From Paragyromitra xinjiangensis (Eukaryota; Ascomycota; Pezizomycetes; Pezizales; Discinaceae), in assembly GCA_038503065.1 (NCBI GenBank), contig JBCAMK010000014.1:1240001-1304000 (forward strand): a stretch of 64,000 nt of DNA, written 5' to 3'. Position 1 is the stretch's first letter. The number at the start of each line of letters is the position of its first letter. Under the pieces are notes generated by a model. That model had not been told where the DNA came from, searched no databases, and saw nothing but the letters and a program-made list of their open reading frames with translations. Shown piece after piece: positions 1 through 64,000 of the stretch. The translations under genes were made by a program, and so were the position numbers.

Positions 1-1537
1 GATGGGCCATATCAACGCATGAACTTGACAACTGGACACCCAGTTTTCGGTAGGTCGGTGACAATGTGGCTTTTTCGGAGCACTAGATACGCACTCTCCA
101 CATACACGCACATACGGGGGGGACCTTCCCTGAGATGACGAGACGTACCTCCGACCTAAATGGTAAATGTCAACTGTTGGGGGAAGGAGCACGAATAGCA
201 ATCTACAGAGAACGATGCGCACGTCTGAACGGGTCGGAAAAACCCTGGAACCATTTGATTTCGATATCCCGCATCAGTAAAGTGTAGCAGAAACCAAGAA
301 TAGCTAGTGCCGGTAGATGAATAATAACTGCCCTTCACTAGGTATATACCTTACCAACTATCAGTCCCTGAGTTATGTGCTGTAGGTACTGTTGGGGAGG
401 TTTCTCGATTCTCTCCTTGAAGGATGAATAGCCCGTACTATGTATCCCTTACATCAATCTCGTATAGTCATCCGCCGAAGTTACCAAGTCTTCTCTAGTG
501 AACCGCTGACACCGCGTTCTGCGCCTGTCCTCCTTCTCGTGCGGGCTTTCCGAAACCCCTACCCCAACAATTCACCTCCCCCTCCACCCTTCAGCCCCCA
601 CACCCCCATTATTCCATCCTTATCATGTACATAGATAGGTACACAAGGTATCGATCACTCACACATTCTGTTGGCCTCCTACCGATGGCTCTTGCCGATT
701 TCGTCGATTGCTCTGCGCTGCCGCTCTCCATGCAGCTGTTCCGGATTTCGGACCTCTGTTTTATGACCTCAACCGATATGCACTTCACGCATTGTGCTGC
801 TATAGCTAGATAGATACTAATGTTAATGTACCCATGGCGATGGCAGTGGTCGGAGCGGAGGCGCTGGAGTTTCGGTTTTCTTTTTATCTACCCCGCCTTC
901 CCTCTGATCTTCTCTCTTTTTCGTGTTCTTCCTTCCCCCTGGTCTTCTTTCTTTGCCGCACCTCCATATATATATTCAGCCGGTACTTTATATTTTATAT
1001 TTTTATCTTCAAATGGATAGCTCTTTACTGTTCTAATCGCTCCTTTTGGGTAATCTTTTGTTATTTTCCCGCTTGACCGGCTTATTTTCCCTATACATGT
1101 TGGCTTCCGCAGCGACGCTACCAAATGCCTCCTGCTAGCCGTTCGTTTCTTAGTGGTGCGAACTCACAATCATATAGGCGAACCCGTGCTCGTCCTCCCT
1201 CCGTCGCCTCTTCCATCGCCACGGTGCGTTGTTGCCCGCGCTATCTCTCCCAGCTACGGCCCTATTGCGACTCGTCGAAGGCGGTCGTGGTAGTAGGCAG
1301 GGTCCATCGTCAGCACCTCACTCCCACAACCGTCGTCGCTAGGCGTTATACTGGGAAAGGAAAGGGAAGGACGCAGCCTAGGTCATCTTCTACGAGATCA
1401 TCCGGCCTGAGGTCTCCTGCCGCGGGGTCTTCCACCGTTAGATCCTCTGGTGTAAGATCTCCGACGGTTTACAATCCTACCGCGCCTCTCTCTTCGTCTT
1501 CAATCATTGGGCAGGTGAAGGCGGAAGGAACAGAATC
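1..1537. other. Intergenic / possible 5' region of the first gene
   Basis: No gene is recognised here. Positions 860-1100 are pyrimidine-rich, as often seen in fungal promoters. An open frame from 1125 to about 1514 encodes a Ser/Pro/Arg-rich stretch that could in principle be an upstream exon of the membrane protein starting at 1538. I could not find a donor/acceptor pair that keeps both in frame, so it is left out of the gene. Confidence 0.4.
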
Positions 1538-3397
1538 ATGCCCACCAACGGCTCAAACTCGGCATCCTCGTCAGTCTCCCCAAAAGTCATCGTGCCGTCA
1601 GTCACGGTCATTTCACTTCTCGTTCTTATAACATTCATTGGCGCAGTAATCATCTTTGTTCGTGCATACAAGAAAAGGCGACGACGCTCATCCGATGTCG
1701 AAAAACAGGACGTAGAGGCCGGGCAAGCTGGAGAACGGGGAGTTGGTAATCGCGAAAGGCGTGAGAGTATGATGAAGAGTGGGATGGGCCCACCAAGAGC
1801 CTTTGGTAGGTCGGGGGGTGCTATCAAGCCTCCACCTCGCGCGGCAAGAAGAGAATCTCAGACACTGCCACAGGAAGCTCGTGAAATTGTGAACCAGGAG
1901 TTCAAGAAAGGGCGGAGCGGTAAGGAAGGAGCTGAAAGAACAGTGGCAGCTGGGCAAGGATATGCCGTGCGCCATGCGCATGAGACGAGGGGCACAGAAA
2001 TTCATGAGAGTTCGGGTGTTCCTGCTGTACCGATCATTGGCAAGATTGAACGCATCACCGGTAACGCGCTTTCAAATGATTTCTACGGCGAGCGGGCGAG
2101 CGGTAGTGGTCACTCAAGAAGTAATAGTGCAAACACGGCTCGAGAGGCCCGAGAGCCCAAAAGACACAGTTATCCATTGCTTTCCACAAAAAACGTCGCG
2201 CCAGGTCCGTCTTCTTCAAGGCCTCTCACATTAAATACCAACCTTTCACCAATATCGCCCGAAACAGATATCTCCACAGCTCGCGATTTTTCTCCATATA
2301 GTGAGCATACCGCTGTTTTCAAATCTCTATCACCTCCACCCGCGGCACCAAACGCTATAGCGCTCAAATATCCCAATGTGACTGCACTGGTGAGAGCGAA
2401 TTCATCGGCAGAGTCGTCTAAGCGATCATCAAGTAGGTTATCAAATAGGTCATCAAACCGGTTTTCATATACTCAAATGTACTCGGGAACAAATCTCGCG
2501 GAACACATCTCGACACAGTACAATCGCTTTAAAGAACCACGGAAATCTCCTCAAACTCCCCCAAAGGATGCAGTCCCCCCAGTGTGTGTCCCAGAACCTC
2601 CACTATCTGCAGCATTCGGCGGCTTCACTATTTCTCGGAAACCTACGAGGCTCGCAAGGGTATCATCCGCGTCTACAGAAATCACCTCATCCATAAAAGA
2701 AGTGGAAAAGAGTCATGTCCATCGAATTTCCTGGAGCGGTAGAAGCGTACTCGAACTCGACGCGCCTAGCCCAAGTAACCAGTATACCCCTTCGCTACCT
2801 TTACCACCACCATCTAAGCCCTATATATCAAAGCGGACCGACCGAAATCTCCCACCTGAACCTGCCGTACCCCCAAAGTTCGCCACTTCGCCCAGAGTTC
2901 GCACCTCCGCATTTGGATCACGCCGCCATAAAGACTATCCACCACTTCCACCAATACCGCCTGATCTCAGCGATATAGCTGGTGGCCCAGGAGAACTAAT
3001 TCTACCGACTCTCATGTCCCGCTCTGCTTCAAATTCCAAGATGTCCGTTGTTTCTGTTCCCTCTACAATATCTTCCTTTAATACTATAACGGGTAGAGCT
3101 CCGATTGGTGGTCTATCACCAACGCCAGCACGACACTCGTTGCGGAATACTCCTGATTATGAAGACGTGGCTAGTATTAATAGAAAAAGTGTGGGTGGTA
3201 GTACTGTCTTAACGGAGACGAGCGAAATCTCAAATATGACAGAGGCAGAGCTTGAGATGGAGATGAGGAGGATAAGGGAGAGGGCGAGGAGGGCGTCAGA
3301 TGAACGGAGAGGCACGAGGAGGAGAAATGAAGAAAAACAAAGTAGTAGAGAAGCGGAGGGTGGTGATAATCCAGGTATCGGGCATCGGCTTTTCTGA
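1538..3397 (+). CDS. Single-pass membrane protein with long disordered cytoplasmic tail
   Basis: A 619-codon uninterrupted frame. Residues 1-15 are Ser/Asn-rich, residues about 18-42 form one strongly hydrophobic helix, followed at once by a basic stop-transfer cluster (KKRRRR). The remaining ~570 residues are low-complexity, rich in Ser, Pro, Arg and short proline runs, ending in a charged helical stretch (residues about 565-610, Glu/Arg-rich, coiled-coil-like). This layout (short outside, one helix, long inside tail) is seen in fungal wall-sensor-like and scaffold proteins, but no family domain is visible and I do not recognise a named gene. The short N-terminus and lack of a signal peptide suggest either type III insertion or a missing 5' exon with an extracellular Ser/Thr-rich region. 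The reading frame itself is well supported by its length; the start is less certain. Confidence 0.7.
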   Translation: MPTNGSNSASSSVSPKVIVPSVTVISLLVLITFIGAVIIFVRAYKKRRRRSSDVEKQDVEAGQAGERGVGNRERRESMMKSGMGPPRAFGRSGGAIKPPPRAARRESQTLPQEAREIVNQEFKKGRSGKEGAERTVAAGQGYAVRHAHETRGTEIHESSGVPAVPIIGKIERITGNALSNDFYGERASGSGHSRSNSANTAREAREPKRHSYPLLSTKNVAPGPSSSRPLTLNTNLSPISPETDISTARDFSPYSEHTAVFKSLSPPPAAPNAIALKYPNVTALVRANSSAESSKRSSSRLSNRSSNRFSYTQMYSGTNLAEHISTQYNRFKEPRKSPQTPPKDAVPPVCVPEPPLSAAFGGFTISRKPTRLARVSSASTEITSSIKEVEKSHVHRISWSGRSVLELDAPSPSNQYTPSLPLPPPSKPYISKRTDRNLPPEPAVPPKFATSPRVRTSAFGSRRHKDYPPLPPIPPDLSDIAGGPGELILPTLMSRSASNSKMSVVSVPSTISSFNTITGRAPIGGLSPTPARHSLRNTPDYEDVASINRKSVGGSTVLTETSEISNMTEAELEMEMRRIRERARRASDERRGTRRRNEEKQSSREAEGGDNPGIGHRLF

Positions 3398-6300
3398 TCG
3401 AGCATACTTTTCGGCTCTGGTTATTCAGACTTCATTCGACTTGCATCATGATAGCGGGCTTTCTCTTTTATCTTGCGATTTTTAGGGACATTCAACGTCT
3501 TGATTCGACTTGTGAATATTATTTACTTAGGATTGGCTTTATTTTATTTTATTTTATTTCCTTCCTAGTGTTTATTTCCTTGGCTATTCTGTGGATAGCA
3601 TGCATATATTCCGATTGGGTTTTCATTATTTTCATTCTTGGAGTTAAGTTATATCTACAACATAGCGAATTCATGGGATATCATGAGGAAATGGGTTTAA
3701 CGATTAAAATTATTTTTCATTTTCCCCATCGCGTATCCTCTCGGTGTTTTGGGGTTTTTCTGTCCGCTCGCAAGTAAAAACTTGTGGTTTTTGTAGCATA
3801 ATGTAAGTCAAGACATTCTTGTACACTCAAATGAGCCATTGTTATGTTAAATATCATATTAAAGGATCAGTACAACACGAAGCTGGCTCAAACAAACCAT
3901 TAGGGTATAAATCGTTAATTTAGGTCACTACGCATAAACAGGTATCTAGATTCGGGATTCTTACTTACAGCGACTGCGCGGCTACGGAGCTCTCCATAGA
4001 TAAATTCATCCGTAAACCTTAGAAAGTTCACTCAATACACATCTACCTTGCTTTTAATGTCTAAGGTTCTATAAGTTATTAGAACTCGGTAATAGCTTCT
4101 TGAGCATCCTCACGATCAAGCAAGATCACAATCACTTGATGTCACTCGGCTTAGAACTTGCAGATGTTATTGAAAGTGGAGATCGGGAGGTAGAGAAGAC
4201 CCAATTGATTGACTCCCGACTGTGGTACAGGCCTTACTAGTACATATATGAAAATCCCGAGACTCCGAGGCTCCTGATGCCCTCCCCACTAGGGTCTAGT
4301 ACTTAATAAATTAATCCATCAATCAATCAACCACTAGGGTCTACTAGAGCCTACTATCAATACCCGATTAGGAAGCCTATTTCCAACGGGTGTACGTTCT
4401 AGATATGTTGTTCAATGTTACTCTTGTACTCGCTACCTGCCGGAGTTTCTCTTTCCCATAGACTCTCGTTTATTTAAGGATTGCTATTCAGGTTTGAGGC
4501 GAGTATTCTGTGTGCTAGGGTCTGTACTTGTAGTGATATTAGTATAGTTATTGGGTTATTAGGTTGTATATAGTGGGGCTCTGCACTCCCCGTTGCTCCC
4601 TCAGGCCATTTCCCTATTTCTTACATGATATCACTACCCAGCGCTCTCCGCTACTACACATTTTGCTAGAGATATAGATTTCCTCCTTATTCGACGCTAG
4701 CTCTCTCGACAGTATTCAAGCCCATTTTTTCTTGTTTTGCTAGGGTTTACTAGCTATATATCTTAGGCTTATTGGCGCGCGCAGCAATAGTCTTTTTTTC
4801 CCCATAGTTTCATTGTTACAGGGTACAAGAATATCGCATGCAACCGAAGTTATGGCGTTCGCGCAGCAATAGCCAAGTTAGGAGGATATATATAGATGTA
4901 TATCTTACTGAACCCGCCTAGGTATATGTGAGGTTTATGTTCCACGAGGTTAAGTGGAGGGGTGGGAAAGTGTGAGGAATGTCGGAAACCAAAAAGTAGG
5001 AGGGACCGTGGAAAATACTGTTACGCACTAACAAACTTGAGATCTTTACGAGCCCTTAGCCTAACTCGGTTTTAAATCTTCGTGGGGTTGCTTTGCTCGG
5101 GCCTTGATATCCTCTTCCGGCCTACTTCCTTAGAACCTGAAAACTTAGTCCACATGGTGAGATGAAATTTGCAAATTCCAGCTTTAGCCTGCACAGGTGT
5201 TAACCAAGGCGGGACATACTATACGCGTGCCCAGCAAATAGTCATTAACTATAAACCCCCCCCTCCTTTCATCTCCTCTTCCGCTACCCAACAATCAAGA
5301 ATCAGTCTATCACCATCTAGGAGGCTAAAAACTCAACTAATGGTCTTGTTCAGCGTTTTGCCCTCCAATATTCTAGCATTTTTGTTCCATAAGCCAGACC
5401 GATCATACTGAGGGTGTTCAAGCACCCTTAATTTTTAGTAAGGAGGATGAAGAGGGGAATGCTAAACACGTGGGGCGAAATTAGCTGATGACATGGAGGT
5501 ATGATATATGCATGTGACTGACGCGGCGGTAGGATGGCGAGACGGCGAGGAGTGAAGATGGATCGAGCTATGGATGAAAAGATCGAGTCATAGATTGTGA
5601 CTAGCGCCTTAGCCTAAATTTAGGAGGTTTCGCTTATAGCACATGTATTCGTTATAACTCAGCCTTCCGCTACCTCTTGAACGAATACTTCCATCCAGGG
5701 GAATAAAGTGAAAAACATGGCATTTATACAGAACTTCAAGCCCACATTTGGCGTTGTTTGTCACAAATATATGCGGGAGCGCATTTGCTGGGACCGGGGA
5801 GGTGGGATTGCCTATTAGGAGAAAAAGGTGATAACTTCTTGGTTGCCGGAAGTATAATCTGAAAATCCCTACACGGACTATCAATGGACATAATTCCGAA
5901 CAATAGGAATATTCATACCACAGACCTTCTACTAGCCTTTAGGGTGTTCTCATGCCCCTAGCCTAAGCTGTCCAGGGCTTGTCATACACTAGCAAATACC
6001 AGCGGAATGAAAACCTTTAGAGGGAAAACACTCAAAAGAATCGGAATCCAATAAATTAATGGATGGAGTAGGATACAAAAGAAGTGCTTTTCTGATTACT
6101 ATATTCCTCTTCAAATCCCACACTGACGCAGAGCCACTCACCTTGTGACACATCTGCACAGAAGGAAAGGGTAGAGTGATTAAACATAAGCCAAGAACTA
6201 AGAACAAGAATGAGCCCAACATCTAAGTGAGTAGGCACTAGTATAATTGGCAACCGCAATAAGTGGATAGGTAAAGGTAAAAAATAGATATCAATAAACG

Positions 6301-6469
6301 CCGTGGTTGTGCAAATGCAATGCAGACCGTTTTGCCAGCCCAACTAAACTATATGAAGACGAAAAAAAATCCAATGAGATATACCGAATAAACCCTTGAA
6401 AATAAGCCCATAATCCCGTATCATACGCTGCTAGCAACAAAAGAAAAAGGAAAAAGAAAACCAAGCCTT
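3398..6469. other. Intergenic, repeat-like, no gene seen
   Basis: About 3.1 kb with no credible coding frame. It is A+T-leaning and contains short direct repeats (CACTAGGGTCTA twice near 4286 and 4332; CGCGCAGCAATAG twice near 4778 and 4862), which suggests old transposon debris. A 23-bp block at 4365-4387 recurs with one mismatch at 56379-56401. Confidence 0.5.
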
Positions 6470-9400
6470 TCACATGAAGTGAGAAGACTGGCTGGGGTCT
6501 AGTAAGAGGTCTTTGATCGTCGAGCTGAGCTCCTTGAAGTCAACAGGTTTGGACACATATCTTGAAAATCCGGCTGCAATGCAACGGTCCGCAACGTCTG
6601 ACATCACATTGGCTGACAAAGCAACTATCGGCACGCTTGGCGCATTGTGTTCCTGTTCCCAACGCCGAATTTCTATTGTAGCCTGGAATCCGTCTTTTCT
6701 CGGCATGTGAAGGTCGCACTATTCCAAAACAAATTAGGGATCAAACAAAAAATTTCTCGAGCGGAAAAGGACATACCAGGATGAGTCCGTAATACCCAGG
6801 CTCTTGAGCAAATACCTTTTCCACACATTCCTCCCCATCACTCGCAGTCTCCACCTCCAAGCCTACCCTTGCCAGGAAGCGCAAAAGCACTTTTTGATTA
6901 ACCCTATTGTCCTCAACAAGCAATACCCGATGACCTCTATTGCCAACTTCCCTCTCCATCTGACTAAACACCCTCTTCTGAGTCTCCACAACTTGTTGTG
7001 CTGAATCTCTGTTCCTATCCATCGACGCATCTCTCTCGTTCGCCGGATCGAAGATGACACCAAAGCGGGAAGGCTTGATGGGCTTGTAGATGAACTGTAA
7101 TCTAGAAGCCATCCGATCGCAATCCTGTGCCGCACCTTGCATTATTGCTGTCCGCTGGGTTGGGTTAGTGAGGACAAGCATGGTTGTTAGCGAATGAATT
7201 GAGCTGCTCAAAATTTGGCCGATGAGGTCAATGATTTCTGCGTGGTCTGGAAGGTTAACAACAATATGTGTAAACACAACTGGATCATCGCCACTGATTA
7301 ATTCTTTGCATTCGTCGAACTTTGAGGCTGTGGTAATTTGGTTGGGGATGTTTTTCGGCAAGGTGATTTTGATGTGGTGCGCTATAGCGATACGAGAGTA
7401 ATGTTGTTCTGATACGATTAAGATCGAGAACATTGGAGGGGAAACTGCGCGGCCGAGCTCTGAGCCCACCGAGGGCACTCTCTTCGGCGTAGGCTCTTTT
7501 TCTGCCGAGGTTGGGGGGCTGTACGCCTTATACTTTTGCTGGGCTTCAGTAGGGAGAGAAAGTCGCATTGAAGCAGGATCTGCAGGAGATGAAATCGGAA
7601 GGTGAGCCAAAGCTGACATAGAGGATCCAGTCGATGCAGAACGGAACGAACTTATCGAGGGATCCGAACTTGCCGACGATGCCGGAGCAGATGATTGCCC
7701 ATCACTAAATGTAAGACCCGGTGGCGTATCTGATGGAAACTCTGTGATTCTTTCCGTAATTCTGTCGGACTCTAAGATACCCTGGCGTTTACCCTGGGCA
7801 GGAATACCCGGTGGAATACTTGGTGGGATTCCAGGAGGAATGCCCTCTGGAGTGAGCGTTGCTGAAGACGACCCTTCATCTTGTGGCTTTTCCCTAGGCA
7901 CCCTAAACTTGGCGCTACAGATAAAAGTCCTATTCACACCATCAGTAAATTCGGCGCTGTTGCTAAGATGGCTCGAACTTACGATCCCTTCCCTTTCTCG
8001 CTGCTAGCGGTCATCCGCCCCCCATGAAGTTCCACCAACTGCCTAGAGATTACCAAGCCTAACCCGCTGCCGCCATGTGCTCTAGTACTAGATCCATCAA
8101 TTTGGCTGAAAGGCTTGAACATCAACTCCTCGTCTTTCTTATCGAATCCTGGTCCAGTATCATGGCACTCAAACTGCAACATAACGCCGTCATCTCCGCT
8201 GAGCCTATCGTCCCTGATGACAGAGCATCTAGAGAAAACTTCTCCCTTTGATGTGAACTTGATCGCATTCTGGAGTCACAAGCCAAAAGTGGTAAGCCAA
8301 TCATCACCCCCAAAAACAAAAACCCCCAACCAATACAGTGGTGCCAACATACCCCAATGACGTTCAAAAGGACTTGTCTTAACCGCACCCGATCCCCACA
8401 CACGACCGGCGGCACATCCTCTTCAACAATGAAATTCAACTCTAGGTCCTTCGCTATTGCCATAGTACTGAGGAGTTCGTTCGCATCCTCAATCAAGGAA
8501 TGAATCCTGAACCACTCCGGATTCAATCGCATCATGCCTGCCTCCACCTTTGAAAGGTCAAGGATATCATTGATTACGCTCAGCAACCCATCAGAGCTCT
8601 GTGATATCGTATGACAATAGTCTAACTGCTCCCCGTTCAAAGGAGTATCGAGCAAAAAATTGACCATTCCCGAAATCCCGATAAGCGGTGTTCCTAGTTA
8701 TCATCTCCCACATCAGCTATACGCAGGATGAGACACCCAGGGCAAGGAAACACTCACGGATTTCATGGCTCATGTTCGCCAAGAATCTTGTCTTACTCTC
8801 CATGGTCTTCTGGGCAGCCTCATTCGCCTCCTTCAATTTCTGCTCCAACAACTTATGGTCATTGATATCGGTACAAGTACCGAACCACTGACCCTCCCCA
8901 GTCCCAAAATTTGTCTCCACGCTCACACATCTCACTAGATGCCATCGATAATTCCCATGCTTGTCTTTCAGTCTCAACTCCGTTGAGAATGTAGGTTTTT
9001 CCTCTTCAATGCCTGTCGTGCCTCCTTTCGGACCTTCAAAACCCGAACTCTCAAAACCCGAGCCAGAACTTTCGAAGCCAGTACCAGAACCTCCGAAGTC
9101 AGAACTTCCAAACCCAGAAGTCCCCGGACCCGGACTCGTTGAACGAGGGCTTACTGATGGACTTCCACCCAAACCCGGCAGAGCACACTTGTATCGATCG
9201 TTGGGATGGACATGCTCCATGAATCCCAACCTTAGAGCTTGTGCAAGTGTCTGGCCAGAGTATCCTAGCCATTGAGTGTTCGCATATGAAATACCATCTA
9301 CGGCCGTGGCTGCGAATACAATCTGGGGACTAGAATTGGCAAGAGACCTATATTTACTTTCTGACTCGGCCATCTCTGCTTGTCGTGCGGCATCCACTTC

Positions 9401-12400
9401 TGCGATACGTTGGTCGTGGATATCCATATTCGTACCGAACCAATGGACAATAATCCCCCTCGAGTCCCGCAACGGAACTGCACGAATCATAAACCATCGG
9501 TAAACCCCATCAAATCGTCGAACACGGACTTGATGCGAGAAGGGTTCCCCTTTCCGAACTGCAATCCCCCAACGTTTGATATAATCATCTCGGTCATCAG
9601 GATGCATAGCATCAGATGGCCCCTTCATGAATTCCTCAACTGTTGCACCCCTGTAGGCAAGCATCCGGGCATTTACCCACGTAGTGTCCCCTGTATAGGG
9701 GGCAGCTGTGAACACATGTACCGGTATCGAATCGATAATAGTCCGAAGCAGTTTGTTGGATGGTGGAGGCATCTGATGGTGCTGCGATGAGGCAGATACG
9801 GACATTCTTGATGATGAACCGGGCCGTCTCCCAGACGGGGTTCCAGGAAGGGAAGTCGTTGCGGCTAAAGATTGAAACGTCGCGGAGTAATCTGCTCCAT
9901 ACGAATGCAGAAGTGTGTGAGGGTAATTTTGTCCAATTATCTTCAGGGCTGGTTTTTTTTTCCTTGGAAAACGTGAACGCCGCGACGGGGCTGATTCGGA
10001 CCCCGGCGATACAGAGGGTGAGTCTATGGTACTACCACCCCGGTCCCCAAGCTCATCCAAGTTAAGGGTTTTCTCTGAATCCGCAAGTTTCTTCATCACA
10101 TGATCCGATAAGGCAGAAAACGAAGGAGTATCTCGCGTAGGTTCCATATTCCTCTCCCGCTTCTGTGTTGCAGTACCTTGAATACCCCTTTTGAATTTGA
10201 CCGTCCCACCTGAACTTGCCCCCTCGTCCTCCTCCATCTGCAACTGCATTTCCAAACTCGCCATCGCCCCTTGTGTTTTCGCTGCTGATAACGCTGCTGC
10301 CGCTCGAATACTAGCATAGGTCGGAACATTACCACTGTTTTGCCTGCTAAAAATCTTTCTTTTATCTCGGGGAGGCTGGAAGTACCCTTCCAGATTATCA
10401 GGGCCAGGGCTAGCTGGTGTACTAGCTTGACTCTCCCGGGATCTAATGCTTCCTTGATCACTCCCTGATCTCGGTGGACCCAGACCTCCTCCTCCATCCC
10501 ATCCCGGACTGGCGACCCTCGAAGTGCTGCCTCTGGACATAGTGCTGACCTCGCTGGGGCTCGTAACACTAGCTCCTTCGACAATATCTGGAGATTTCAG
10601 CCCACACCTTAATGATGAATGTAATCCCGACTCAATATCCGCCATTTGTCTTCTAAGAGGTCGTCTATATCGTAAATGACTTAACTGATTCATAACATTG
10701 GAATGATTTTGTGCCAAAGAAAATGCCGTGGCTGCGAGGGGTGCAAAGTGGGATAAAGAATGGATAAGATTTCTAGGATAAGGGATGACAGGGCTCAGCA
10801 TGGATAATATTGCAATTGGGGACTTCTTGTGACCAGCCATATTGTGCCGGGAGAGATTATCGTTGTTCGACATGTTCAGGCTACCTCGGAAAGGAGATTC
10901 CACTCTGTGGGAAGCAGTCGCGGAACCCCCTCCAGCAGCCGCTGATGCAGACGGATTCAGGGACTTCGAGAAACTTGGATGTATCAGCGGTATATGAATA
11001 ACTGTCCATGCACTTTCAAACCCAATAGCATTGACTGGTTCCTGGGCTGAGTATACTGGACTGTTAGTTTGAGGGTTGAAAGTTTCCTCATCCACCTTTG
11101 GCGGAGCGAAGAACGGATTCTCAGTCGGATCCTGCTTCGGTGCTGGTGACGGGGCCGGGGACTGGCTCCACGGTGATGTAAGGGCTTGTTCATACTCTTC
11201 ATACGAAGAAGCCCTGTCGAGTGAATGTGAGTGAGTTTGCACATTTTGTAGATGCTGCTGCGCAGAATAGAACTGTAGACTAGGGTTTTGGGTACGATAC
11301 CCATCCTTCTGTGCACCCTTCTTCTTCCGCCGTATCCCTTTGCCAACAAAATACAACGGTGTCGGAGGCTGTGAGGGAAGCTGTATACTCATGTTGATAT
11401 TACTCAAATCCAATTTTTCCACTCCTTGAATAGATGCCTGCTCTGGGATCGATGCTTTCTTTTGTTTCGGTCGCTGCTCATTAGAAAATACCCGTGGTGG
11501 TGATGATTTAGGAGTATTAGCTGCCATCAACTCGGTTTCCCGACGTCTCTTCTCTCGTTCCTCCAGATGTGTTTTAATATCTCTATATTCCCTGCCAAGG
11601 ACAACTACCTTCCCTCTCTGCAAAACTCTACTGACACCAGCCCCATCCAACAATGCATCCGCTTCGTAATTTAATGGTTGCAGGGTCGGAAACACCCTCC
11701 CGCGCTGCTCATCCTCCTCTATCCCTTGAGAATAAGCCATGTTCTGTTTTTGACGTCCGAACTCTGGTGGCAAAGGCGGCGGTTGTGGGGGGTCCAATGG
11801 AGAAATACCGCTCGTTTCGGACAGCCAATCAGAATTGCTCGTATCCTCATTGTGTGGGTCAGAAAGCCCAATAGTAACAGGAGCAAACGGCTCATCAGAA
11901 TTCCTCTCAATCTGAAGAGGCACCGTAGTGTCTTCGTCTGGGTCTCCTAGGTTTCCGAAAAACCCTTCCTGTTCCATTTTCCCATTCATTGAATTCCCTG
12001 TGTCCCTTGGTATCGGAACGCCCTGATGTCCATCACTTTCCTCCCCTAACGAAGTTTCGTCTTGGTCGCCCACGCAGCCCCTCTCATCCCCAAGATATGT
12101 TAATGACAAACAGTCGTCCTCTGCTACGTTGAAAGTAGCTTTCTGGCCCCAGGGCGTATTTTCGAGATCCGTTGAGTCGGAAGGTACGGCAAGGGTGACT
12201 CTTTCTGCCTTATAGCAGGTTGTAGCGATTTTAACGACATTACTCCAGAAGGCATCGATACCAGCTTCTGAGTGTAGTAATAAAGCAAGGTCGTACATAT
12301 TTGGAGTTGGAAAATCAGGATTCTCGAAGGGGGTTATGGGTTGCGTACCCTGAGGTTGAAATGCAAATGAAGCTGGTGTGGTGGTACCTGATGGCAGAAT

Positions 12401-13075
12401 CCTATCATGAGGACCCATCCCAGGAGACATTGTTGTATTAAATGCGGTAGCTACGCTGTTACCAGTCAAGCTTCTGGACATGGTAGGTATCATCTGGGGG
12501 AATGGGTAAGAAGTCGAGGAGCTACTCGACTCGGGTTGTTTAGACTTCGACGAGGCAGTGGTCTTCACCCCCGAGGCGGGGGACCGGATGATATCTCCAC
12601 TTCGATTTTCTTTGGGGGTGGGGGGAGAACCTGGCGACGATGCTGTAATAGTTTGGTCCAACCGACTCTTCTTTCGAGACCGGGCCTGAGACCGCATCAC
12701 GGCCTTTCGAGAAATTAGAATCCCAAACATCCGAAAAACCAGCAACCCGGCCGCGAGCATGGAGAATAGCAACAGCAGGAGGGTTGCCGGAGGAGGGTTC
12801 GACAGCAGGAAGAATACCTCTTTCAAGCTCTCGATGGACGACTGCACGCCATGACCATTCCCGCTGCCATAACCAGTTCCTCCCTCAGCGTCCCCTCCTC
12901 CTAGCCCTCCTCCTCCTCCACTTCTTCCAACATGTCCCGTACCAGCAGTATTCGACGACGACGACGACGACGACGAGGGCATCGAATTGGTTGCATCTGT
13001 TGTAGAAGATTGAATATTTCGTGGGTACACAGTCGTTGATGGATACGCGGGTGGCGACGCGGGCGGCGATCGCAT
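6470..13075 (-). CDS. Membrane-tethered hybrid sensor histidine kinase with two PAS domains
   Basis: Five exons: 13075-8758, 8693-8353, 8269-7983, 7929-6777, 6718-6470 (introns of 64, 83, 53, 58 nt). The joined frame is 2,116 codons exactly, giving 2,115 residues. Order: Ser/Gly-rich N-terminus; one hydrophobic helix at residues about 97-120; a long disordered region with a GAF-like segment around residues 260-320; PAS1 about 1107-1225; PAS2 about 1233-1410 with a Ser/Gly-rich insertion; HisKA with the H-box NMSHEIRTP (His1437); HATPase with the N-box NVIGNAIKF, G1 box DTGPG and G2 box GGSGLGL; a disordered linker; and a receiver domain from about 1982 with VEDN and the phosphoacceptor Asp2035 in CDLHMP. 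Every catalytic motif is restored precisely by the splices, which confirms them. Role: autophosphorylating sensor that would pass phosphate via an HPt protein to Ssk1/Skn7-type regulators. The input signal is unknown and I do not assign a fungal HHK class. Residue length is large for the family because of disordered inserts. Confidence 0.93.
12953..12977 (+). repeat. (CGA)n trinucleotide run coding for poly-Ser
   Basis: About eight CGA units. On the minus strand they encode the Ser run in the N-terminus of the histidine kinase (residues about 34-41). Likely length-variable between strains. Confidence 0.8.
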
Positions 13076-16000
13076 AGCGTACCTTCTCCTCGATGTCTCG
13101 GCCGTCGGCGGTGAGCGGCTGATGTTGATTTGCAGCTCTGGGCAAGTATGACGTCGGTAGCTACCGGCAACTTGACAGCGACATTAAAATAATAATAAAA
13201 CTGCTTTCAAGAAAAAAAATAGATCCCTCTCCCGAGAAAGCGCAAAAAATAATCGTGGCGATCCAGGAACTTTGATGGTAGGGAAACGCAAAGAACGATA
13301 AGGGCAGCGGCAAGCGGTACCAACTTATTTTTCTTCCTTGGTTTCGTAGAGACGTTCAACGGAAGAGAAGAGCGACAAAGAATCCACGAAAGAATGAACG
13401 CGAAAACGGGAAAGATGATATCGATGACGACGATGACGGGGTGGCGATTTGTGTGAAAAGTGGACAAACGATCCTTCCTGCCCTGAGGCGAGAAATCTGG
13501 GCGGCAATAAAAGCAATCAATCAATATAAACGTTCTGATATTCTGCGCCCCTTCCCCTATTATCCCTTTCCCCCGTGCTCGCACTCGTTTTCCCACTTCC
13601 CCACTTTTCTTTTTCGCAACTGGATTTCCTGGTGCGCAATAGGGGGAAGAATTGGAGATTTTACCAGTTAAGACTCTAACGGTAAGAGTTAAGAATAAAA
13701 GGTATAAACGACGATAAAATTTATTGTTTGCTGTGTGATTGTAGAGGATTATAGCAGATGAGAGGCGAATCCACCGCAGGAACAAATGAAGCAAGACAAA
13801 AGGGCTGGAAAAAAATTAAAAATGGATGGATGGGTAACTAAGTACTTACTTACACGTAGGTATGTATGTATGTATGTAATGTATGTAGACTTGGTGATAG
13901 ATTGGGGGTTATCTGTCGTGCTGCGCAGACAGGCACAATCAAGGGGACTTTGGCCGGCAGGCGGTAGAGTAAAAGTGATCCCAAAAGCGAGAGAGTTGTG
14001 TAAACCCCAGACCGTCAAGAACTAAAGACCCTTTGCAGTTCGTCTCCACTCCACTCACTCACAAATGGATGTCGAGAAAAGTACTGAAGAGGAAATAGAA
14101 GGAAAAAAATAAAGTGAGGCCTCCCAAACAGAATCACACTCGCACAAAGACAGACAAGAAGAGCAAACACGGACACAGGCCTACGCAAGTGACGATAACC
14201 GTACCCACGGCTAGGCTGAGACGGGCTTGTGGGTAAAAAGAAAGGAAGAAAAAAAGTACGGACGTCAAACGGATCGATGGTGTCGTGAACTACCCTGTGC
14301 CGATACCTAGGCGAATAAGGCCCGGGACTTGGGATATCGGGTGATGTATACCGTATGTACGTGAAGCACACCGGTGTGGATGGATAGATGAAAGGGGAAT
14401 TTTTGAGAGTGGGAGTAACGATCTCTTCGATGGGATTGACGGATTGGGGGGGGGGATCAGAAGAATTGGTTAAGTGAGTCCACTTTTCCAGGACTGTTCC
14501 TCAATCCAGATACAAGCCGGTCTGCTGGCCTACTGTATGGTAGGGTAGAGTCAAAATACAGTATACACTTCGTATGTGAGTATGAATGTATGCGAGCATG
14601 TAAATGTATGTATGTATGTCTGTATGGGGGGAAGGGGGGGTGGTGACTCGACGATAGGAGTAGCAAAAGAAAGAGCAGCTCAGTTCTTCTGCTTGTTGAG
14701 AGCAGCTTCACCCGCAGCCCCAGAGAACGGAGGAAAGGGACTTGCAAACAGGGATACACAATCAAGATCCAGTTGGGGCCTGGAAAATGAACACAGAGAA
14801 AAACGAAGAATTAGCAGCTCTACGTCATGCCGCAGGAGGAGACAGAAGTCCATGCTGCTTCTGTGCCTAGCGAACACGCCATTGGGCAATGTGGGGGGGG
14901 AAAGGGGAGGCTGGGCCAGCTAGCAGGGTAACCACCTGACTTCTCGATGTGGGAAGCAGCGAGCGTCATAGGCAGCAAGACACCTGTCCTTGACGGGCAG
15001 CGACTTCGGTTCGTCAACTGCCACAGGTCGGAAAATTTAGCTATTTCAACCTCAACTTGCACAAAGTAGCTCATCATTTCTAGCGACTGGCTCGGAAAGC
15101 TTCAGCCAACAACAACCACAACAACAACATCAACAGTGAACTTGCTCTCCAGTCAATCTCCCAAAGACATGACAATCTACCCAGAAGACAAAGACAAGAA
15201 CTGAGATGCCGTTGCAAGTGAATTCAGAAGAGCCCCCCCCCCCCGCACCACCCCTGGCTTGTGTCTCATCGCAGTGTCGAACCTGTTTCCACCCGGCCGG
15301 CCCCCGCTTCTGTTCCCTCCGCAAGCAAAGCAAAGCGATCACGATCATCGATCGAAAGGTTAGCTACCGTACCCGTACTCTCTTCCACCGCTCACGAACG
15401 TCTGATTTTTTATTCTTTTTCAATCACCTTTTTTCTTTCCTTTTGCCTCACGCACGCTACGAATGCGCGCCAACAGCCTATGTATGTACCATAGGGCTTT
15501 AAGCATAAGACATCAAAATGTGCCGCCTGCCGTTTGCCGGCTACCAGACGCTCCAAGTCAAGCCTTCCCCCTCAGAGCCTCATCAGCCACACCTGTAAAG
15601 CTCCTCGGCCTCTGGCGTTTTAAGTAACCACCTTCTTCGGGAATGAGTCCGGGGGCCGTCTCCTAGGAATATCCTAAATAACAGGTGTCCTTTCCTATCT
15701 CGTCCCGCGACAATACAATACCTTTATCTGTGATAAGTACCTAAGTCTTCCGTGAAAGGATAAAGGATATCATACTCCAGCGAACTATGCATAACTAGAT
15801 GCTTGGGGTTCCCCGGAAATTGTTTCTCAAACGCAAATCGCCCGTATCTTACATATTTATTCCCAGATAACGTTGCTCGTTATCTCCCGTGGACGGGGCT
15901 TCTCCCACCCTCTTCCTCATGTCCGTCTATACCTTCAGGATACCTACCTAGAGCGGGGTTCATTTCTGGGTCAAATAGTGCTTTAGCCAAACCAACACGT

Positions 16001-16467
16001 CCGTAATTGCCTTAAATAAGATATAATTAGAGGTTTGTGCAGATGCGAATAAGGACCTGTAGCCCTCGGGATATTCCTGCTGTCTACAACTCAGCATTGA
16101 CACTTGACCACCGGGTCGGGTCGCCCTCTATCGTATCCATCGTTACTCTACAAAAAAACCCGTGAAGATCCCGAGCCACGCTCGGAATAGATCGTCAACC
16201 AGGCGTCATGGTATTCTCGGCAATGGCGTCAGTCGCACGCACATAAGACATTTGAACCCTAGTGTACGTGGCATAGATTATTGTAAATATTTATTGACCC
16301 TGGAGAAAAACACCTCATACATAAGGTACATCCATTCCTTCCCCGTTGACTGTGCAACAGTCCAAACCAGTCACGAAGATCTTATGCCGCCGAAAAGCAC
16401 ATACTCTTGCATTCCCAGCTAGGGAAGCCTAGCTATACCCCTTCGTATTAAACAAAAAAGACAATCA
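13076..16467. other. Long intergenic region upstream of the histidine kinase
   Basis: About 3.4 kb between a divergent 5' end (histidine kinase) and the 3' end of the LENG1-like gene. It holds tetranucleotide TATG/GTAT repeats near 13860 and 14605, several poly-G and poly-C runs (14446, 14632, 14892, 15233) and pyrimidine tracts. Open frames here are short and lack domain-like composition. A long 5' UTR or regulatory region of the histidine kinase is plausible for the nearest ~1 kb. Confidence 0.5.
13860..13888. repeat. TATG tetranucleotide microsatellite
   Basis: Four to five TATG units followed by an interrupted copy. A second, poorer run of the same unit lies at about 14603-14620. Confidence 0.85.
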
Positions 16468-17616
16468 TCACCGCTTCCTAACCTCTCCGATGCCAAATTG
16501 GCTTGAATACCTGCCGCCGTCAACTGCTTTCCAACCAGGGAGACGGTACTCTTTCTCCCTGCTAAGCATGGCCTCTGCTTTCTCTCTCTCAGCTTTTTCT
16601 CGTCGATCACGCTCCCTGCGTAGTTTTTCCATAAGGTCATTCCCAGGTCTTTGCTCACAGCGGGGAGATCTAGATCTGGAGCTCCGATAGTGTTGCCGGT
16701 GACGGTGAGATTTTGTTTCCGTGCCTGACTCGGATTTGTCGTGTTTGTGAGAGCGATTTCGATGACGATTTCCGCCTGTGCTTCTGCTCCTGTGCCTGCT
16801 TCGATCGTGATGTGTTTCGAGGCTTTTATCCCGCCTTCTTCGATACTCCTGGCTGCTGCTGCTAGCTCTCTCTGTGGCACCAATCCTCCTCATTTCCAAT
16901 GCACGCAACCCCGCCGCGCCCACTTCTAGCTCCCTAGCCCTCTTCCACTCTTCGCGAGCTCCCTCTACTTCCTTGACACCCCTCACACCCTTCTTTATAG
17001 CTACCAGCGGATCTCCCCAATCCTTATTTCTCTCGTCCCTCCCCATCTCCCTATCAGTTCTCTTCCGTCCCTTAACTTCTCCAACCATATCGAGGTTGGA
17101 GTACCATGGATTCAATTCCTCTGCCGGCTTTCCAAGACCCATTGTGTACTGCGCCTCCAATTTATCCTCCTTTGCCTTCTTTTCTGCTTCATACTCAGAA
17201 TTTTTCTCAGCTTTCCGCCGTTTAGGGTTCTCGACATCATTGAAAAGATTGATGTGACCATCAGCACCAGTTAATGATGGGGAGGCCTTGCGTCGTTTAG
17301 CTGGTGGCAAGGGACTTTGTCGTCTGACAATAGCAATTTCATTTTCGCTGATTTGAGCACTCTCACGAGGCGCAATGAACCTCCCAGTTATAGTTGCATC
17401 TGGTGGCTCGTGTTTATCCCCTGTAGGAATTTGCGTATCCGTTCCTCCTACTCGTGCCCGTAGAACTCTGATGCGATGCTCCGCATCAGCCTCTTGCATT
17501 CGCTGCTCCTCAGCCTCTTCTTTGGCTCTAGCCGCAGCTTCATCGCGGCGGACACGCTCAATATTGGTAGTAGAGTAGACATGGTAAGACTTGTGGTGGA
17601 GCAGGTGAAGTGGCAT
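16468..17616 (-). CDS. CIR_N-domain nuclear protein, LENG1-like (splicing-associated)
   Basis: Single exon, 382 residues from the Met at 17616. The frame is open 57 codons further upstream, but homology-like sequence begins at this Met: MPLHLLHHKSYHVY followed by NIERVRRDEAAARAKEE is the N-terminal CIR_N motif shared by CIR, Cwc25 and LENG1. The body matches the LENG1 layout: an acidic/basic coiled region, a GHINLF motif near residue 125, a QYTMGL..PWYS segment around 165-185, a GDPLVAIKKGV segment around 215-225, then an Arg/Ser/His-rich SR-like tail and a final coiled coil ending in basic residues. Family members are found in nuclear speckles and spliceosome preparations. A direct biochemical role is not established. 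Cwc25 is the alternative, but the motif order fits LENG1 better. Confidence 0.82.
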   Translation of the reverse strand: MPLHLLHHKSYHVYSTTNIERVRRDEAAARAKEEAEEQRMQEADAEHRIRVLRARVGGTDTQIPTGDKHEPPDATITGRFIAPRESAQISENEIAIVRRQSPLPPAKRRKASPSLTGADGHINLFNDVENPKRRKAEKNSEYEAEKKAKEDKLEAQYTMGLGKPAEELNPWYSNLDMVGEVKGRKRTDREMGRDERNKDWGDPLVAIKKGVRGVKEVEGAREEWKRARELEVGAAGLRALEMRRIGATERASSSSQEYRRRRDKSLETHHDRSRHRSRSTGGNRHRNRSHKHDKSESGTETKSHRHRQHYRSSRSRSPRCEQRPGNDLMEKLRRERDRREKAEREKAEAMLSREKEYRLPGWKAVDGGRYSSQFGIGEVRKR

Positions 17617-17841
17617 CTTCGTAGGTTGAAGGTGCTGGAGATGCTGGGGTTCGGTTGTGGTGATGAATGACGTTGTTGTTGTTCTGGTAGGGAACTGGAC
17701 TAGGCTACTTTTCAACATCGAGTGACACCTAGGAAATGCAAAGCTCACGCCACTTACTCTACATACAACGAGATGAAATTCTTGCACGTATCCTCCTCAA
17801 CACCCACCCACTTCAACTCAAATATCCATCTTCATTTCACA

Positions 17842-18191
17842 ATGCATACCTCGCAACAGTTCAAGCCCCTGCTAAAGCTGCGACCGGCGACTTTAAACTT
17901 CACCGGTCTTCAATCCGACGGATTGACACTGGTGGATACAGGCACTCAAACCGGGGGGTGGGTAACAGCTTCTCCACCTAGCAGGTATAAATGAGCGAAT
18001 TGAGAGAAAAGAATAATCATAGAAACATGTCGCCGTTCTCAGCTGGGCATGGCACGAATACGCCAACTGCCAGCACTGACGACATTGTGCGTGACGGCAA
18101 ATTAGTTTATGAGACTATTGACAAGGACGAGACACGAAATGTCAGAGGTGTTGTGCTTGCTCCTGTGTTGGCGATTGCAATTATCATGTGA
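17842..18191 (+). CDS. Possible small two-exon hypothetical protein
   Basis: A tentative model: exons 17842-17984 and 18023-18191 joined by a 38-nt GT..AG intron give 104 codons, in frame. The product would be 103 residues with no known domain and a hydrophobic C-terminal stretch (residues about 88-103). It is divergent from the LENG1-like gene and starts about 225 bp from it. The intron is shorter than all others in this window and no branch site is clear, so this may be chance. Confidence 0.22.
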
Positions 18192-19498
18192 TTGATCATT
18201 TATCGATACGAGGGTGTTGAAGGGAGGCGTAAAACACGTGTACGCTCTAGTCATGAGAATTAAAGCGTATATTTCAAGGAAATCGGTGACGTTGGGGCCA
18301 TTTATTGGTGCTCAAAATAGCTTAATTTACAATATTTTTCTAGGAGGGATGGTATAATATAACAATAAATCGAGCTCGATAGAAGAAGCCAGAGAGAAAA
18401 GTCGAGATAGTTTGCAGCAGAGTACATGTTGAGGGAAATTATGCCGTGGGGGGTCTCTCAACAAATGGACCCTGCATCCTCATGCGGCTCAAAAATGACA
18501 TCACTGACCGGGGGGGATTAAGGTAAGAGCACGGCACGTTCTAATTCTTACTCCGCCGGTTCGGAAACCGGACCAAACTTCAACACCAACGTTCTTCGGT
18601 ATTTAGTGCGGTGTTTATTCTCGACGCGTAAGTTTCCCTCTCCCCCCATGCTGTACATACGCGCGTGTTGTGGTATGAGTTGTTTGACCACAAGCGGTCA
18701 CGCGGTCACAATCCAGATCTTCAGACGGACAGAGCTCATCTCTTTCATGCTCCAACCGAATCGCTCCCGTCTGCACTCCGCGGCGAGAAAAGAGCACAAG
18801 AAACATGTCCAATAAACGGGGGGTCCGCAACCACACGGGCGTAAAATTGTCCGGTTCCTGCATCATTCTAAATCCTTTCAATTGACATGTTGTGCCTTGC
18901 ATCCATAATATCGGTAGCTACTTTAAGTGTAGAAGAACGTCGCTATGCGTGGTTTGCCCTAAAAGCAGTGCAACAAATCACTGCGAGTGTGTGTCCTTCT
19001 GACCAATTCATACGGGTGTTTTTCTTTTTCTCGCCACCCCGGGTATACTAGGCTCCGAGTGTGTTCTGCCTATTACATCTCTTATTTATCCTCAGAGCCC
19101 ATCGCTACTCCCCGATTGGTTCGGAATCGGGCGATGCGTGTGGACTTGGAGTATCAATCATAACTTCACGATGTATACATATAATTTCTATAGCAAGCAT
19201 TGAAACTAATGGTATCCCTATATACACTATTCGACCCCATTCCCAAATCCAGTTCCAATGAGATAAACTCCATATCAAATCCCCCCCAGCCCGCAAGGTA
19301 TCAGGAATCCATCCGCAAAAAAATTGTGTAAGTCATGAGACATGACCCGTGGAATTTATACATTAAAAGAAAAAAACTCCCCGTTAACTCCCCTTTTGCG
19401 CCTTATCTCTAGAAATTATACAAACCCCCATATAGACATCCCCAGCTGGTAACCAGAAATATATTCTCGCGGGAAATTCCCGTTATTCAAGACATACT
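18192..19498. other. Intergenic, no gene seen
   Basis: About 1.3 kb without a convincing frame. It includes the 3' flank of the aspartic-protease-like gene; nothing else is recognised. Confidence 0.5.
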
Positions 19499-22224
19499 CT
19501 AGGAATTAGAAATAGGATTCTGCTTCGTGATTACTAGTGGACTAACTTTCAAGATGCTGTCGTTGTCGATGCTCTTCGATTCGATAGTAGATGGTCGACT
19601 GGAACTGTCTGAACTGTCTTCGCCCTTTTCTCCTATCGTGCTCTTCAAGAACTCCGACCCGTCCTTCGCAACAGCATTCAGCCCAAAAACGCTCGAATCA
19701 TCGCTCCCTTCCGCATCCGTCGTCCCTGTAGAATTCGACCACCTCATCTTGCTTTTCCCTTTGTTGTTTTCCTCCTCTTCTTTTATCACCATTTCCTCCT
19801 TATCAGAGCTATCAGCGCTCCCGCTTTTCATGTGGCCATCACCACTCCCCACGGTTTTCATGGACCCACGTCGGCTCGCCATCGGCGAGAACTCGACTGA
19901 TGTAGGCGTACATATCCTCCCGATACTGGCAGTCCTCACATGGGATCTCGTTGTCTTCGCCCTCTCTGGTCTCTGCAAAGTCGGCGACTCAACCTTAGCT
20001 ACCCGTCCAGCGGAATAGAATCTCCCAACCGTCGCCGTCCTCTGCAAGTGCATCTCCTGCTTCAATTCCTGGATATCGTCGATCTGTGGCGAGTACGGCC
20101 CCATGAACACTCTTGCAACTGTCGAGTTTTCAGACTGCCGCCTTTTCGCGGTAGATTGCTGCGAAAGACGTCGAACCAGCTCTGGATCCTTCACTGGAGG
20201 TTCGGGTGACTTTTCAGGTGGTAGTGTAAATGAGCTTTTGTCACGAGAAAGAGAAGTCATGCTCGTAGTCAAGGTTTTGGAGTCGCCGCCGCCGCTGCGT
20301 TTACTGAAACCAAGCCCTTTCTCGGGATCATAGCTAGGGATGGAGGAGTTTTTGTCCTCAGCAAAGCGGACGGTGAGCTTGCTGCCCGACTGCAAAGGGT
20401 TGAGTCTTCGTTTGCGCTGAATCCATATACAGGCTGTAATTCCACCGATTAAGACGGCGAGGCCGCCAAGAATGCCGCCAACCATAGGGCCTATTGCCGG
20501 CTTGTCATTTTTGCTTGATGGTGTGGCGTTGAATATCGAGATCGAAGCACGAGAGGCTGCAACGAGTAATTTGGTTTTTGGGGCTGGGAAGGGAATAGCA
20601 CTGATGTGAAATTTATTAATGGTGGGGGGAGCATTTATTAGATAGACGTGCTGGAGGAAAGCACGGCCCAGGTAAGCCGGATGACCATCAGAGCTAGGTG
20701 AGAGCCGGAGATAGGTCCGCCCAGACTCGGTTCGAGAGGTGAGAGGATTATCTGCTGATGTATCCGTAGTAAGGAGGGACGAGGCTGGTACAATGATTGA
20801 AGCAGACATAGTACCATTTTTGAGGGTAAACCTGAGGAAATAATCGGTTTGTGGTGTCTCGGAGTAAACATACCCGTTGAGGTCCCCATCAAAAATTGGA
20901 GAACCGATCATTGGGAGAAGAATCTTGAGAGTCTCTGGAGAGAGCTGGATATTGGGTGAGTCATACGCGAGCGTGATCTTCGACTCAGAGGATGAAGCTG
21001 AAGTAGAGACTATAGTTTTCTCCATCGATCCGATATATGTTATATCCGTCACAACAACTTCAAAGTCGCCTGTATCGGTTTTACTAAAAATTGTCTTCTG
21101 GTCATGATCGATGAGAGCATCATCATAGCCCCCCATTACCACTGAACCTGTGTTTTCGTCCGTTCCCAAGTTTAATGCCACGACATCCATCTCAGGGATT
21201 CTAGAGTTGCGTGCCCTTTGAAGAACGTTCAGGCCAACCATTCCCATGCCCAATGTAGACTGCCAAACGAGATTGATAGGCATTTCTGGTAACTGGAAGG
21301 CGGAATTGATTCCATCTGCCCATGAGAGGGACGTACTCCCCACAGCTAGATTCTCCACTTCGTATGCCGTGTCGGGATTGCTAACATCCTCCTGAACCAA
21401 ACTTTGGACATCGAAATCGTTGTCTTCCGTTTGGTTGTAGTATCCACCGTTTGATCGAAGGTATGTCAGACAACTGTTTGATTTGTCAGAATTGTTAGTT
21501 GCTTCATTGTCTGAACTGGTATTGTTGGAGGGGCCGAGTGAGAAGTATCCAGATATTGACTGTCGAGGTGGGTTTTCAATCCACAGCATAAGGGAGTAAT
21601 CTGAAGCAGCTGTAAGATTCTGCCGCATGAATGTTGACCTTGCATCCCATGGATATTCGCCATTATTGATAATATTCTCTGAAAGTCAAAAATATCCCTT
21701 ATCAGTAAAAATAGAAACAAAAACAGGAAATAAAAAATATCCAAGATAAAAAAGTCGCTAAACCCACTTTCGATTACGGTAACGTTCTCCGCATCCCCCC
21801 CTCTTCCTTTGCGCAAAGTGATATTGAGAGTCTTCGAGTCCGAACTAGGAATCCACTCAACAAGCTTCAAACCAGCTAAGGAGTCGCTTCCGTTTGATGT
21901 AGAAACAAAATCGCCAGCAGATGGCTCCTGTATCGAGTTCCAAGCCTTATCGGCACTGTTATCGCTTGTCGAGCAAAGTGCACCAGCAGGTACATGAACA
22001 GCGGCTTCCGAATTCGTATAAAAGGCGACCAGGACATTCACTTCTTGCGAAGGAGAGCCGAAGCTCATTGTCATCACACCCGGCATTGAATCGTTCGTCG
22101 CAGCCGTAGGAAGAAGGTCAAAAACCACCATCTGAGCTGTTTCCTGCGCAGCAACAAAACAACACCACCACCATAAGACTAAGAAGCCGAGTTGAAATCT
22201 CCGTAATCGAGCCATTGTGTCCAT
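19499..22224 (-). CDS. Membrane-anchored aspartic-protease-like protein, probably catalytically dead
   Basis: Two exons, 22224-21768 and 21678-19499 (89-nt intron), joined frame 879 codons, 878 residues. Residues 1-27 are a signal peptide ending in FVAAQ. Residues about 35-520 have the pepsin-like (A1) order: entry strand, the first active-site region, YFSLG and GLGMGMVGLN-type segments, the GSVVMGGYD turn, the second active-site region and a C-terminal lobe. The first Asp motif (DTGS in active enzymes) reads FYTNS at residues 68-72 and the second (DSGTT) reads YDSPN with Asp near 392. The catalytic dyad is therefore incomplete. A transmembrane helix lies at residues about 548-572, followed by RKRR and a ~300-residue cytoplasmic tail rich in Ser/Thr, Arg and acidic stretches. 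In family terms it resembles yapsin-like surface proteases that have turned into receptors or scaffolds; function is not known. Divergent intergenic space lies upstream. Confidence 0.85.
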
Positions 22225-25200
22225 TCCTTCGACTTTCGCTTGATTCCTTCTTGATCAACCCCTCCTCCGAGTTGATAAAACGGCAAGGGCAGTGATATCG
22301 TCGCCCCGCCAGTGGAGATGAAACGAGTCGCAGGAAATTGTAACGAAAGAAGGGGAAAGAGGGCTAGGGAAGGTGGAAGTCACATTGTTAACCTACCTAA
22401 GCTGGTATATTGCCTATTCCTCTAAATCAGGGTTTGGGCTGGGTGACCGCAACAGGATCTGAACGGTCAAGTGTGAATAGCTACCTACCCGAGGGGCTGG
22501 TTTAGACGGCGGCAAAACGAGCCAATAATGGGTCCTAAACCCATGTCACCTCCGATCGTTCCTTAGATTTAAGAGCTATGGTCACACCTTCTACTTCCTT
22601 GAGCTGTGCGTGCTTCAAGCTCAATCCCCGCCTTCTATTTCTTCAGGCCATTCTTTTTGCGCACTCAATTGAAGCTTCATAGACATGTTCATTTACTCCA
22701 TTTTATTCCCTTCTCGCCGCTTCCGGTCCTCGTAAAACGGCACGCGTGGTTACGCCCATGTAAGCTTCGGCTCAGAGAAGGTATTTTGAGGTTCGTTCGA
22801 CACTGTCAGGGGGGCGGTGCCATGGATCATGGTGGGGGTACCGTAATTATCTTCATCAATACATGTATATTGCTCCGGAGTCCGGACTGTTTCCAGATAG
22901 GTATACAAAAAACATCGGTAGAATATAAAATACAAATAACTCTTCAGATTGGGTACATCAGCATACCGTGAACCATACCGGTGTAAACAATAACGTGCTT
23001 GGCTAATTTACTTTGGAGACAGTTATTTGTTGATCAACACCGTTATTGGGCTTATCGTATCAGATAGAGCTGTTGGTCAATTCCTTGCAGGATCTACTAG
23101 GGGGAGGGTACAAATCATAAACGTGCTTTGACATTGAGGGTGTACCGAGAATGGATGGCATCGAATGAGAGTCAAAGAATTCCCCAACAGCTTTTTTTCA
23201 GGAGCTATCAACAATGTTACAGGAGTTTAGGATTTGGCGAGAGGAGCACGGTGATAAGTGTATGTAGATTAGCGCCTGAAATCCGCAGCGTGGAGGTTGG
23301 TGGCTTCAAGGGTTAAAACTTTACAGCCAGTCGACCCCGCTGTGTACGTATGCACAAATCTGAACAAACGTTAAGCTAACCCCTTTTCACCCCTAAGCGT
23401 GTTGAATGAGATGATACGGAGAACTTGAAATGGGCCTACTGGCGGGGATCCTTAAGGTGTCGATAACCGGTAGCTGTCGCTTGCTGCGAGCCTTGCACCA
23501 TGCAAAAAGCCAAGGCTAAGACGGAAATGTGCATTGGGGGGAGCCGCATAACGACGTTGGCCTTGAGGCTGAAATCGGCTCGTCCAGGGGGACTTGTGCA
23601 CCGTGCGGGGTTGCTTTTTGTTCCAAATATAGAAGCTTGGCTTGCGAGGGACTGGATTTCAAAGTCAGTTCTCCAACAAATGCTACCAACATCATGCCTA
23701 ACTCGGCACAAACTTTGTGATACCTGCCAAAGTTACATAGAGGTTGTATGCATACCCGATTCGAGAACAAAGCAAGCATGATATCCCGGAAAATAAATGA
23801 AGTTCCTAAAGAGAGAGCTATATTGACGTTACTCGGTTTTTCATACCTTACATCGGTCGCACTCTACCTAGCATTAATACATGTAGTAATGCGTTGGAGT
23901 CGGCCACCCGTGAATGCCAACTGCAAACTCGTTGAAGAAATAAGGGAATCGATGGTGACGAAGGGCACTCAACGTTGCCATCACCAAGAAACATCGGTAA
24001 AATGCTAAGACAAGGTTAAACCAATGGCAAACAATGAGTGCCAAGATTTAAGTAATTTTGCCCCTCAATCAGTCCAGTTCCTAGGATAATGTTCCAACAA
24101 GTTTGATGGACGAGACATGTTTGAAGTCCTGCCAGGTGAGTGGCTGTTGACAAAGCGACAGGCCGTTCAGATCTTTCTCCTGAGCCTGTGACCAAAAACC
24201 AACGTTGAGATGCATGCCCGTTGGTTACACCAATGACAATTACAAACGATACTGCAGCTAATCATATCAATAACAGCCCTCACGCCTGACGTAGCTTATG
24301 ATGTTGCAAAAGACGTTGACAACGTTTTACGAATCTATGGATAACTATGCAGTGCAGATGTGAGTAATGTAGTTAAGCTTTCCATAGCCATCTTAGACAT
24401 CTAAAACAAAAAGATGTTCTTTCACAGCCACGTGCACGTTCGTCAAGTTCCCCACGCCCGAAGTAAATATATATAAACATTTATATTAGGAGCACAAACA
24501 CCACTGGGATAGGTCATATTCAATCTAGCGAAGGGGTTTTAATTAATTCTGAGGCATCACGCAAATAAGTGTCGCCAACACGGAATGAAGACCAGGAACA
24601 TCCTGTCAGATACCGGGTACCAACCCGAAGATCTAGGTGTGAATACTTAAATGGCGGAGAGCAGCAGTTGCTGCTTACTCAGGCATTTCTGCCGGAACTC
24701 TAGCAAAAAAATAAGTGTCAGTTTTTTCTACTATTTGCATTGTCTGGAGAGGCTCCCGTGCTGATTCGCCCGCGCCACACAGCAACAAGAAGTACAAATA
24801 TAAGATGTAACTAATACCCTTTAGTGAGGTGTAGGTTATAGGCGGGTACTATTTATATGAATTTACCAAGGCCAACGCCTTAGCAAGCATTGGGGTAAGA
24901 ACCTTACCATGTACGGAGCTTGCTTCATGTATTCTAGTGGACAGGTCTCTGGATCCATAAGTGGCTATTCAAAGATTGCCCTATAGAATTCGGCCCTAAA
25001 AACCCAATTTATAAAGAGGCTACTATTGTCGCGATTTATCGGAAAGAAATGTCTTTAACTATTAGAGCAGCCGAACCGAGTGATATTTTGTGAGTATGTA
25101 AATCATCCTTATCTGACTCCATAAACCCTCCTACTGGGTGTCACCCTAGAAACCAAGGGCTCCTTCGGATATTGATACACCGATTTAAGTATACCGGCGT

Positions 25201-26775
25201 TGTATACCTAACTCAGCCATATCACCGTTTCTGCCGGGAAATACATGTACCTGTTTTGATGCAGCTGCTTACAACCGTGTCCCGAAAGTCTTTGCACCGC
25301 AGCAACCAACAACACCGTAATAAAATGATTAGAAAACAGGCTGGGGAACAGCATGTAAAAAGAGAAAGATGTATGCAAATAACGGCATACTAAATGACAT
25401 CACGCCGCTTTGTATCATCTTTTGTAGAAAGTACAGCCTAATTCGTAGTGAGGGAAGGGTGTAAAAACATTTGGGACGCAGCTGTACATAAACGATATCG
25501 TCAATGGTACACATGTGTATTGTGTATCCCCTCAAACAATAATATAGTCGGAATGATGGGATACACATAAGATAACGAGCGAAGTGACTTATTGGGAAAC
25601 CTAATTACCGTATTGGGTCGCTGGTAGTGGGGCTGGGTTTGAATTCTACCAACGATAATTGTAGGTATAATTCTCGATTTTCGCCTAAAGACAACAAAAC
25701 GGCCACAAGTGCGTGACTTTGAAGTTAATCTTTTCTCAATGGTCCAGGGTGTTACCTTATTTTCTATCTGTCCTAGAGTGATAAGGTGTGAGTTATGACA
25801 TACATAATTCGTATCTCGAATCCCAGACTTTACAAGTGATCCCGAATGATATGAGTGAAAGGGCTAAGCTTGTTATATATAGTGCTAGACCACGCTCTTC
25901 CTCTCACAGGTGTCTGGATTTGAAATCGAGTATTTCAAATCCGTTGTCATCATCGCTCCCCCTAGCCTCGATTACAGGTCTTTTGGGAAAACCGCTATTT
26001 GTTTTGGGTGGTTGAAGCGGTTTTTCCCGTAGGGAGAATCCAGATTTCAAACACCAAATATTGAAAGAAAATCTGGGCGGCTGAAATGTGGGCACGAGAC
26101 TGCATTCTTCCCTCTTCTAGAGATAATGATTGAAAGATTGATGCGGGATTGTTAAACGCGACAATGGAGAAAGAAACCACTAAGAAAGGTATGTGTGTAG
26201 CTACATGTAAGCTTGGCCTGGTGCTTTTTACTATAGATGATATAAAGAGGCTAGGAAGGTACATCTCTTAGCTTGGTAGCCTTCGGCTTTGGCCAATTAT
26301 ATCAGCAGTGATTAGATATATCTTTAAGTTTGGGTTCATACTCACCTCCTAGATATCTAAGCATAAGCCTACAGCCTTAATGCATCCATCACTTACTTCC
26401 ACAAAAGAATACGAGAACGTCACTATGTTTCCGGCATCCTTTTCGCGCTTCATATTTGAGCTCACTCGGAAAGTACCCGACTAATCTAAGAAAGCTGGAA
26501 AAGGGTCTTCGCTTGGTCACTATCGTACTGTTCGTACTCTCATCCTGCGAAGTTTGGGACCCAAAAGCACTCGAAAACATCACCTCAATAAAGAGAAGAA
26601 GCGAATTTATGACGCAGAACCCTAGGCAACCCCTTATAATCTTAACCCCGATCACCACAAGCACATGTCTACTCGAGTAATCTTTAGCGAGTGATATTGG
26701 ATGAATCAACCACGAAATATCGAGTGTCGTTAACTCCCGTGAACAAGATAGACGAGGGTAAGAAGCGTATACCAT
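22225..26775. other. Gene-poor intergenic region
   Basis: About 4.5 kb with no gene I can support. It contains four copies of the palindromic octamer TACATGTA (22860, 23878, 25242, 26202) and two hairpins near 25916 and 25985. Small open frames near 22600, 23500 and 25200 lack domain signs. Confidence 0.45.
25916..26028. repeat. Two adjacent hairpin-forming inverted repeats
   Basis: The first is a perfect 11-bp stem, GGATTTGAAAT at 25916-25926 and its complement at 25932-25942, with a 5-nt loop. The second pairs GGGAAAACCGCT (25985-25996) with AGCGGTTTTTCCC (26016-26028), one bulged T, 19-nt loop. No coding frame explains them. Confidence 0.6.
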
Positions 26776-26876
26776 GGCAGGATGGCCGAGTTGGTTATGG
26801 CGCCAGGTTAAGGTCTTACTCTTAACACAATATCCTGGTTCGGAAACGAGCGTGGGTTCAAGTCCCACTTCTGTCA
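26776..26876 (+). tRNA. tRNA-Leu (AAG), with intron
   Basis: Acceptor GGCAGGA pairs with TTCTGTC (two G-U pairs), discriminator A at 26876. The D arm is preceded by T8 and carries the leucine-type A box TGGCCGAGTTGG. Anticodon stem CCAGG/CCTGG with loop T-T-A-A-G-G, intron, T: anticodon AAG at 26810-26812. The intron is 26814-26832 (19 nt), in the canonical place one base after the anticodon. A variable arm with a TCG/CGA stem fits a class II tRNA, and the T arm is GTGGG-TTCAAGT-CCCAC with a good B box. Mature length is 82 nt before CCA. Confidence 0.93.
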
Positions 26877-27687
26877 CTGTACTATCATTTTTGTATAATT
26901 TTTAGTTACCGACTGATAGATACTAGTTATAGGAGCTTAGTGATATATTAACAGAAGCAAACCAGGGTTTGTTCCCGAGAATAGCTCACAGCACTTTTTC
27001 TTTGCTTGAGTGGTGATGTGCGCTAGAAATATTGCGAGTGATATCCCGTGATGACACAGAACCAAAAAGCTTCTAGGCCTGTTCCGATAACCTCGATCTT
27101 CGGCTTATTTCCTTTATAGAGTCGTGGTTCCCTAATGGCGTATGTGCCCATGTTTCACTTAAGCAAGAATATCCGGACCGAGAAAATTAGGTAGAATACA
27201 AAAGATTCATAATATTGGGTGAAGCTAGATAGTAATACATGTTGCCCGCGCGAAAGCAAAAAGCATGAAGAAAAAGGGAAGAAAGATCGCAGCCGCCTGC
27301 CCAACAGATGCAAAAAAAGAGAAAAAAAGGTGACGACGAGCCAACCAACCCCAACCTGTTGCATGCAGTGTCCAGATCATGGTAAACGCAATAACGAAAC
27401 AGAAACGGAAGCAAGACCGGAGAAAGTACTAGTAATACAGTTCATTGAAATGATGGAAAATGTGAAAAAGTTATGCAGGGTTACTACACCCACCAGAGAA
27501 ATGAAAGGACAACCAACCAACACAAAAGACGAGTTAATGCTCATAAAAACGCAACGCCAGAAGAGATAATGAGAGCAGAGATGATACACGCGGAGAATCA
27601 CAAAACAAACCTCCAATAAACCCAGTTTTGTACAAGAAACTTTTCGGCAAAAACCCAACCGTGTCCCCAGCTTTTTCTCGAGGCACT
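26877..27687. other. Intergenic, no gene seen
   Basis: About 0.8 kb between the tRNA and the 3' end of the histidine phosphatase gene. It includes that gene's 3' flank and a purine-rich stretch around 27240-27330. Nothing else is recognised. Confidence 0.45.
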
Positions 27688-29511
27688 CTAGCTCGAAAAC
27701 TCACTCCTTGTGCTCGCTGTCCACCTTCTCTTCCTCTCCCAACCCTCAGCAGCGCCCCACAACCCGCTTCCTCTCACTGCTGCCGATCCTCCCCAAAGCC
27801 CACTGACAGTCTTAGGCTCTTCGGCAATACTCCCAGTAGTGCTTTCACTGGTGGTGCTCTCATCATCACTCCCATCGTCCTTGATCGCGCTGCCAAACAA
27901 CATACTGCTGCTTCCAAACAGCCCGCTACTGCTCAGTCCCTCATCTCTGCTCGTTGGCCGGCTGTCACCATCTAATGGACGGCTCCAGAGGCCCTTTGGG
28001 GCCGAAGCAGAACTAGCAGAGGATGCGCTGCGGTGGATGCCAGCGAACATACTACCGTTCCCAACACCACTGCCACTAAGTGTAAAGGAGCCTAGGGATG
28101 ATCCTGGAGCGTAGGTGCGGTTGCGGTTAAGGGATTTGATAGTTGGACTAACTGGAGGCGTGGACTGCGGTGTGCCGTTATTCCGGATATGTTCGTTGTT
28201 GGCAACGATCTGGAGTGTGTATTTAACCGGCGGGTGTGTCGGGATGTCGCCAACGACTGGCGCAGAGTGATGATGGTGATGGTGATGGTGATGGTGATGG
28301 TGGTTATGAGAGTGCGTGGGGAGCTCAGGCTCAAGGTCCCGGCGGACTGCCATAGTAACTGAGGCGATGCCAATGTCAATTAAGACTGGCTGATGCGTTA
28401 TCGCCCCAATTAACGCATTGCAACCAGCACCATGGGTTACAAGGACGAGAACGGTTTCGATCTCTTCCTCTTCCTCTTCGTTGTCTATATCGCCGTTATC
28501 GGATAGTGGCGGGGTTGGGTTCCCGTTGATAGGAACGATCGCTTCTTTGATCTCCTTGACTGTAACAATGCCACCACCGTTCTTCTTGCACCCGTCACCA
28601 AAGCTGCTCGCGCCGCAACGCTTCCACTGGGTTGCGGCAGTCGATATATTTGCGTCCTCAGTAGCATAATACCAGAGCAGCTTGTTCCAGCCGTTCTTGA
28701 ACCGCTTATGCATGCCTGTCCACTCCTCTTTGTATTCTCCTCCACCGCCAAGCTTTGTCGAATCCCAGCCGATGTCAAACTCGACGTATTCCTTCGCGTG
28801 GGAGAAGTAGCCTCGTGGGATCTGCCCGCTTGGGGAGACTGCCCAAGTGGGCGTGGGGGCGACATACCCGCCAGTGAAGGTTGTGGGGAGAGAAGCGTTC
28901 ATAGAGGACATACCGTAGAGTGGAGAGGGACTGTATTGGGTGACCGGTAATTGAATTGGAGTAGATGGGCGGATGTAGTCTGCTTTTGCGGAGCCAACGA
29001 GGAGAGGCGTTGGAGGAGGGGGAGTGATATCAATGTAGTAATCTTCTGCTAGCCATTCCCCGAGCCATGCGTCTAGTCTCAACAACGGCTTCACGAACTG
29101 GTGTTCTGACTTATCCGTAGGAGCAGGTGCAAGTTTCAGCTGTCCATTCTCATGAACGTAATGAGTGTTTGTAACTTGCTGATGATGGTGTTGCGCGATT
29201 CCTGAGGCAATTGACACACTGGTCTGGATGCACCTTAGAAACGGGCTCGAATGGATTACGATTCGTATCTTTCTAGGCTTATTGGTGTGCCCTTTCTTTG
29301 TGCTTGCTGAGGCTGGGGCAGTAGCACCGAGCCGGGAAGCAATCAGAGAGGCGATGCGAACACCTAATGATCGAGTCTGTGTCCATCCGCCGTATGTTAG
29401 AGGAGGGTCGTAAGGGGTTGGGGAGGTCATTTGCCATTGCGAATCGGCCATGTCAAGGCGGGCGCCATGGCGGACAATGAAGACGTGGGTTGGGGTCGAC
29501 GAGGACGGCAT
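27688..29511 (-). CDS. Histidine phosphatase superfamily protein (phosphoglycerate mutase-like)
   Basis: Single exon, 607 residues. The signature FIVRHGARLD places the catalytic phospho-His at residue 15 in the RHG motif. Downstream come PLTYGGWTQT (the entry of the phosphate pocket), HSSPFLRCIQT with the second catalytic Arg, and LVTHGAGCNALIG with the second catalytic His. The order and spacing are those of the fungal branch related to yeast YNL108C/Tfc7 and animal UBASH3. Inserts between motifs and a ~180-residue disordered C-terminus (Ser/Gly-rich with repeated GLW..) make it longer than the ~300-residue core. A His run of about 13 residues lies just after the second-His motif and is encoded by an ATGGTG repeat. 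The substrate cannot be told from sequence; a phosphatase of proteins or small phospho-metabolites is the family expectation. The start is chosen because RHG follows within 15 residues. Confidence 0.9.
   Translation of the reverse strand: MPSSSTPTHVFIVRHGARLDMADSQWQMTSPTPYDPPLTYGGWTQTRSLGVRIASLIASRLGATAPASASTKKGHTNKPRKIRIVIHSSPFLRCIQTSVSIASGIAQHHHQQVTNTHYVHENGQLKLAPAPTDKSEHQFVKPLLRLDAWLGEWLAEDYYIDITPPPPTPLLVGSAKADYIRPSTPIQLPVTQYSPSPLYGMSSMNASLPTTFTGGYVAPTPTWAVSPSGQIPRGYFSHAKEYVEFDIGWDSTKLGGGGEYKEEWTGMHKRFKNGWNKLLWYYATEDANISTAATQWKRCGASSFGDGCKKNGGGIVTVKEIKEAIVPINGNPTPPLSDNGDIDNEEEEEEIETVLVLVTHGAGCNALIGAITHQPVLIDIGIASVTMAVRRDLEPELPTHSHNHHHHHHHHHHHHSAPVVGDIPTHPPVKYTLQIVANNEHIRNNGTPQSTPPVSPTIKSLNRNRTYAPGSSLGSFTLSGSGVGNGSMFAGIHRSASSASSASAPKGLWSRPLDGDSRPTSRDEGLSSSGLFGSSSMLFGSAIKDDGSDDESTTSESTTGSIAEEPKTVSGLWGGSAAVRGSGLWGAAEGWERKRRWTASTRSEFSS
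28267..28304 (+). repeat. ATGGTG hexanucleotide repeat coding for poly-His
   Basis: Tandem GATGGT/ATGGTG units. On the coding (minus) strand they read CAC/CAT alternately and make the His run of the histidine phosphatase. Confidence 0.85.
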
Positions 29512-32500
29512 CGCGACAACGAGGCCCTGGGGAATTGTGGGAGTGTTTTTTTCTGAATTGTTTTGTTTCCTGGAACAATTGGATATCTGGCTTCTTGGGT
29601 GAAAATCGAGGAAGAGGAGTAATCACACTGGTGCGTTGAGCAGAAGGTTGGTGGGGCGAGTTGTTCGTTTTATGTATTTTTTGGAGGTGGGAAAAAGTAA
29701 AAGTTAACAGGATGAGGCTGAGAAGTTTAGATATATCCCAGGGCAGGAGGAACGAAAGAGAAGTGCGATCCCCTGGTTATAAGGTACTCGACGGCAGAAC
29801 AGATTAGAAATGTCTTGCTCGGCCCACGGACTTTATCTGTTTCCCTTATTTTATTTTTTGTCTTGCCTAGCCAAAGAAAGTTTTCACGAACGGTCCCTTG
29901 TTTCGGGAGCGGCTGATCTTTTCTTTCGAATTCTGAATCGCCTCTTGATTCGGAAACTTCCGAGGAGAAAGTGGATTACAGACTGATGGGAGGTCACGCA
30001 GCCAAACCAGATCACCGAGCCGGTATTCCCGTGGATTGGCTGGCGATGACTGGAAATTGGGACAGGACAAGCGAATATTTCAGACTTGCCTGCAGAAAAC
30101 CGTGGTAGCCGGTATAGATGGATGTAGGAGGGCGAAGCGGGCGGAAAAGGACACGGAAATACGAGGGGGATAGGGATTAAGCCGCTTGTCAGTCAGACTT
30201 GGAATGGAGAGGTCAGAGAAGAGTGGGATGAACGCCTTGTAACGGCACGAAGGGCGAGGATTGGATATGATATCAAAACGTAGGAGAGGGGCACGCAAGC
30301 AAGATGAGAGAGTAGATGAAGAAGGAGAAAGAGAAGGTAGATTTTCTTCCTTTTCTCTCCTTTCCTACCTGTGTGAATTGCAGGGAGGGGGCTTGGTGGA
30401 GGGGCAAAAGGAAAGCAAGAAAATAAAGAGGCAGGCGACCAAGCTGGCTGGCTGGCTGTCACGATCTCAATTCTATTGTCAATCAATTCAGCTAAAGGAG
30501 GTTGGATGTCGTTGGCTGACAGCAACTATCGTGACTTCCGGCTGAACAGAACGCGGGGAGAGAACCCAAGGCGAGAGGGAGGGGAGTGCGCGCGGCAAGC
30601 AGGAAGGGGTCACCACCGGAAACTTGGATCGAATGATACCGAGAGAGACCACTCGTTGGAATATCCTTTAACTATTACTGATACATACAAAATCTACACC
30701 AGTCATGGATGGCCGTTTCGATTCCCCGGTTGGCAACTACCTACACGTAGTTGTTGGCTCAAGTGCTACCTAGACATGTGCTGCGACAAACTCTCGATCC
30801 AGAAAGCACTGCAAAACCAGGAGTTCTATACTCTATTATGTGATAGCTAAACCCTACTCGACTATACCGCATAGAAATTCTATAGAAACATCCCTTTCTG
30901 GATTCAATTTACAAGACGGATAAGTATCGATACCCTGGACTTGCATCCCAAGCGACAGGTGATTGAGAGATTCATCACACCCTCTCCCCGCAATCCTTTG
31001 TTATTTCCCCCACCATTACCCATTTACCAACCCTCCATTCACCCACACCGATCGAGAATCTACAAGGCCACGACTCGTTCATTTATAAGGATGACATGGT
31101 TGCTTGTGGGGAGGGGAGGCCCTGCCTTCGGTTGGGAAGGGTGCTTGACACTGATTGTTGCGCCACCTATCGCAAAACGGCCGTCGTAACGCTCGCAACC
31201 AGCCGTGCATCTGGACGGGTCTTCGCTGACATGACGATGTCGTGCTTTTTTTACGCCTCTAAACACGATTTCAAATGCAGGTTTTCCTTAATCCCTATCC
31301 CCTTCCTCACTCCCTGTCCCTCGCTTACCGTCGCTACCATATTGCGCCATGTGACCCCTCTTTTGGGGGTGTGGACAAAAGAATTGGGGTCTTTTTGGTC
31401 TTGTTTTTGTTTTTGTTTTGCTGAAGAGCGAAACATCGTCACCGGATACAACGGTTATATGATCGAAACCAACAATAACAAAACCCTTCGTGAGCTAACC
31501 TTGTGGCCCGCGGTACTGGCTCTGGGTCGGCAGTGGTTTAGATATATTGGTACATTTCCCGGGAGGCTTGGGAACAAATGTAGTATAGATTACGTTTGCA
31601 CAATACCCGCCCCACGCATGCAGCGAAGGAAAATGCCATAAAAAAAACAGCAGGGAAGAAACAATGTCATGTGTATCATTTCGTACCGAAGTAAGGTACC
31701 AATGATACAGTTTCTAGAAGCGGTAAATCTGAGTCTTTCGGGGTTTGTAATCAAATACCTTCTGTGGTCGTTATTCCTCGGGAAAGCAATTAACATTTTC
31801 CGAAACCCCACGACAAAGTTTTTCGCTTGCCGGTTAAAGCTATGGAAACCTGCTCACGAGAAATTTCGTCATACCTAGAGGAGGCGGCAAACGACCTCTT
31901 TCTATGGGTTAGGAAGAGGCAGGCAAATCTTGAGCGCAGGCGTTAGGGCCGTAAATCATTAGCAGTATATATTAGGGTTAGGGTTGTGTAAAGTACTAAA
32001 ATTACACATGTTTCGAATCAGCATCTCGGTCCTCCTGCTTTTTCGGACCTTCGCATCTCTCATCCCTTCTCTATGTTTAGTTTTTTCGACCGAGCAAGAA
32101 GGCGAACGAAAAAAACGAAACACAACAACTTAATAATTGCTTTTTCGCAACAGCTCTTGATGTAAAGCGGTCCAAACATTTCTTGGACCAATCAACTTCC
32201 GTGCCATATTCCAGATTGAGCTTGATCTTTGCTTTTTTCTTCACGCTCCCCGCAATTTGTTTTGCTTTGTTTTTTTTTTGCTTTTTCCCTTCTCCCCCTT
32301 CTGTTTTCTGCTTAAAATTGATGCATGTATCACGATCAACTTAGAACTTGACTGATCAGCGGTAAAATGGGCGATCAGTGATAGTAAAGACGATCGTGCC
32401 GATAAGGAAGTGAGTTACAAATACAGCTCACTTCCTGTTTGTCAGGCGAATTTCAAACAATTTCTGGTATTTCCGGGGCAGGTTGAAACATGATATATCA

Positions 32501-33978
32501 CTGATAATACAGCTAACAGGTCGCATTGAAGGGATGATGTCGAAATGGACCATTGTGTTACGGGGGTTTCGTTGACACTGCGGATGGTAATGATATGATT
32601 TGGACTGGGTTCCCACCGCCAAGAGTTGCCCATCACGTGGGATGTCAACGATATGACTTGGGCAGTTTGAGAGTAGAGAGTATCTAGGTATTCCAAGAAA
32701 GTAGCCTCCAAACTAACAACGCTTCACTCCTACTCATTTGATAGATCTTTCTATCTCAAGCCAAACCAGGGAAAAATGCCACAAAAACAACTTCCTCGGA
32801 GAAATCTAGATTGCCGAGCTTACAGTTTATGTTGCCGCCATCCAAACCTCAAGATCAAAATGGAATATTTAAACCCTCCTTGTCTTTCCATATAAACCTC
32901 GGGCTACTGGCAAATGCCTAACTTTAATATAGGAGTGCTACATAGTCATCATCTGGTTGACAGTTTTCTCCAAACATTCTACTTCCTGCAGTTAAAAATA
33001 TCTGTGGGAAATGCTCCACAAAGCTACTGTGCCACTTGAATGAAGCCGCCATACTCTAAATCTAGTAGCATCCTTGCAAAATAGGTGGTAGAACATACAA
33101 GTGCTTTAGTTGGATTGAAACTGCCGCCAAGTCACTACCTTAAAATCTCTACAACCTAGAGAGACCTTGCTCCTCGCCCGGGATATCAGATGAGGGCGGT
33201 AAGTCATCATACTCCAAAGATATAGGCTTCTGGCGCGTCGGCTGCTATTGCGGGTGTTGCATAAGAGAGGATGGAATAGCGCGCAGTTTGAGCATGTCTT
33301 GCCGCAAATGGAGTATTTCTTCGAACGTTCCAAACTGACTAGGGCGTATTCTTGAAACTTGAACTTACCTGTACATGTCTAATGGTTTGAACAACACTAA
33401 ATCACTTGGAAGAGTCTCTAAAATAAGCGTATGCTTGGTATAATACATGAGATCTATATCATTTGATCTACGGCATGATGGTTGTTTCAATTGGTTGCAA
33501 TTTGCAATCGTGCTTATCCATTAGTTGTTAGGGATGTGCTTAAGAGTTGTTGCATTACTCAAAACACAGGTAGCAACAGCCCACTTTTAGAGTGCAATTT
33601 CATAGTTATGTATACTGGGGTGTGGGCCTTGGTGCTAAATATTGGGATACGGGCATGAACAGAAGTACTAGAACAAGAGTACCGGTTGGATTCCTCCAAT
33701 ACTATGATATGAATGAAGCGATACAAAAGCCTACGAAGAGGAATTTTTGAAGGTATTTTGGAAACGAGTTATTGAGCTTGTCGCCATTCGGGTAAGCGCT
33801 ATCACGGGGAGTGTAACACCATTTTCAGCCTCCTTAGGCAACCCATCATAGGGAGATAGTAGACTTGTCCGGTTCCAGCATCTCTCGTCTTTTTCTTTGC
33901 TCTTCGGGTTGAAAAACCGTTTCTACATTTGAGTGTACTCTAAATCTATCTGGAGTTCCCTGGGCACAAATCCCAACG
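29512..33978. other. Long intergenic region
   Basis: About 4.5 kb with no supported gene. It contains a two-unit telomere-like tract at 31972, several poly-T runs (31380-31430, 32220-32300) and, from about 32700, the upstream region of the ubiquitin-fusion gene. Open frames at 30193-30545, 30476-30850 and 31096-31641 have atypical composition and no domain. Confidence 0.45.
31972..31983 (+). repeat. Interstitial telomere-like repeat (TTAGGG)2
   Basis: TTAGGGTTAGGG followed by TTG. It matches the usual fungal telomere unit. The complementary tract occurs at 61364-61376. Confidence 0.7.
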
Positions 33979-36900
33979 ATGGAGCGATACACGGTTTCAA
34001 TTCGATTCCCAGAATCTGGGTCGGATCTCCGGCTTCTGATACCGTTCCTCTCAACTTCTTCAGTATTGGAATTTGGAGACGAAGTAAAAAAACGTTCTGA
34101 AAAACAGGGATTCCTTATGGGTGAGCGAGTAATTTTCTTCCGCCTAGAACAAGATGATGGCCCTATTCTCGATATGGATGATAGGCTGAACGAAGTCATC
34201 GTTGATCCTCGGAGCGAGAAAATTTTTGTTACTTTCCAAAATACAATCACCGAGGTCATGAGAACTAGGAGAGAAGCTGTAAGTTTACTTAATAGTGAAG
34301 CTGAGTCTACCGAGAGAAAAGCCTCATTTTGAGTTGTTTTAGGCACCTAGTATGAGTATGCCGGGTCGTGAAGGGTTCAAGATTCGTGTCATCACTCCAT
34401 TTATTGCAAAGTCTTTCAAAGACGCAAGCTCTATTCCACTTTTAGCAAACGGTAGAATCTTCGACGGCTGTGTGACCCTTCGCGAGATTAAAGCCCTAAT
34501 AATAGGTTTTCTGGGGTTATCCGTGAATATATCGGTTGATTCACAAGGCTACCAAGAGTGCAACTGTATGTTTGCACGTAGGATACATAAACGTGGACAC
34601 TGGGGGAAAATAGAGTGTTGCGGCCACTATGGGGGGTCTGGCAAGTGTTCTTATAACTTGAACCATGGGCAAGCCTCGATGTCAGCATCTTGTGCAATTT
34701 GTGGTGAACCGCTTGCGAATCACGGGCACGGGGAGCCAACTTGTGGAAGGGTATTTTTCCGAACAGATACTTCATGCGGTCATGCTTTCCATAGCTATTG
34801 CTTGGGGTTAGGAAATACCTGGAGTTGTCCTGAGAACTGCCTTTCTTGTAAGTTATAAGTATCGTTTTATTTTGTAATGTTTGTTTACTTCGAGTGTTCT
34901 ATAGGAAATGACTGATGTGTGAGATGGGTGTCTTTAGTGGCGGGAAGTCTGGCTACTCAAACTGCTCCCTACAAGTTGGTCGTGGTGCATGGGAGAAGCA
35001 ATGTAAGATGGGTGGAGGTGGGCCGCGCCGATCGAACATCCATATTGGCTGCAGTTCGGGAAATATTGGGAGGTGAAATGTTGGAAAGAAGTTCTATCAA
35101 CTTCATCGGTGGTGTGGCACATCCATCCTCAAGGTAAGCGCCGGTGTCATATTCACGAAAGCGATTATCTGACAAGTAGCTAGTGACAAATACCTTAAAC
35201 TTCCTGTAGTTTCCCTGTGTTCCCAGAGGCGGCATACGGATGATGCGACTTCAGGCCGGCCGGCCGGGGGAACTGATACTGGCTTGGATGGCATGGATAC
35301 ACAAAAAAAAAGCCTTGATCTTCATACCTCAGAAGCTCCTATTGAGACAACTAATCTCAGTCTCACTATTGACGAAATTGGCTTGGGAGAATGTGCTGTC
35401 AACGGGGTCTTGAGCATATACGCGGTTGAGCGAACGGTCTCCACCAACCCTCCAGCAAAGGGGCCTGGGCAGCATGCAATATTCATGAACGCTGATTTTT
35501 GGGTTGGTATTCCTTTCTCTAAATGGACTTGACAGCTTGTTGATGTTTTTATGTAGGAAAATCCCACTAGCCAGTCAGAACGGGGAATGGCTGCGTTTCT
35601 TTCCTCACTGAGGCTTTTCACCGATCGGATGAACACGAAAAAAATGAACCAGTCATCTCAAAATGCTATTCTTTGCCTGGTTTTGTTTTTTACTCGGTTT
35701 CCGCCGGCGCTTCGGGCCATCTATACTCTCATGAGTGGAAAATCTCCTCGGCCCTCCGAGTGCGCGGCTTTGGTGCAAGTTCTCTACGAAGTAGTAAAAG
35801 ATATAGTCCCGCTCGAACTTGTTGATTCTGATGAGGCCAGGATCTTGGAAGGTTCACGACTGCTATTCGGGTTTCTGCTTGATAGGGCTACGCAAATGGA
35901 GGATGCGGATCAAAATTCTTTTCCGTATCTTTGGTCCCTGAAAACAATTGATTTGAAGAGTTTTGAGACAATGGAGCCAGTAGAAGTCCCTGTCTTGACA
36001 TCCGTTGGGTTGGTTGAAGAAGGATACTATAAAGCATATAGGGAGGGTGGGATCCTGAGTTGGTGTAATGGCGAAGAACCCCTTAGGGCGGTAAGACTGG
36101 ATCATCAAACCCGAAGAATAGCGTTGCTGTGTGGCGGTATGGTTCCGGAAATTACGATTTTTGACTCGGATTCTCTTAGCCATCTATCATCTGGTAGAGA
36201 TATTGAAGGGGAGGAACTCATCAAAGAACAGTCATTCTCAAGTCTTAATCATCTTACTACCCTCTGTGGACGCAATAACTTCGCAGTTGTTCCACCAGCT
36301 GACCTTCCATCCTCAACCGCGCCAGCTCTAACTCTTGATCAGGATGGGCTTCTTGCTGTGTACGTTGGCAGAACACCGTGCGCAGCGCCAGGGAAGGAGT
36401 AAGTAGTTCTGTTTGGATTTTATAGGGAATGTTAAAGCCATATAGATCTGTGTTGATTCAGACGATAGTATTGCTATTTTCCGCCCGACGAAAGAGGGTG
36501 AGGAGAACATTGATGTGTCGATTGTAACACAACTTATCAGCCCGATACTTCAGCAACGCAGCGAGAATGGGACTTGGGTCTTTGACTTGTTTGGGGGAGT
36601 CCAGAAGGGAAGAACCAGAAAACCGGACGAATTGATAATGTTTTGCGTTGACTGTAGCAGAAGCATGGGCGGATCCTCTGATTTTGAGGAGGCTAATGGC
36701 GAGGAGAACAGTAATGGCACGGAAGAAGGGGAGGAGCCAAGTATGCTAGGAAACCCAGATATGGAGGATAGTGTGTCCTCAAATTCAACTTTTGGCGAAA
36801 TGAGAGGTAAGTAATATAAAATCCCCGGGTGTCAAATCTATGGGTCCTATTCTTAGTTTTATTTGTCTAGACATGGTATCGAGCCATGAATCGTTCGAGG

Positions 36901-39900
36901 ATATACTTGCTATCGTGAAAAGCACAAACGTAGCGTGTAAGCTGTCCATTGCTTCTCTTGTCCTCGAGTATATGGGGACGCTTTTATCGCGGGAGCTTTC
37001 CCACATTCTAGAAAAATTGGAGACCTTGAGGGCGTCAGCAACAGAGAGATTCTACCAACACCGGGGCGGTTATTTCAGACGACAAATTACAAAGTTAAAG
37101 AATCATATAGTAGGCCTTGTTACTCATAAGAAAGCTTTGTGTGACTTTATCATGTTCCGTGCTGCGAATTTTGGGGATAGGGATTGGACATGGGAGATTG
37201 GGAGCGAGATACCGAAATGGCCGAAGGAGCTCCAGCGAGAACCTGAAGTTCAGAACTTATTCATTATTCCCCAGGTGAGTTACTATTGAATATAGTGAAG
37301 GCTCTAAGCTGAAGGAATTCTGCAGGAATATATCTGCCCGATAGGACTTGAACTTTTTAATGGTTAATATCTTGGATTTACCTTTCATTAAATCATCTAA
37401 CGGTTGATAGATCCTGTCATCGCGAGTGATGGTTTCACATATGAACGGTCATCTATCCAAAGATGGTTTCAGTTTCGGAAGTCCTCGCCATCAACGGGGC
37501 TAGAAATTGACGATATCACTGTGAGGCGTAATTTCTCTCTGGCTGAGGAGGTAAGAAAATGGATCAACGGCGAAGAGCTTTTAGAATCGCCTGCCTGGGG
37601 TTCGAGAAGACGAACTGCTCGGTTTGGGGAATCTAAATTACTGGTCACCTTTTCCAGTCGACTAGGTTCCTTTAGCCGCCAAATCTATATAAATATTTCG
37701 GTTTCTTCTCTCTACAAACTTGCATTTCAGGGAATGAAGGGGAGATACTCCAAGTTTGATCTCCGGTTCAACGGCAGGATCATAGATTCGTCTGGGGGCT
37801 CTGGCTTGCCATCTGGCCTAACAGGAAATTCTATAATCCATATTATCATCCATGAAACTGCACCTACTCCTTCCGTTAGTGAGGAGACTGCATATCCAGT
37901 GGACTTCGAAGAGATATCTCTTATCAAGGTGTATGGTGCGCTAGGCCATGATGACGCTACTTTCTCCTACTGGATACCTAAAGTCACTGCTAATTCCTTT
38001 ACTTCAATAATTTTCCGTTATTGGAGGTACTTCGCAGAGAAGGGCCTATCATTCAAGGCGGAAGACGCAGCTGTTTGGATCGGTATGGAATACGTAGGGG
38101 ACGGGTCTTTTTCCGGCAGGATCAAAGATCACTGGGAACGTGTATCAGGGTATTTGAAGCCAGAGCATGCAACCGGGAACCTGGGGAAAGAAAAAGTTTG
38201 CGCCATGGAAGTGTGCACAGAGGAAGCTTCAGAGATGATAGAAACCGACCTTGCCCCAGAATATTCTCACAATCTGTTGGTACTTAAAGTATACATGAGT
38301 AGGAGGAAAATGGATAGGGTAAAAAAGCGAATGAGAGAGTCGAAGACCTTATCAAGGGTAAGGTGTTCTGGTCCATTAGATTGAAGAATTTATGCTAAAT
38401 AAATCGCCTCAGATGGATGTGTCAAAGCAGATATTCGATGCTTTCATCAATAGAACACTTGCCTATAACTACACCACACATATTGGCATGTTAACCTCTT
38501 CTAAAATTGGTGTCAAAAACTGACAGATTTTATTAGGATTGATAACTTTTGATTCAACAGCTAAGGTCTCCCAACCGCTAACTAACGTTCTCGAAGACTT
38601 TCGAGAATCGGTTAATAATATGAGTCCGCGAGGTGATACTGCGCTATGGGATGCTCTTTTTCTTGCGAACCAAGAGCTATGTGAATATGGGAAAAAGTTC
38701 CCTGATGCGAAAAAGCGAATCATTTGTCTTTCTGATGGCGAGGACAATAAATCTTCACACAAGAGTTACGAAACTTGTTGGAGCCTTGTGGTTTGTAGCC
38801 TGGATGGAGATCTAGTAGGGATACTTGTCTTATGATCACTGATTTATGAATAGTCAAACCAAGTTGTTGTCGACTCATTCTGTGTGGGTGATGTTGATAA
38901 CACGGCTCTTCGTACAATCTCGTATCTGTATGGCCTATAGATTTTCTTCCTGGATTCTTGAGTCTTGTTGACGTTTGGCAGTTCCGGTGGTTACAAATTT
39001 TTCCCCAAGACCTTGGAACAAGCGATGTCTATTTGTGAGATGGAACCTGTTCTTAGCCAACTCGAAAGGCCCCCAATTGTTCGGGAAACCATTCCACAGC
39101 TGAGTTCCACCCAAACTGCGTAAGAATTCAAAACTCTTCAAGTAGAATCACATGCTTACTGGTGTGCAAAGTCTGTTTTTGTCATCGGGGCGTAAAGCGG
39201 TAAAAAAAGCACTCCTAGTGTTGTATTTGGAGAAATCAAGCTGAATGTTGAATAGGCTCCTGATATTGTCACACGCGACGCATTTCCGGAACGAAAACAA
39301 CATCCTAATCTAGTTGATCAATTTGTGAGCCTCTCGGCACTAGCTCACGTCAGTAGGTCATCAACTTCGACCCTTAGTTCTTCTATTGGAGTTCGATCAA
39401 ATTCACATGTGCGATCGGCACGTCTGCTTTCTGAGGTGAGTTTGGTCGGTGTTAATGATTATCGAGACTTGCCTCATGTAGGGAAATAGTTGAGGAATAT
39501 TGTGGCGAATCCACACCCACACTACGACGTTTACGTTTCAGAGTCGAACATTGGGTTTTGGAAAATCGTAATGGAGGGGGTCAGTTCCGAATCTCCGCTA
39601 TATTTGAATGAGCTGCTAATGTTTTTTTAAAAATCTATGGCAGCCCCCGGGGAGCTCTTACCAGGAAGGTACTTTTCTCTTGTACCTCGACATGGAGGAT
39701 AATTATCCGACGTTCCCGCCAAAGGGTAGATTGTGCACACCTATCATCCACCCAAATATCAACAGACATGGGAGAATTTGTCATAGTATACTCGATCGTA
39801 AGTGGATGCTGGAGGTCTAAAATAATTGTATATCAACTGATATGTAAACCTGGTTAGGGAACTGGACGCTGGACACGACGAATTTGCAGATTCTCAATAC

Positions 39901-40121
39901 AATCTATTCATTATTGCTCGTGCCTGAACACAGCGACCCAATGTAAGTACTATAAGACCAATTGAGAAGGTTGTTACTGATATAGTATTTGAAGTAACAC
40001 GGTCGTCACACTCAACTTTCATTGGGATGAGGTTGCGTTCCAAGAGGATGTGAAGGCCCACATCAGGCAGCATGCGATCAAGTCAAGACACGAATGGAGA
40101 GCAGAGTTGCTAGGGGTTTAA
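33979..40121 (+). CDS. Ubiquitin-system fusion: Ubl-like + RING-like + VWA split by U-box/Ubl + E2 (UBC)
   Basis: Nineteen exons in my model: 33979-34278, 34343-34847, 34938-35133, 35184-35502, 35557-36398, 36469-36806, 36871-37274, 37326-37362, 37411-38357, 38413-38485, 38537-38790, 38854-38927, 38982-39119, 39172-39199, 39256-39435, 39490-39579, 39644-39797, 39858-39942, 39995-40121. Sum 5,091 nt, 1,696 residues, no internal stop. Visible in order: beta-grasp-like region 1-95; a RING-like cluster with CAIC at 217-220, CGHAFHSYC at 245-253 and CPENC at 262-266; a ubiquitin-like strand pattern about 280-330; a helical region; VWA first strand with the MIDAS motif D782-x-S784-x-S786; U-box about 969-1040 (EYICPIG, DPVIASDG, RSSIQRW); ubiquitin-like fold about 1055-1128; VWA remainder about 1297-1470 (GLITFDS, GDTALWDAL, SDGEDN, VVVDSF, GGYKFFP); UBC about 1540-1690 with HPN at 1611-1613 and active-site Cys1621 in GRICHSIL. 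By family knowledge the UBC carries thioester-linked ubiquitin and RING/U-box recruit E2, so this would be a self-contained E2-E3. The UBC part has no start codon of its own in frame, supporting one gene. One intron (38486-38536) uses a GC donor. Weakest points: acceptor at 35184, exon at 39172-39199. Confidence 0.85.
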
Positions 40122-41361
40122 ATTTTTCCTACGTTGGGATTTTTGTTATTTGCTTTAGGAACCGTGGGGAGATTATGAATTTGGGTTCTTTTGTTTATCT
40201 ATCAAGGAATGAATTATAATCATAAAAATGGCTGAGAATAATATTTAAAGTCCGTGTAGGTGTCGGAGTTGGGTAAGGCAAGGGTCTGAAAGATTGATTG
40301 TGGGGTTTCGAAAAGCCTTTGAATCCCTAATGCAGAACTTGCAACGGTAATAGTTGTCTAGCCGCCATAGCCTAAGGGCTGGATGCGTGTATGACTAATC
40401 TATCTATCTATCTAATAGTAGTATATCTGTTCAGAAGTGTCTTTTAATAGTGACTGGAGTTATAACTCCTATTTATTTTATTCACAAAGCTGGTTTGCTG
40501 TTATTTATGCTAGTGTGGCGGTATGGATTCAGTATGAAGAGCGTATAGTGGGGTGAGATCTTAATTCTTTTCTCGTCTCCCGTATGCGGTAAAGTAGAAA
40601 GTATCGGGGGTATAAAGTGTTGTGCTTGCGTTATTGCGTACTTAATGAATTAATCAGTAAGCCAATCAGCCTTATCGCACTAGTTTCTAGACGTTCACTG
40701 ACGGGCTGCGAAGATGCTGTGTTAGGTAGGGTAATCTGTTAGTCATGCTCACTAGACGAGTGATCATACATGAAATACGGATTATTAATTCATTACGTAC
40801 ATGCAAGCACGGGAGCCACCCAACGGCAAAGTGCGAAGCGTTGAGGCGCCACAACCTGGGTGGATGATTGGATTAGAGCCTATACATGGTAGGTAATCTA
40901 AATAACGTGCTTTTGTGAGAATTTTCATGGGTTGGGTCCCTTGGTACTACGTATGCAGGGACAACTCTTTGGATGGATAATAGTTGAATGATTTAGAGTG
41001 GGAACCAAAACTATTAGGAATTTAATAGCTAGGTTTGGTATTCCGAGTGGTATTTTTGTGCTTGGTCAAGCCTCGATAGGGGTTTGGGAGGGTGTTGTCT
41101 TGAGTAGATACCTGTAGGTATACGGTAGATGTGACTACTCGTTTAAAGCCATCTAGGGAGCTATTGTATTTTCTCAACTTATCCATTGATTTTTCTCGGG
41201 CTATATGCGAAGAAGCCGGATTTTCCTCCCTGGCTAGATATCTATGCAATGTGCCACCTCAAGAGTCTTTAGGTTTTCTTGCGACAATATGATAACTTCA
41301 ACCGGTACCAAGTAAGCAAACTGCATAGTAGTTAAAAAGACACCATGGTTCAGGTTTTCAC
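40122..41361. other. Convergent intergenic region
   Basis: About 1.2 kb between the 3' ends of the ubiquitin-fusion gene and the methyltransferase. A TATC microsatellite lies at 40398-40414. On the minus strand a good intron (GTAAGTG donor near 41367, CTATGCAG acceptor near 41322) could extend the methyltransferase C-terminus into this region to about 41227. Confidence 0.5.
40398..40414. repeat. TATC tetranucleotide microsatellite
   Basis: Four TATC units in non-coding sequence. Confidence 0.85.
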
Positions 41362-42939
41362 TTACAAGTAAATGTACGAGTGAATTTTCCTATTCCTAAT
41401 ATCCTTAATAGCACCCTCAATAATTTCCGTCACCTCTTCATTGGTCTTCCCCAAGACACGTGTAAGGAGCGCCAAAGAATAAGCTTCGAATCCGGTTTCA
41501 CAGCTGACTTGAAGATACTGTCCAACTTTCTTCAGTGCCGGATCTTTAGGCCACCCGGCGAGCGGTTGCTTGAACAAGTGTAACTGCACGAGTGTAAATA
41601 TGCGAGAACATCAAACGCTACAGTTCTGGTTGATTCACGTACCTCGACGTCGGTATATCCTGCTTCTTCGACTATGGCTTTCATTGCCGGCCCGGGGTGC
41701 TGTGGAAGATTCATTTTTTCTAGTGCTTCAGCGTAGAGCCTCATGATGAGGGCAAGTGATGATTCTTCTGGGATTGAGTTATCGTCGGAATGTATGGTGG
41801 CCTCAAGCTCAGCAATATCGATATAGCCGCCTGGTTTCACGTGTCTGGGGGAGTGAGTTTATGCTAGGTTATATGGTGTGCGGTTTGGTGTATGGATGTA
41901 CCTGTAGATGTTTTTCAAGTATTGTGGCCAGCTTTTGATCGATTGCATTAGGTTTCGGGAGTGAACGAAGTCAAAATGATCCTGTTTTTGTTAGATAGGA
42001 TTGGATTAGGGTGGTGGATGTCGTACTTGGGGGAAGGTCCATGGCAGCTCAGCGTCATCAACCTCGAATCTGCAGTTTGGAGGTACCCTTCGATTATTAG
42101 TCCTATTCGTAAGTCTCTTCGATCGGGGAAAATACCATCTGGGTTGGATTGGACTAAGATCGATTCCGATTACTTCTGCAGAGGGGTATTCACTTGTCTC
42201 GTTAGCAATGTTGAATCGCTGGGTAACGTGTTGGTGGCATACTCTGCCATTTCTATCGCCCAAATACCCGTCCCTGTCCCCACGTCTAGAATCCTTTGTG
42301 GGTCTGTCCCGAGGGGTGCGAGGTGGAGCTCGTCGTTTAGCAATAGTCGGAATATATGGTGATGCATGTCGAGCCTAATGGCATGTCAGAGGAGCTTTTA
42401 TTCAACTTAAATTATCTTCTATATTTACCTGTCTTGTTCTGACTATATATTTCGTTAGCCGTCGGGTGGTTTAGAGCTGATCTAGGATTTCAGCTTTACC
42501 TCGTCATTAGGTAGCATGTACTTCCCTTCCTTATAGCGATGATAACGACGACCTGTTATGTGCCGTTAAGAAAACTCCCCTTCTAGGTTGGTAGGATTGG
42601 TGCCTACCGTTTTCATAGACGTACTCCAGAATGGAAGATTTCAAGCTCGTCGTGTCAGTTCCCCTACAAATTGATCATCAGATTGATCTAGGATTCGCAC
42701 TCTGGAAGTAACTTACACACTTGAACCGTAGTCGGAATCCGATGAGTCGTCCTAACACAGGTCGGGGTTAGATACCACAGAAACTCGGGAAATTCTCAGA
42801 TAGGCTTTAAAAGTCATGGAATTAAAGGAAAAACGAAAAGAGAGGGACGAGCAGGGTCAATGCTCCTCGGTCTGTTATCTTGAGCTTCTATAGGAGCAAC
42901 AGCACCGGAGGTGGAGTGCCCAAACAGAATCTGCCGCAT
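41362..42939 (-). CDS. LaeA-like SAM-dependent methyltransferase (start tentative)
   Basis: Confident exons on the minus strand: 42751-42717, 42663-42608, 42552-42500, 42442-42429, 42374-42243, 42192-42136, 42087-42027, 41981-41902, 41844-41643, 41583-41362; together 304 codons in frame. A first exon 42939-42835 (35 codons) is a guess that brings the total to 338 residues, normal for the family. Family marks: an acidic Asp/Ser stretch, [37 protein letters not shown], the AdoMet motif [62 protein letters not shown], and a C-terminal NRKIHSY. The fourth confident exon is only 14 nt. LaeA-type proteins are regulators of secondary metabolism and development; many paralogues have unknown roles, and nothing beside this one is a biosynthetic cluster. 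The usual C-terminal tail after IHSY is short here or lies on a further exon. Confidence 0.87.
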
Positions 42940-45803
42940 TGACCCGACGAAGGGATAACGAGCGATTGGGCTCCAGTGCAAGAAGCGGGCTCCGATGGCA
43001 AAAGTATCATAAGTGGACGGTGTCATACATAAGCTTGATCAACACTGATGACAGGCCCTAGACCAGCACTAGACTCCGCAGGTTCGCCTGGAATTCGTAT
43101 TAGTAAGTGAGTGGATTTCGTGAAGGTTTGTGCATACCGCTCATTGTTTAGCTTCGCTAAAGGGTTTTGTAGAGCTAAGGATGCTGCTTTTGGGACCCAG
43201 ATGGCTGTGTTTTTTTCTAGTACGAGTTGGCGATAAATTAGACATACAAGAGGAATGGGAGAGGTTATCTTTATGCTTCAATTGTGGGGCGATCTGAGAA
43301 CGGAATAGATAGGCTGTCACGGGGATGCCCCGGACCGGAATAGTAGCGGTCGACCCCTGCAAACACTTCCCACAAACCGTACAGCTGCAAAATATCTACA
43401 TACATGTATATACTTCAAAACACAAGATTCACACCGAAAGGGCCTTCAACTGTATGCTGAGTGTAAATCCTCACCTTCTATTAATTCCCATTATGGATTA
43501 TCGGATGGATAGAAAAATTTAGCACACGACAAACTATATTTTCGAATTGATGATAGGGTAAAAACCCCTCTTTCCCCCCCAGCACACCAGGGTCCTCGGG
43601 GATTATCGGTCTTCTCCGTGATATGCATTCTGCGCAGGAGCACACTGCACAACGTCAAAAACCCGGCCCCCACCCATCAGCCCCTTCGAGACAATGACGG
43701 CGTTTTACGAGAAGCAAGGACTAAACTTTCGCGGCTCGCCTATGGCAATGGAGACTTGATGTAGGGCACGACGAGCTATTTTATTCTCTGTTTTTGAGGC
43801 TGACCTAATCTACCTACAGCCAGGCAGCAAGCTAACCAGAACACCACTGGAGCTCCTCAATATCGCCTAGTGAAATTGCCCATGGTGGTAGTCACTGCCT
43901 CTTCCCCAACCTCTTGGGTATCTAAAGTATGATAGACACCACAAGGCCTTGGGAAGTGTTCATAAGAAGCAACAGGCCTCTTCTCATTTTGATCGCTTCC
44001 TCCGATCTCCGCCATAACAAGCCGTCCCCACCTAACCAGTGTCCTCTTGGAGGGGAGGTGGTGGGTCAGAGGGGAATAGACAACAGTCATTTGCTCAGCT
44101 GGAGGGGTTTGGAACTCGGGACAGGCGTATCTCCGCCCTCTATGGACCCTTCGGGGTCTGGGTCATCTGCCCCCACTGGTATCTCTCCGCCGCAGCTCGT
44201 TCTAGCTCTTCGTTCTCAACAACGCTGAGTTTATTGTGTTCGATTACGAAGATTTTACGGTAAGTAGGAAACTCTGTATTCCGCCGGAAGTTTCTACTTA
44301 CTTAAAGTCTTTTGCTAACCTCGTTGCCAACTCTGATAGATAACTAAGCCATCTATCCGTAATGGGCTATAGGGTGCTTCAAAGCGATGTGGATAGCTTG
44401 GAGGTTTTTCTAGGGAAGCATGGAGGGGCAGCCCAGGTAGCCAAAAGGGTGAGAAAGTGTGAGTAGCTCACGGTGATGGAGAAAGAGGGCGAGTAGATTG
44501 GATGTATGAGTTCATGCTCTTGAAGCAGTGATTTTGGGGGGCTTTATTTCGAAAATGTTTCTTAGAGGCAAAAGAAATTCGATAATCGGTGTCTTCAAGC
44601 CACTCGTCATACTAAAGTCTCGATTTACGATCCTCGCAACATTTATTCATCGCAGAAACTTCCACTGGGCTCTCTCTTCCTCAGTCATACGGCTTCTATG
44701 CTCCTCATCTGGTCGAAGAGAAGTGTGGATACGACAGGAAGATGATGAGGAAAACAGGCAGAGGAGGTTTGGTTTGTGTCACAGTGACTTATTTTCGGTT
44801 ATCTCGAAGAGGAAGATAGGGCTGACTTCAAGAAGAAGAAATCAAACCATCTTAGCTAGCTTACGCTTCACTTGGTCTGTGCACCCTTCATCATAATTTC
44901 GATATCCGTCAAGGTTGTCTTTAAGGGTTTTGATGCATGGCCCTGAGATTTTACGTGCAGACCATGGATCAAATACTACTATCTTTCCGTGAAAACCCAG
45001 GAAGTGATCCGGGTGTTTTCAAAAAGTAGGCTCGTTAGAATTGATATGCCAGAGACATATTTCTAGGTCGTACTTCGAATTCCCTGAAATCAACAGCTAG
45101 GATATCGTGGTAAGGTAGTACGAAAAATGCTTAATTCTCTTGCAATACCTATTCTACCATCCACGATTTCCTCATGGTCACTGGTCAGTGATCTGCACTA
45201 GCCACTTTAGGAAAGGCGTCGGGGCTGGCGCAGGGAAAATATGGCGGGTATCGGTATCGAGTGCCTAGGTAAATCTAAATGTTCTCGTTCGGAGTAACCA
45301 AGGAAGAGTATTAGTTTGTACATGAAACGATTTGTTTATAGATACACGAGTGATAATCCATGACCTTCTACTTAGCGAGAGTCATAAAAAGCAAACACCA
45401 CCGGAATGATCTATCTTCCTCCCGAAACATTTCCTTTCCCCATAAGATCACACACCGCTTCGATCCCAATCGACACTCCCATTCACCCGCCGCACGTGAG
45501 GAAATCTGCATCGTTCGGACAACCGGACGCTCGCGGGTCGCCGGGATTCATGTGAAAGTCACGTGGATCGGTTGTTTCTCTCACGCCGAGGCTGCAACTA
45601 GCGAAATGCCCCGCCATACCGGACTTTCTCTATTTAGATCTTTCTTACCTTTCCCCTCTCTACCCGCTCTACTAATAAAGAACGGATCAGTGCGGTAGAA
45701 GGGGAACTTTCTTCTCTTGTTTGTAGCTTTTATTTCACGACGCTTTCTTGTGGGAAGGAAATAGATTGCGGCTTTAGAAACCGGAGGTTAGGTAGAAGAC
45801 ACG
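42940..45803. other. Intergenic region upstream of the carnitine carrier
   Basis: About 2.9 kb with no supported gene. A TACATGTA copy is at 43401. The last 450 bp before the carrier are pyrimidine-rich and probably include its promoter and 5' UTR. A 122-codon frame at 44528-44896 has no domain and is not accepted. Confidence 0.45.
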
Positions 45804-46919
45804 ATGAGCTCGAAATCAACAGTGGTGCCTGCGCTGCCGGCGAAGGGGGAGATTAAAGCGGAGGTAGAAGCGACGAAGAAGGCGTCGATGTCTGGGTTGC
45901 GTTCGCTGGTTGCTGGAGGTGTTGGTGGTGTTTGTGCTGTTCTGAGTGGTATGTTTCTGTTTCCCATTTTCTACGGCAGGGGAGGATGGGAGAAGGAAGC
46001 TTGTGGGACTAATGGGGACCTTAGGACATCCATTTGATCTGGTCAAAGTACGGCTGCAAACAGCGGAGAAAGGCGTCTACCGAGGCGCCTTCGACGTCGT
46101 GGGCAAGACTGTCGCCAGAGAGGGTGTATTTAGAGTATGTTTCTCACCAAACCCAAACACCAAAACAAGAAGCTAATCTAACCTCAGGGCCTATATGCCG
46201 GAGTCTCCGCTCCCCTCCTCGGAGTAACCCCAATGTGTAAGTTCTCCCCCCCTCACTATCCCAACACTACTAACCACCCAACAGTCGCCGTCTCCTTCTG
46301 GGGCTACGACGTCGGCAAAGGCCTCGTCCGGCGCTTCTCCACCGTCGAAAACAACCAATTTTCCGTCGCCCAAATCTCCGCCGCCGGTTTCTTCTCCGCA
46401 ATCCCAATGACCCTCATCACAGCTCCCTTCGAGCGCGTCAAAGTCCTCCTCCAAATACAAGGCCAAACCCCCGGAGAGAAAAAGTACAAAGGTGGTGTCG
46501 ACGTCGTACGGCAACTCTACAAAGAAGGCGGTGTACGCTCCGTCTTCCGCGGTTCAGCAGCAACACTCGCACGTGACGGCCCAGGGTCCGCTGCGTACTT
46601 TGCTGCCTATGAGATAGTGAAGAAGTATCTAAGTAAAGGCGAGGAACTGAGTTTGAGCGCTGTGATGATTGCCGGTGGTGCTGCGGGTATGGCGATGTGG
46701 TTATTGATCTTCCCAATTGATACAGTGAAGAGTCGGTTGCAGAGTGCGGAGGGGAAACCAACGATTGGAAGCGTGGTGAGGGAGATTAATGCCCGGGGTG
46801 GGTTTAAGGCGTTTTTCCCGGGGTTGGGACCGGCGCTGGCGAGGAGTGTGCCGGCTAATGCGTTTACGTTTTTGGGCGTTGAGTTGGCGCATAAGGCGAT
46901 GAATAAGATGTTTGATTAA
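45804..46919 (+). CDS. Mitochondrial carnitine/acylcarnitine carrier
   Basis: Four exons, 45804-45948, 46025-46134, 46188-46236, 46285-46919; 313 codons, 312 residues, the standard length. It has three repeats of the mitochondrial carrier fold, each with the PxD/ExxK/R signature: HPFDLVKVRLQ, APFERVKVLLQ and FPIDTVKSRLQ, so six membrane helices in the inner membrane. The segments GLYAGVSAPLLGVTPMF and SFWGYDVGK are those of the AcuH/Crc1 carnitine carriers. Such carriers exchange acetyl- or acylcarnitine for carnitine, bringing acetyl units from peroxisomes and cytosol into mitochondria; in Aspergillus acuH is needed for growth on acetate and fatty acids. The N-terminal ~30 residues are a polar extension. 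A close amino-acid-type carrier is the alternative, but the motif set favours carnitine. Confidence 0.92.
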
Positions 46920-49430
46920 ATGGGTAGAGGTGGTCATTGGAACTGGCGTTGTTAGATTCGATAGACCTTGTTTTTGGTCGTTGTTTTGTGTTTTGGCTTT
47001 TATTGGCGGTAGATATGTTGTTTTCGTTGGTAGAGTAGGGTGAATGATATCCCTTTTTGGTGCCTGAAAGGTTGGAGATGGAGCCATGCGGTAGTTTGCT
47101 ATGGCTTGTGTGGTTTATGTTCATGAAAGGTGTAGGGTTTGCTCATGAAAGCTCACTCGTATGATGCACTTTGCTGATTTCTATCCTTTATTTCGTTTGA
47201 CATATAATCTCTGAAGTTATAGTTGTGTGATATTGAATAATGGCTGTTCTATGATATATGACACTAATTTATAGCAATACATATGTATCTTGACTGATCT
47301 CCTGCGTCGCCGACCCTGCTGATGTACATCTGCTCCAGCCAGTCGCGGTGGAACGTAAATCCTATCCCTAAATGGCCTGATTGACACTTGTGTTGGCGTT
47401 GGTTTCGCTTTGGTCTGATATATAAATGTAATGTCTGTCGTTAAGCACGGGGGAGGGCAGACATAACACGTTAGGTGGATCGGGAATTCTCACGCTGCGT
47501 TGGCATGTGGTTCTCTGGGGTAATTAGATAATTGATGTGATAAGTGGATGGTAGGGTGGTTACCTGATTGAAACCGAGCCGGGAAGTAGTCCATGAAGCT
47601 AGTAATTGCTTCTTAAACGACCCTCTTTATTGAGGGGCCGACTTTTCTGGCTCATCGGCTTCTTGAAGCTCGATTATCGTCATCTTTAGCCGCTTTCTTG
47701 AGACATGGAGAAGAGATGGAGTGAGTGAAGGAGAGACAACGACAGACTGGCGAATATCAACCATAACTAAGTTTATATAATTATGGGCGACCCTGTACCG
47801 GCGGTTTTGGAGCTCATCACTTATATGAATAAGATGATTCCCACCCTTATAGTACTACCCGGGGCCTTCAGCCATTTATATAGGCGTCGGGACCCAGTTA
47901 TTCCAGTCATTGTGATATGAAGGTACAAGAATACGGCTTGCCGTAATCGTATGGAGTTGTCTTATTTCATCCCACGGCAAACATGCAGAATAACCCAGAT
48001 CTCGGGTGGTATGATCCAGGATAACACATAATCTAAAATGACACATTAGCACTGTGACTAGTAGGAAATCAAAACCTGTTAGCCTTTTATCACTTTTGCT
48101 GTAACAAAATCTCACAAACCCATGCCTCTCACTTTTCCGATCAATGATTTTGGCTGTAAAATTTTCAGAAATTGCCCGGTTTTGCATCTTTAAGCTCCTA
48201 TATTGAGCCAAATAGCTGGCCGGAGCAAACAGCAAGTGAGTCAGGACTTGATGTCATGATAAGGGAAGATTGTAATAGGTGACTGTTGTGATAGATGATT
48301 GGTGTGACAGATGACTGCTAGGAAGTGTTGGTTCGGAAACTATGTACAGTAGGTTGTGGGGGAGTTGAGAACAAAGAAAAAGATTCCTACTAGTCATGAT
48401 GCCAGTGTCATTTTAGATTATGTGTTATTCTGAACCATACCGCTCAAGATCTGTGTTATTCTGCATGTTTGCCGTTGATAGAAATTTAATAGAATCTGTA
48501 GCTACCTGCTGAATTCTCTTTTCAGATTCTTGATTTTTTTATCTGGCTTTGTTTCTTTCTTGGATTGATCTCCATGCTTTATACGGTAGGCTACCTGAAA
48601 TCGGAGGGGAGAAACCTGGAACGAAGACGTGGAGGTAGTGATAGTATGACGGGATAAATATGAGGAGAGAGAGAGGAGAGAGTAGAGGTTGAGGTAGTAA
48701 GTGAAGGGTACTCAATTTCAATCAGACTGTAGAATGTATGCAGAGATGGAAGGTAGCACGATGGTGAAACAACCTGCAGAGCTACAAAAAATGGACCTTT
48801 GGTTTGATGGTGATCTTGGATGCCGAAGAACCGTTCTTATTTTTATGTGAGGATCTGAGTGACAGTACTTTTGTTCCACCAACACCCTCCTGATATCTTT
48901 CGGCCTGATCATGGGAGCATCACCGTGGCTGGGCGTGGACCACATGATATCATTAAAATACATATTCTGCACCAAAAGCCTTGCCGCAATTTCATAGTAC
49001 CGTTTGCGTGTCCTCGTATACGATTCGTCAATGCATGCATGTAGCAATGTGTATCATGCATACAGCTGGTGCTAACCCCCCATTCACCACATATAGGCAA
49101 TGTAAAGTTGTTGCTAAAAGCTGCCAACTCAACAGGCAGGGTTCTTCTCAATTTCCATTATACATAATGAAGGGGTGGAGCCACCTCATCTGGCTCCGAC
49201 CTTTGAAAGAAACAGGGATACAGTTCACCACAACTCTTAATTAATGTCTGTTACACAAAGAACTCAATAAACACATGCAGTAAACATTGTTCAACCTCTT
49301 TCAATACCATCCTAAAGCTTGCTTTGCAGGAGCTCATGATGGAAAACACTTTCCCTGAATTTATCTTATGCAATGAAAGCGATTGCCCATTTTCCAATGT
49401 TCGCATCATGTGATTCTCCGCATCGATCAA
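46920..49430. other. Intergenic region with an inverted-repeat element
   Basis: About 2.5 kb between the carrier and the 3' end of the double-SET gene. It contains the MITE-like element at 47974-48475 and no supported gene. The open frame at 47876-48235 mostly lies within the element. Confidence 0.5.
47974..48475. mobile_element. MITE-like element with 71-bp terminal inverted repeats
   Basis: The left arm 47974-48044 and right arm 48405-48475 are reverse complements over 71 bp with seven mismatches, six of them transitions. Weaker similarity continues about 30 bp further inward. The unit is 502 bp and has no coding frame. No clear target-site duplication is visible. The transition-only pattern is what repeat-induced point mutation would leave. 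It is called MITE-like from structure only. Confidence 0.72.
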
Positions 49431-52400
49431 TCAATTCCTTAATTCATCCACTGCTACATCCTTTACATTCTTGTTGTCCGGTTTGACCATAACTGATTTT
49501 ACTAGGCTGCTCACTGGCGTCCGTGGGTTGTCATTTTCCACCAGCGGTTGTCTTGGGGAATTGGATAACACCCTAGCGTTTTGGTCGAAGTTTATTGTTT
49601 GGCTATGGGATTGAACTTCTGTATCTCCTGAAACCCTTTCGACTTCCGGCCGTAGCAGTGGCAAGCCAGAGCCTAATTGGCCAGAAAACCCCCCGCGCGC
49701 CTGACCAAGTGACATCAGATTGCCTTGAGGCTGATCATCACTATCCGGCTGGGGCCTTGCATTATTGTCAAGAGCTTCGTTGGAATTCTCCTCACTATCT
49801 AGGCCTTGAGTAAAACTGCTACTAGGGGATTCGGCATCCATCAGATGTAGCGATCTCATCGTTTCTCTTCCAGGTGCTTCCGCAGGCGCGGGGGTGCCAG
49901 CAATTTGAGGGGCTTCTCTACTGCTTATAGCACCTTGCATTGATGGATGCTTAGTTGTCCTCTCAATATCCAAATTTCCTTCACGCGTGCGCGCACCAAC
50001 TTCTGTGGGTCCTTCTGGGGCAAAGCGTGACTGAGGTAAGTTATCGCGTGCCCTTTCAAACAGTTCTCGTACTTTCTGGGCTAAGTTCTCATTACTTTGT
50101 GGGATCGCTTCATGCACTTGAGCCCCTGTAGTTTGATATTGTGCACAGAAACTAGTGGACCCGGCTCCAAAAGATTCAGCTCTTGACTGGGGGCGTCGGT
50201 ATCTTGAATCAGTAGTAGATCGTTCTCTTTCAGGGCCAAAAAACGATTCACTCCGATATTGCTGCCTCTGGTACTCCGAACGTCTTCCATTATTGCTTGT
50301 CTCTCCGGACCTAAAGTCTTGGCTACTTGGTGGGAATCTATTATATTCTTGTATCCTTCCGCTTCCTACTCCTTCTGATAAGGATCTGCTTGAAGATTGT
50401 CTTCCGTCGTAGTGAGGTCTGGGAGTAGCTTGTCTGTTGATAGCGCCGTAAACGTTTCCGGTGGACCAGGTTCTTCCACGAGGCTGGATTCTTTGTGTTG
50501 TATGTCTCTCTGCGATGCCATATGTATATGTGTGTAAACTTCCACTAGAAGAACCTCTTCTGTGTTCTTGATGGTGCTGCATGGCATTATTTGCACCTGG
50601 AAAACTTGCACTGCTAAACCTTGATGCTGAAGGCCTTGGTCGAGCATACCTTCCGAGGGATTCAGGTTCGCTGCTACTAGATGGTCTTCTAACTTGTTCG
50701 GCTCGACGCGTGCTAAAATTCCCATCTGAGGTTCGGTAAGTGCTTTGACTTGGTGGTATATCTCGTAAGGGAACTCTTCCTGTATGATTGGGGCAAATTT
50801 CAGGTTCAGCAGGGCTTGATTCGAGGTTACCTTTGGTTATACCCATGCGCAAGTCTCCTGGGCTAACAAATCCTCTATCCAGTGTGTAAAAGGTATTGCG
50901 ATAACGTTCTTGCGCCGAGGTTACGGACGATGAAGCTTCCCGACTCAATGGAGATAGTTCGCCACTAGATATACTTCCTTCCCCAACAACGCTTGTAGGC
51001 CGTTTGACGACCGTATCAGTTGAAGAAGATGCACTAACGTGTAGGTTTCCTGTCATCTTTACATCTCTAGTATTCGATCCTTGGTTATGAATAGAAGATC
51101 CATTGTCAGTTAGAGATGGGTATCTACAAAATCCCGGACGCTCATTATTCGTATTGGTGTCAAGTTTTCCATCGGAGTGGCTAATAGAGGTTCCTTTTTG
51201 CTTCCCCTGACCTTGTATAAAGGCGGGCGGCTGTGGGCCAGCGGTTTCTTCAGGTGTAAGTTCACCATCCACAGGGCTTTTCAAAGAGAGACTGTTGGCA
51301 CGCCCTAGACGTTCGGCAGTGACTTCCTCAACCCCGAGTCTAGACATATAATATTGATCCGATAAATTCTGGTCACCCTCAGGGACGAATGGAATGGTTC
51401 TCCGACCTTGGTTGCTCGTACTCCTCTCTCTCCTAGGAGAGAATGAGTCAGTGAGGGTGCTTTCGGTAATTCTCCCAAAGGTCAGAGATTTCAGTTGCTC
51501 CGGCGGTATGTCAACTCGCGATCTACTCCTTCCACCTGGGGATTCCCAAAGTTCAGTACCCGTAGAAGCCGGGTCAGCAACGCCAAAATCACTATCGGGT
51601 GTCGGGCTGATCTGTTCGTTGTGAACTAAAGATTGATTATCACCCTGGGTGACGTGCGGCTCAGTACCGACATATCGTAGGGGGAGATTTGGGTCCCACG
51701 TTGCCCTCAGATTACGAGAAGAGTGAGTCGTCCCTCCAGAACCACAAGCAATTTCCATCTCAGAATCTTGTCTTATCATTATTGCAGACATCGTAGCCCA
51801 TTCTGTTGGTAGTAAATTGCTGCCTGCACGCTGCTTCCCTTTGCCCTCTCTCACCGAGCCGTGTTCTAGTGCTTGTCTCATCGTCACATGCTCACTACCC
51901 TCAAGTATAGAGGACTCTGGAAATTTTATCCTCCGCTGTAGTATCTGGTCCTTCTGGTTGTGCAGTTTCTTCCCTTTCCCAGCATTTGAAATATTTTGCT
52001 TTGCATTTTCTAACATAACTGGAAGTGAGCTGATTCTTTTTGCCATTCTTCTCCCAGTTCTTTTCGCAAATATCAAAATTTGCTTTTTCTTTGGGATTTC
52101 GTTCAATTCGATTAAGGTATCGTTAAATACCAACGGAGGTGACATAGAATCCCCTCTTCCTTTCTTTAACCGCGTTTCTTGGGTGGGCTGATGAGGAACT
52201 GCAGTCGACAATACTTTGATGCGATCCATCCAGATCTTTGGGTACTCTACTGGATTCTCATTTTTGTAATCGGTGATTAAGTTAAGAGGAACATTATCTA
52301 ACCAGGAAGAGCCTTGACGATCGTATACGCACCTAAGGCACCAGCAGATAAAACGTTCTTTCAGGACGCTAGCTCTCACAGTTACGTTCACTTCTGTACA

Positions 52401-53769
52401 GAGTGCCTCCACGTAAGAAATAGTTATTTCTTCACCTTGTTCGATGTCCCTGCGGGCGTGGAGCCAGTGTTGACATTGGCCAGTACCCCGCAGCTTCCGG
52501 TTATACGTCATTCCAACGGCATTTGGCATACAGCTGTGGTTTACCCTAGACAAGTGCTCGAAAACACCCCATTCACAATATCCTTCCTTTTGACAGCATG
52601 ATGGCAAGCATATAGCATTCGAAATAAAAATTTCTTTAAGCTCGTTGATCTCGAGTCCCGTATGATGGTGATCGAACAAAAGCCCACAGATTCTTGGGTC
52701 TCTTTTTGTTAAGGAGAGATAGGCATCTCTTTCTGTCTGGTCAAGGTTTTGAACAGCTGCCATCACTGACGGGATACGAGTAGCGCCTTTTAGTTGATCT
52801 TGATGTAGCTCTAGAGCAATCATTGGTGTTTCGCCAAAAATTGGCTCGCCCTTAAGGATCCTACGCGTAGCGAACATACCAACTTGTCCAATTGACTGGG
52901 TGTCTCTGGAGCTGGTAGGCGAATATCTAGACCGAAGCTCCCTAATTTCCCAACAGCGTGCTTCTACAGTTATGTTCAGCAGCAGCATAAACAAATAAAT
53001 GATAGAGTCAATTCCTACCTTGCTTGAAGAGTAGCCTCTGCTCAAGCTCATCTAAGTGAAAAGAAATCATATCTCTTTCTTGTTCGCTGGTAACCTCTTG
53101 AATAGAACCTTTCAAGATATTGATTTTGCAGAAATTGCACTGGCACCAAAAACCATAGAAGTAACGGCAATGTTCTCTTACATTCTCCAGCGCCATAAAA
53201 ATACCCAGCTTAAGGAATTTCTCGGAGTAGTCGATAGTGATCTCTGTCCCGGCATTAAGGATATTTGAAGCAGCGACGACCCTCATCTCTCCATTGGTTC
53301 TATCCCACGCAAGATATGCATTTGCAGCGCAGGCATGATTGATCCGGGAAATGTCTTTGAAAATACCTGTAGCATCTTCGTGGAGGAAGAAAAAGTTGGT
53401 GAGATAGATTCCCAACAATTCGAGTGCGCAGGTTGGCTCAGATATCTCTCTGGTGATTCCAACATCCGGTGGGCAGGGATCAGCTCGAGTCAGAAACTTT
53501 TTGCGGGAGTTATTAAGCCTTAAAAAGTCTTTTTGATCATAACGATTCATATTTTTGAAAGAATTGACAATCGGGTGGCTTGATATGTCATTTGCAACGT
53601 ACCGCCATAGCTGCTTCATGAAAGGCTGTGAAGATTTGTAGGGGACTCTAACCAACGGCTTCTCCGTGAATATAAGTTCATATTTGTGGTATGGACGTCT
53701 CGTGTGAAGCCCCATCCCTTTGGCAATACATTCCTTATCAGGAACCAAACGATATTCGTGAGTGCTCAT
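49431..53769 (-). CDS. Tandem double SET-domain protein with long disordered tail
   Basis: Two exons, 53769-53019 and 52963-49431 (55-nt intron, GTAGGA donor, TGTAG acceptor); 1,428 codons, 1,427 residues. The first SET domain spans about 1-240: GMGLHTRRPYHKYELIF, SRINHACAANAYL, NAGTEITIDYSE and a post-SET-like CQCNFC. The second spans about 250-490: GMFATRRILKGEPIFGE, SRVNHSCMPNAVG, EQGEEITISYVE and CWCLRC. Both keep the pseudoknot residues (N-H-x-C and the Asp/Ser-Tyr motif) that bind AdoMet. Layout is SMYD/set5-like but without an obvious MYND zinc finger. The splice falls between the two domains. The remaining ~900 residues are Ser/Arg/Pro/Gly-rich and disordered. By family it would methylate protein lysines; the target is unknown. 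Without the splice the second exon would still give a long frame, so the alternative is two adjacent genes, but the second frame's own start lies inside the intron-side sequence and is less convincing. Confidence 0.85.
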
Positions 53770-54646
53770 TATTTTCTACTAAGAATGCTGCTAATCGTAG
53801 AATTTGTCTTCTTTTGTAGGAATTTTCCCTAATAGTTCCACATTATCAACAATCACCCTACAAGCCAACAGGGGGGCAAGTTACTATCTGGACCTACTAA
53901 TGACTAAAACTGGGGATAAAAGAGTTTGTGAGAAAACTACCCGAGAAGCTTGCGCGTCGGATTTTAGAGACTTAGGCAACTGCAGTATAAGCGATGAGCA
54001 AATATGATTCCGGCGATTATAACTCAGGAAAAAGGTTAGAAGGGTAAAGCTGGAAATGCAAAGCTGGAGGGAGATGGGTAAGGTTGAATGGGTTATGAGG
54101 TGTGATCATGATGTTTGATGGAGTTTGTGACAGATTGTACTGATTTAGGCTACATCCTGTGGCACAATCAACACATGGAACTATAAGAGGGTGCTCGTGA
54201 CTACACGTAGCCCGAAAACACCCAGGGATAAAGTGATCTCTACTGGATGTTCATGTAAGAATTGCACTACAAGTATACATGTAAATTCGAAGTGAATAGG
54301 CCTAGATGGAAAGGCGGATGTCCGAATCTGCAGCTGAGCTACCTCTCCTCCAGAACTTTCATCATATATCTTACCTAATTATCCCCTCAGGAGAATTTTC
54401 TTAGAAGAAAAGAATCCCAGACAAAACGTGTTTCTCGACATGCTTACCTTATGTATACAGCCCGAAGAGTTGTAACGCACCCTAATACAAGCTTATTCAT
54501 TTGCTCTCCAGATTAAAGACACCAGGAATCCAGTTACCCACCGCGAGACGTTAATTAGCAGGGCAAAATACTCTTTACTTGAAAAGGGTTTATTCATATA
54601 TTTTGCATGTGAACTCAACACAAAAAATAAATTCCCTGTCTCAATA
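53770..54646. other. Intergenic, contains a tRNA-like remnant
   Basis: About 0.9 kb. A short + frame at 53804-54007 has no domain. A TACATGTA copy is at 54276 and a tRNA-like minus-strand sequence lies near 54285-54358. Confidence 0.45.
54280..54358 (-). other. tRNA-like or SINE-like remnant
   Basis: On the minus strand there is a perfect A-box-like TAGCTCAGCTG near 54340, and about 50 nt downstream a partial B box (CTTCGAATT). Stems for a full cloverleaf do not close, so it is not a working tRNA. It could be a decayed tRNA gene or the head of a tRNA-derived SINE. Confidence 0.35.
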
Positions 54647-55331
54647 TTATCCGGCAATCCGTCCAAAATGTTGGTTTACGAGCCTTAGATGTTCCTCGAC
54701 CCATGGCTTCTGTCCCTCGGCCCCCATCCTGCTCCATGCTCGCTCGATGGCCCGTTGAAGGTTAGGCCCCGATGTTACTTTATGTTGGTTTTGAATCGCC
54801 GGCCCCTCAATCGCACGAAACCTAAAAACCAAGAGTCAGCGAAAATGTGAGGATGATCGACGTCTCATAAAAGCTTACAACTTGAAAGGGTCAGTCGGCG
54901 GTGGATCAGAAATTTGCGGCAAGCGTGCATTGGGTTCCATCTACTTTCGATATAATGTTATAAGTAATGATTCTCTTCTTTCAAAGGAGGATTGTGACAG
55001 GAAACATGCCATATCCCCCGGGCTATTGCTTCTCTCAGACCCATCAGGAGCTAGAGCTGCTATTTTCTCGATCTGCTCCAAGAGGAATGCTCGCTCCAAT
55101 CTTAGTCTTTGCATACCTCGTTTCGAGCGCTCGATACTATCAATGAGAGTCTCGTTGTATGAATCGATGTCGTTGATTCTCTTCGCAAGTTGAATGCATT
55201 TAATACGATAGCCTGGTTCTGAGCCACCATTTCTGGTTCCCCTCGCCCTCTTGTTGAGAGCTAATTGTTGATTAGTGAATCTATGCTGTATAATTGGAGG
55301 GAGCTAGATTACTTTTCTTCACGGCTGACAT
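54647..55331 (-). CDS. Small coiled-coil protein resembling INO80 subunit Nhp10/TFPT
   Basis: Four exons on the minus strand: 55331-55313, 55260-55010, 54940-54879, 54821-54647; 507 nt, 168 residues. After a basic N-terminus comes a 50-residue coiled coil (about 25-75) with the pattern YRIKCIQLAKRINDID, then SIERSKRGMQRLRLERAFLLEQIEKI. This order (RIK..L...I..L......L...I.R.....RLRLE..FLLE.I) is the TFPT/INO80F and fungal Nhp10 N-terminal signature. Then a Pro-rich linker and a C-terminal segment about 115-168 with RAIERAWSRMGAEGQKPWVEEH, which resembles the last helix region of an HMG box but lacks its first half. In family terms it would be a nuclear INO80 chromatin-remodelling module subunit. 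The third splice uses a GC donor (ATG/GCATGT), without which the frame is broken. Confidence 0.68.
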
Positions 55332-56631
55332 GACAAGAGAAGACGCAGATATAGGTCAGAAAGAGAGGAAGAGTCGAAGTGAGAGAAAGTTCTCAACCTC
55401 TCTCAAAGGTAGAACGTCGCGAAATGCTTGGCGCTAGCTTGTGGAAGAGCTTCTACGCCACATGTACCTGTAAAAGTAACACAATGTGACTCGCCCAAAA
55501 AACTTTACGCCTTGTACATAGACGACTCTCACACCAATCAAGCAGATTTTTCGCTCGTATAGGCCGTACTTCTAACTTGCCAACTAGCAATTTTCCTTCC
55601 CATCTTAGTAGTTTACCATTTAATACATGTATTACATCCCGCCGCTAAGGGAAGATACATGTATCAGGGGTTAAGGATATAAGTACACCAGGCTTCTCTT
55701 GCTTCATCCAAAAGGTGGTAAACTTAGAAACAGACATAACGGCAAAAAAGGTGGTGTAGTGGTTAACGCTCCGCCCTTTGCCCTGTCGGCCCCCAGCAAG
55801 ATTCTAGAGATAGGTTTAGTTTTGCTATTCAGATCTCCGCCAGTTTACTTTTTTTTTCTTCCTGTGCTTTAAAATTTGCCGCTGAGCCGCCCCCAAAATT
55901 CCCCGGATTTAACATCTAATATTTAATGACTTTACTATAACCAACGCCAATGAGCACCTAACATAAGGTCGAGCAAGTTGGAGGCTAATTACTTGAAAGA
56001 GTTGGTTCAATTTCAATTGTCCATTTCAAACCTCAGATAATAAGGGGAAGGTAAGGGAACTCACAAGATACAAAGGGAGAGGAAAATTGTAAGAAATAGT
56101 AAGGGAACTCCCTAGTCTCGTGCCCAGCCCCATACACGCAGCTTACTGCCTACGGTACACAGCAGCCATAGGCAGTAGGGAATGGGAACGAGCCCAGGAA
56201 CTCTTATGAATAGGTCCCGCTAGAAGCAAGGCCTTTTGCGACTTTGTGTTGAATATAGAGTCGAGAGACAGAGAAGGCTTGATTAATTGAGGAGTCGCAC
56301 TCTATACAGGCCTGAATTGAGGGAGCCCGCAACTGGCGCATGGAAAAACCCTCACTCGGGACTCCCGATGTCTATACTCGATTAGGAAGCCTATTTACAA
56401 CACTCTGCAGGATGAATTTTCGAGTGACGAGCCATGTCGCGGTAGTTACCACGTGATAAAACCATGCATGTGAGCGCTACTCCCACTAGTGGGCTTCGTG
56501 AACCTCCACGCTCACAATGTGTGCGGGGTTCATAAAACTGACCAGTAAGATGACGAGTCATCTGCTTGATGTTTCCATCGATTTCTCTTTCTTGTGTGAG
56601 GACTTATCAATAGCAGCAGTATCAAAGAATT
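55332..56631. other. Intergenic, repeat-like
   Basis: About 1.3 kb with two TACATGTA copies (55624, 55656), a decayed tRNA-like sequence at 55748 and the 23-bp block at 56379-56401 shared with 4365-4387. No gene is seen. Confidence 0.5.
55748..55818 (+). pseudogene. Decayed tRNA-Gln-like sequence
   Basis: GGTGGTGTAGTGGTTAACGC is an intact tRNA D arm/A box, and it is followed by CCGCC and a CTTTGCC loop that would present anticodon TTG. The anticodon stem's 3' side is out of register and the B box (AGCAAGATTCT) matches the consensus poorly, so the gene is most likely dead or a SINE head. Confidence 0.45.
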
Positions 56632-57714
56632 ATGGCGGCTGCTACGAGCGCATCAGAACTTGATTTCTACAAGCTAGAAACCGAAATCGGCGATGACTAT
56701 GTTATCCATAGGACATACAAGCCCGGTACTAAAGTTCAGCAACGGAAGGCTATATTGGAGACGAAATGGACTGACAAGGAAAAGCTTGGCCAAGGGGGAT
56801 CTGGTGATGTCATGCTCCAGGAAGATGGAGCAGGCAATTTGAGGGCAGTCAAGAGAATACAACGGAGGCAACATAGAGTCTACTATTCTCGTGAGCTGGA
56901 GGCACTGGCAAGCTTGAGGAATGTCCGTACTCACAGAATTCGAAGGGTTGAATGTCTTTTCACTAATGGTAAATACCATCAGCGTCGAGATTTATTCGTG
57001 CTATTTCTCGGCTGGTACGAGGGCAAGAATTTTCTCTTCATCGCAATGGAGTACATCGCGCTTGGTGATTTAAGCCAATACCTCAAAGGCCGCTATGTAA
57101 TACACAATGCCAAAGAAATTACTCGACAGCTTCTCAAGGGTCTTGCAATTCTCCATGAGAGAAAAATCTGTCATCGAGATCTAAAGCCACAGGTGTGACC
57201 TATGCGTTTCTTAACTGTTAACGAATATTTTGAGCTGATAAAGTAGAACATTCTTATTGCGTCATTACGGCCAATACAGGTCAAAATTGCCGATTTCGGA
57301 GTCTCAAAACACGAGCAAGGCACTGAGATGCGCACTCAGTGTGGGACACCTGGTTATGTTGCACCAGAGTTATTAAGACTACTTTCACGCACAGAAAAGT
57401 CGTATACAAATGCCGTGGATATGTGGGCATTGGGCTGCGTAGTTCACGAGATCCTGACCTTAAGAATACCGTTTCTCGGACCTACATGTGTTCTGGATGA
57501 TCCTTGCTCAGGTCTAGCAGAAGCTGCCTCTGCTACATCGCTACCGCAGCTACATGTAGACATGAATGTTCTCTACAAGTTCTGCTCGGGCGAAATTAAA
57601 TTCCCCATCGAGAATCTACAACAGTCCAAAGCAAGCAGCTATGCGATAGAATTCGTGGAGAGCCTGTTAATTGCAAACCCTAAATTTCGGCCGTCGGCAA
57701 TAGAGGCCCTATAG
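56632..57714 (+). CDS. Protein kinase, cut short by a stop at the end of the kinase domain
   Basis: Two exons, 56632-57192 and 57247-57714 (54-nt intron); 342 residues. It is a complete Ser/Thr kinase core: glycine loop GQGGSGDV about 53-60, AVKRI lysine, CHRDLKPQN catalytic loop (restored exactly by the splice), ADFG, the activation segment CGTPGYVAPE, DMWALGCVVHE and RPSAIEAL. Normal kinases continue with a helix such as HxWL; here the frame reads TAG and then SKWLLEKEL in the same frame, so the last helix is lost to one nonsense codon at 57712-57714. About 65 residues precede the kinase core with no recognisable domain. The sequence continues in frame into an Hsp70-like ATPase start (see next entry). 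The kinase could still be active if translated, but a decayed fusion gene is more likely. Confidence 0.8.
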
Positions 57715-60383
57715 AGTAAATGGCTGCTTGAGAAAGAGTTGCTCGTCGTCGCAATCGATTTTGGAGCTATGTATACAAGGATGTCACCGTTCCTTGAAAA
57801 GTTTTTTAGTTAGCATGCTAACAAGCCCACAGAGGTTGCGTATATGGGGTTGAGTGACATGATTCCTACGCAAGTAGGTCGTTGGCCTGGTCGCGATAGA
57901 ATAAGAAATCGGGTTCCCACAGCTCTCCGGTACGTCTCGGATAGCAGAAACCCTGAGTGGGGCTTCGTAGCAGAAAAATCTGGGCCTGACCAATCAACTA
58001 TGTTCAAGCCATCGCTGGAAACAGGTGACTCCTGCGCTGACGTTTCCAACATTTCGGATCACGACTTCACTCGAGACTTTTTAAACGCTATTTATGGCTA
58101 TATTAATCAACACTTGGTAGAGGAAGGTTTTGATGGGCTACTAATCGAGTTTTCGTTCGCGGTTCCACCTACCTACACGGATAGAGTAGTGGAAAAGTTC
58201 AGACACATTATCTCTAAAACTTCCTTCCAGGGCCATAAGATTAATATAAGCTTGACAGAGCTTGAGGCGATGGCTATTCAAGTTCTTTATAACCAATGTG
58301 ATGAGGGTTTTATGGTAAGATCTTAACCAAGGCATGCATGCAAAAGCTGAGATATCAAGCTAAACGAGGGAATAATCTTCTGCAATGCGGGTGAAAACAC
58401 TGTTGTAAGCTCAAATAAAAGATGAAGCTATTCTCCCTTCCCCTTTGATATGGCATACATTCTTGGCTGTCGGCGCAGAATTTGGCTGGAACTTAGAAAG
58501 TCTGAATTTTGCCTCTGGGATTCGGCTCTTCAAAGTGAGGCATTCATTAAAAGGCAATAACCAAACTCTCTTGGCACTAGTTCCAAGAAATGACTTCACT
58601 CTACTCTTAATTGAAAAAGCCAGTATAGCATGACGCTCCCCGAGCACCACAACAGCAGTATCTATGTAAAGGAAGGTAATACTAACCAGAGGCGGTGAGT
58701 TTACCTGAACTAAGACTTGTAAAACTGAAAAGTACTCATTATTTATCTCACACAAGTCGCATATATTAGTGTTTCAAGCCAAACCAAAGAATCTAGCTCC
58801 CCGCGGCCGGTTCCATGAAAAAAAATACTGCGCCGGAAGCTAGGAAAGTATTATGTCTATTGCGTTATAACAATTAACCAAACATGCTTACAGGAAGTTT
58901 CAGCCGCTAAAATCTTACAGCTAGGACAAGCACCCCGTGTTATACAGATGGGTGGAATCTCAAGTGCGTGGCGCATCTATATCCTTACCCCTCCGATATT
59001 TTTGGCTATGCTTACTCGATAGGAGTCCCCTATAAAGCAACACATATAGATAAAACTTTTGAGGATGCGCTTTTGGGAAGAGGAATCCTCCAACAACTGA
59101 ACAATGACGGGAGGCTTCAACTCCGAAAGAGATTTATCAAACATATAAAAAACTTCACGAATGATGAGTCAATATCGGGTTATAGTGTCGAGATGCCAAG
59201 GGGCAGCATACAAGATGCACCAATTGAGTCAGGATATCTACGAATTTCACGGCAAGTCTCCCATAGCTTGCCTTTAAGTATTATATTGATCCGCTACGGA
59301 TAAACCTAGAGAGATGATTCTACAGCTCCTTGAAACATCTCTCAGCAAAATCTTAGGTCTTCTTCGGGATCACCTAAAACAATGCCGTTCTATTAATGTG
59401 AAGGCTGAAGTAAGCGAAGCCCGAATATTTATACTAGTCGAAAACAAGTTAAATTAAACAACAAAAAAGATATTTCTATTCGGCAAGTTGGGGTCTTGCC
59501 CATATATTAAGACCAGGATTGATTCGTATTATTTTAAGGGTACGATTCAAGTGGCCCAGCCACCAGACATGTACCGACTCCACCCTAGAATTCGGATTTC
59601 TCTTGGCGTTGGGCTAAGCTTTAACAATTTTATTTTTTGCGCGACTGTCCTTGGATGCGTTCACCATCATGTTAGGGAATTTCAAGGTCGCTTAATAGTA
59701 GGACTACGGAGATGCCCGGCGCATTATGGGATAGTTGTCTCCCACGCTTTTAACCCCGGGACCACGACCAAGCCGATTATCATAAGGAGAAACATACAGG
59801 TAAACCGATTGCAAGAAATCAAATCGAATGGTTCATCAAGAAGGTCACATTCCAAACACCGAGCTCGAGGGTTTGATAAGCTGATATATCGGGAGGCATA
59901 GGGCACCGAAATTAAAGGTACATCGCTCACTCTTCCACAGTCGCTTCGGAGGACCTTTGAGAAGTGCGAAATTTGGGAGGATACGCTAGTACGATGCGAC
60001 TTGGAAGAACCTCCAAAACGCATTGGGCCTGGTACGTTAGGTGCCAGCTTGACTCGAGTACGGTCAATTTATTGAACTTGATGCTGACTTTTATGGTTGC
60101 TAAAGACGTGAAAATAATATCCCATCTTCGTACAGACATGAGGGAACTATCAAACTCTGAGTTTGATCAGAAGAGGTATCTGGGATTGAGAAGATACTAC
60201 GAGGCAAAGTATCTTGTTACCATGACTATCAGGCCTGCGGACTTCAAGTTTAAGACGTGGTATATGAATTCCTTGCAATGCGATCCACGGGACATTTCTT
60301 GGGAGTTGGATGGAAGCCCTATATGTGGGTCTCTTGACCAGGTACCACTATCTCCCCTCCCGGTCAAGGTTATAATTTTATAG
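57715..60383 (+). pseudogene. Hsp70-like (HSPA12-type) ATPase remnant, probably once fused to the kinase
   Basis: Segments of a full fungal Hsp70-like protein appear in order: VVAIDFGAMYT (phosphate-1 loop, 57742-57780); VAYMGLSD..TQVGRWPG..VPTALRY..WGF (57838 onward); EFSFAVPPTYTDRVVEKF and SLTELEAMAIQVLY (to 58312); IFCNAGENTVV at about 58365, a degraded CDAGGGTVD; EVSAAKILQLGQ (58894); RKRFIKHIKNFTND and ESGYLRIS (59128-59256); LETSLSKILGLLRDHL (59333); GSCPYIKTRIDS and GTIQVAQPP (59488-59570); LRRCPAHYGIVVSHAFNPG (59706); then, one base out of frame, DHDQADYHKEKHTG..QIEWFIKK; TLTLPQSLRRTFEK-like and YLGLRRYYEAKYLVTM..ISWELDGSP (60178-60330). A nonsense codon at the seam, no usable donor after 57780, a degraded ATP motif and a frameshift near 59760 mark it as a pseudogene. 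Such HSPA12-like proteins are greatly expanded in fungi. Confidence 0.78.
58330..58890. other. Non-conserved stretch inside the Hsp70-like remnant
   Basis: About 0.5 kb between the degraded CNAG motif and the EVSAAK segment carries no Hsp70-like sequence on the + strand and a 114-codon frame on the minus strand. It may be an insertion, but no repeat ends are visible. Confidence 0.3.
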
Positions 60384-61885
60384 TTGGCTAATCCCAAACA
60401 CAATTCTTGAATAGGCCTTTTCGCTTTCTTAATTGCCGGACTTAGAATAGTGTTGAATACAGTAATTTTAACGGTGGTTCGGCCGTTCTCGACTCGAACC
60501 CAATAAGCCAGTTACCCATTCCAAGCTGTCAGCCTCATCCGTAGCGGTTCCGGAATCCGGATTCATCTCATCGTTATTTCCCCATATCGATTTCGGTGAA
60601 GTCCCCTCATAAAATCAATCTTGGTAATCGGGATGCTGACTCGAAAGTCTCTGCAGGGCCAAAGCAGTTCAAAGTCTCAACCTAGAAACCCCCCAGAAAA
60701 CTATCCGGGTTTCATGTTCCTTGATAGCTGAATATATGCCCTCTTAAATCACATCCAAAATCAGGCCAAAATTACCAGGAACTAGAGCTCACAAGATCAA
60801 AAAAAGCATTAGGAAATTCATTCCTAAGAGAGCATACAAGTACAAGATCCCACCATATTAGATAGGTTTTACTCCTTACCGACCATCACAACCAACTACA
60901 CAGCTTTTGCATCTGTCAACTATGTCCTATGTTCGTAGGCTTTTGTAAATCCGCATCTTCCCTAAAACATCGATTGAAGAGTGTATTTCTAATAATATGT
61001 GTCGAAAAATATTTGCCTCCATGTTTCCATATATGCGGAAACCCTCTGCTTTTGTGTTCATTGGACGCTCGTGCTTCATCAGTTGTAAGTCCTCGTAACC
61101 GCGCTCCAGGGTAGAGGTACATGTATCCCTAATGATGTCGACGGAGCTGCGACGTAGAGACTATTGTAGTATGTACAAGCGATATTCTTGGTATGGCGAT
61201 ATAGACATCTGCGCAACTATATTTTAGGAGGAAACTCTGGAAAAAGTAAGTTTGGCCATGCAGGCTTAGCTGAGAAAAAATTTGGGCGAATGTCTCATGC
61301 CTCAAAGTTCCGTCTATCCCGATCGAATCAGATTCCGTGAAGGTTGACAAGTGCCAAGATTATAACCCTAACCCTACGAACATCCCCAAGGCGAACTTGG
61401 CCCCATAACATCTTTGTCCCTTTGCATACCGGCTCGATAGCTAGGATCTTAGGTTGTAAGTCCCAGAAAACCGCTATTCACAGCATCGAGTGAATACTGT
61501 GTTAATTCTTATGCCCTAGACCTCTATGGAATGCTTTATCCCTACATTCCGGAGAAGCCCATGTATCACAGTTCCTCACTCGCCTCATTCAAGCTCCAGT
61601 TTTCGTTCGACACGCCCGATAGAACCCCCACTACATCCTAGAAGCTAAACAGTGTCTATGTTTTCAGGAAATAGCCATCCCGACACAGCATACTGATAGC
61701 GCACTGACCTGTTGTGAACCCGCCCGAAACACCTAAAGCTCGGTAAGCACGCGTGCTTGTGTGCGTGGATCACGCCCCTAACCCCGCGCTGATCACGCCC
61801 CTTTCCGCGGAGCTTCTTTTTTCGCACAACCACCCTTCTTTGCCAGCTTTTTTTTCTTACAACGCCTACCACCCCTTAGCTTACC
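60384..61885. other. Intergenic region
   Basis: About 1.5 kb without a supported gene. It contains TACATGTA at 61118 and a telomere-like tract at 61364. The last ~150 bp before the phosphatase gene are pyrimidine-rich. Confidence 0.5.
61364..61376 (-). repeat. Interstitial telomere-like repeat (CCCTAA)2
   Basis: AACCCTAACCCTA, the complement of the fungal telomere unit. It faces the tract at 31972-31983. Confidence 0.7.
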
Positions 61886-62729
61886 ATGACATCAAGAACA
61901 AGAACAAGAAAAATGGCTCCGTTAATAACATACTCGAACCTCGATATCCAAGATAACTTTCACGAGTGCGACTGCCATCACCATGGCCATCCTAATCTCG
62001 ATGAGATCTATCCGAACCTGTTTCTCGGGAAGTTCGTTGCCTCGATTCTACGTCCTACCCCTGAACTTCCCCCTTGGTACGAGATAGTTTTGAATATTCT
62101 GGCTAACTGGATTTTGGGTAAAATAGTCTGGACGCTGCAGAGTCTGCAGAGACATTAAGGGAGAATGGAATCACACATGTGGTATCTGTTACTTCACGCA
62201 TGCCGATGATTCCAGAGGAGCTGGGCATAAAGCATAAGTACTATGAAATCCACGACGACTACGAAGCGAACCTCTTAGCGATGTTGCCAGAGGCAGTTTT
62301 AAGGCTAGCATGGATCCTTACAAATGGCGACTGTGGGCTAGATGGGAAAGGGGGGAGGAGTAAGGTGCTGGTACATTGTTGTATGGGGAAGAGTAGGAGT
62401 GGAGCGGTAGTGATCGGTTATGGTTTGTTTTTCTGCCCTGCTTGTTTACTCCTACGAAATATAGGAGTTTGCGGAAGTGAAGACGCCGTTTGCTGACTGC
62501 GAGTGTAGTTATGCAGTTGGAGAAATATAGCTATGAGAAAGCGCTAGAGAGAGTAAAGGAGAAGCGACACATCGTTAGACCAAACTCCCATTTCATCGAG
62601 ATGCTGAGGCTATGGGGAAAGATGCGATATAGCCCCTGGTGCGGAGAGGAGGTGCCCAGGCGAAAGAAGCTGGAGGTTGAGAGCGAGTGGGTGGAGATCG
62701 CCGAGGAGGAGGATGAGTGGGTGCTATAA
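61886..62729 (+). CDS. Dual-specificity protein phosphatase
   Basis: Three exons, 61886-62031, 62127-62422, 62509-62729 (introns of 95 and 86 nt with CTAAC and CTGAC branch sites); 221 codons, 220 residues. The core is a DSP fold: LDEIYPNLFLGNLDAAES, then GITHVVSVTS, the general-acid loop around HDDYEANLL, and the active-site loop VHCCMGKSRSGAVVIGY with nucleophile Cys and the HCxxGxSRS signature near residue 137. It is followed by the helix VMQLEKYSYEKALERVKEKR and the VRPN motif typical of DSPs. The splice between LFLG and NLDA restores the family consensus exactly. A Met ten codons later (MAPLITY) is the alternative start. The C-terminus is acidic. The likely substrate is a phosphoprotein (Ser/Thr/Tyr); the specific partner is not readable. 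Confidence 0.9.
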
Positions 62730-64000
62730 ATGGAATGGCTGGAGAAAATTACTGCGACGATGGTGTAAATGACAGATTACAGCGTCGTGTTGATAGAAAA
62801 CGGTCAGGAGTTGTTTGTTTGATGAAAGCAATAATTTTTAAATACCACATTTATTCGAACTTTCACAGGGTGCAAAAAAAAAAACTACGTGTTAAACACG
62901 AAAATGGATGGTCTGTGCCAACCCGGTTTTGCCTATCAAGCAGCTGAAGGCATGTCTCAAAAACTTCTAGGAACGTAAAAGCCAGGAAACGCGTTCCATG
63001 TAGATGTTCCCACAGTAAGATATCTCTTAGATAGCCCAAATCTTTTGCTTACGAAAAAAACCCACAGAACCTGAAGACAGCTATCATCGTCCGAGACAGT
63101 TTAGGATTTCCGAGTGTTGCTATCCTTCGTATCGACATCTAACGTTGCGGCTAGGGCTTAGCGCAGAGGTGCATTGCCAAGACCACCCCTTACTGGCTGC
63201 TTTCAACGTCAACTAACAAGGACATGGGGTCCAAAAGATAACGTCCGTTGTCACTTTCACGGGCGGAATTAGAACAGAAGAGGACACGATTTCAAACTTG
63301 AAGCGGGAACACACGAATCTGCAGACGCCCATTATCGTTATCTGTTCCTTTTTTTAGATGTTATCTTGCGTTCCTTATCTAGCCATCAGGATGCGCTTGA
63401 GATAGCTAATCGTCTTATCAATAGTTAGGATTACCCGGCCCCGATCGGTGATGTCCTGCCTGATAAATCGACGTCATGGTGAACGACGCTGCTGGTTTAG
63501 GTAACTCAATGCTCGTTGCCGCAAACAGCATCCTAAAAGGTTCCTTTTCCCGTTTTTGACGGTTGGATATTTGATTACTATTCCAAGCAGGCGGAAGGAA
63601 TTCCAAGACACCAAAAGACTTTCCCTCAGTGATGGCAATACTAATCTTGCCATCTTACTGTAGCCTAAAGTCTTTCACTCGTTGATTCCGCAAGGCAGAC
63701 ACTAATTAACATGGTTCCTGGTAACTGATTATGTATCAGGTGTAGATGTAGTGCATATGTAAGGGGAGGGTATTGAGCTTTGGATCGTATCATTATCCCA
63801 ATTACGTACGATAATGAGTTTGCACACTGCTTTGTCTTAGTTAAAAGCTAGCCCGATTGACAGAGACATACATACCCCATCAGAAGAATCCACTTAACTA
63901 ATTATTTTAAGCAATAGGAAAGTTTCCATGCTCTCGCAGTTATAAATAAGAATTGGCGCAGCAGTTTTGGGAATGTTGGAAAGAGTAGTATTGGCTGGAC
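62730..64000. other. Intergenic to window end
   Basis: About 1.3 kb past the phosphatase gene. Short open frames only. No gene or repeat is recognised and nothing runs visibly off the edge. Confidence 0.45.

What the first reader, a model, noticed from the sequence alone, without database searches (positions are those of the whole stretch)
33979..40121. One polypeptide that carries E2, U-box, RING-like, VWA and ubiquitin-like modules
Seen in sequence: 19 exons splice into one 1,696-codon frame with HPN plus active-site Cys of a UBC domain at the end, a U-box, a RING-like Cys/His cluster, a MIDAS-type VWA and at least two beta-grasp segments. Known: E2s receive ubiquitin from E1, and RING/U-box domains position charged E2s. 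Inference: a self-contained conjugation machine whose VWA and N-terminal region choose the target. I do not recognise a named protein with this order.
Basis: partly seen in the sequence, partly recalled or inferred. Interest (0 to 1): 0.88.

Follow-up and report, generated by a model that had tools for sequence, protein, structure and literature searches.

The report
Fungal E2 with U-box nested in VWA
This fungal gene encodes one large protein that carries its own ubiquitin-conjugating (E2) domain together with ligase-type (U-box and RING) and ubiquitin-like modules, the U-box being built into a metal-site VWA domain; relatives occur in many fungi and its activity is still untested.

Summary
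Nineteen exons (33979-40121, +) join into one 1,696-codon frame; four relatives compared at the junctions read across most of them. Pfam finds UBC, U-box, VWA and RING above their cut-offs. In 62 aligned rows the E2 Asn/Cys, the VWA metal-site residues and U-box Trp/Pro are kept in 57 to 62.

Of 62 proteins found, 54 list VWA, U-box and UBC; the named ones are filamentous ascomycetes and one chytrid. Two unnamed proteins share the nested plan.

Best reading: a single-chain E2/E3 hybrid that needs an outside E1; that the VWA binds clients or gates the U-box is inferred. No activity was tested. Known analogues (PARP-UBC, BIRC6, UBE2O, RGLG) each share one aspect only.

The parts
33979..40121 (+). 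whole gene, 19 exons, 1,696 aa. Exons: 33979-34278, 34343-34847, 34938-35133, 35184-35502, 35557-36398, 36469-36806, 36871-37274, 37326-37362, 37411-38357, 38413-38485, 38537-38790, 38854-38927, 38982-39119, 39172-39199, 39256-39435, 39490-39579, 39644-39797, 39858-39942, 39995-40121
   Evidence: spliced translation without stop; junctions beside four relatives
33979..34248 (+). N-terminal ubiquitin-like (beta-grasp) domain, about aa 1-90
34691..34846 (+). RING-type zinc cluster, aa 217-268
   Evidence: Pfam zf-RING_UBOX 29.1 bits, cut-off 25.2. Of 38 relatives with sequence at this place, 3 (P0009, P0048, P0058) have a Cys/His-rich stretch of 115-150 residues, 35 have only 29-47 residues there
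36629..36676 (+). first piece of the VWA: strand 1 and MIDAS D-C-S-R-S-M (aa 782-787 at 36650-36667)
   Evidence: D782, S784 and S786 each 60 of 62 rows; fold match spans both pieces (on relative P0001)
37266..37568 (+). U-box, aa 966-1033 (introns 37275-37325 and 37363-37410), inside the VWA
   Evidence: Pfam U-box 52.7 bits; W999 and P1007 60 of 62 rows, the two others being short-type rows
37635..37853 (+). beta-grasp unit after the U-box, aa 1056-1128; no C-terminal Gly-Gly
   Evidence: strands and helix in the model of P0001; same place is Pfam ubiquitin in P0063
38346..39042 (+). second piece of the VWA, about aa 1293-1450, with T1355 and D1387 of the MIDAS
   Evidence: Pfam VWA_2 from profile position 12 on; T1355 and D1387 62 of 62 rows
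39421..40061 (+). UBC (E2) domain, aa 1541-1677; HPN at 39749-39757, active-site Cys1621 at 39779-39781
38486..38536 (+). intron 10, the only one that needs a GC donor
   Evidence: frame and relatives

Best explanation
The gene encodes a single-chain E2/E3 hybrid of the ubiquitin system. A separate E1 loads ubiquitin onto Cys1621 of the C-terminal E2 domain (inferred from the intact active site). The U-box, in the same chain or in a partner copy of a dimer, holds the charged E2 in its reactive state, so that ubiquitin goes to a protein bound by the VWA, the conserved middle part or the N-terminus (inferred). The U-box is carried on a cassette that grows out of the metal-site loop of the VWA, so ligand or metal binding there is well placed to move the U-box and switch the enzyme (inferred, weakest step). 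The N-terminal RING, present here but absent from 35 of 38 relatives covering that place, is an optional second E2-contact site (inferred). The beta-grasp unit after the U-box does not end in Gly-Gly and is taken as a fixed binding module, not a modifier. Shown here: gene model, domains, nesting, conserved catalytic residues, spread. Not shown: any activity.
For: Domains above cut-off; catalytic and MIDAS residues conserved; 54 of 62 found proteins list VWA, U-box and UBC together (of the other 8, P0016 lacks a listed VWA, P0040, P0045 and P0049 a listed UBC, P0058, P0060 and P0061 a U-box, P0062 matches by U-box only); the VWA closes as one fold across the insert; a second gene in the same genome lacks the insert, two alignment pieces meeting at one point of it, and has the UBC cysteine in a following exon; MIDAS-to-strand-2 spacing 47-68 residues in the 93 of 119 short-type proteins that could be measured, 272-551 in 55 of 63 long-type ones, 537 in the window; in P0065 the spacing is 130 and the U-box follows the UBC, so the pairing outlasts a change of place. 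Analogy: plant RGLG ligases join VWA and RING, and two papers on Ca2+ control of their VWA stand in the reference list of PMC12647413 (titles only; one asked for and not held).
Against: No transcript or protein data. The E2 loop that usually contacts RING/U-box domains differs: the S-P-A positions read T-x-D (T 54, D 56 of 62) and the UbcH5 F62 / Ubc13 M64 position is variable (alignment; their role is recalled), so the E2 may not use its own U-box in the usual way. Short-type relatives have VWA and UBC without a U-box; HPN is in 112 of 119 of them, but a simple HPN-to-Cys pattern in only 35, at least some being frames cut at an intron; the cysteine is seen in the own-genome paralogue, P0060 and P0174. 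Basidiomycete P0058 keeps the E2 while its U-box is not recognised by Pfam. So the E2 can do without a U-box. The relative positions of U-box and E2 were not tested (pTM 0.60; no PAE or coordinates).
Confidence: 0.6

Rival explanations
1. The UBC domain is an active E2, but U-box and RING serve other E2s in trans; the protein is a scaffold that brings several E2s to one client, not a machine working on its own E2.
For: The E3-contact loop of the E2 is unusual (T-x-D for S-P-A), while the U-box keeps its usual contact residues (position 974: 51 Ile, 7 Met, 2 Leu, 1 Val, 1 Lys of 62; W999 and P1007 60 of 62; that these are contact residues is recalled). Short-type relatives have UBC without a U-box.
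Against: 54 of 62 found proteins list both, and P0065 has both in another order.
Confidence: 0.26
2. Two neighbouring genes, a VWA/U-box gene and a separate E2 gene, are wrongly joined in the model.
For: No RNA evidence; exon 14 is 28 nt and intron 10 needs a GC donor.
Against: The frame runs through without a stop; relatives in many species are predicted as one protein; in the paralogue on contig C5 one uninterrupted 875-codon frame already holds VWA and the first half of UBC.
Confidence: 0.03
3. A structural, non-catalytic protein: a VWA scaffold of the TFIIH type with worn-out ubiquitin domains.
For: The VWA fold is closest to TFIIH subunits; p44 also has a VWA and a C4C4 RING (PMC4094531, passages).
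Against: HPN, Cys and U-box core are conserved across the rows, which is not expected of worn-out domains. For yeast Ssl1 an E3 activity has itself been proposed (same paper, passages).
Confidence: 0.08

Closest known systems
Fungal PARP clade 6A (PARP6/8-like) with C-terminal UBC domain
   Same: large fungal multidomain protein ending in an E2 domain with its cysteine (PMC2964712, passages; PMC4245714, passages)
   Different: no PARP domain here; no VWA or U-box named for clade 6A in the passages seen. A PARP-UBC candidate lies elsewhere in this genome (PARP match C14:469675, UBC match C14:470806); its stretch L011 gave no tblastn match to this protein
BIRC6 (BRUCE) and UBE2O, multidomain E2s
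   Same: [quoted passage not shown] UBE2O called a hybrid E2/E3 in an abstract start (PMC12635394, listing only)
   Different: no BIR domain here; those lack U-box, RING and VWA (recalled)
Plant RGLG (VWA + RING) ligases
   Same: VWA with a ligase domain; RGLG1/2 interact with UBC13 (PMC12647413, passages)
   Different: RING follows the VWA there; no nested U-box, E2 a separate protein
TFIIH p44/Ssl1
   Same: closest VWA fold: top rows are TFIIH entries (that the chains are p44/Ssl1 is recalled); E3 activity proposed for Ssl1 (PMC4094531, passages)
   Different: no E2, no U-box (recalled); C-terminal C4C4 RING
Short fungal VWA-UBC proteins (for example P0066, P0060)
   Same: same VWA-UBC core; 42 sampled rows form one clade beside the long type (support 100, quick tree)
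   Different: VWA with short spacing, no U-box listed, no RING seen in those read

Membership tests
Ubiquitin-conjugating enzyme (E2, UBC fold) | UBC fold with HPN and active-site cysteine | tested here: met
   [not shown]
Ubiquitin-conjugating enzyme (E2, UBC fold) | accepts ubiquitin from E1 as thioester | not testable with these tools
   needs purified protein
U-box E3 | U-box domain with E2-contact residues | tested here: met
   52.7 bits, cut-off 21.4; I/W/P positions conserved
U-box E3 | ligase activity | not testable with these tools
   needs assay
RING E3 | RING zinc cluster | tested here: met
   29.1 bits, cut-off 25.2; low confidence in the model of P0009 (pLDDT about 45-75); in P0048 only below-cut-off RING matches, in P0058 none
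VWA with MIDAS | D-x-S-x-S, T and D of the metal site in a VWA fold | tested here: met
   residues; fold; motif definition PMC4094531 (passages)
VWA with MIDAS | binds a divalent metal | not testable with these tools
   needs binding assay
Fungal PARP6/8-UBC | PARP catalytic domain | tested here: not met
   not among the 8 families at E <= 1 in the whole-protein Pfam scan
BIRC6/BRUCE | BIR repeat | tested here: not met
   not among the 8 families
RGLG / copine ligase | copine-type VWA followed by RING | tested here: not met
   no copine family; the RING lies before the VWA
TFIIH p44/Ssl1 | Ssl1-type family with C-terminal C4C4 zinc domain | tested here: not met
   fold match only; no Ssl1 family

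The most novel reading that the evidence does not exclude
An ancient eukaryotic class of self-gated ubiquitin enzymes: ligand or metal binding at the MIDAS of the VWA moves a U-box/ubiquitin-like cassette that grows out of that same loop onto the fused E2, through a contact that no longer uses the standard S-P-A loop. Switch, ligase and conjugase would then be one mechanical unit.
Probability: 0.2. Interest if true: 0.82.

Novelty: new variant of a known kind. Interest (0 to 1): 0.64.

Why it matters
E2 and E3 are normally separate proteins, and control of ubiquitin transfer by a VWA domain is little explored. A family that has both enzyme types and a metal-site domain in one chain, with natural short forms that lack the U-box and one form with the U-box moved, is a ready set for testing how E2 and E3 cooperate in cis. 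It would also correct database labels such as 'peptidylprolyl isomerase'.

Tried and rejected
Gene models: a splice search with strict site scores found no path; a relaxed one gave 1,629 codons counting the stop, with spurious introns; a hand model had one wrong acceptor, the next was 15 residues short. A relative's sequence led to the acceptor before 35184. Searches used the shorter model.

Prokaryotic or viral relatives: none confirmed in the GTDB contigs (5 pattern matches) or in IMG/VR (63 pattern matches). These scans used two and three short patterns and could miss distant relatives.

Ubiquitin-like unit as modifier: set aside, as the unit after the U-box does not end in Gly-Gly in this protein or in P0063.

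Internal copies: profile comparisons among beta-grasp units and RING gave nothing (probabilities under 2%). The 50 Foldseek rows shown for the P0001 model are all E2s, so the VWA match comes from the second look; the insert's own units were not searched alone. Foldseek matches of the N-terminal model are mostly to linear ubiquitin chains and ISG15 with large rmsd and say little beyond ubiquitin folds.

Tree: a quick one, rooted by my choice on P0063, with long end branches (P0058, P0065, P0064, P0059 among others) and a warning that P0063 and P0064 may join falsely. Rows: of 184 (183 proteins and the window), P0062 was left out by hand and 4 had under 250 aligned residues; 2 more were dropped for overlong segments; of the 177 left, all 64 long-type (including P0058 and P0065) and 42 of 113 short-type rows went in. 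That the insert is ancestral and was lost in the short clade depends on this root.

Full report
What is there. The gene at 33979-40121 (+) has 19 exons and a 1,696-codon frame. The 18 introns are short (48-90 nt); 17 are GT-AG, one needs a GC donor. Each junction was printed beside four relatives; the junctions after exons 1, 2, 13 and 14 lie in poorly conserved sequence and are less certain.

Domains. Pfam on the joined protein gives UBC 99.5 bits, U-box 52.7, VWA_2 44.2, VWA 34.4 and RING 29.1, all over their curated cut-offs (run on the 15-residue-shorter model). Structure models were made for parts of relatives, not of the window protein itself: P0001 residues 648-1635 (mean pLDDT 79.1, pTM 0.60) and P0009 residues 1-755 (82.9, 0.74).

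Conservation. On the alignment of the window protein with 61 relatives (P0062, a U-box-only match, left out): D782 60 of 62, S784 60, S786 60, T1355 62, D1387 62; U-box W999 60 and P1007 60 (the two exceptions are the short-type rows P0060 and P0061); HPN Asn 58; Cys1621 57 (4 gaps, 1 Gln). The E2 loop that usually reads S-P-A reads T-x-D (T 54, D 56 of 62), and the position of UbcH5 F62 / Ubc13 M64 is variable (Ubc13 alignment; the role of these positions is recalled).

Spread. Of 62 proteins found, 54 list VWA, U-box and UBC (only the 7,992 candidates sharing most words were scored, so this is a lower bound). Many are unnamed. The named ones are ascomycetes (Cadophora, Cladophialophora, Alternaria, Chaetomium, Orbilia, Kalaharituber and others; placement recalled) and one chytrid (Podochytrium); one basidiomycete (Collybiopsis, P0058) has an insert of similar length in which Pfam finds no U-box. 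A search from the chytrid protein returned itself and three unnamed proteins: P0063 and P0064 with the nested plan and RING-H2 matches over a cut-off, P0063 also with a Pfam ubiquitin domain right after the U-box; and P0065 with a spacing of 130 and the U-box after the UBC. At the place of the window's RING, 3 of the 38 relatives that cover it have a long Cys/His-rich stretch; Pfam gave only below-cut-off RING matches for P0048, none for P0058, and P0009 was not scanned. A search from the short paralogue gave 143 proteins, 120 listed, of which one (P0183) lists a U-box. In a quick tree the 42 sampled short rows form one clade (support 100) and 59 long rows another (96), with chytrid, basidiomycete and the three unnamed proteins outside. 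With that root the insert is old and was lost in the short clade; the root is my choice. No relative was confirmed in prokaryotic or viral contigs.

How it probably works. The intact active site makes an E1-charged E2 likely; E1-type matches are present elsewhere in the genome (12 ThiF matches). U-box and E2 in one chain suggest an E2/E3 hybrid. Against a simple cis action speak the altered E2 loop and the short relatives that have the UBC without a U-box. The VWA metal-site residues are invariant or nearly so, and the cassette starts at that loop, so control by ligand or metal is plausible; this is inference.

What is known. Fungal PARP-UBC fusions (PMC2964712 and PMC4245714, passages), BIRC6 and UBE2O (PMC11354881, passages), plant RGLG (PMC12647413, passages) and TFIIH p44 (PMC4094531, passages) each share one aspect. 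PMC4327156, a survey of ubiquitin-system architectures, was seen in passages only and its supplements not at all. Five answered paper searches were aimed at this kind of protein and three at analogues; only open-licence papers are held, so a description elsewhere is possible. Databases hold members as 'hypothetical protein', 'peptidylprolyl isomerase' or 'ubiquitin-protein ligase/Mg-chelatase subunit ChlD'.

Verdict. Real, conserved and unusual. The domain kinds are known; the nested combination did not turn up in the searches made. Function is inferred.

Noticed in passing
35920-36129 (aa 562-631): The conserved stretch before the VWA resembles the family's own U-box in a profile comparison (aa 552-660 used; probability 61.5%, P 7.8e-5 for one pair), and in P0058 and P0059 it looks more U-box-like by eye: possibly a worn-out second U-box.
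   Followed up: partly
L010 (C5:257500-267400 of the same genome), 4145-6545 on the - strand: Short paralogue: VWA with short spacing followed by UBC, no U-box, UBC cysteine present.
   Followed up: yes
C14:469675-471003 of the same genome (L011, L027): PARP and UBC matches about 1 kb apart: a candidate for the known fungal PARP-UBC fusion.
   Followed up: no
P0065: Unnamed relative in which the U-box follows the UBC and the VWA spacing is 130 residues: a natural domain shuffle.
   Followed up: partly
database names: Several members are labelled 'peptidylprolyl isomerase', although no isomerase family was found in the window protein; probably carried over from U-box annotation (guess).
   Followed up: no
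6744-13183 (-): ORFs with PAS fold and a below-cut-off response-regulator match: perhaps a hybrid histidine kinase.
   Followed up: no
49434-53051 (-): 1,206-codon frame with a SET domain.
   Followed up: no
46182-46916 (+): Mitochondrial carrier protein.
   Followed up: no
16336-16428 (-): tRNA-Arg (TCG).
   Followed up: no
38486-38536: Intron with a GC donor inside the VWA coding part.
   Followed up: no
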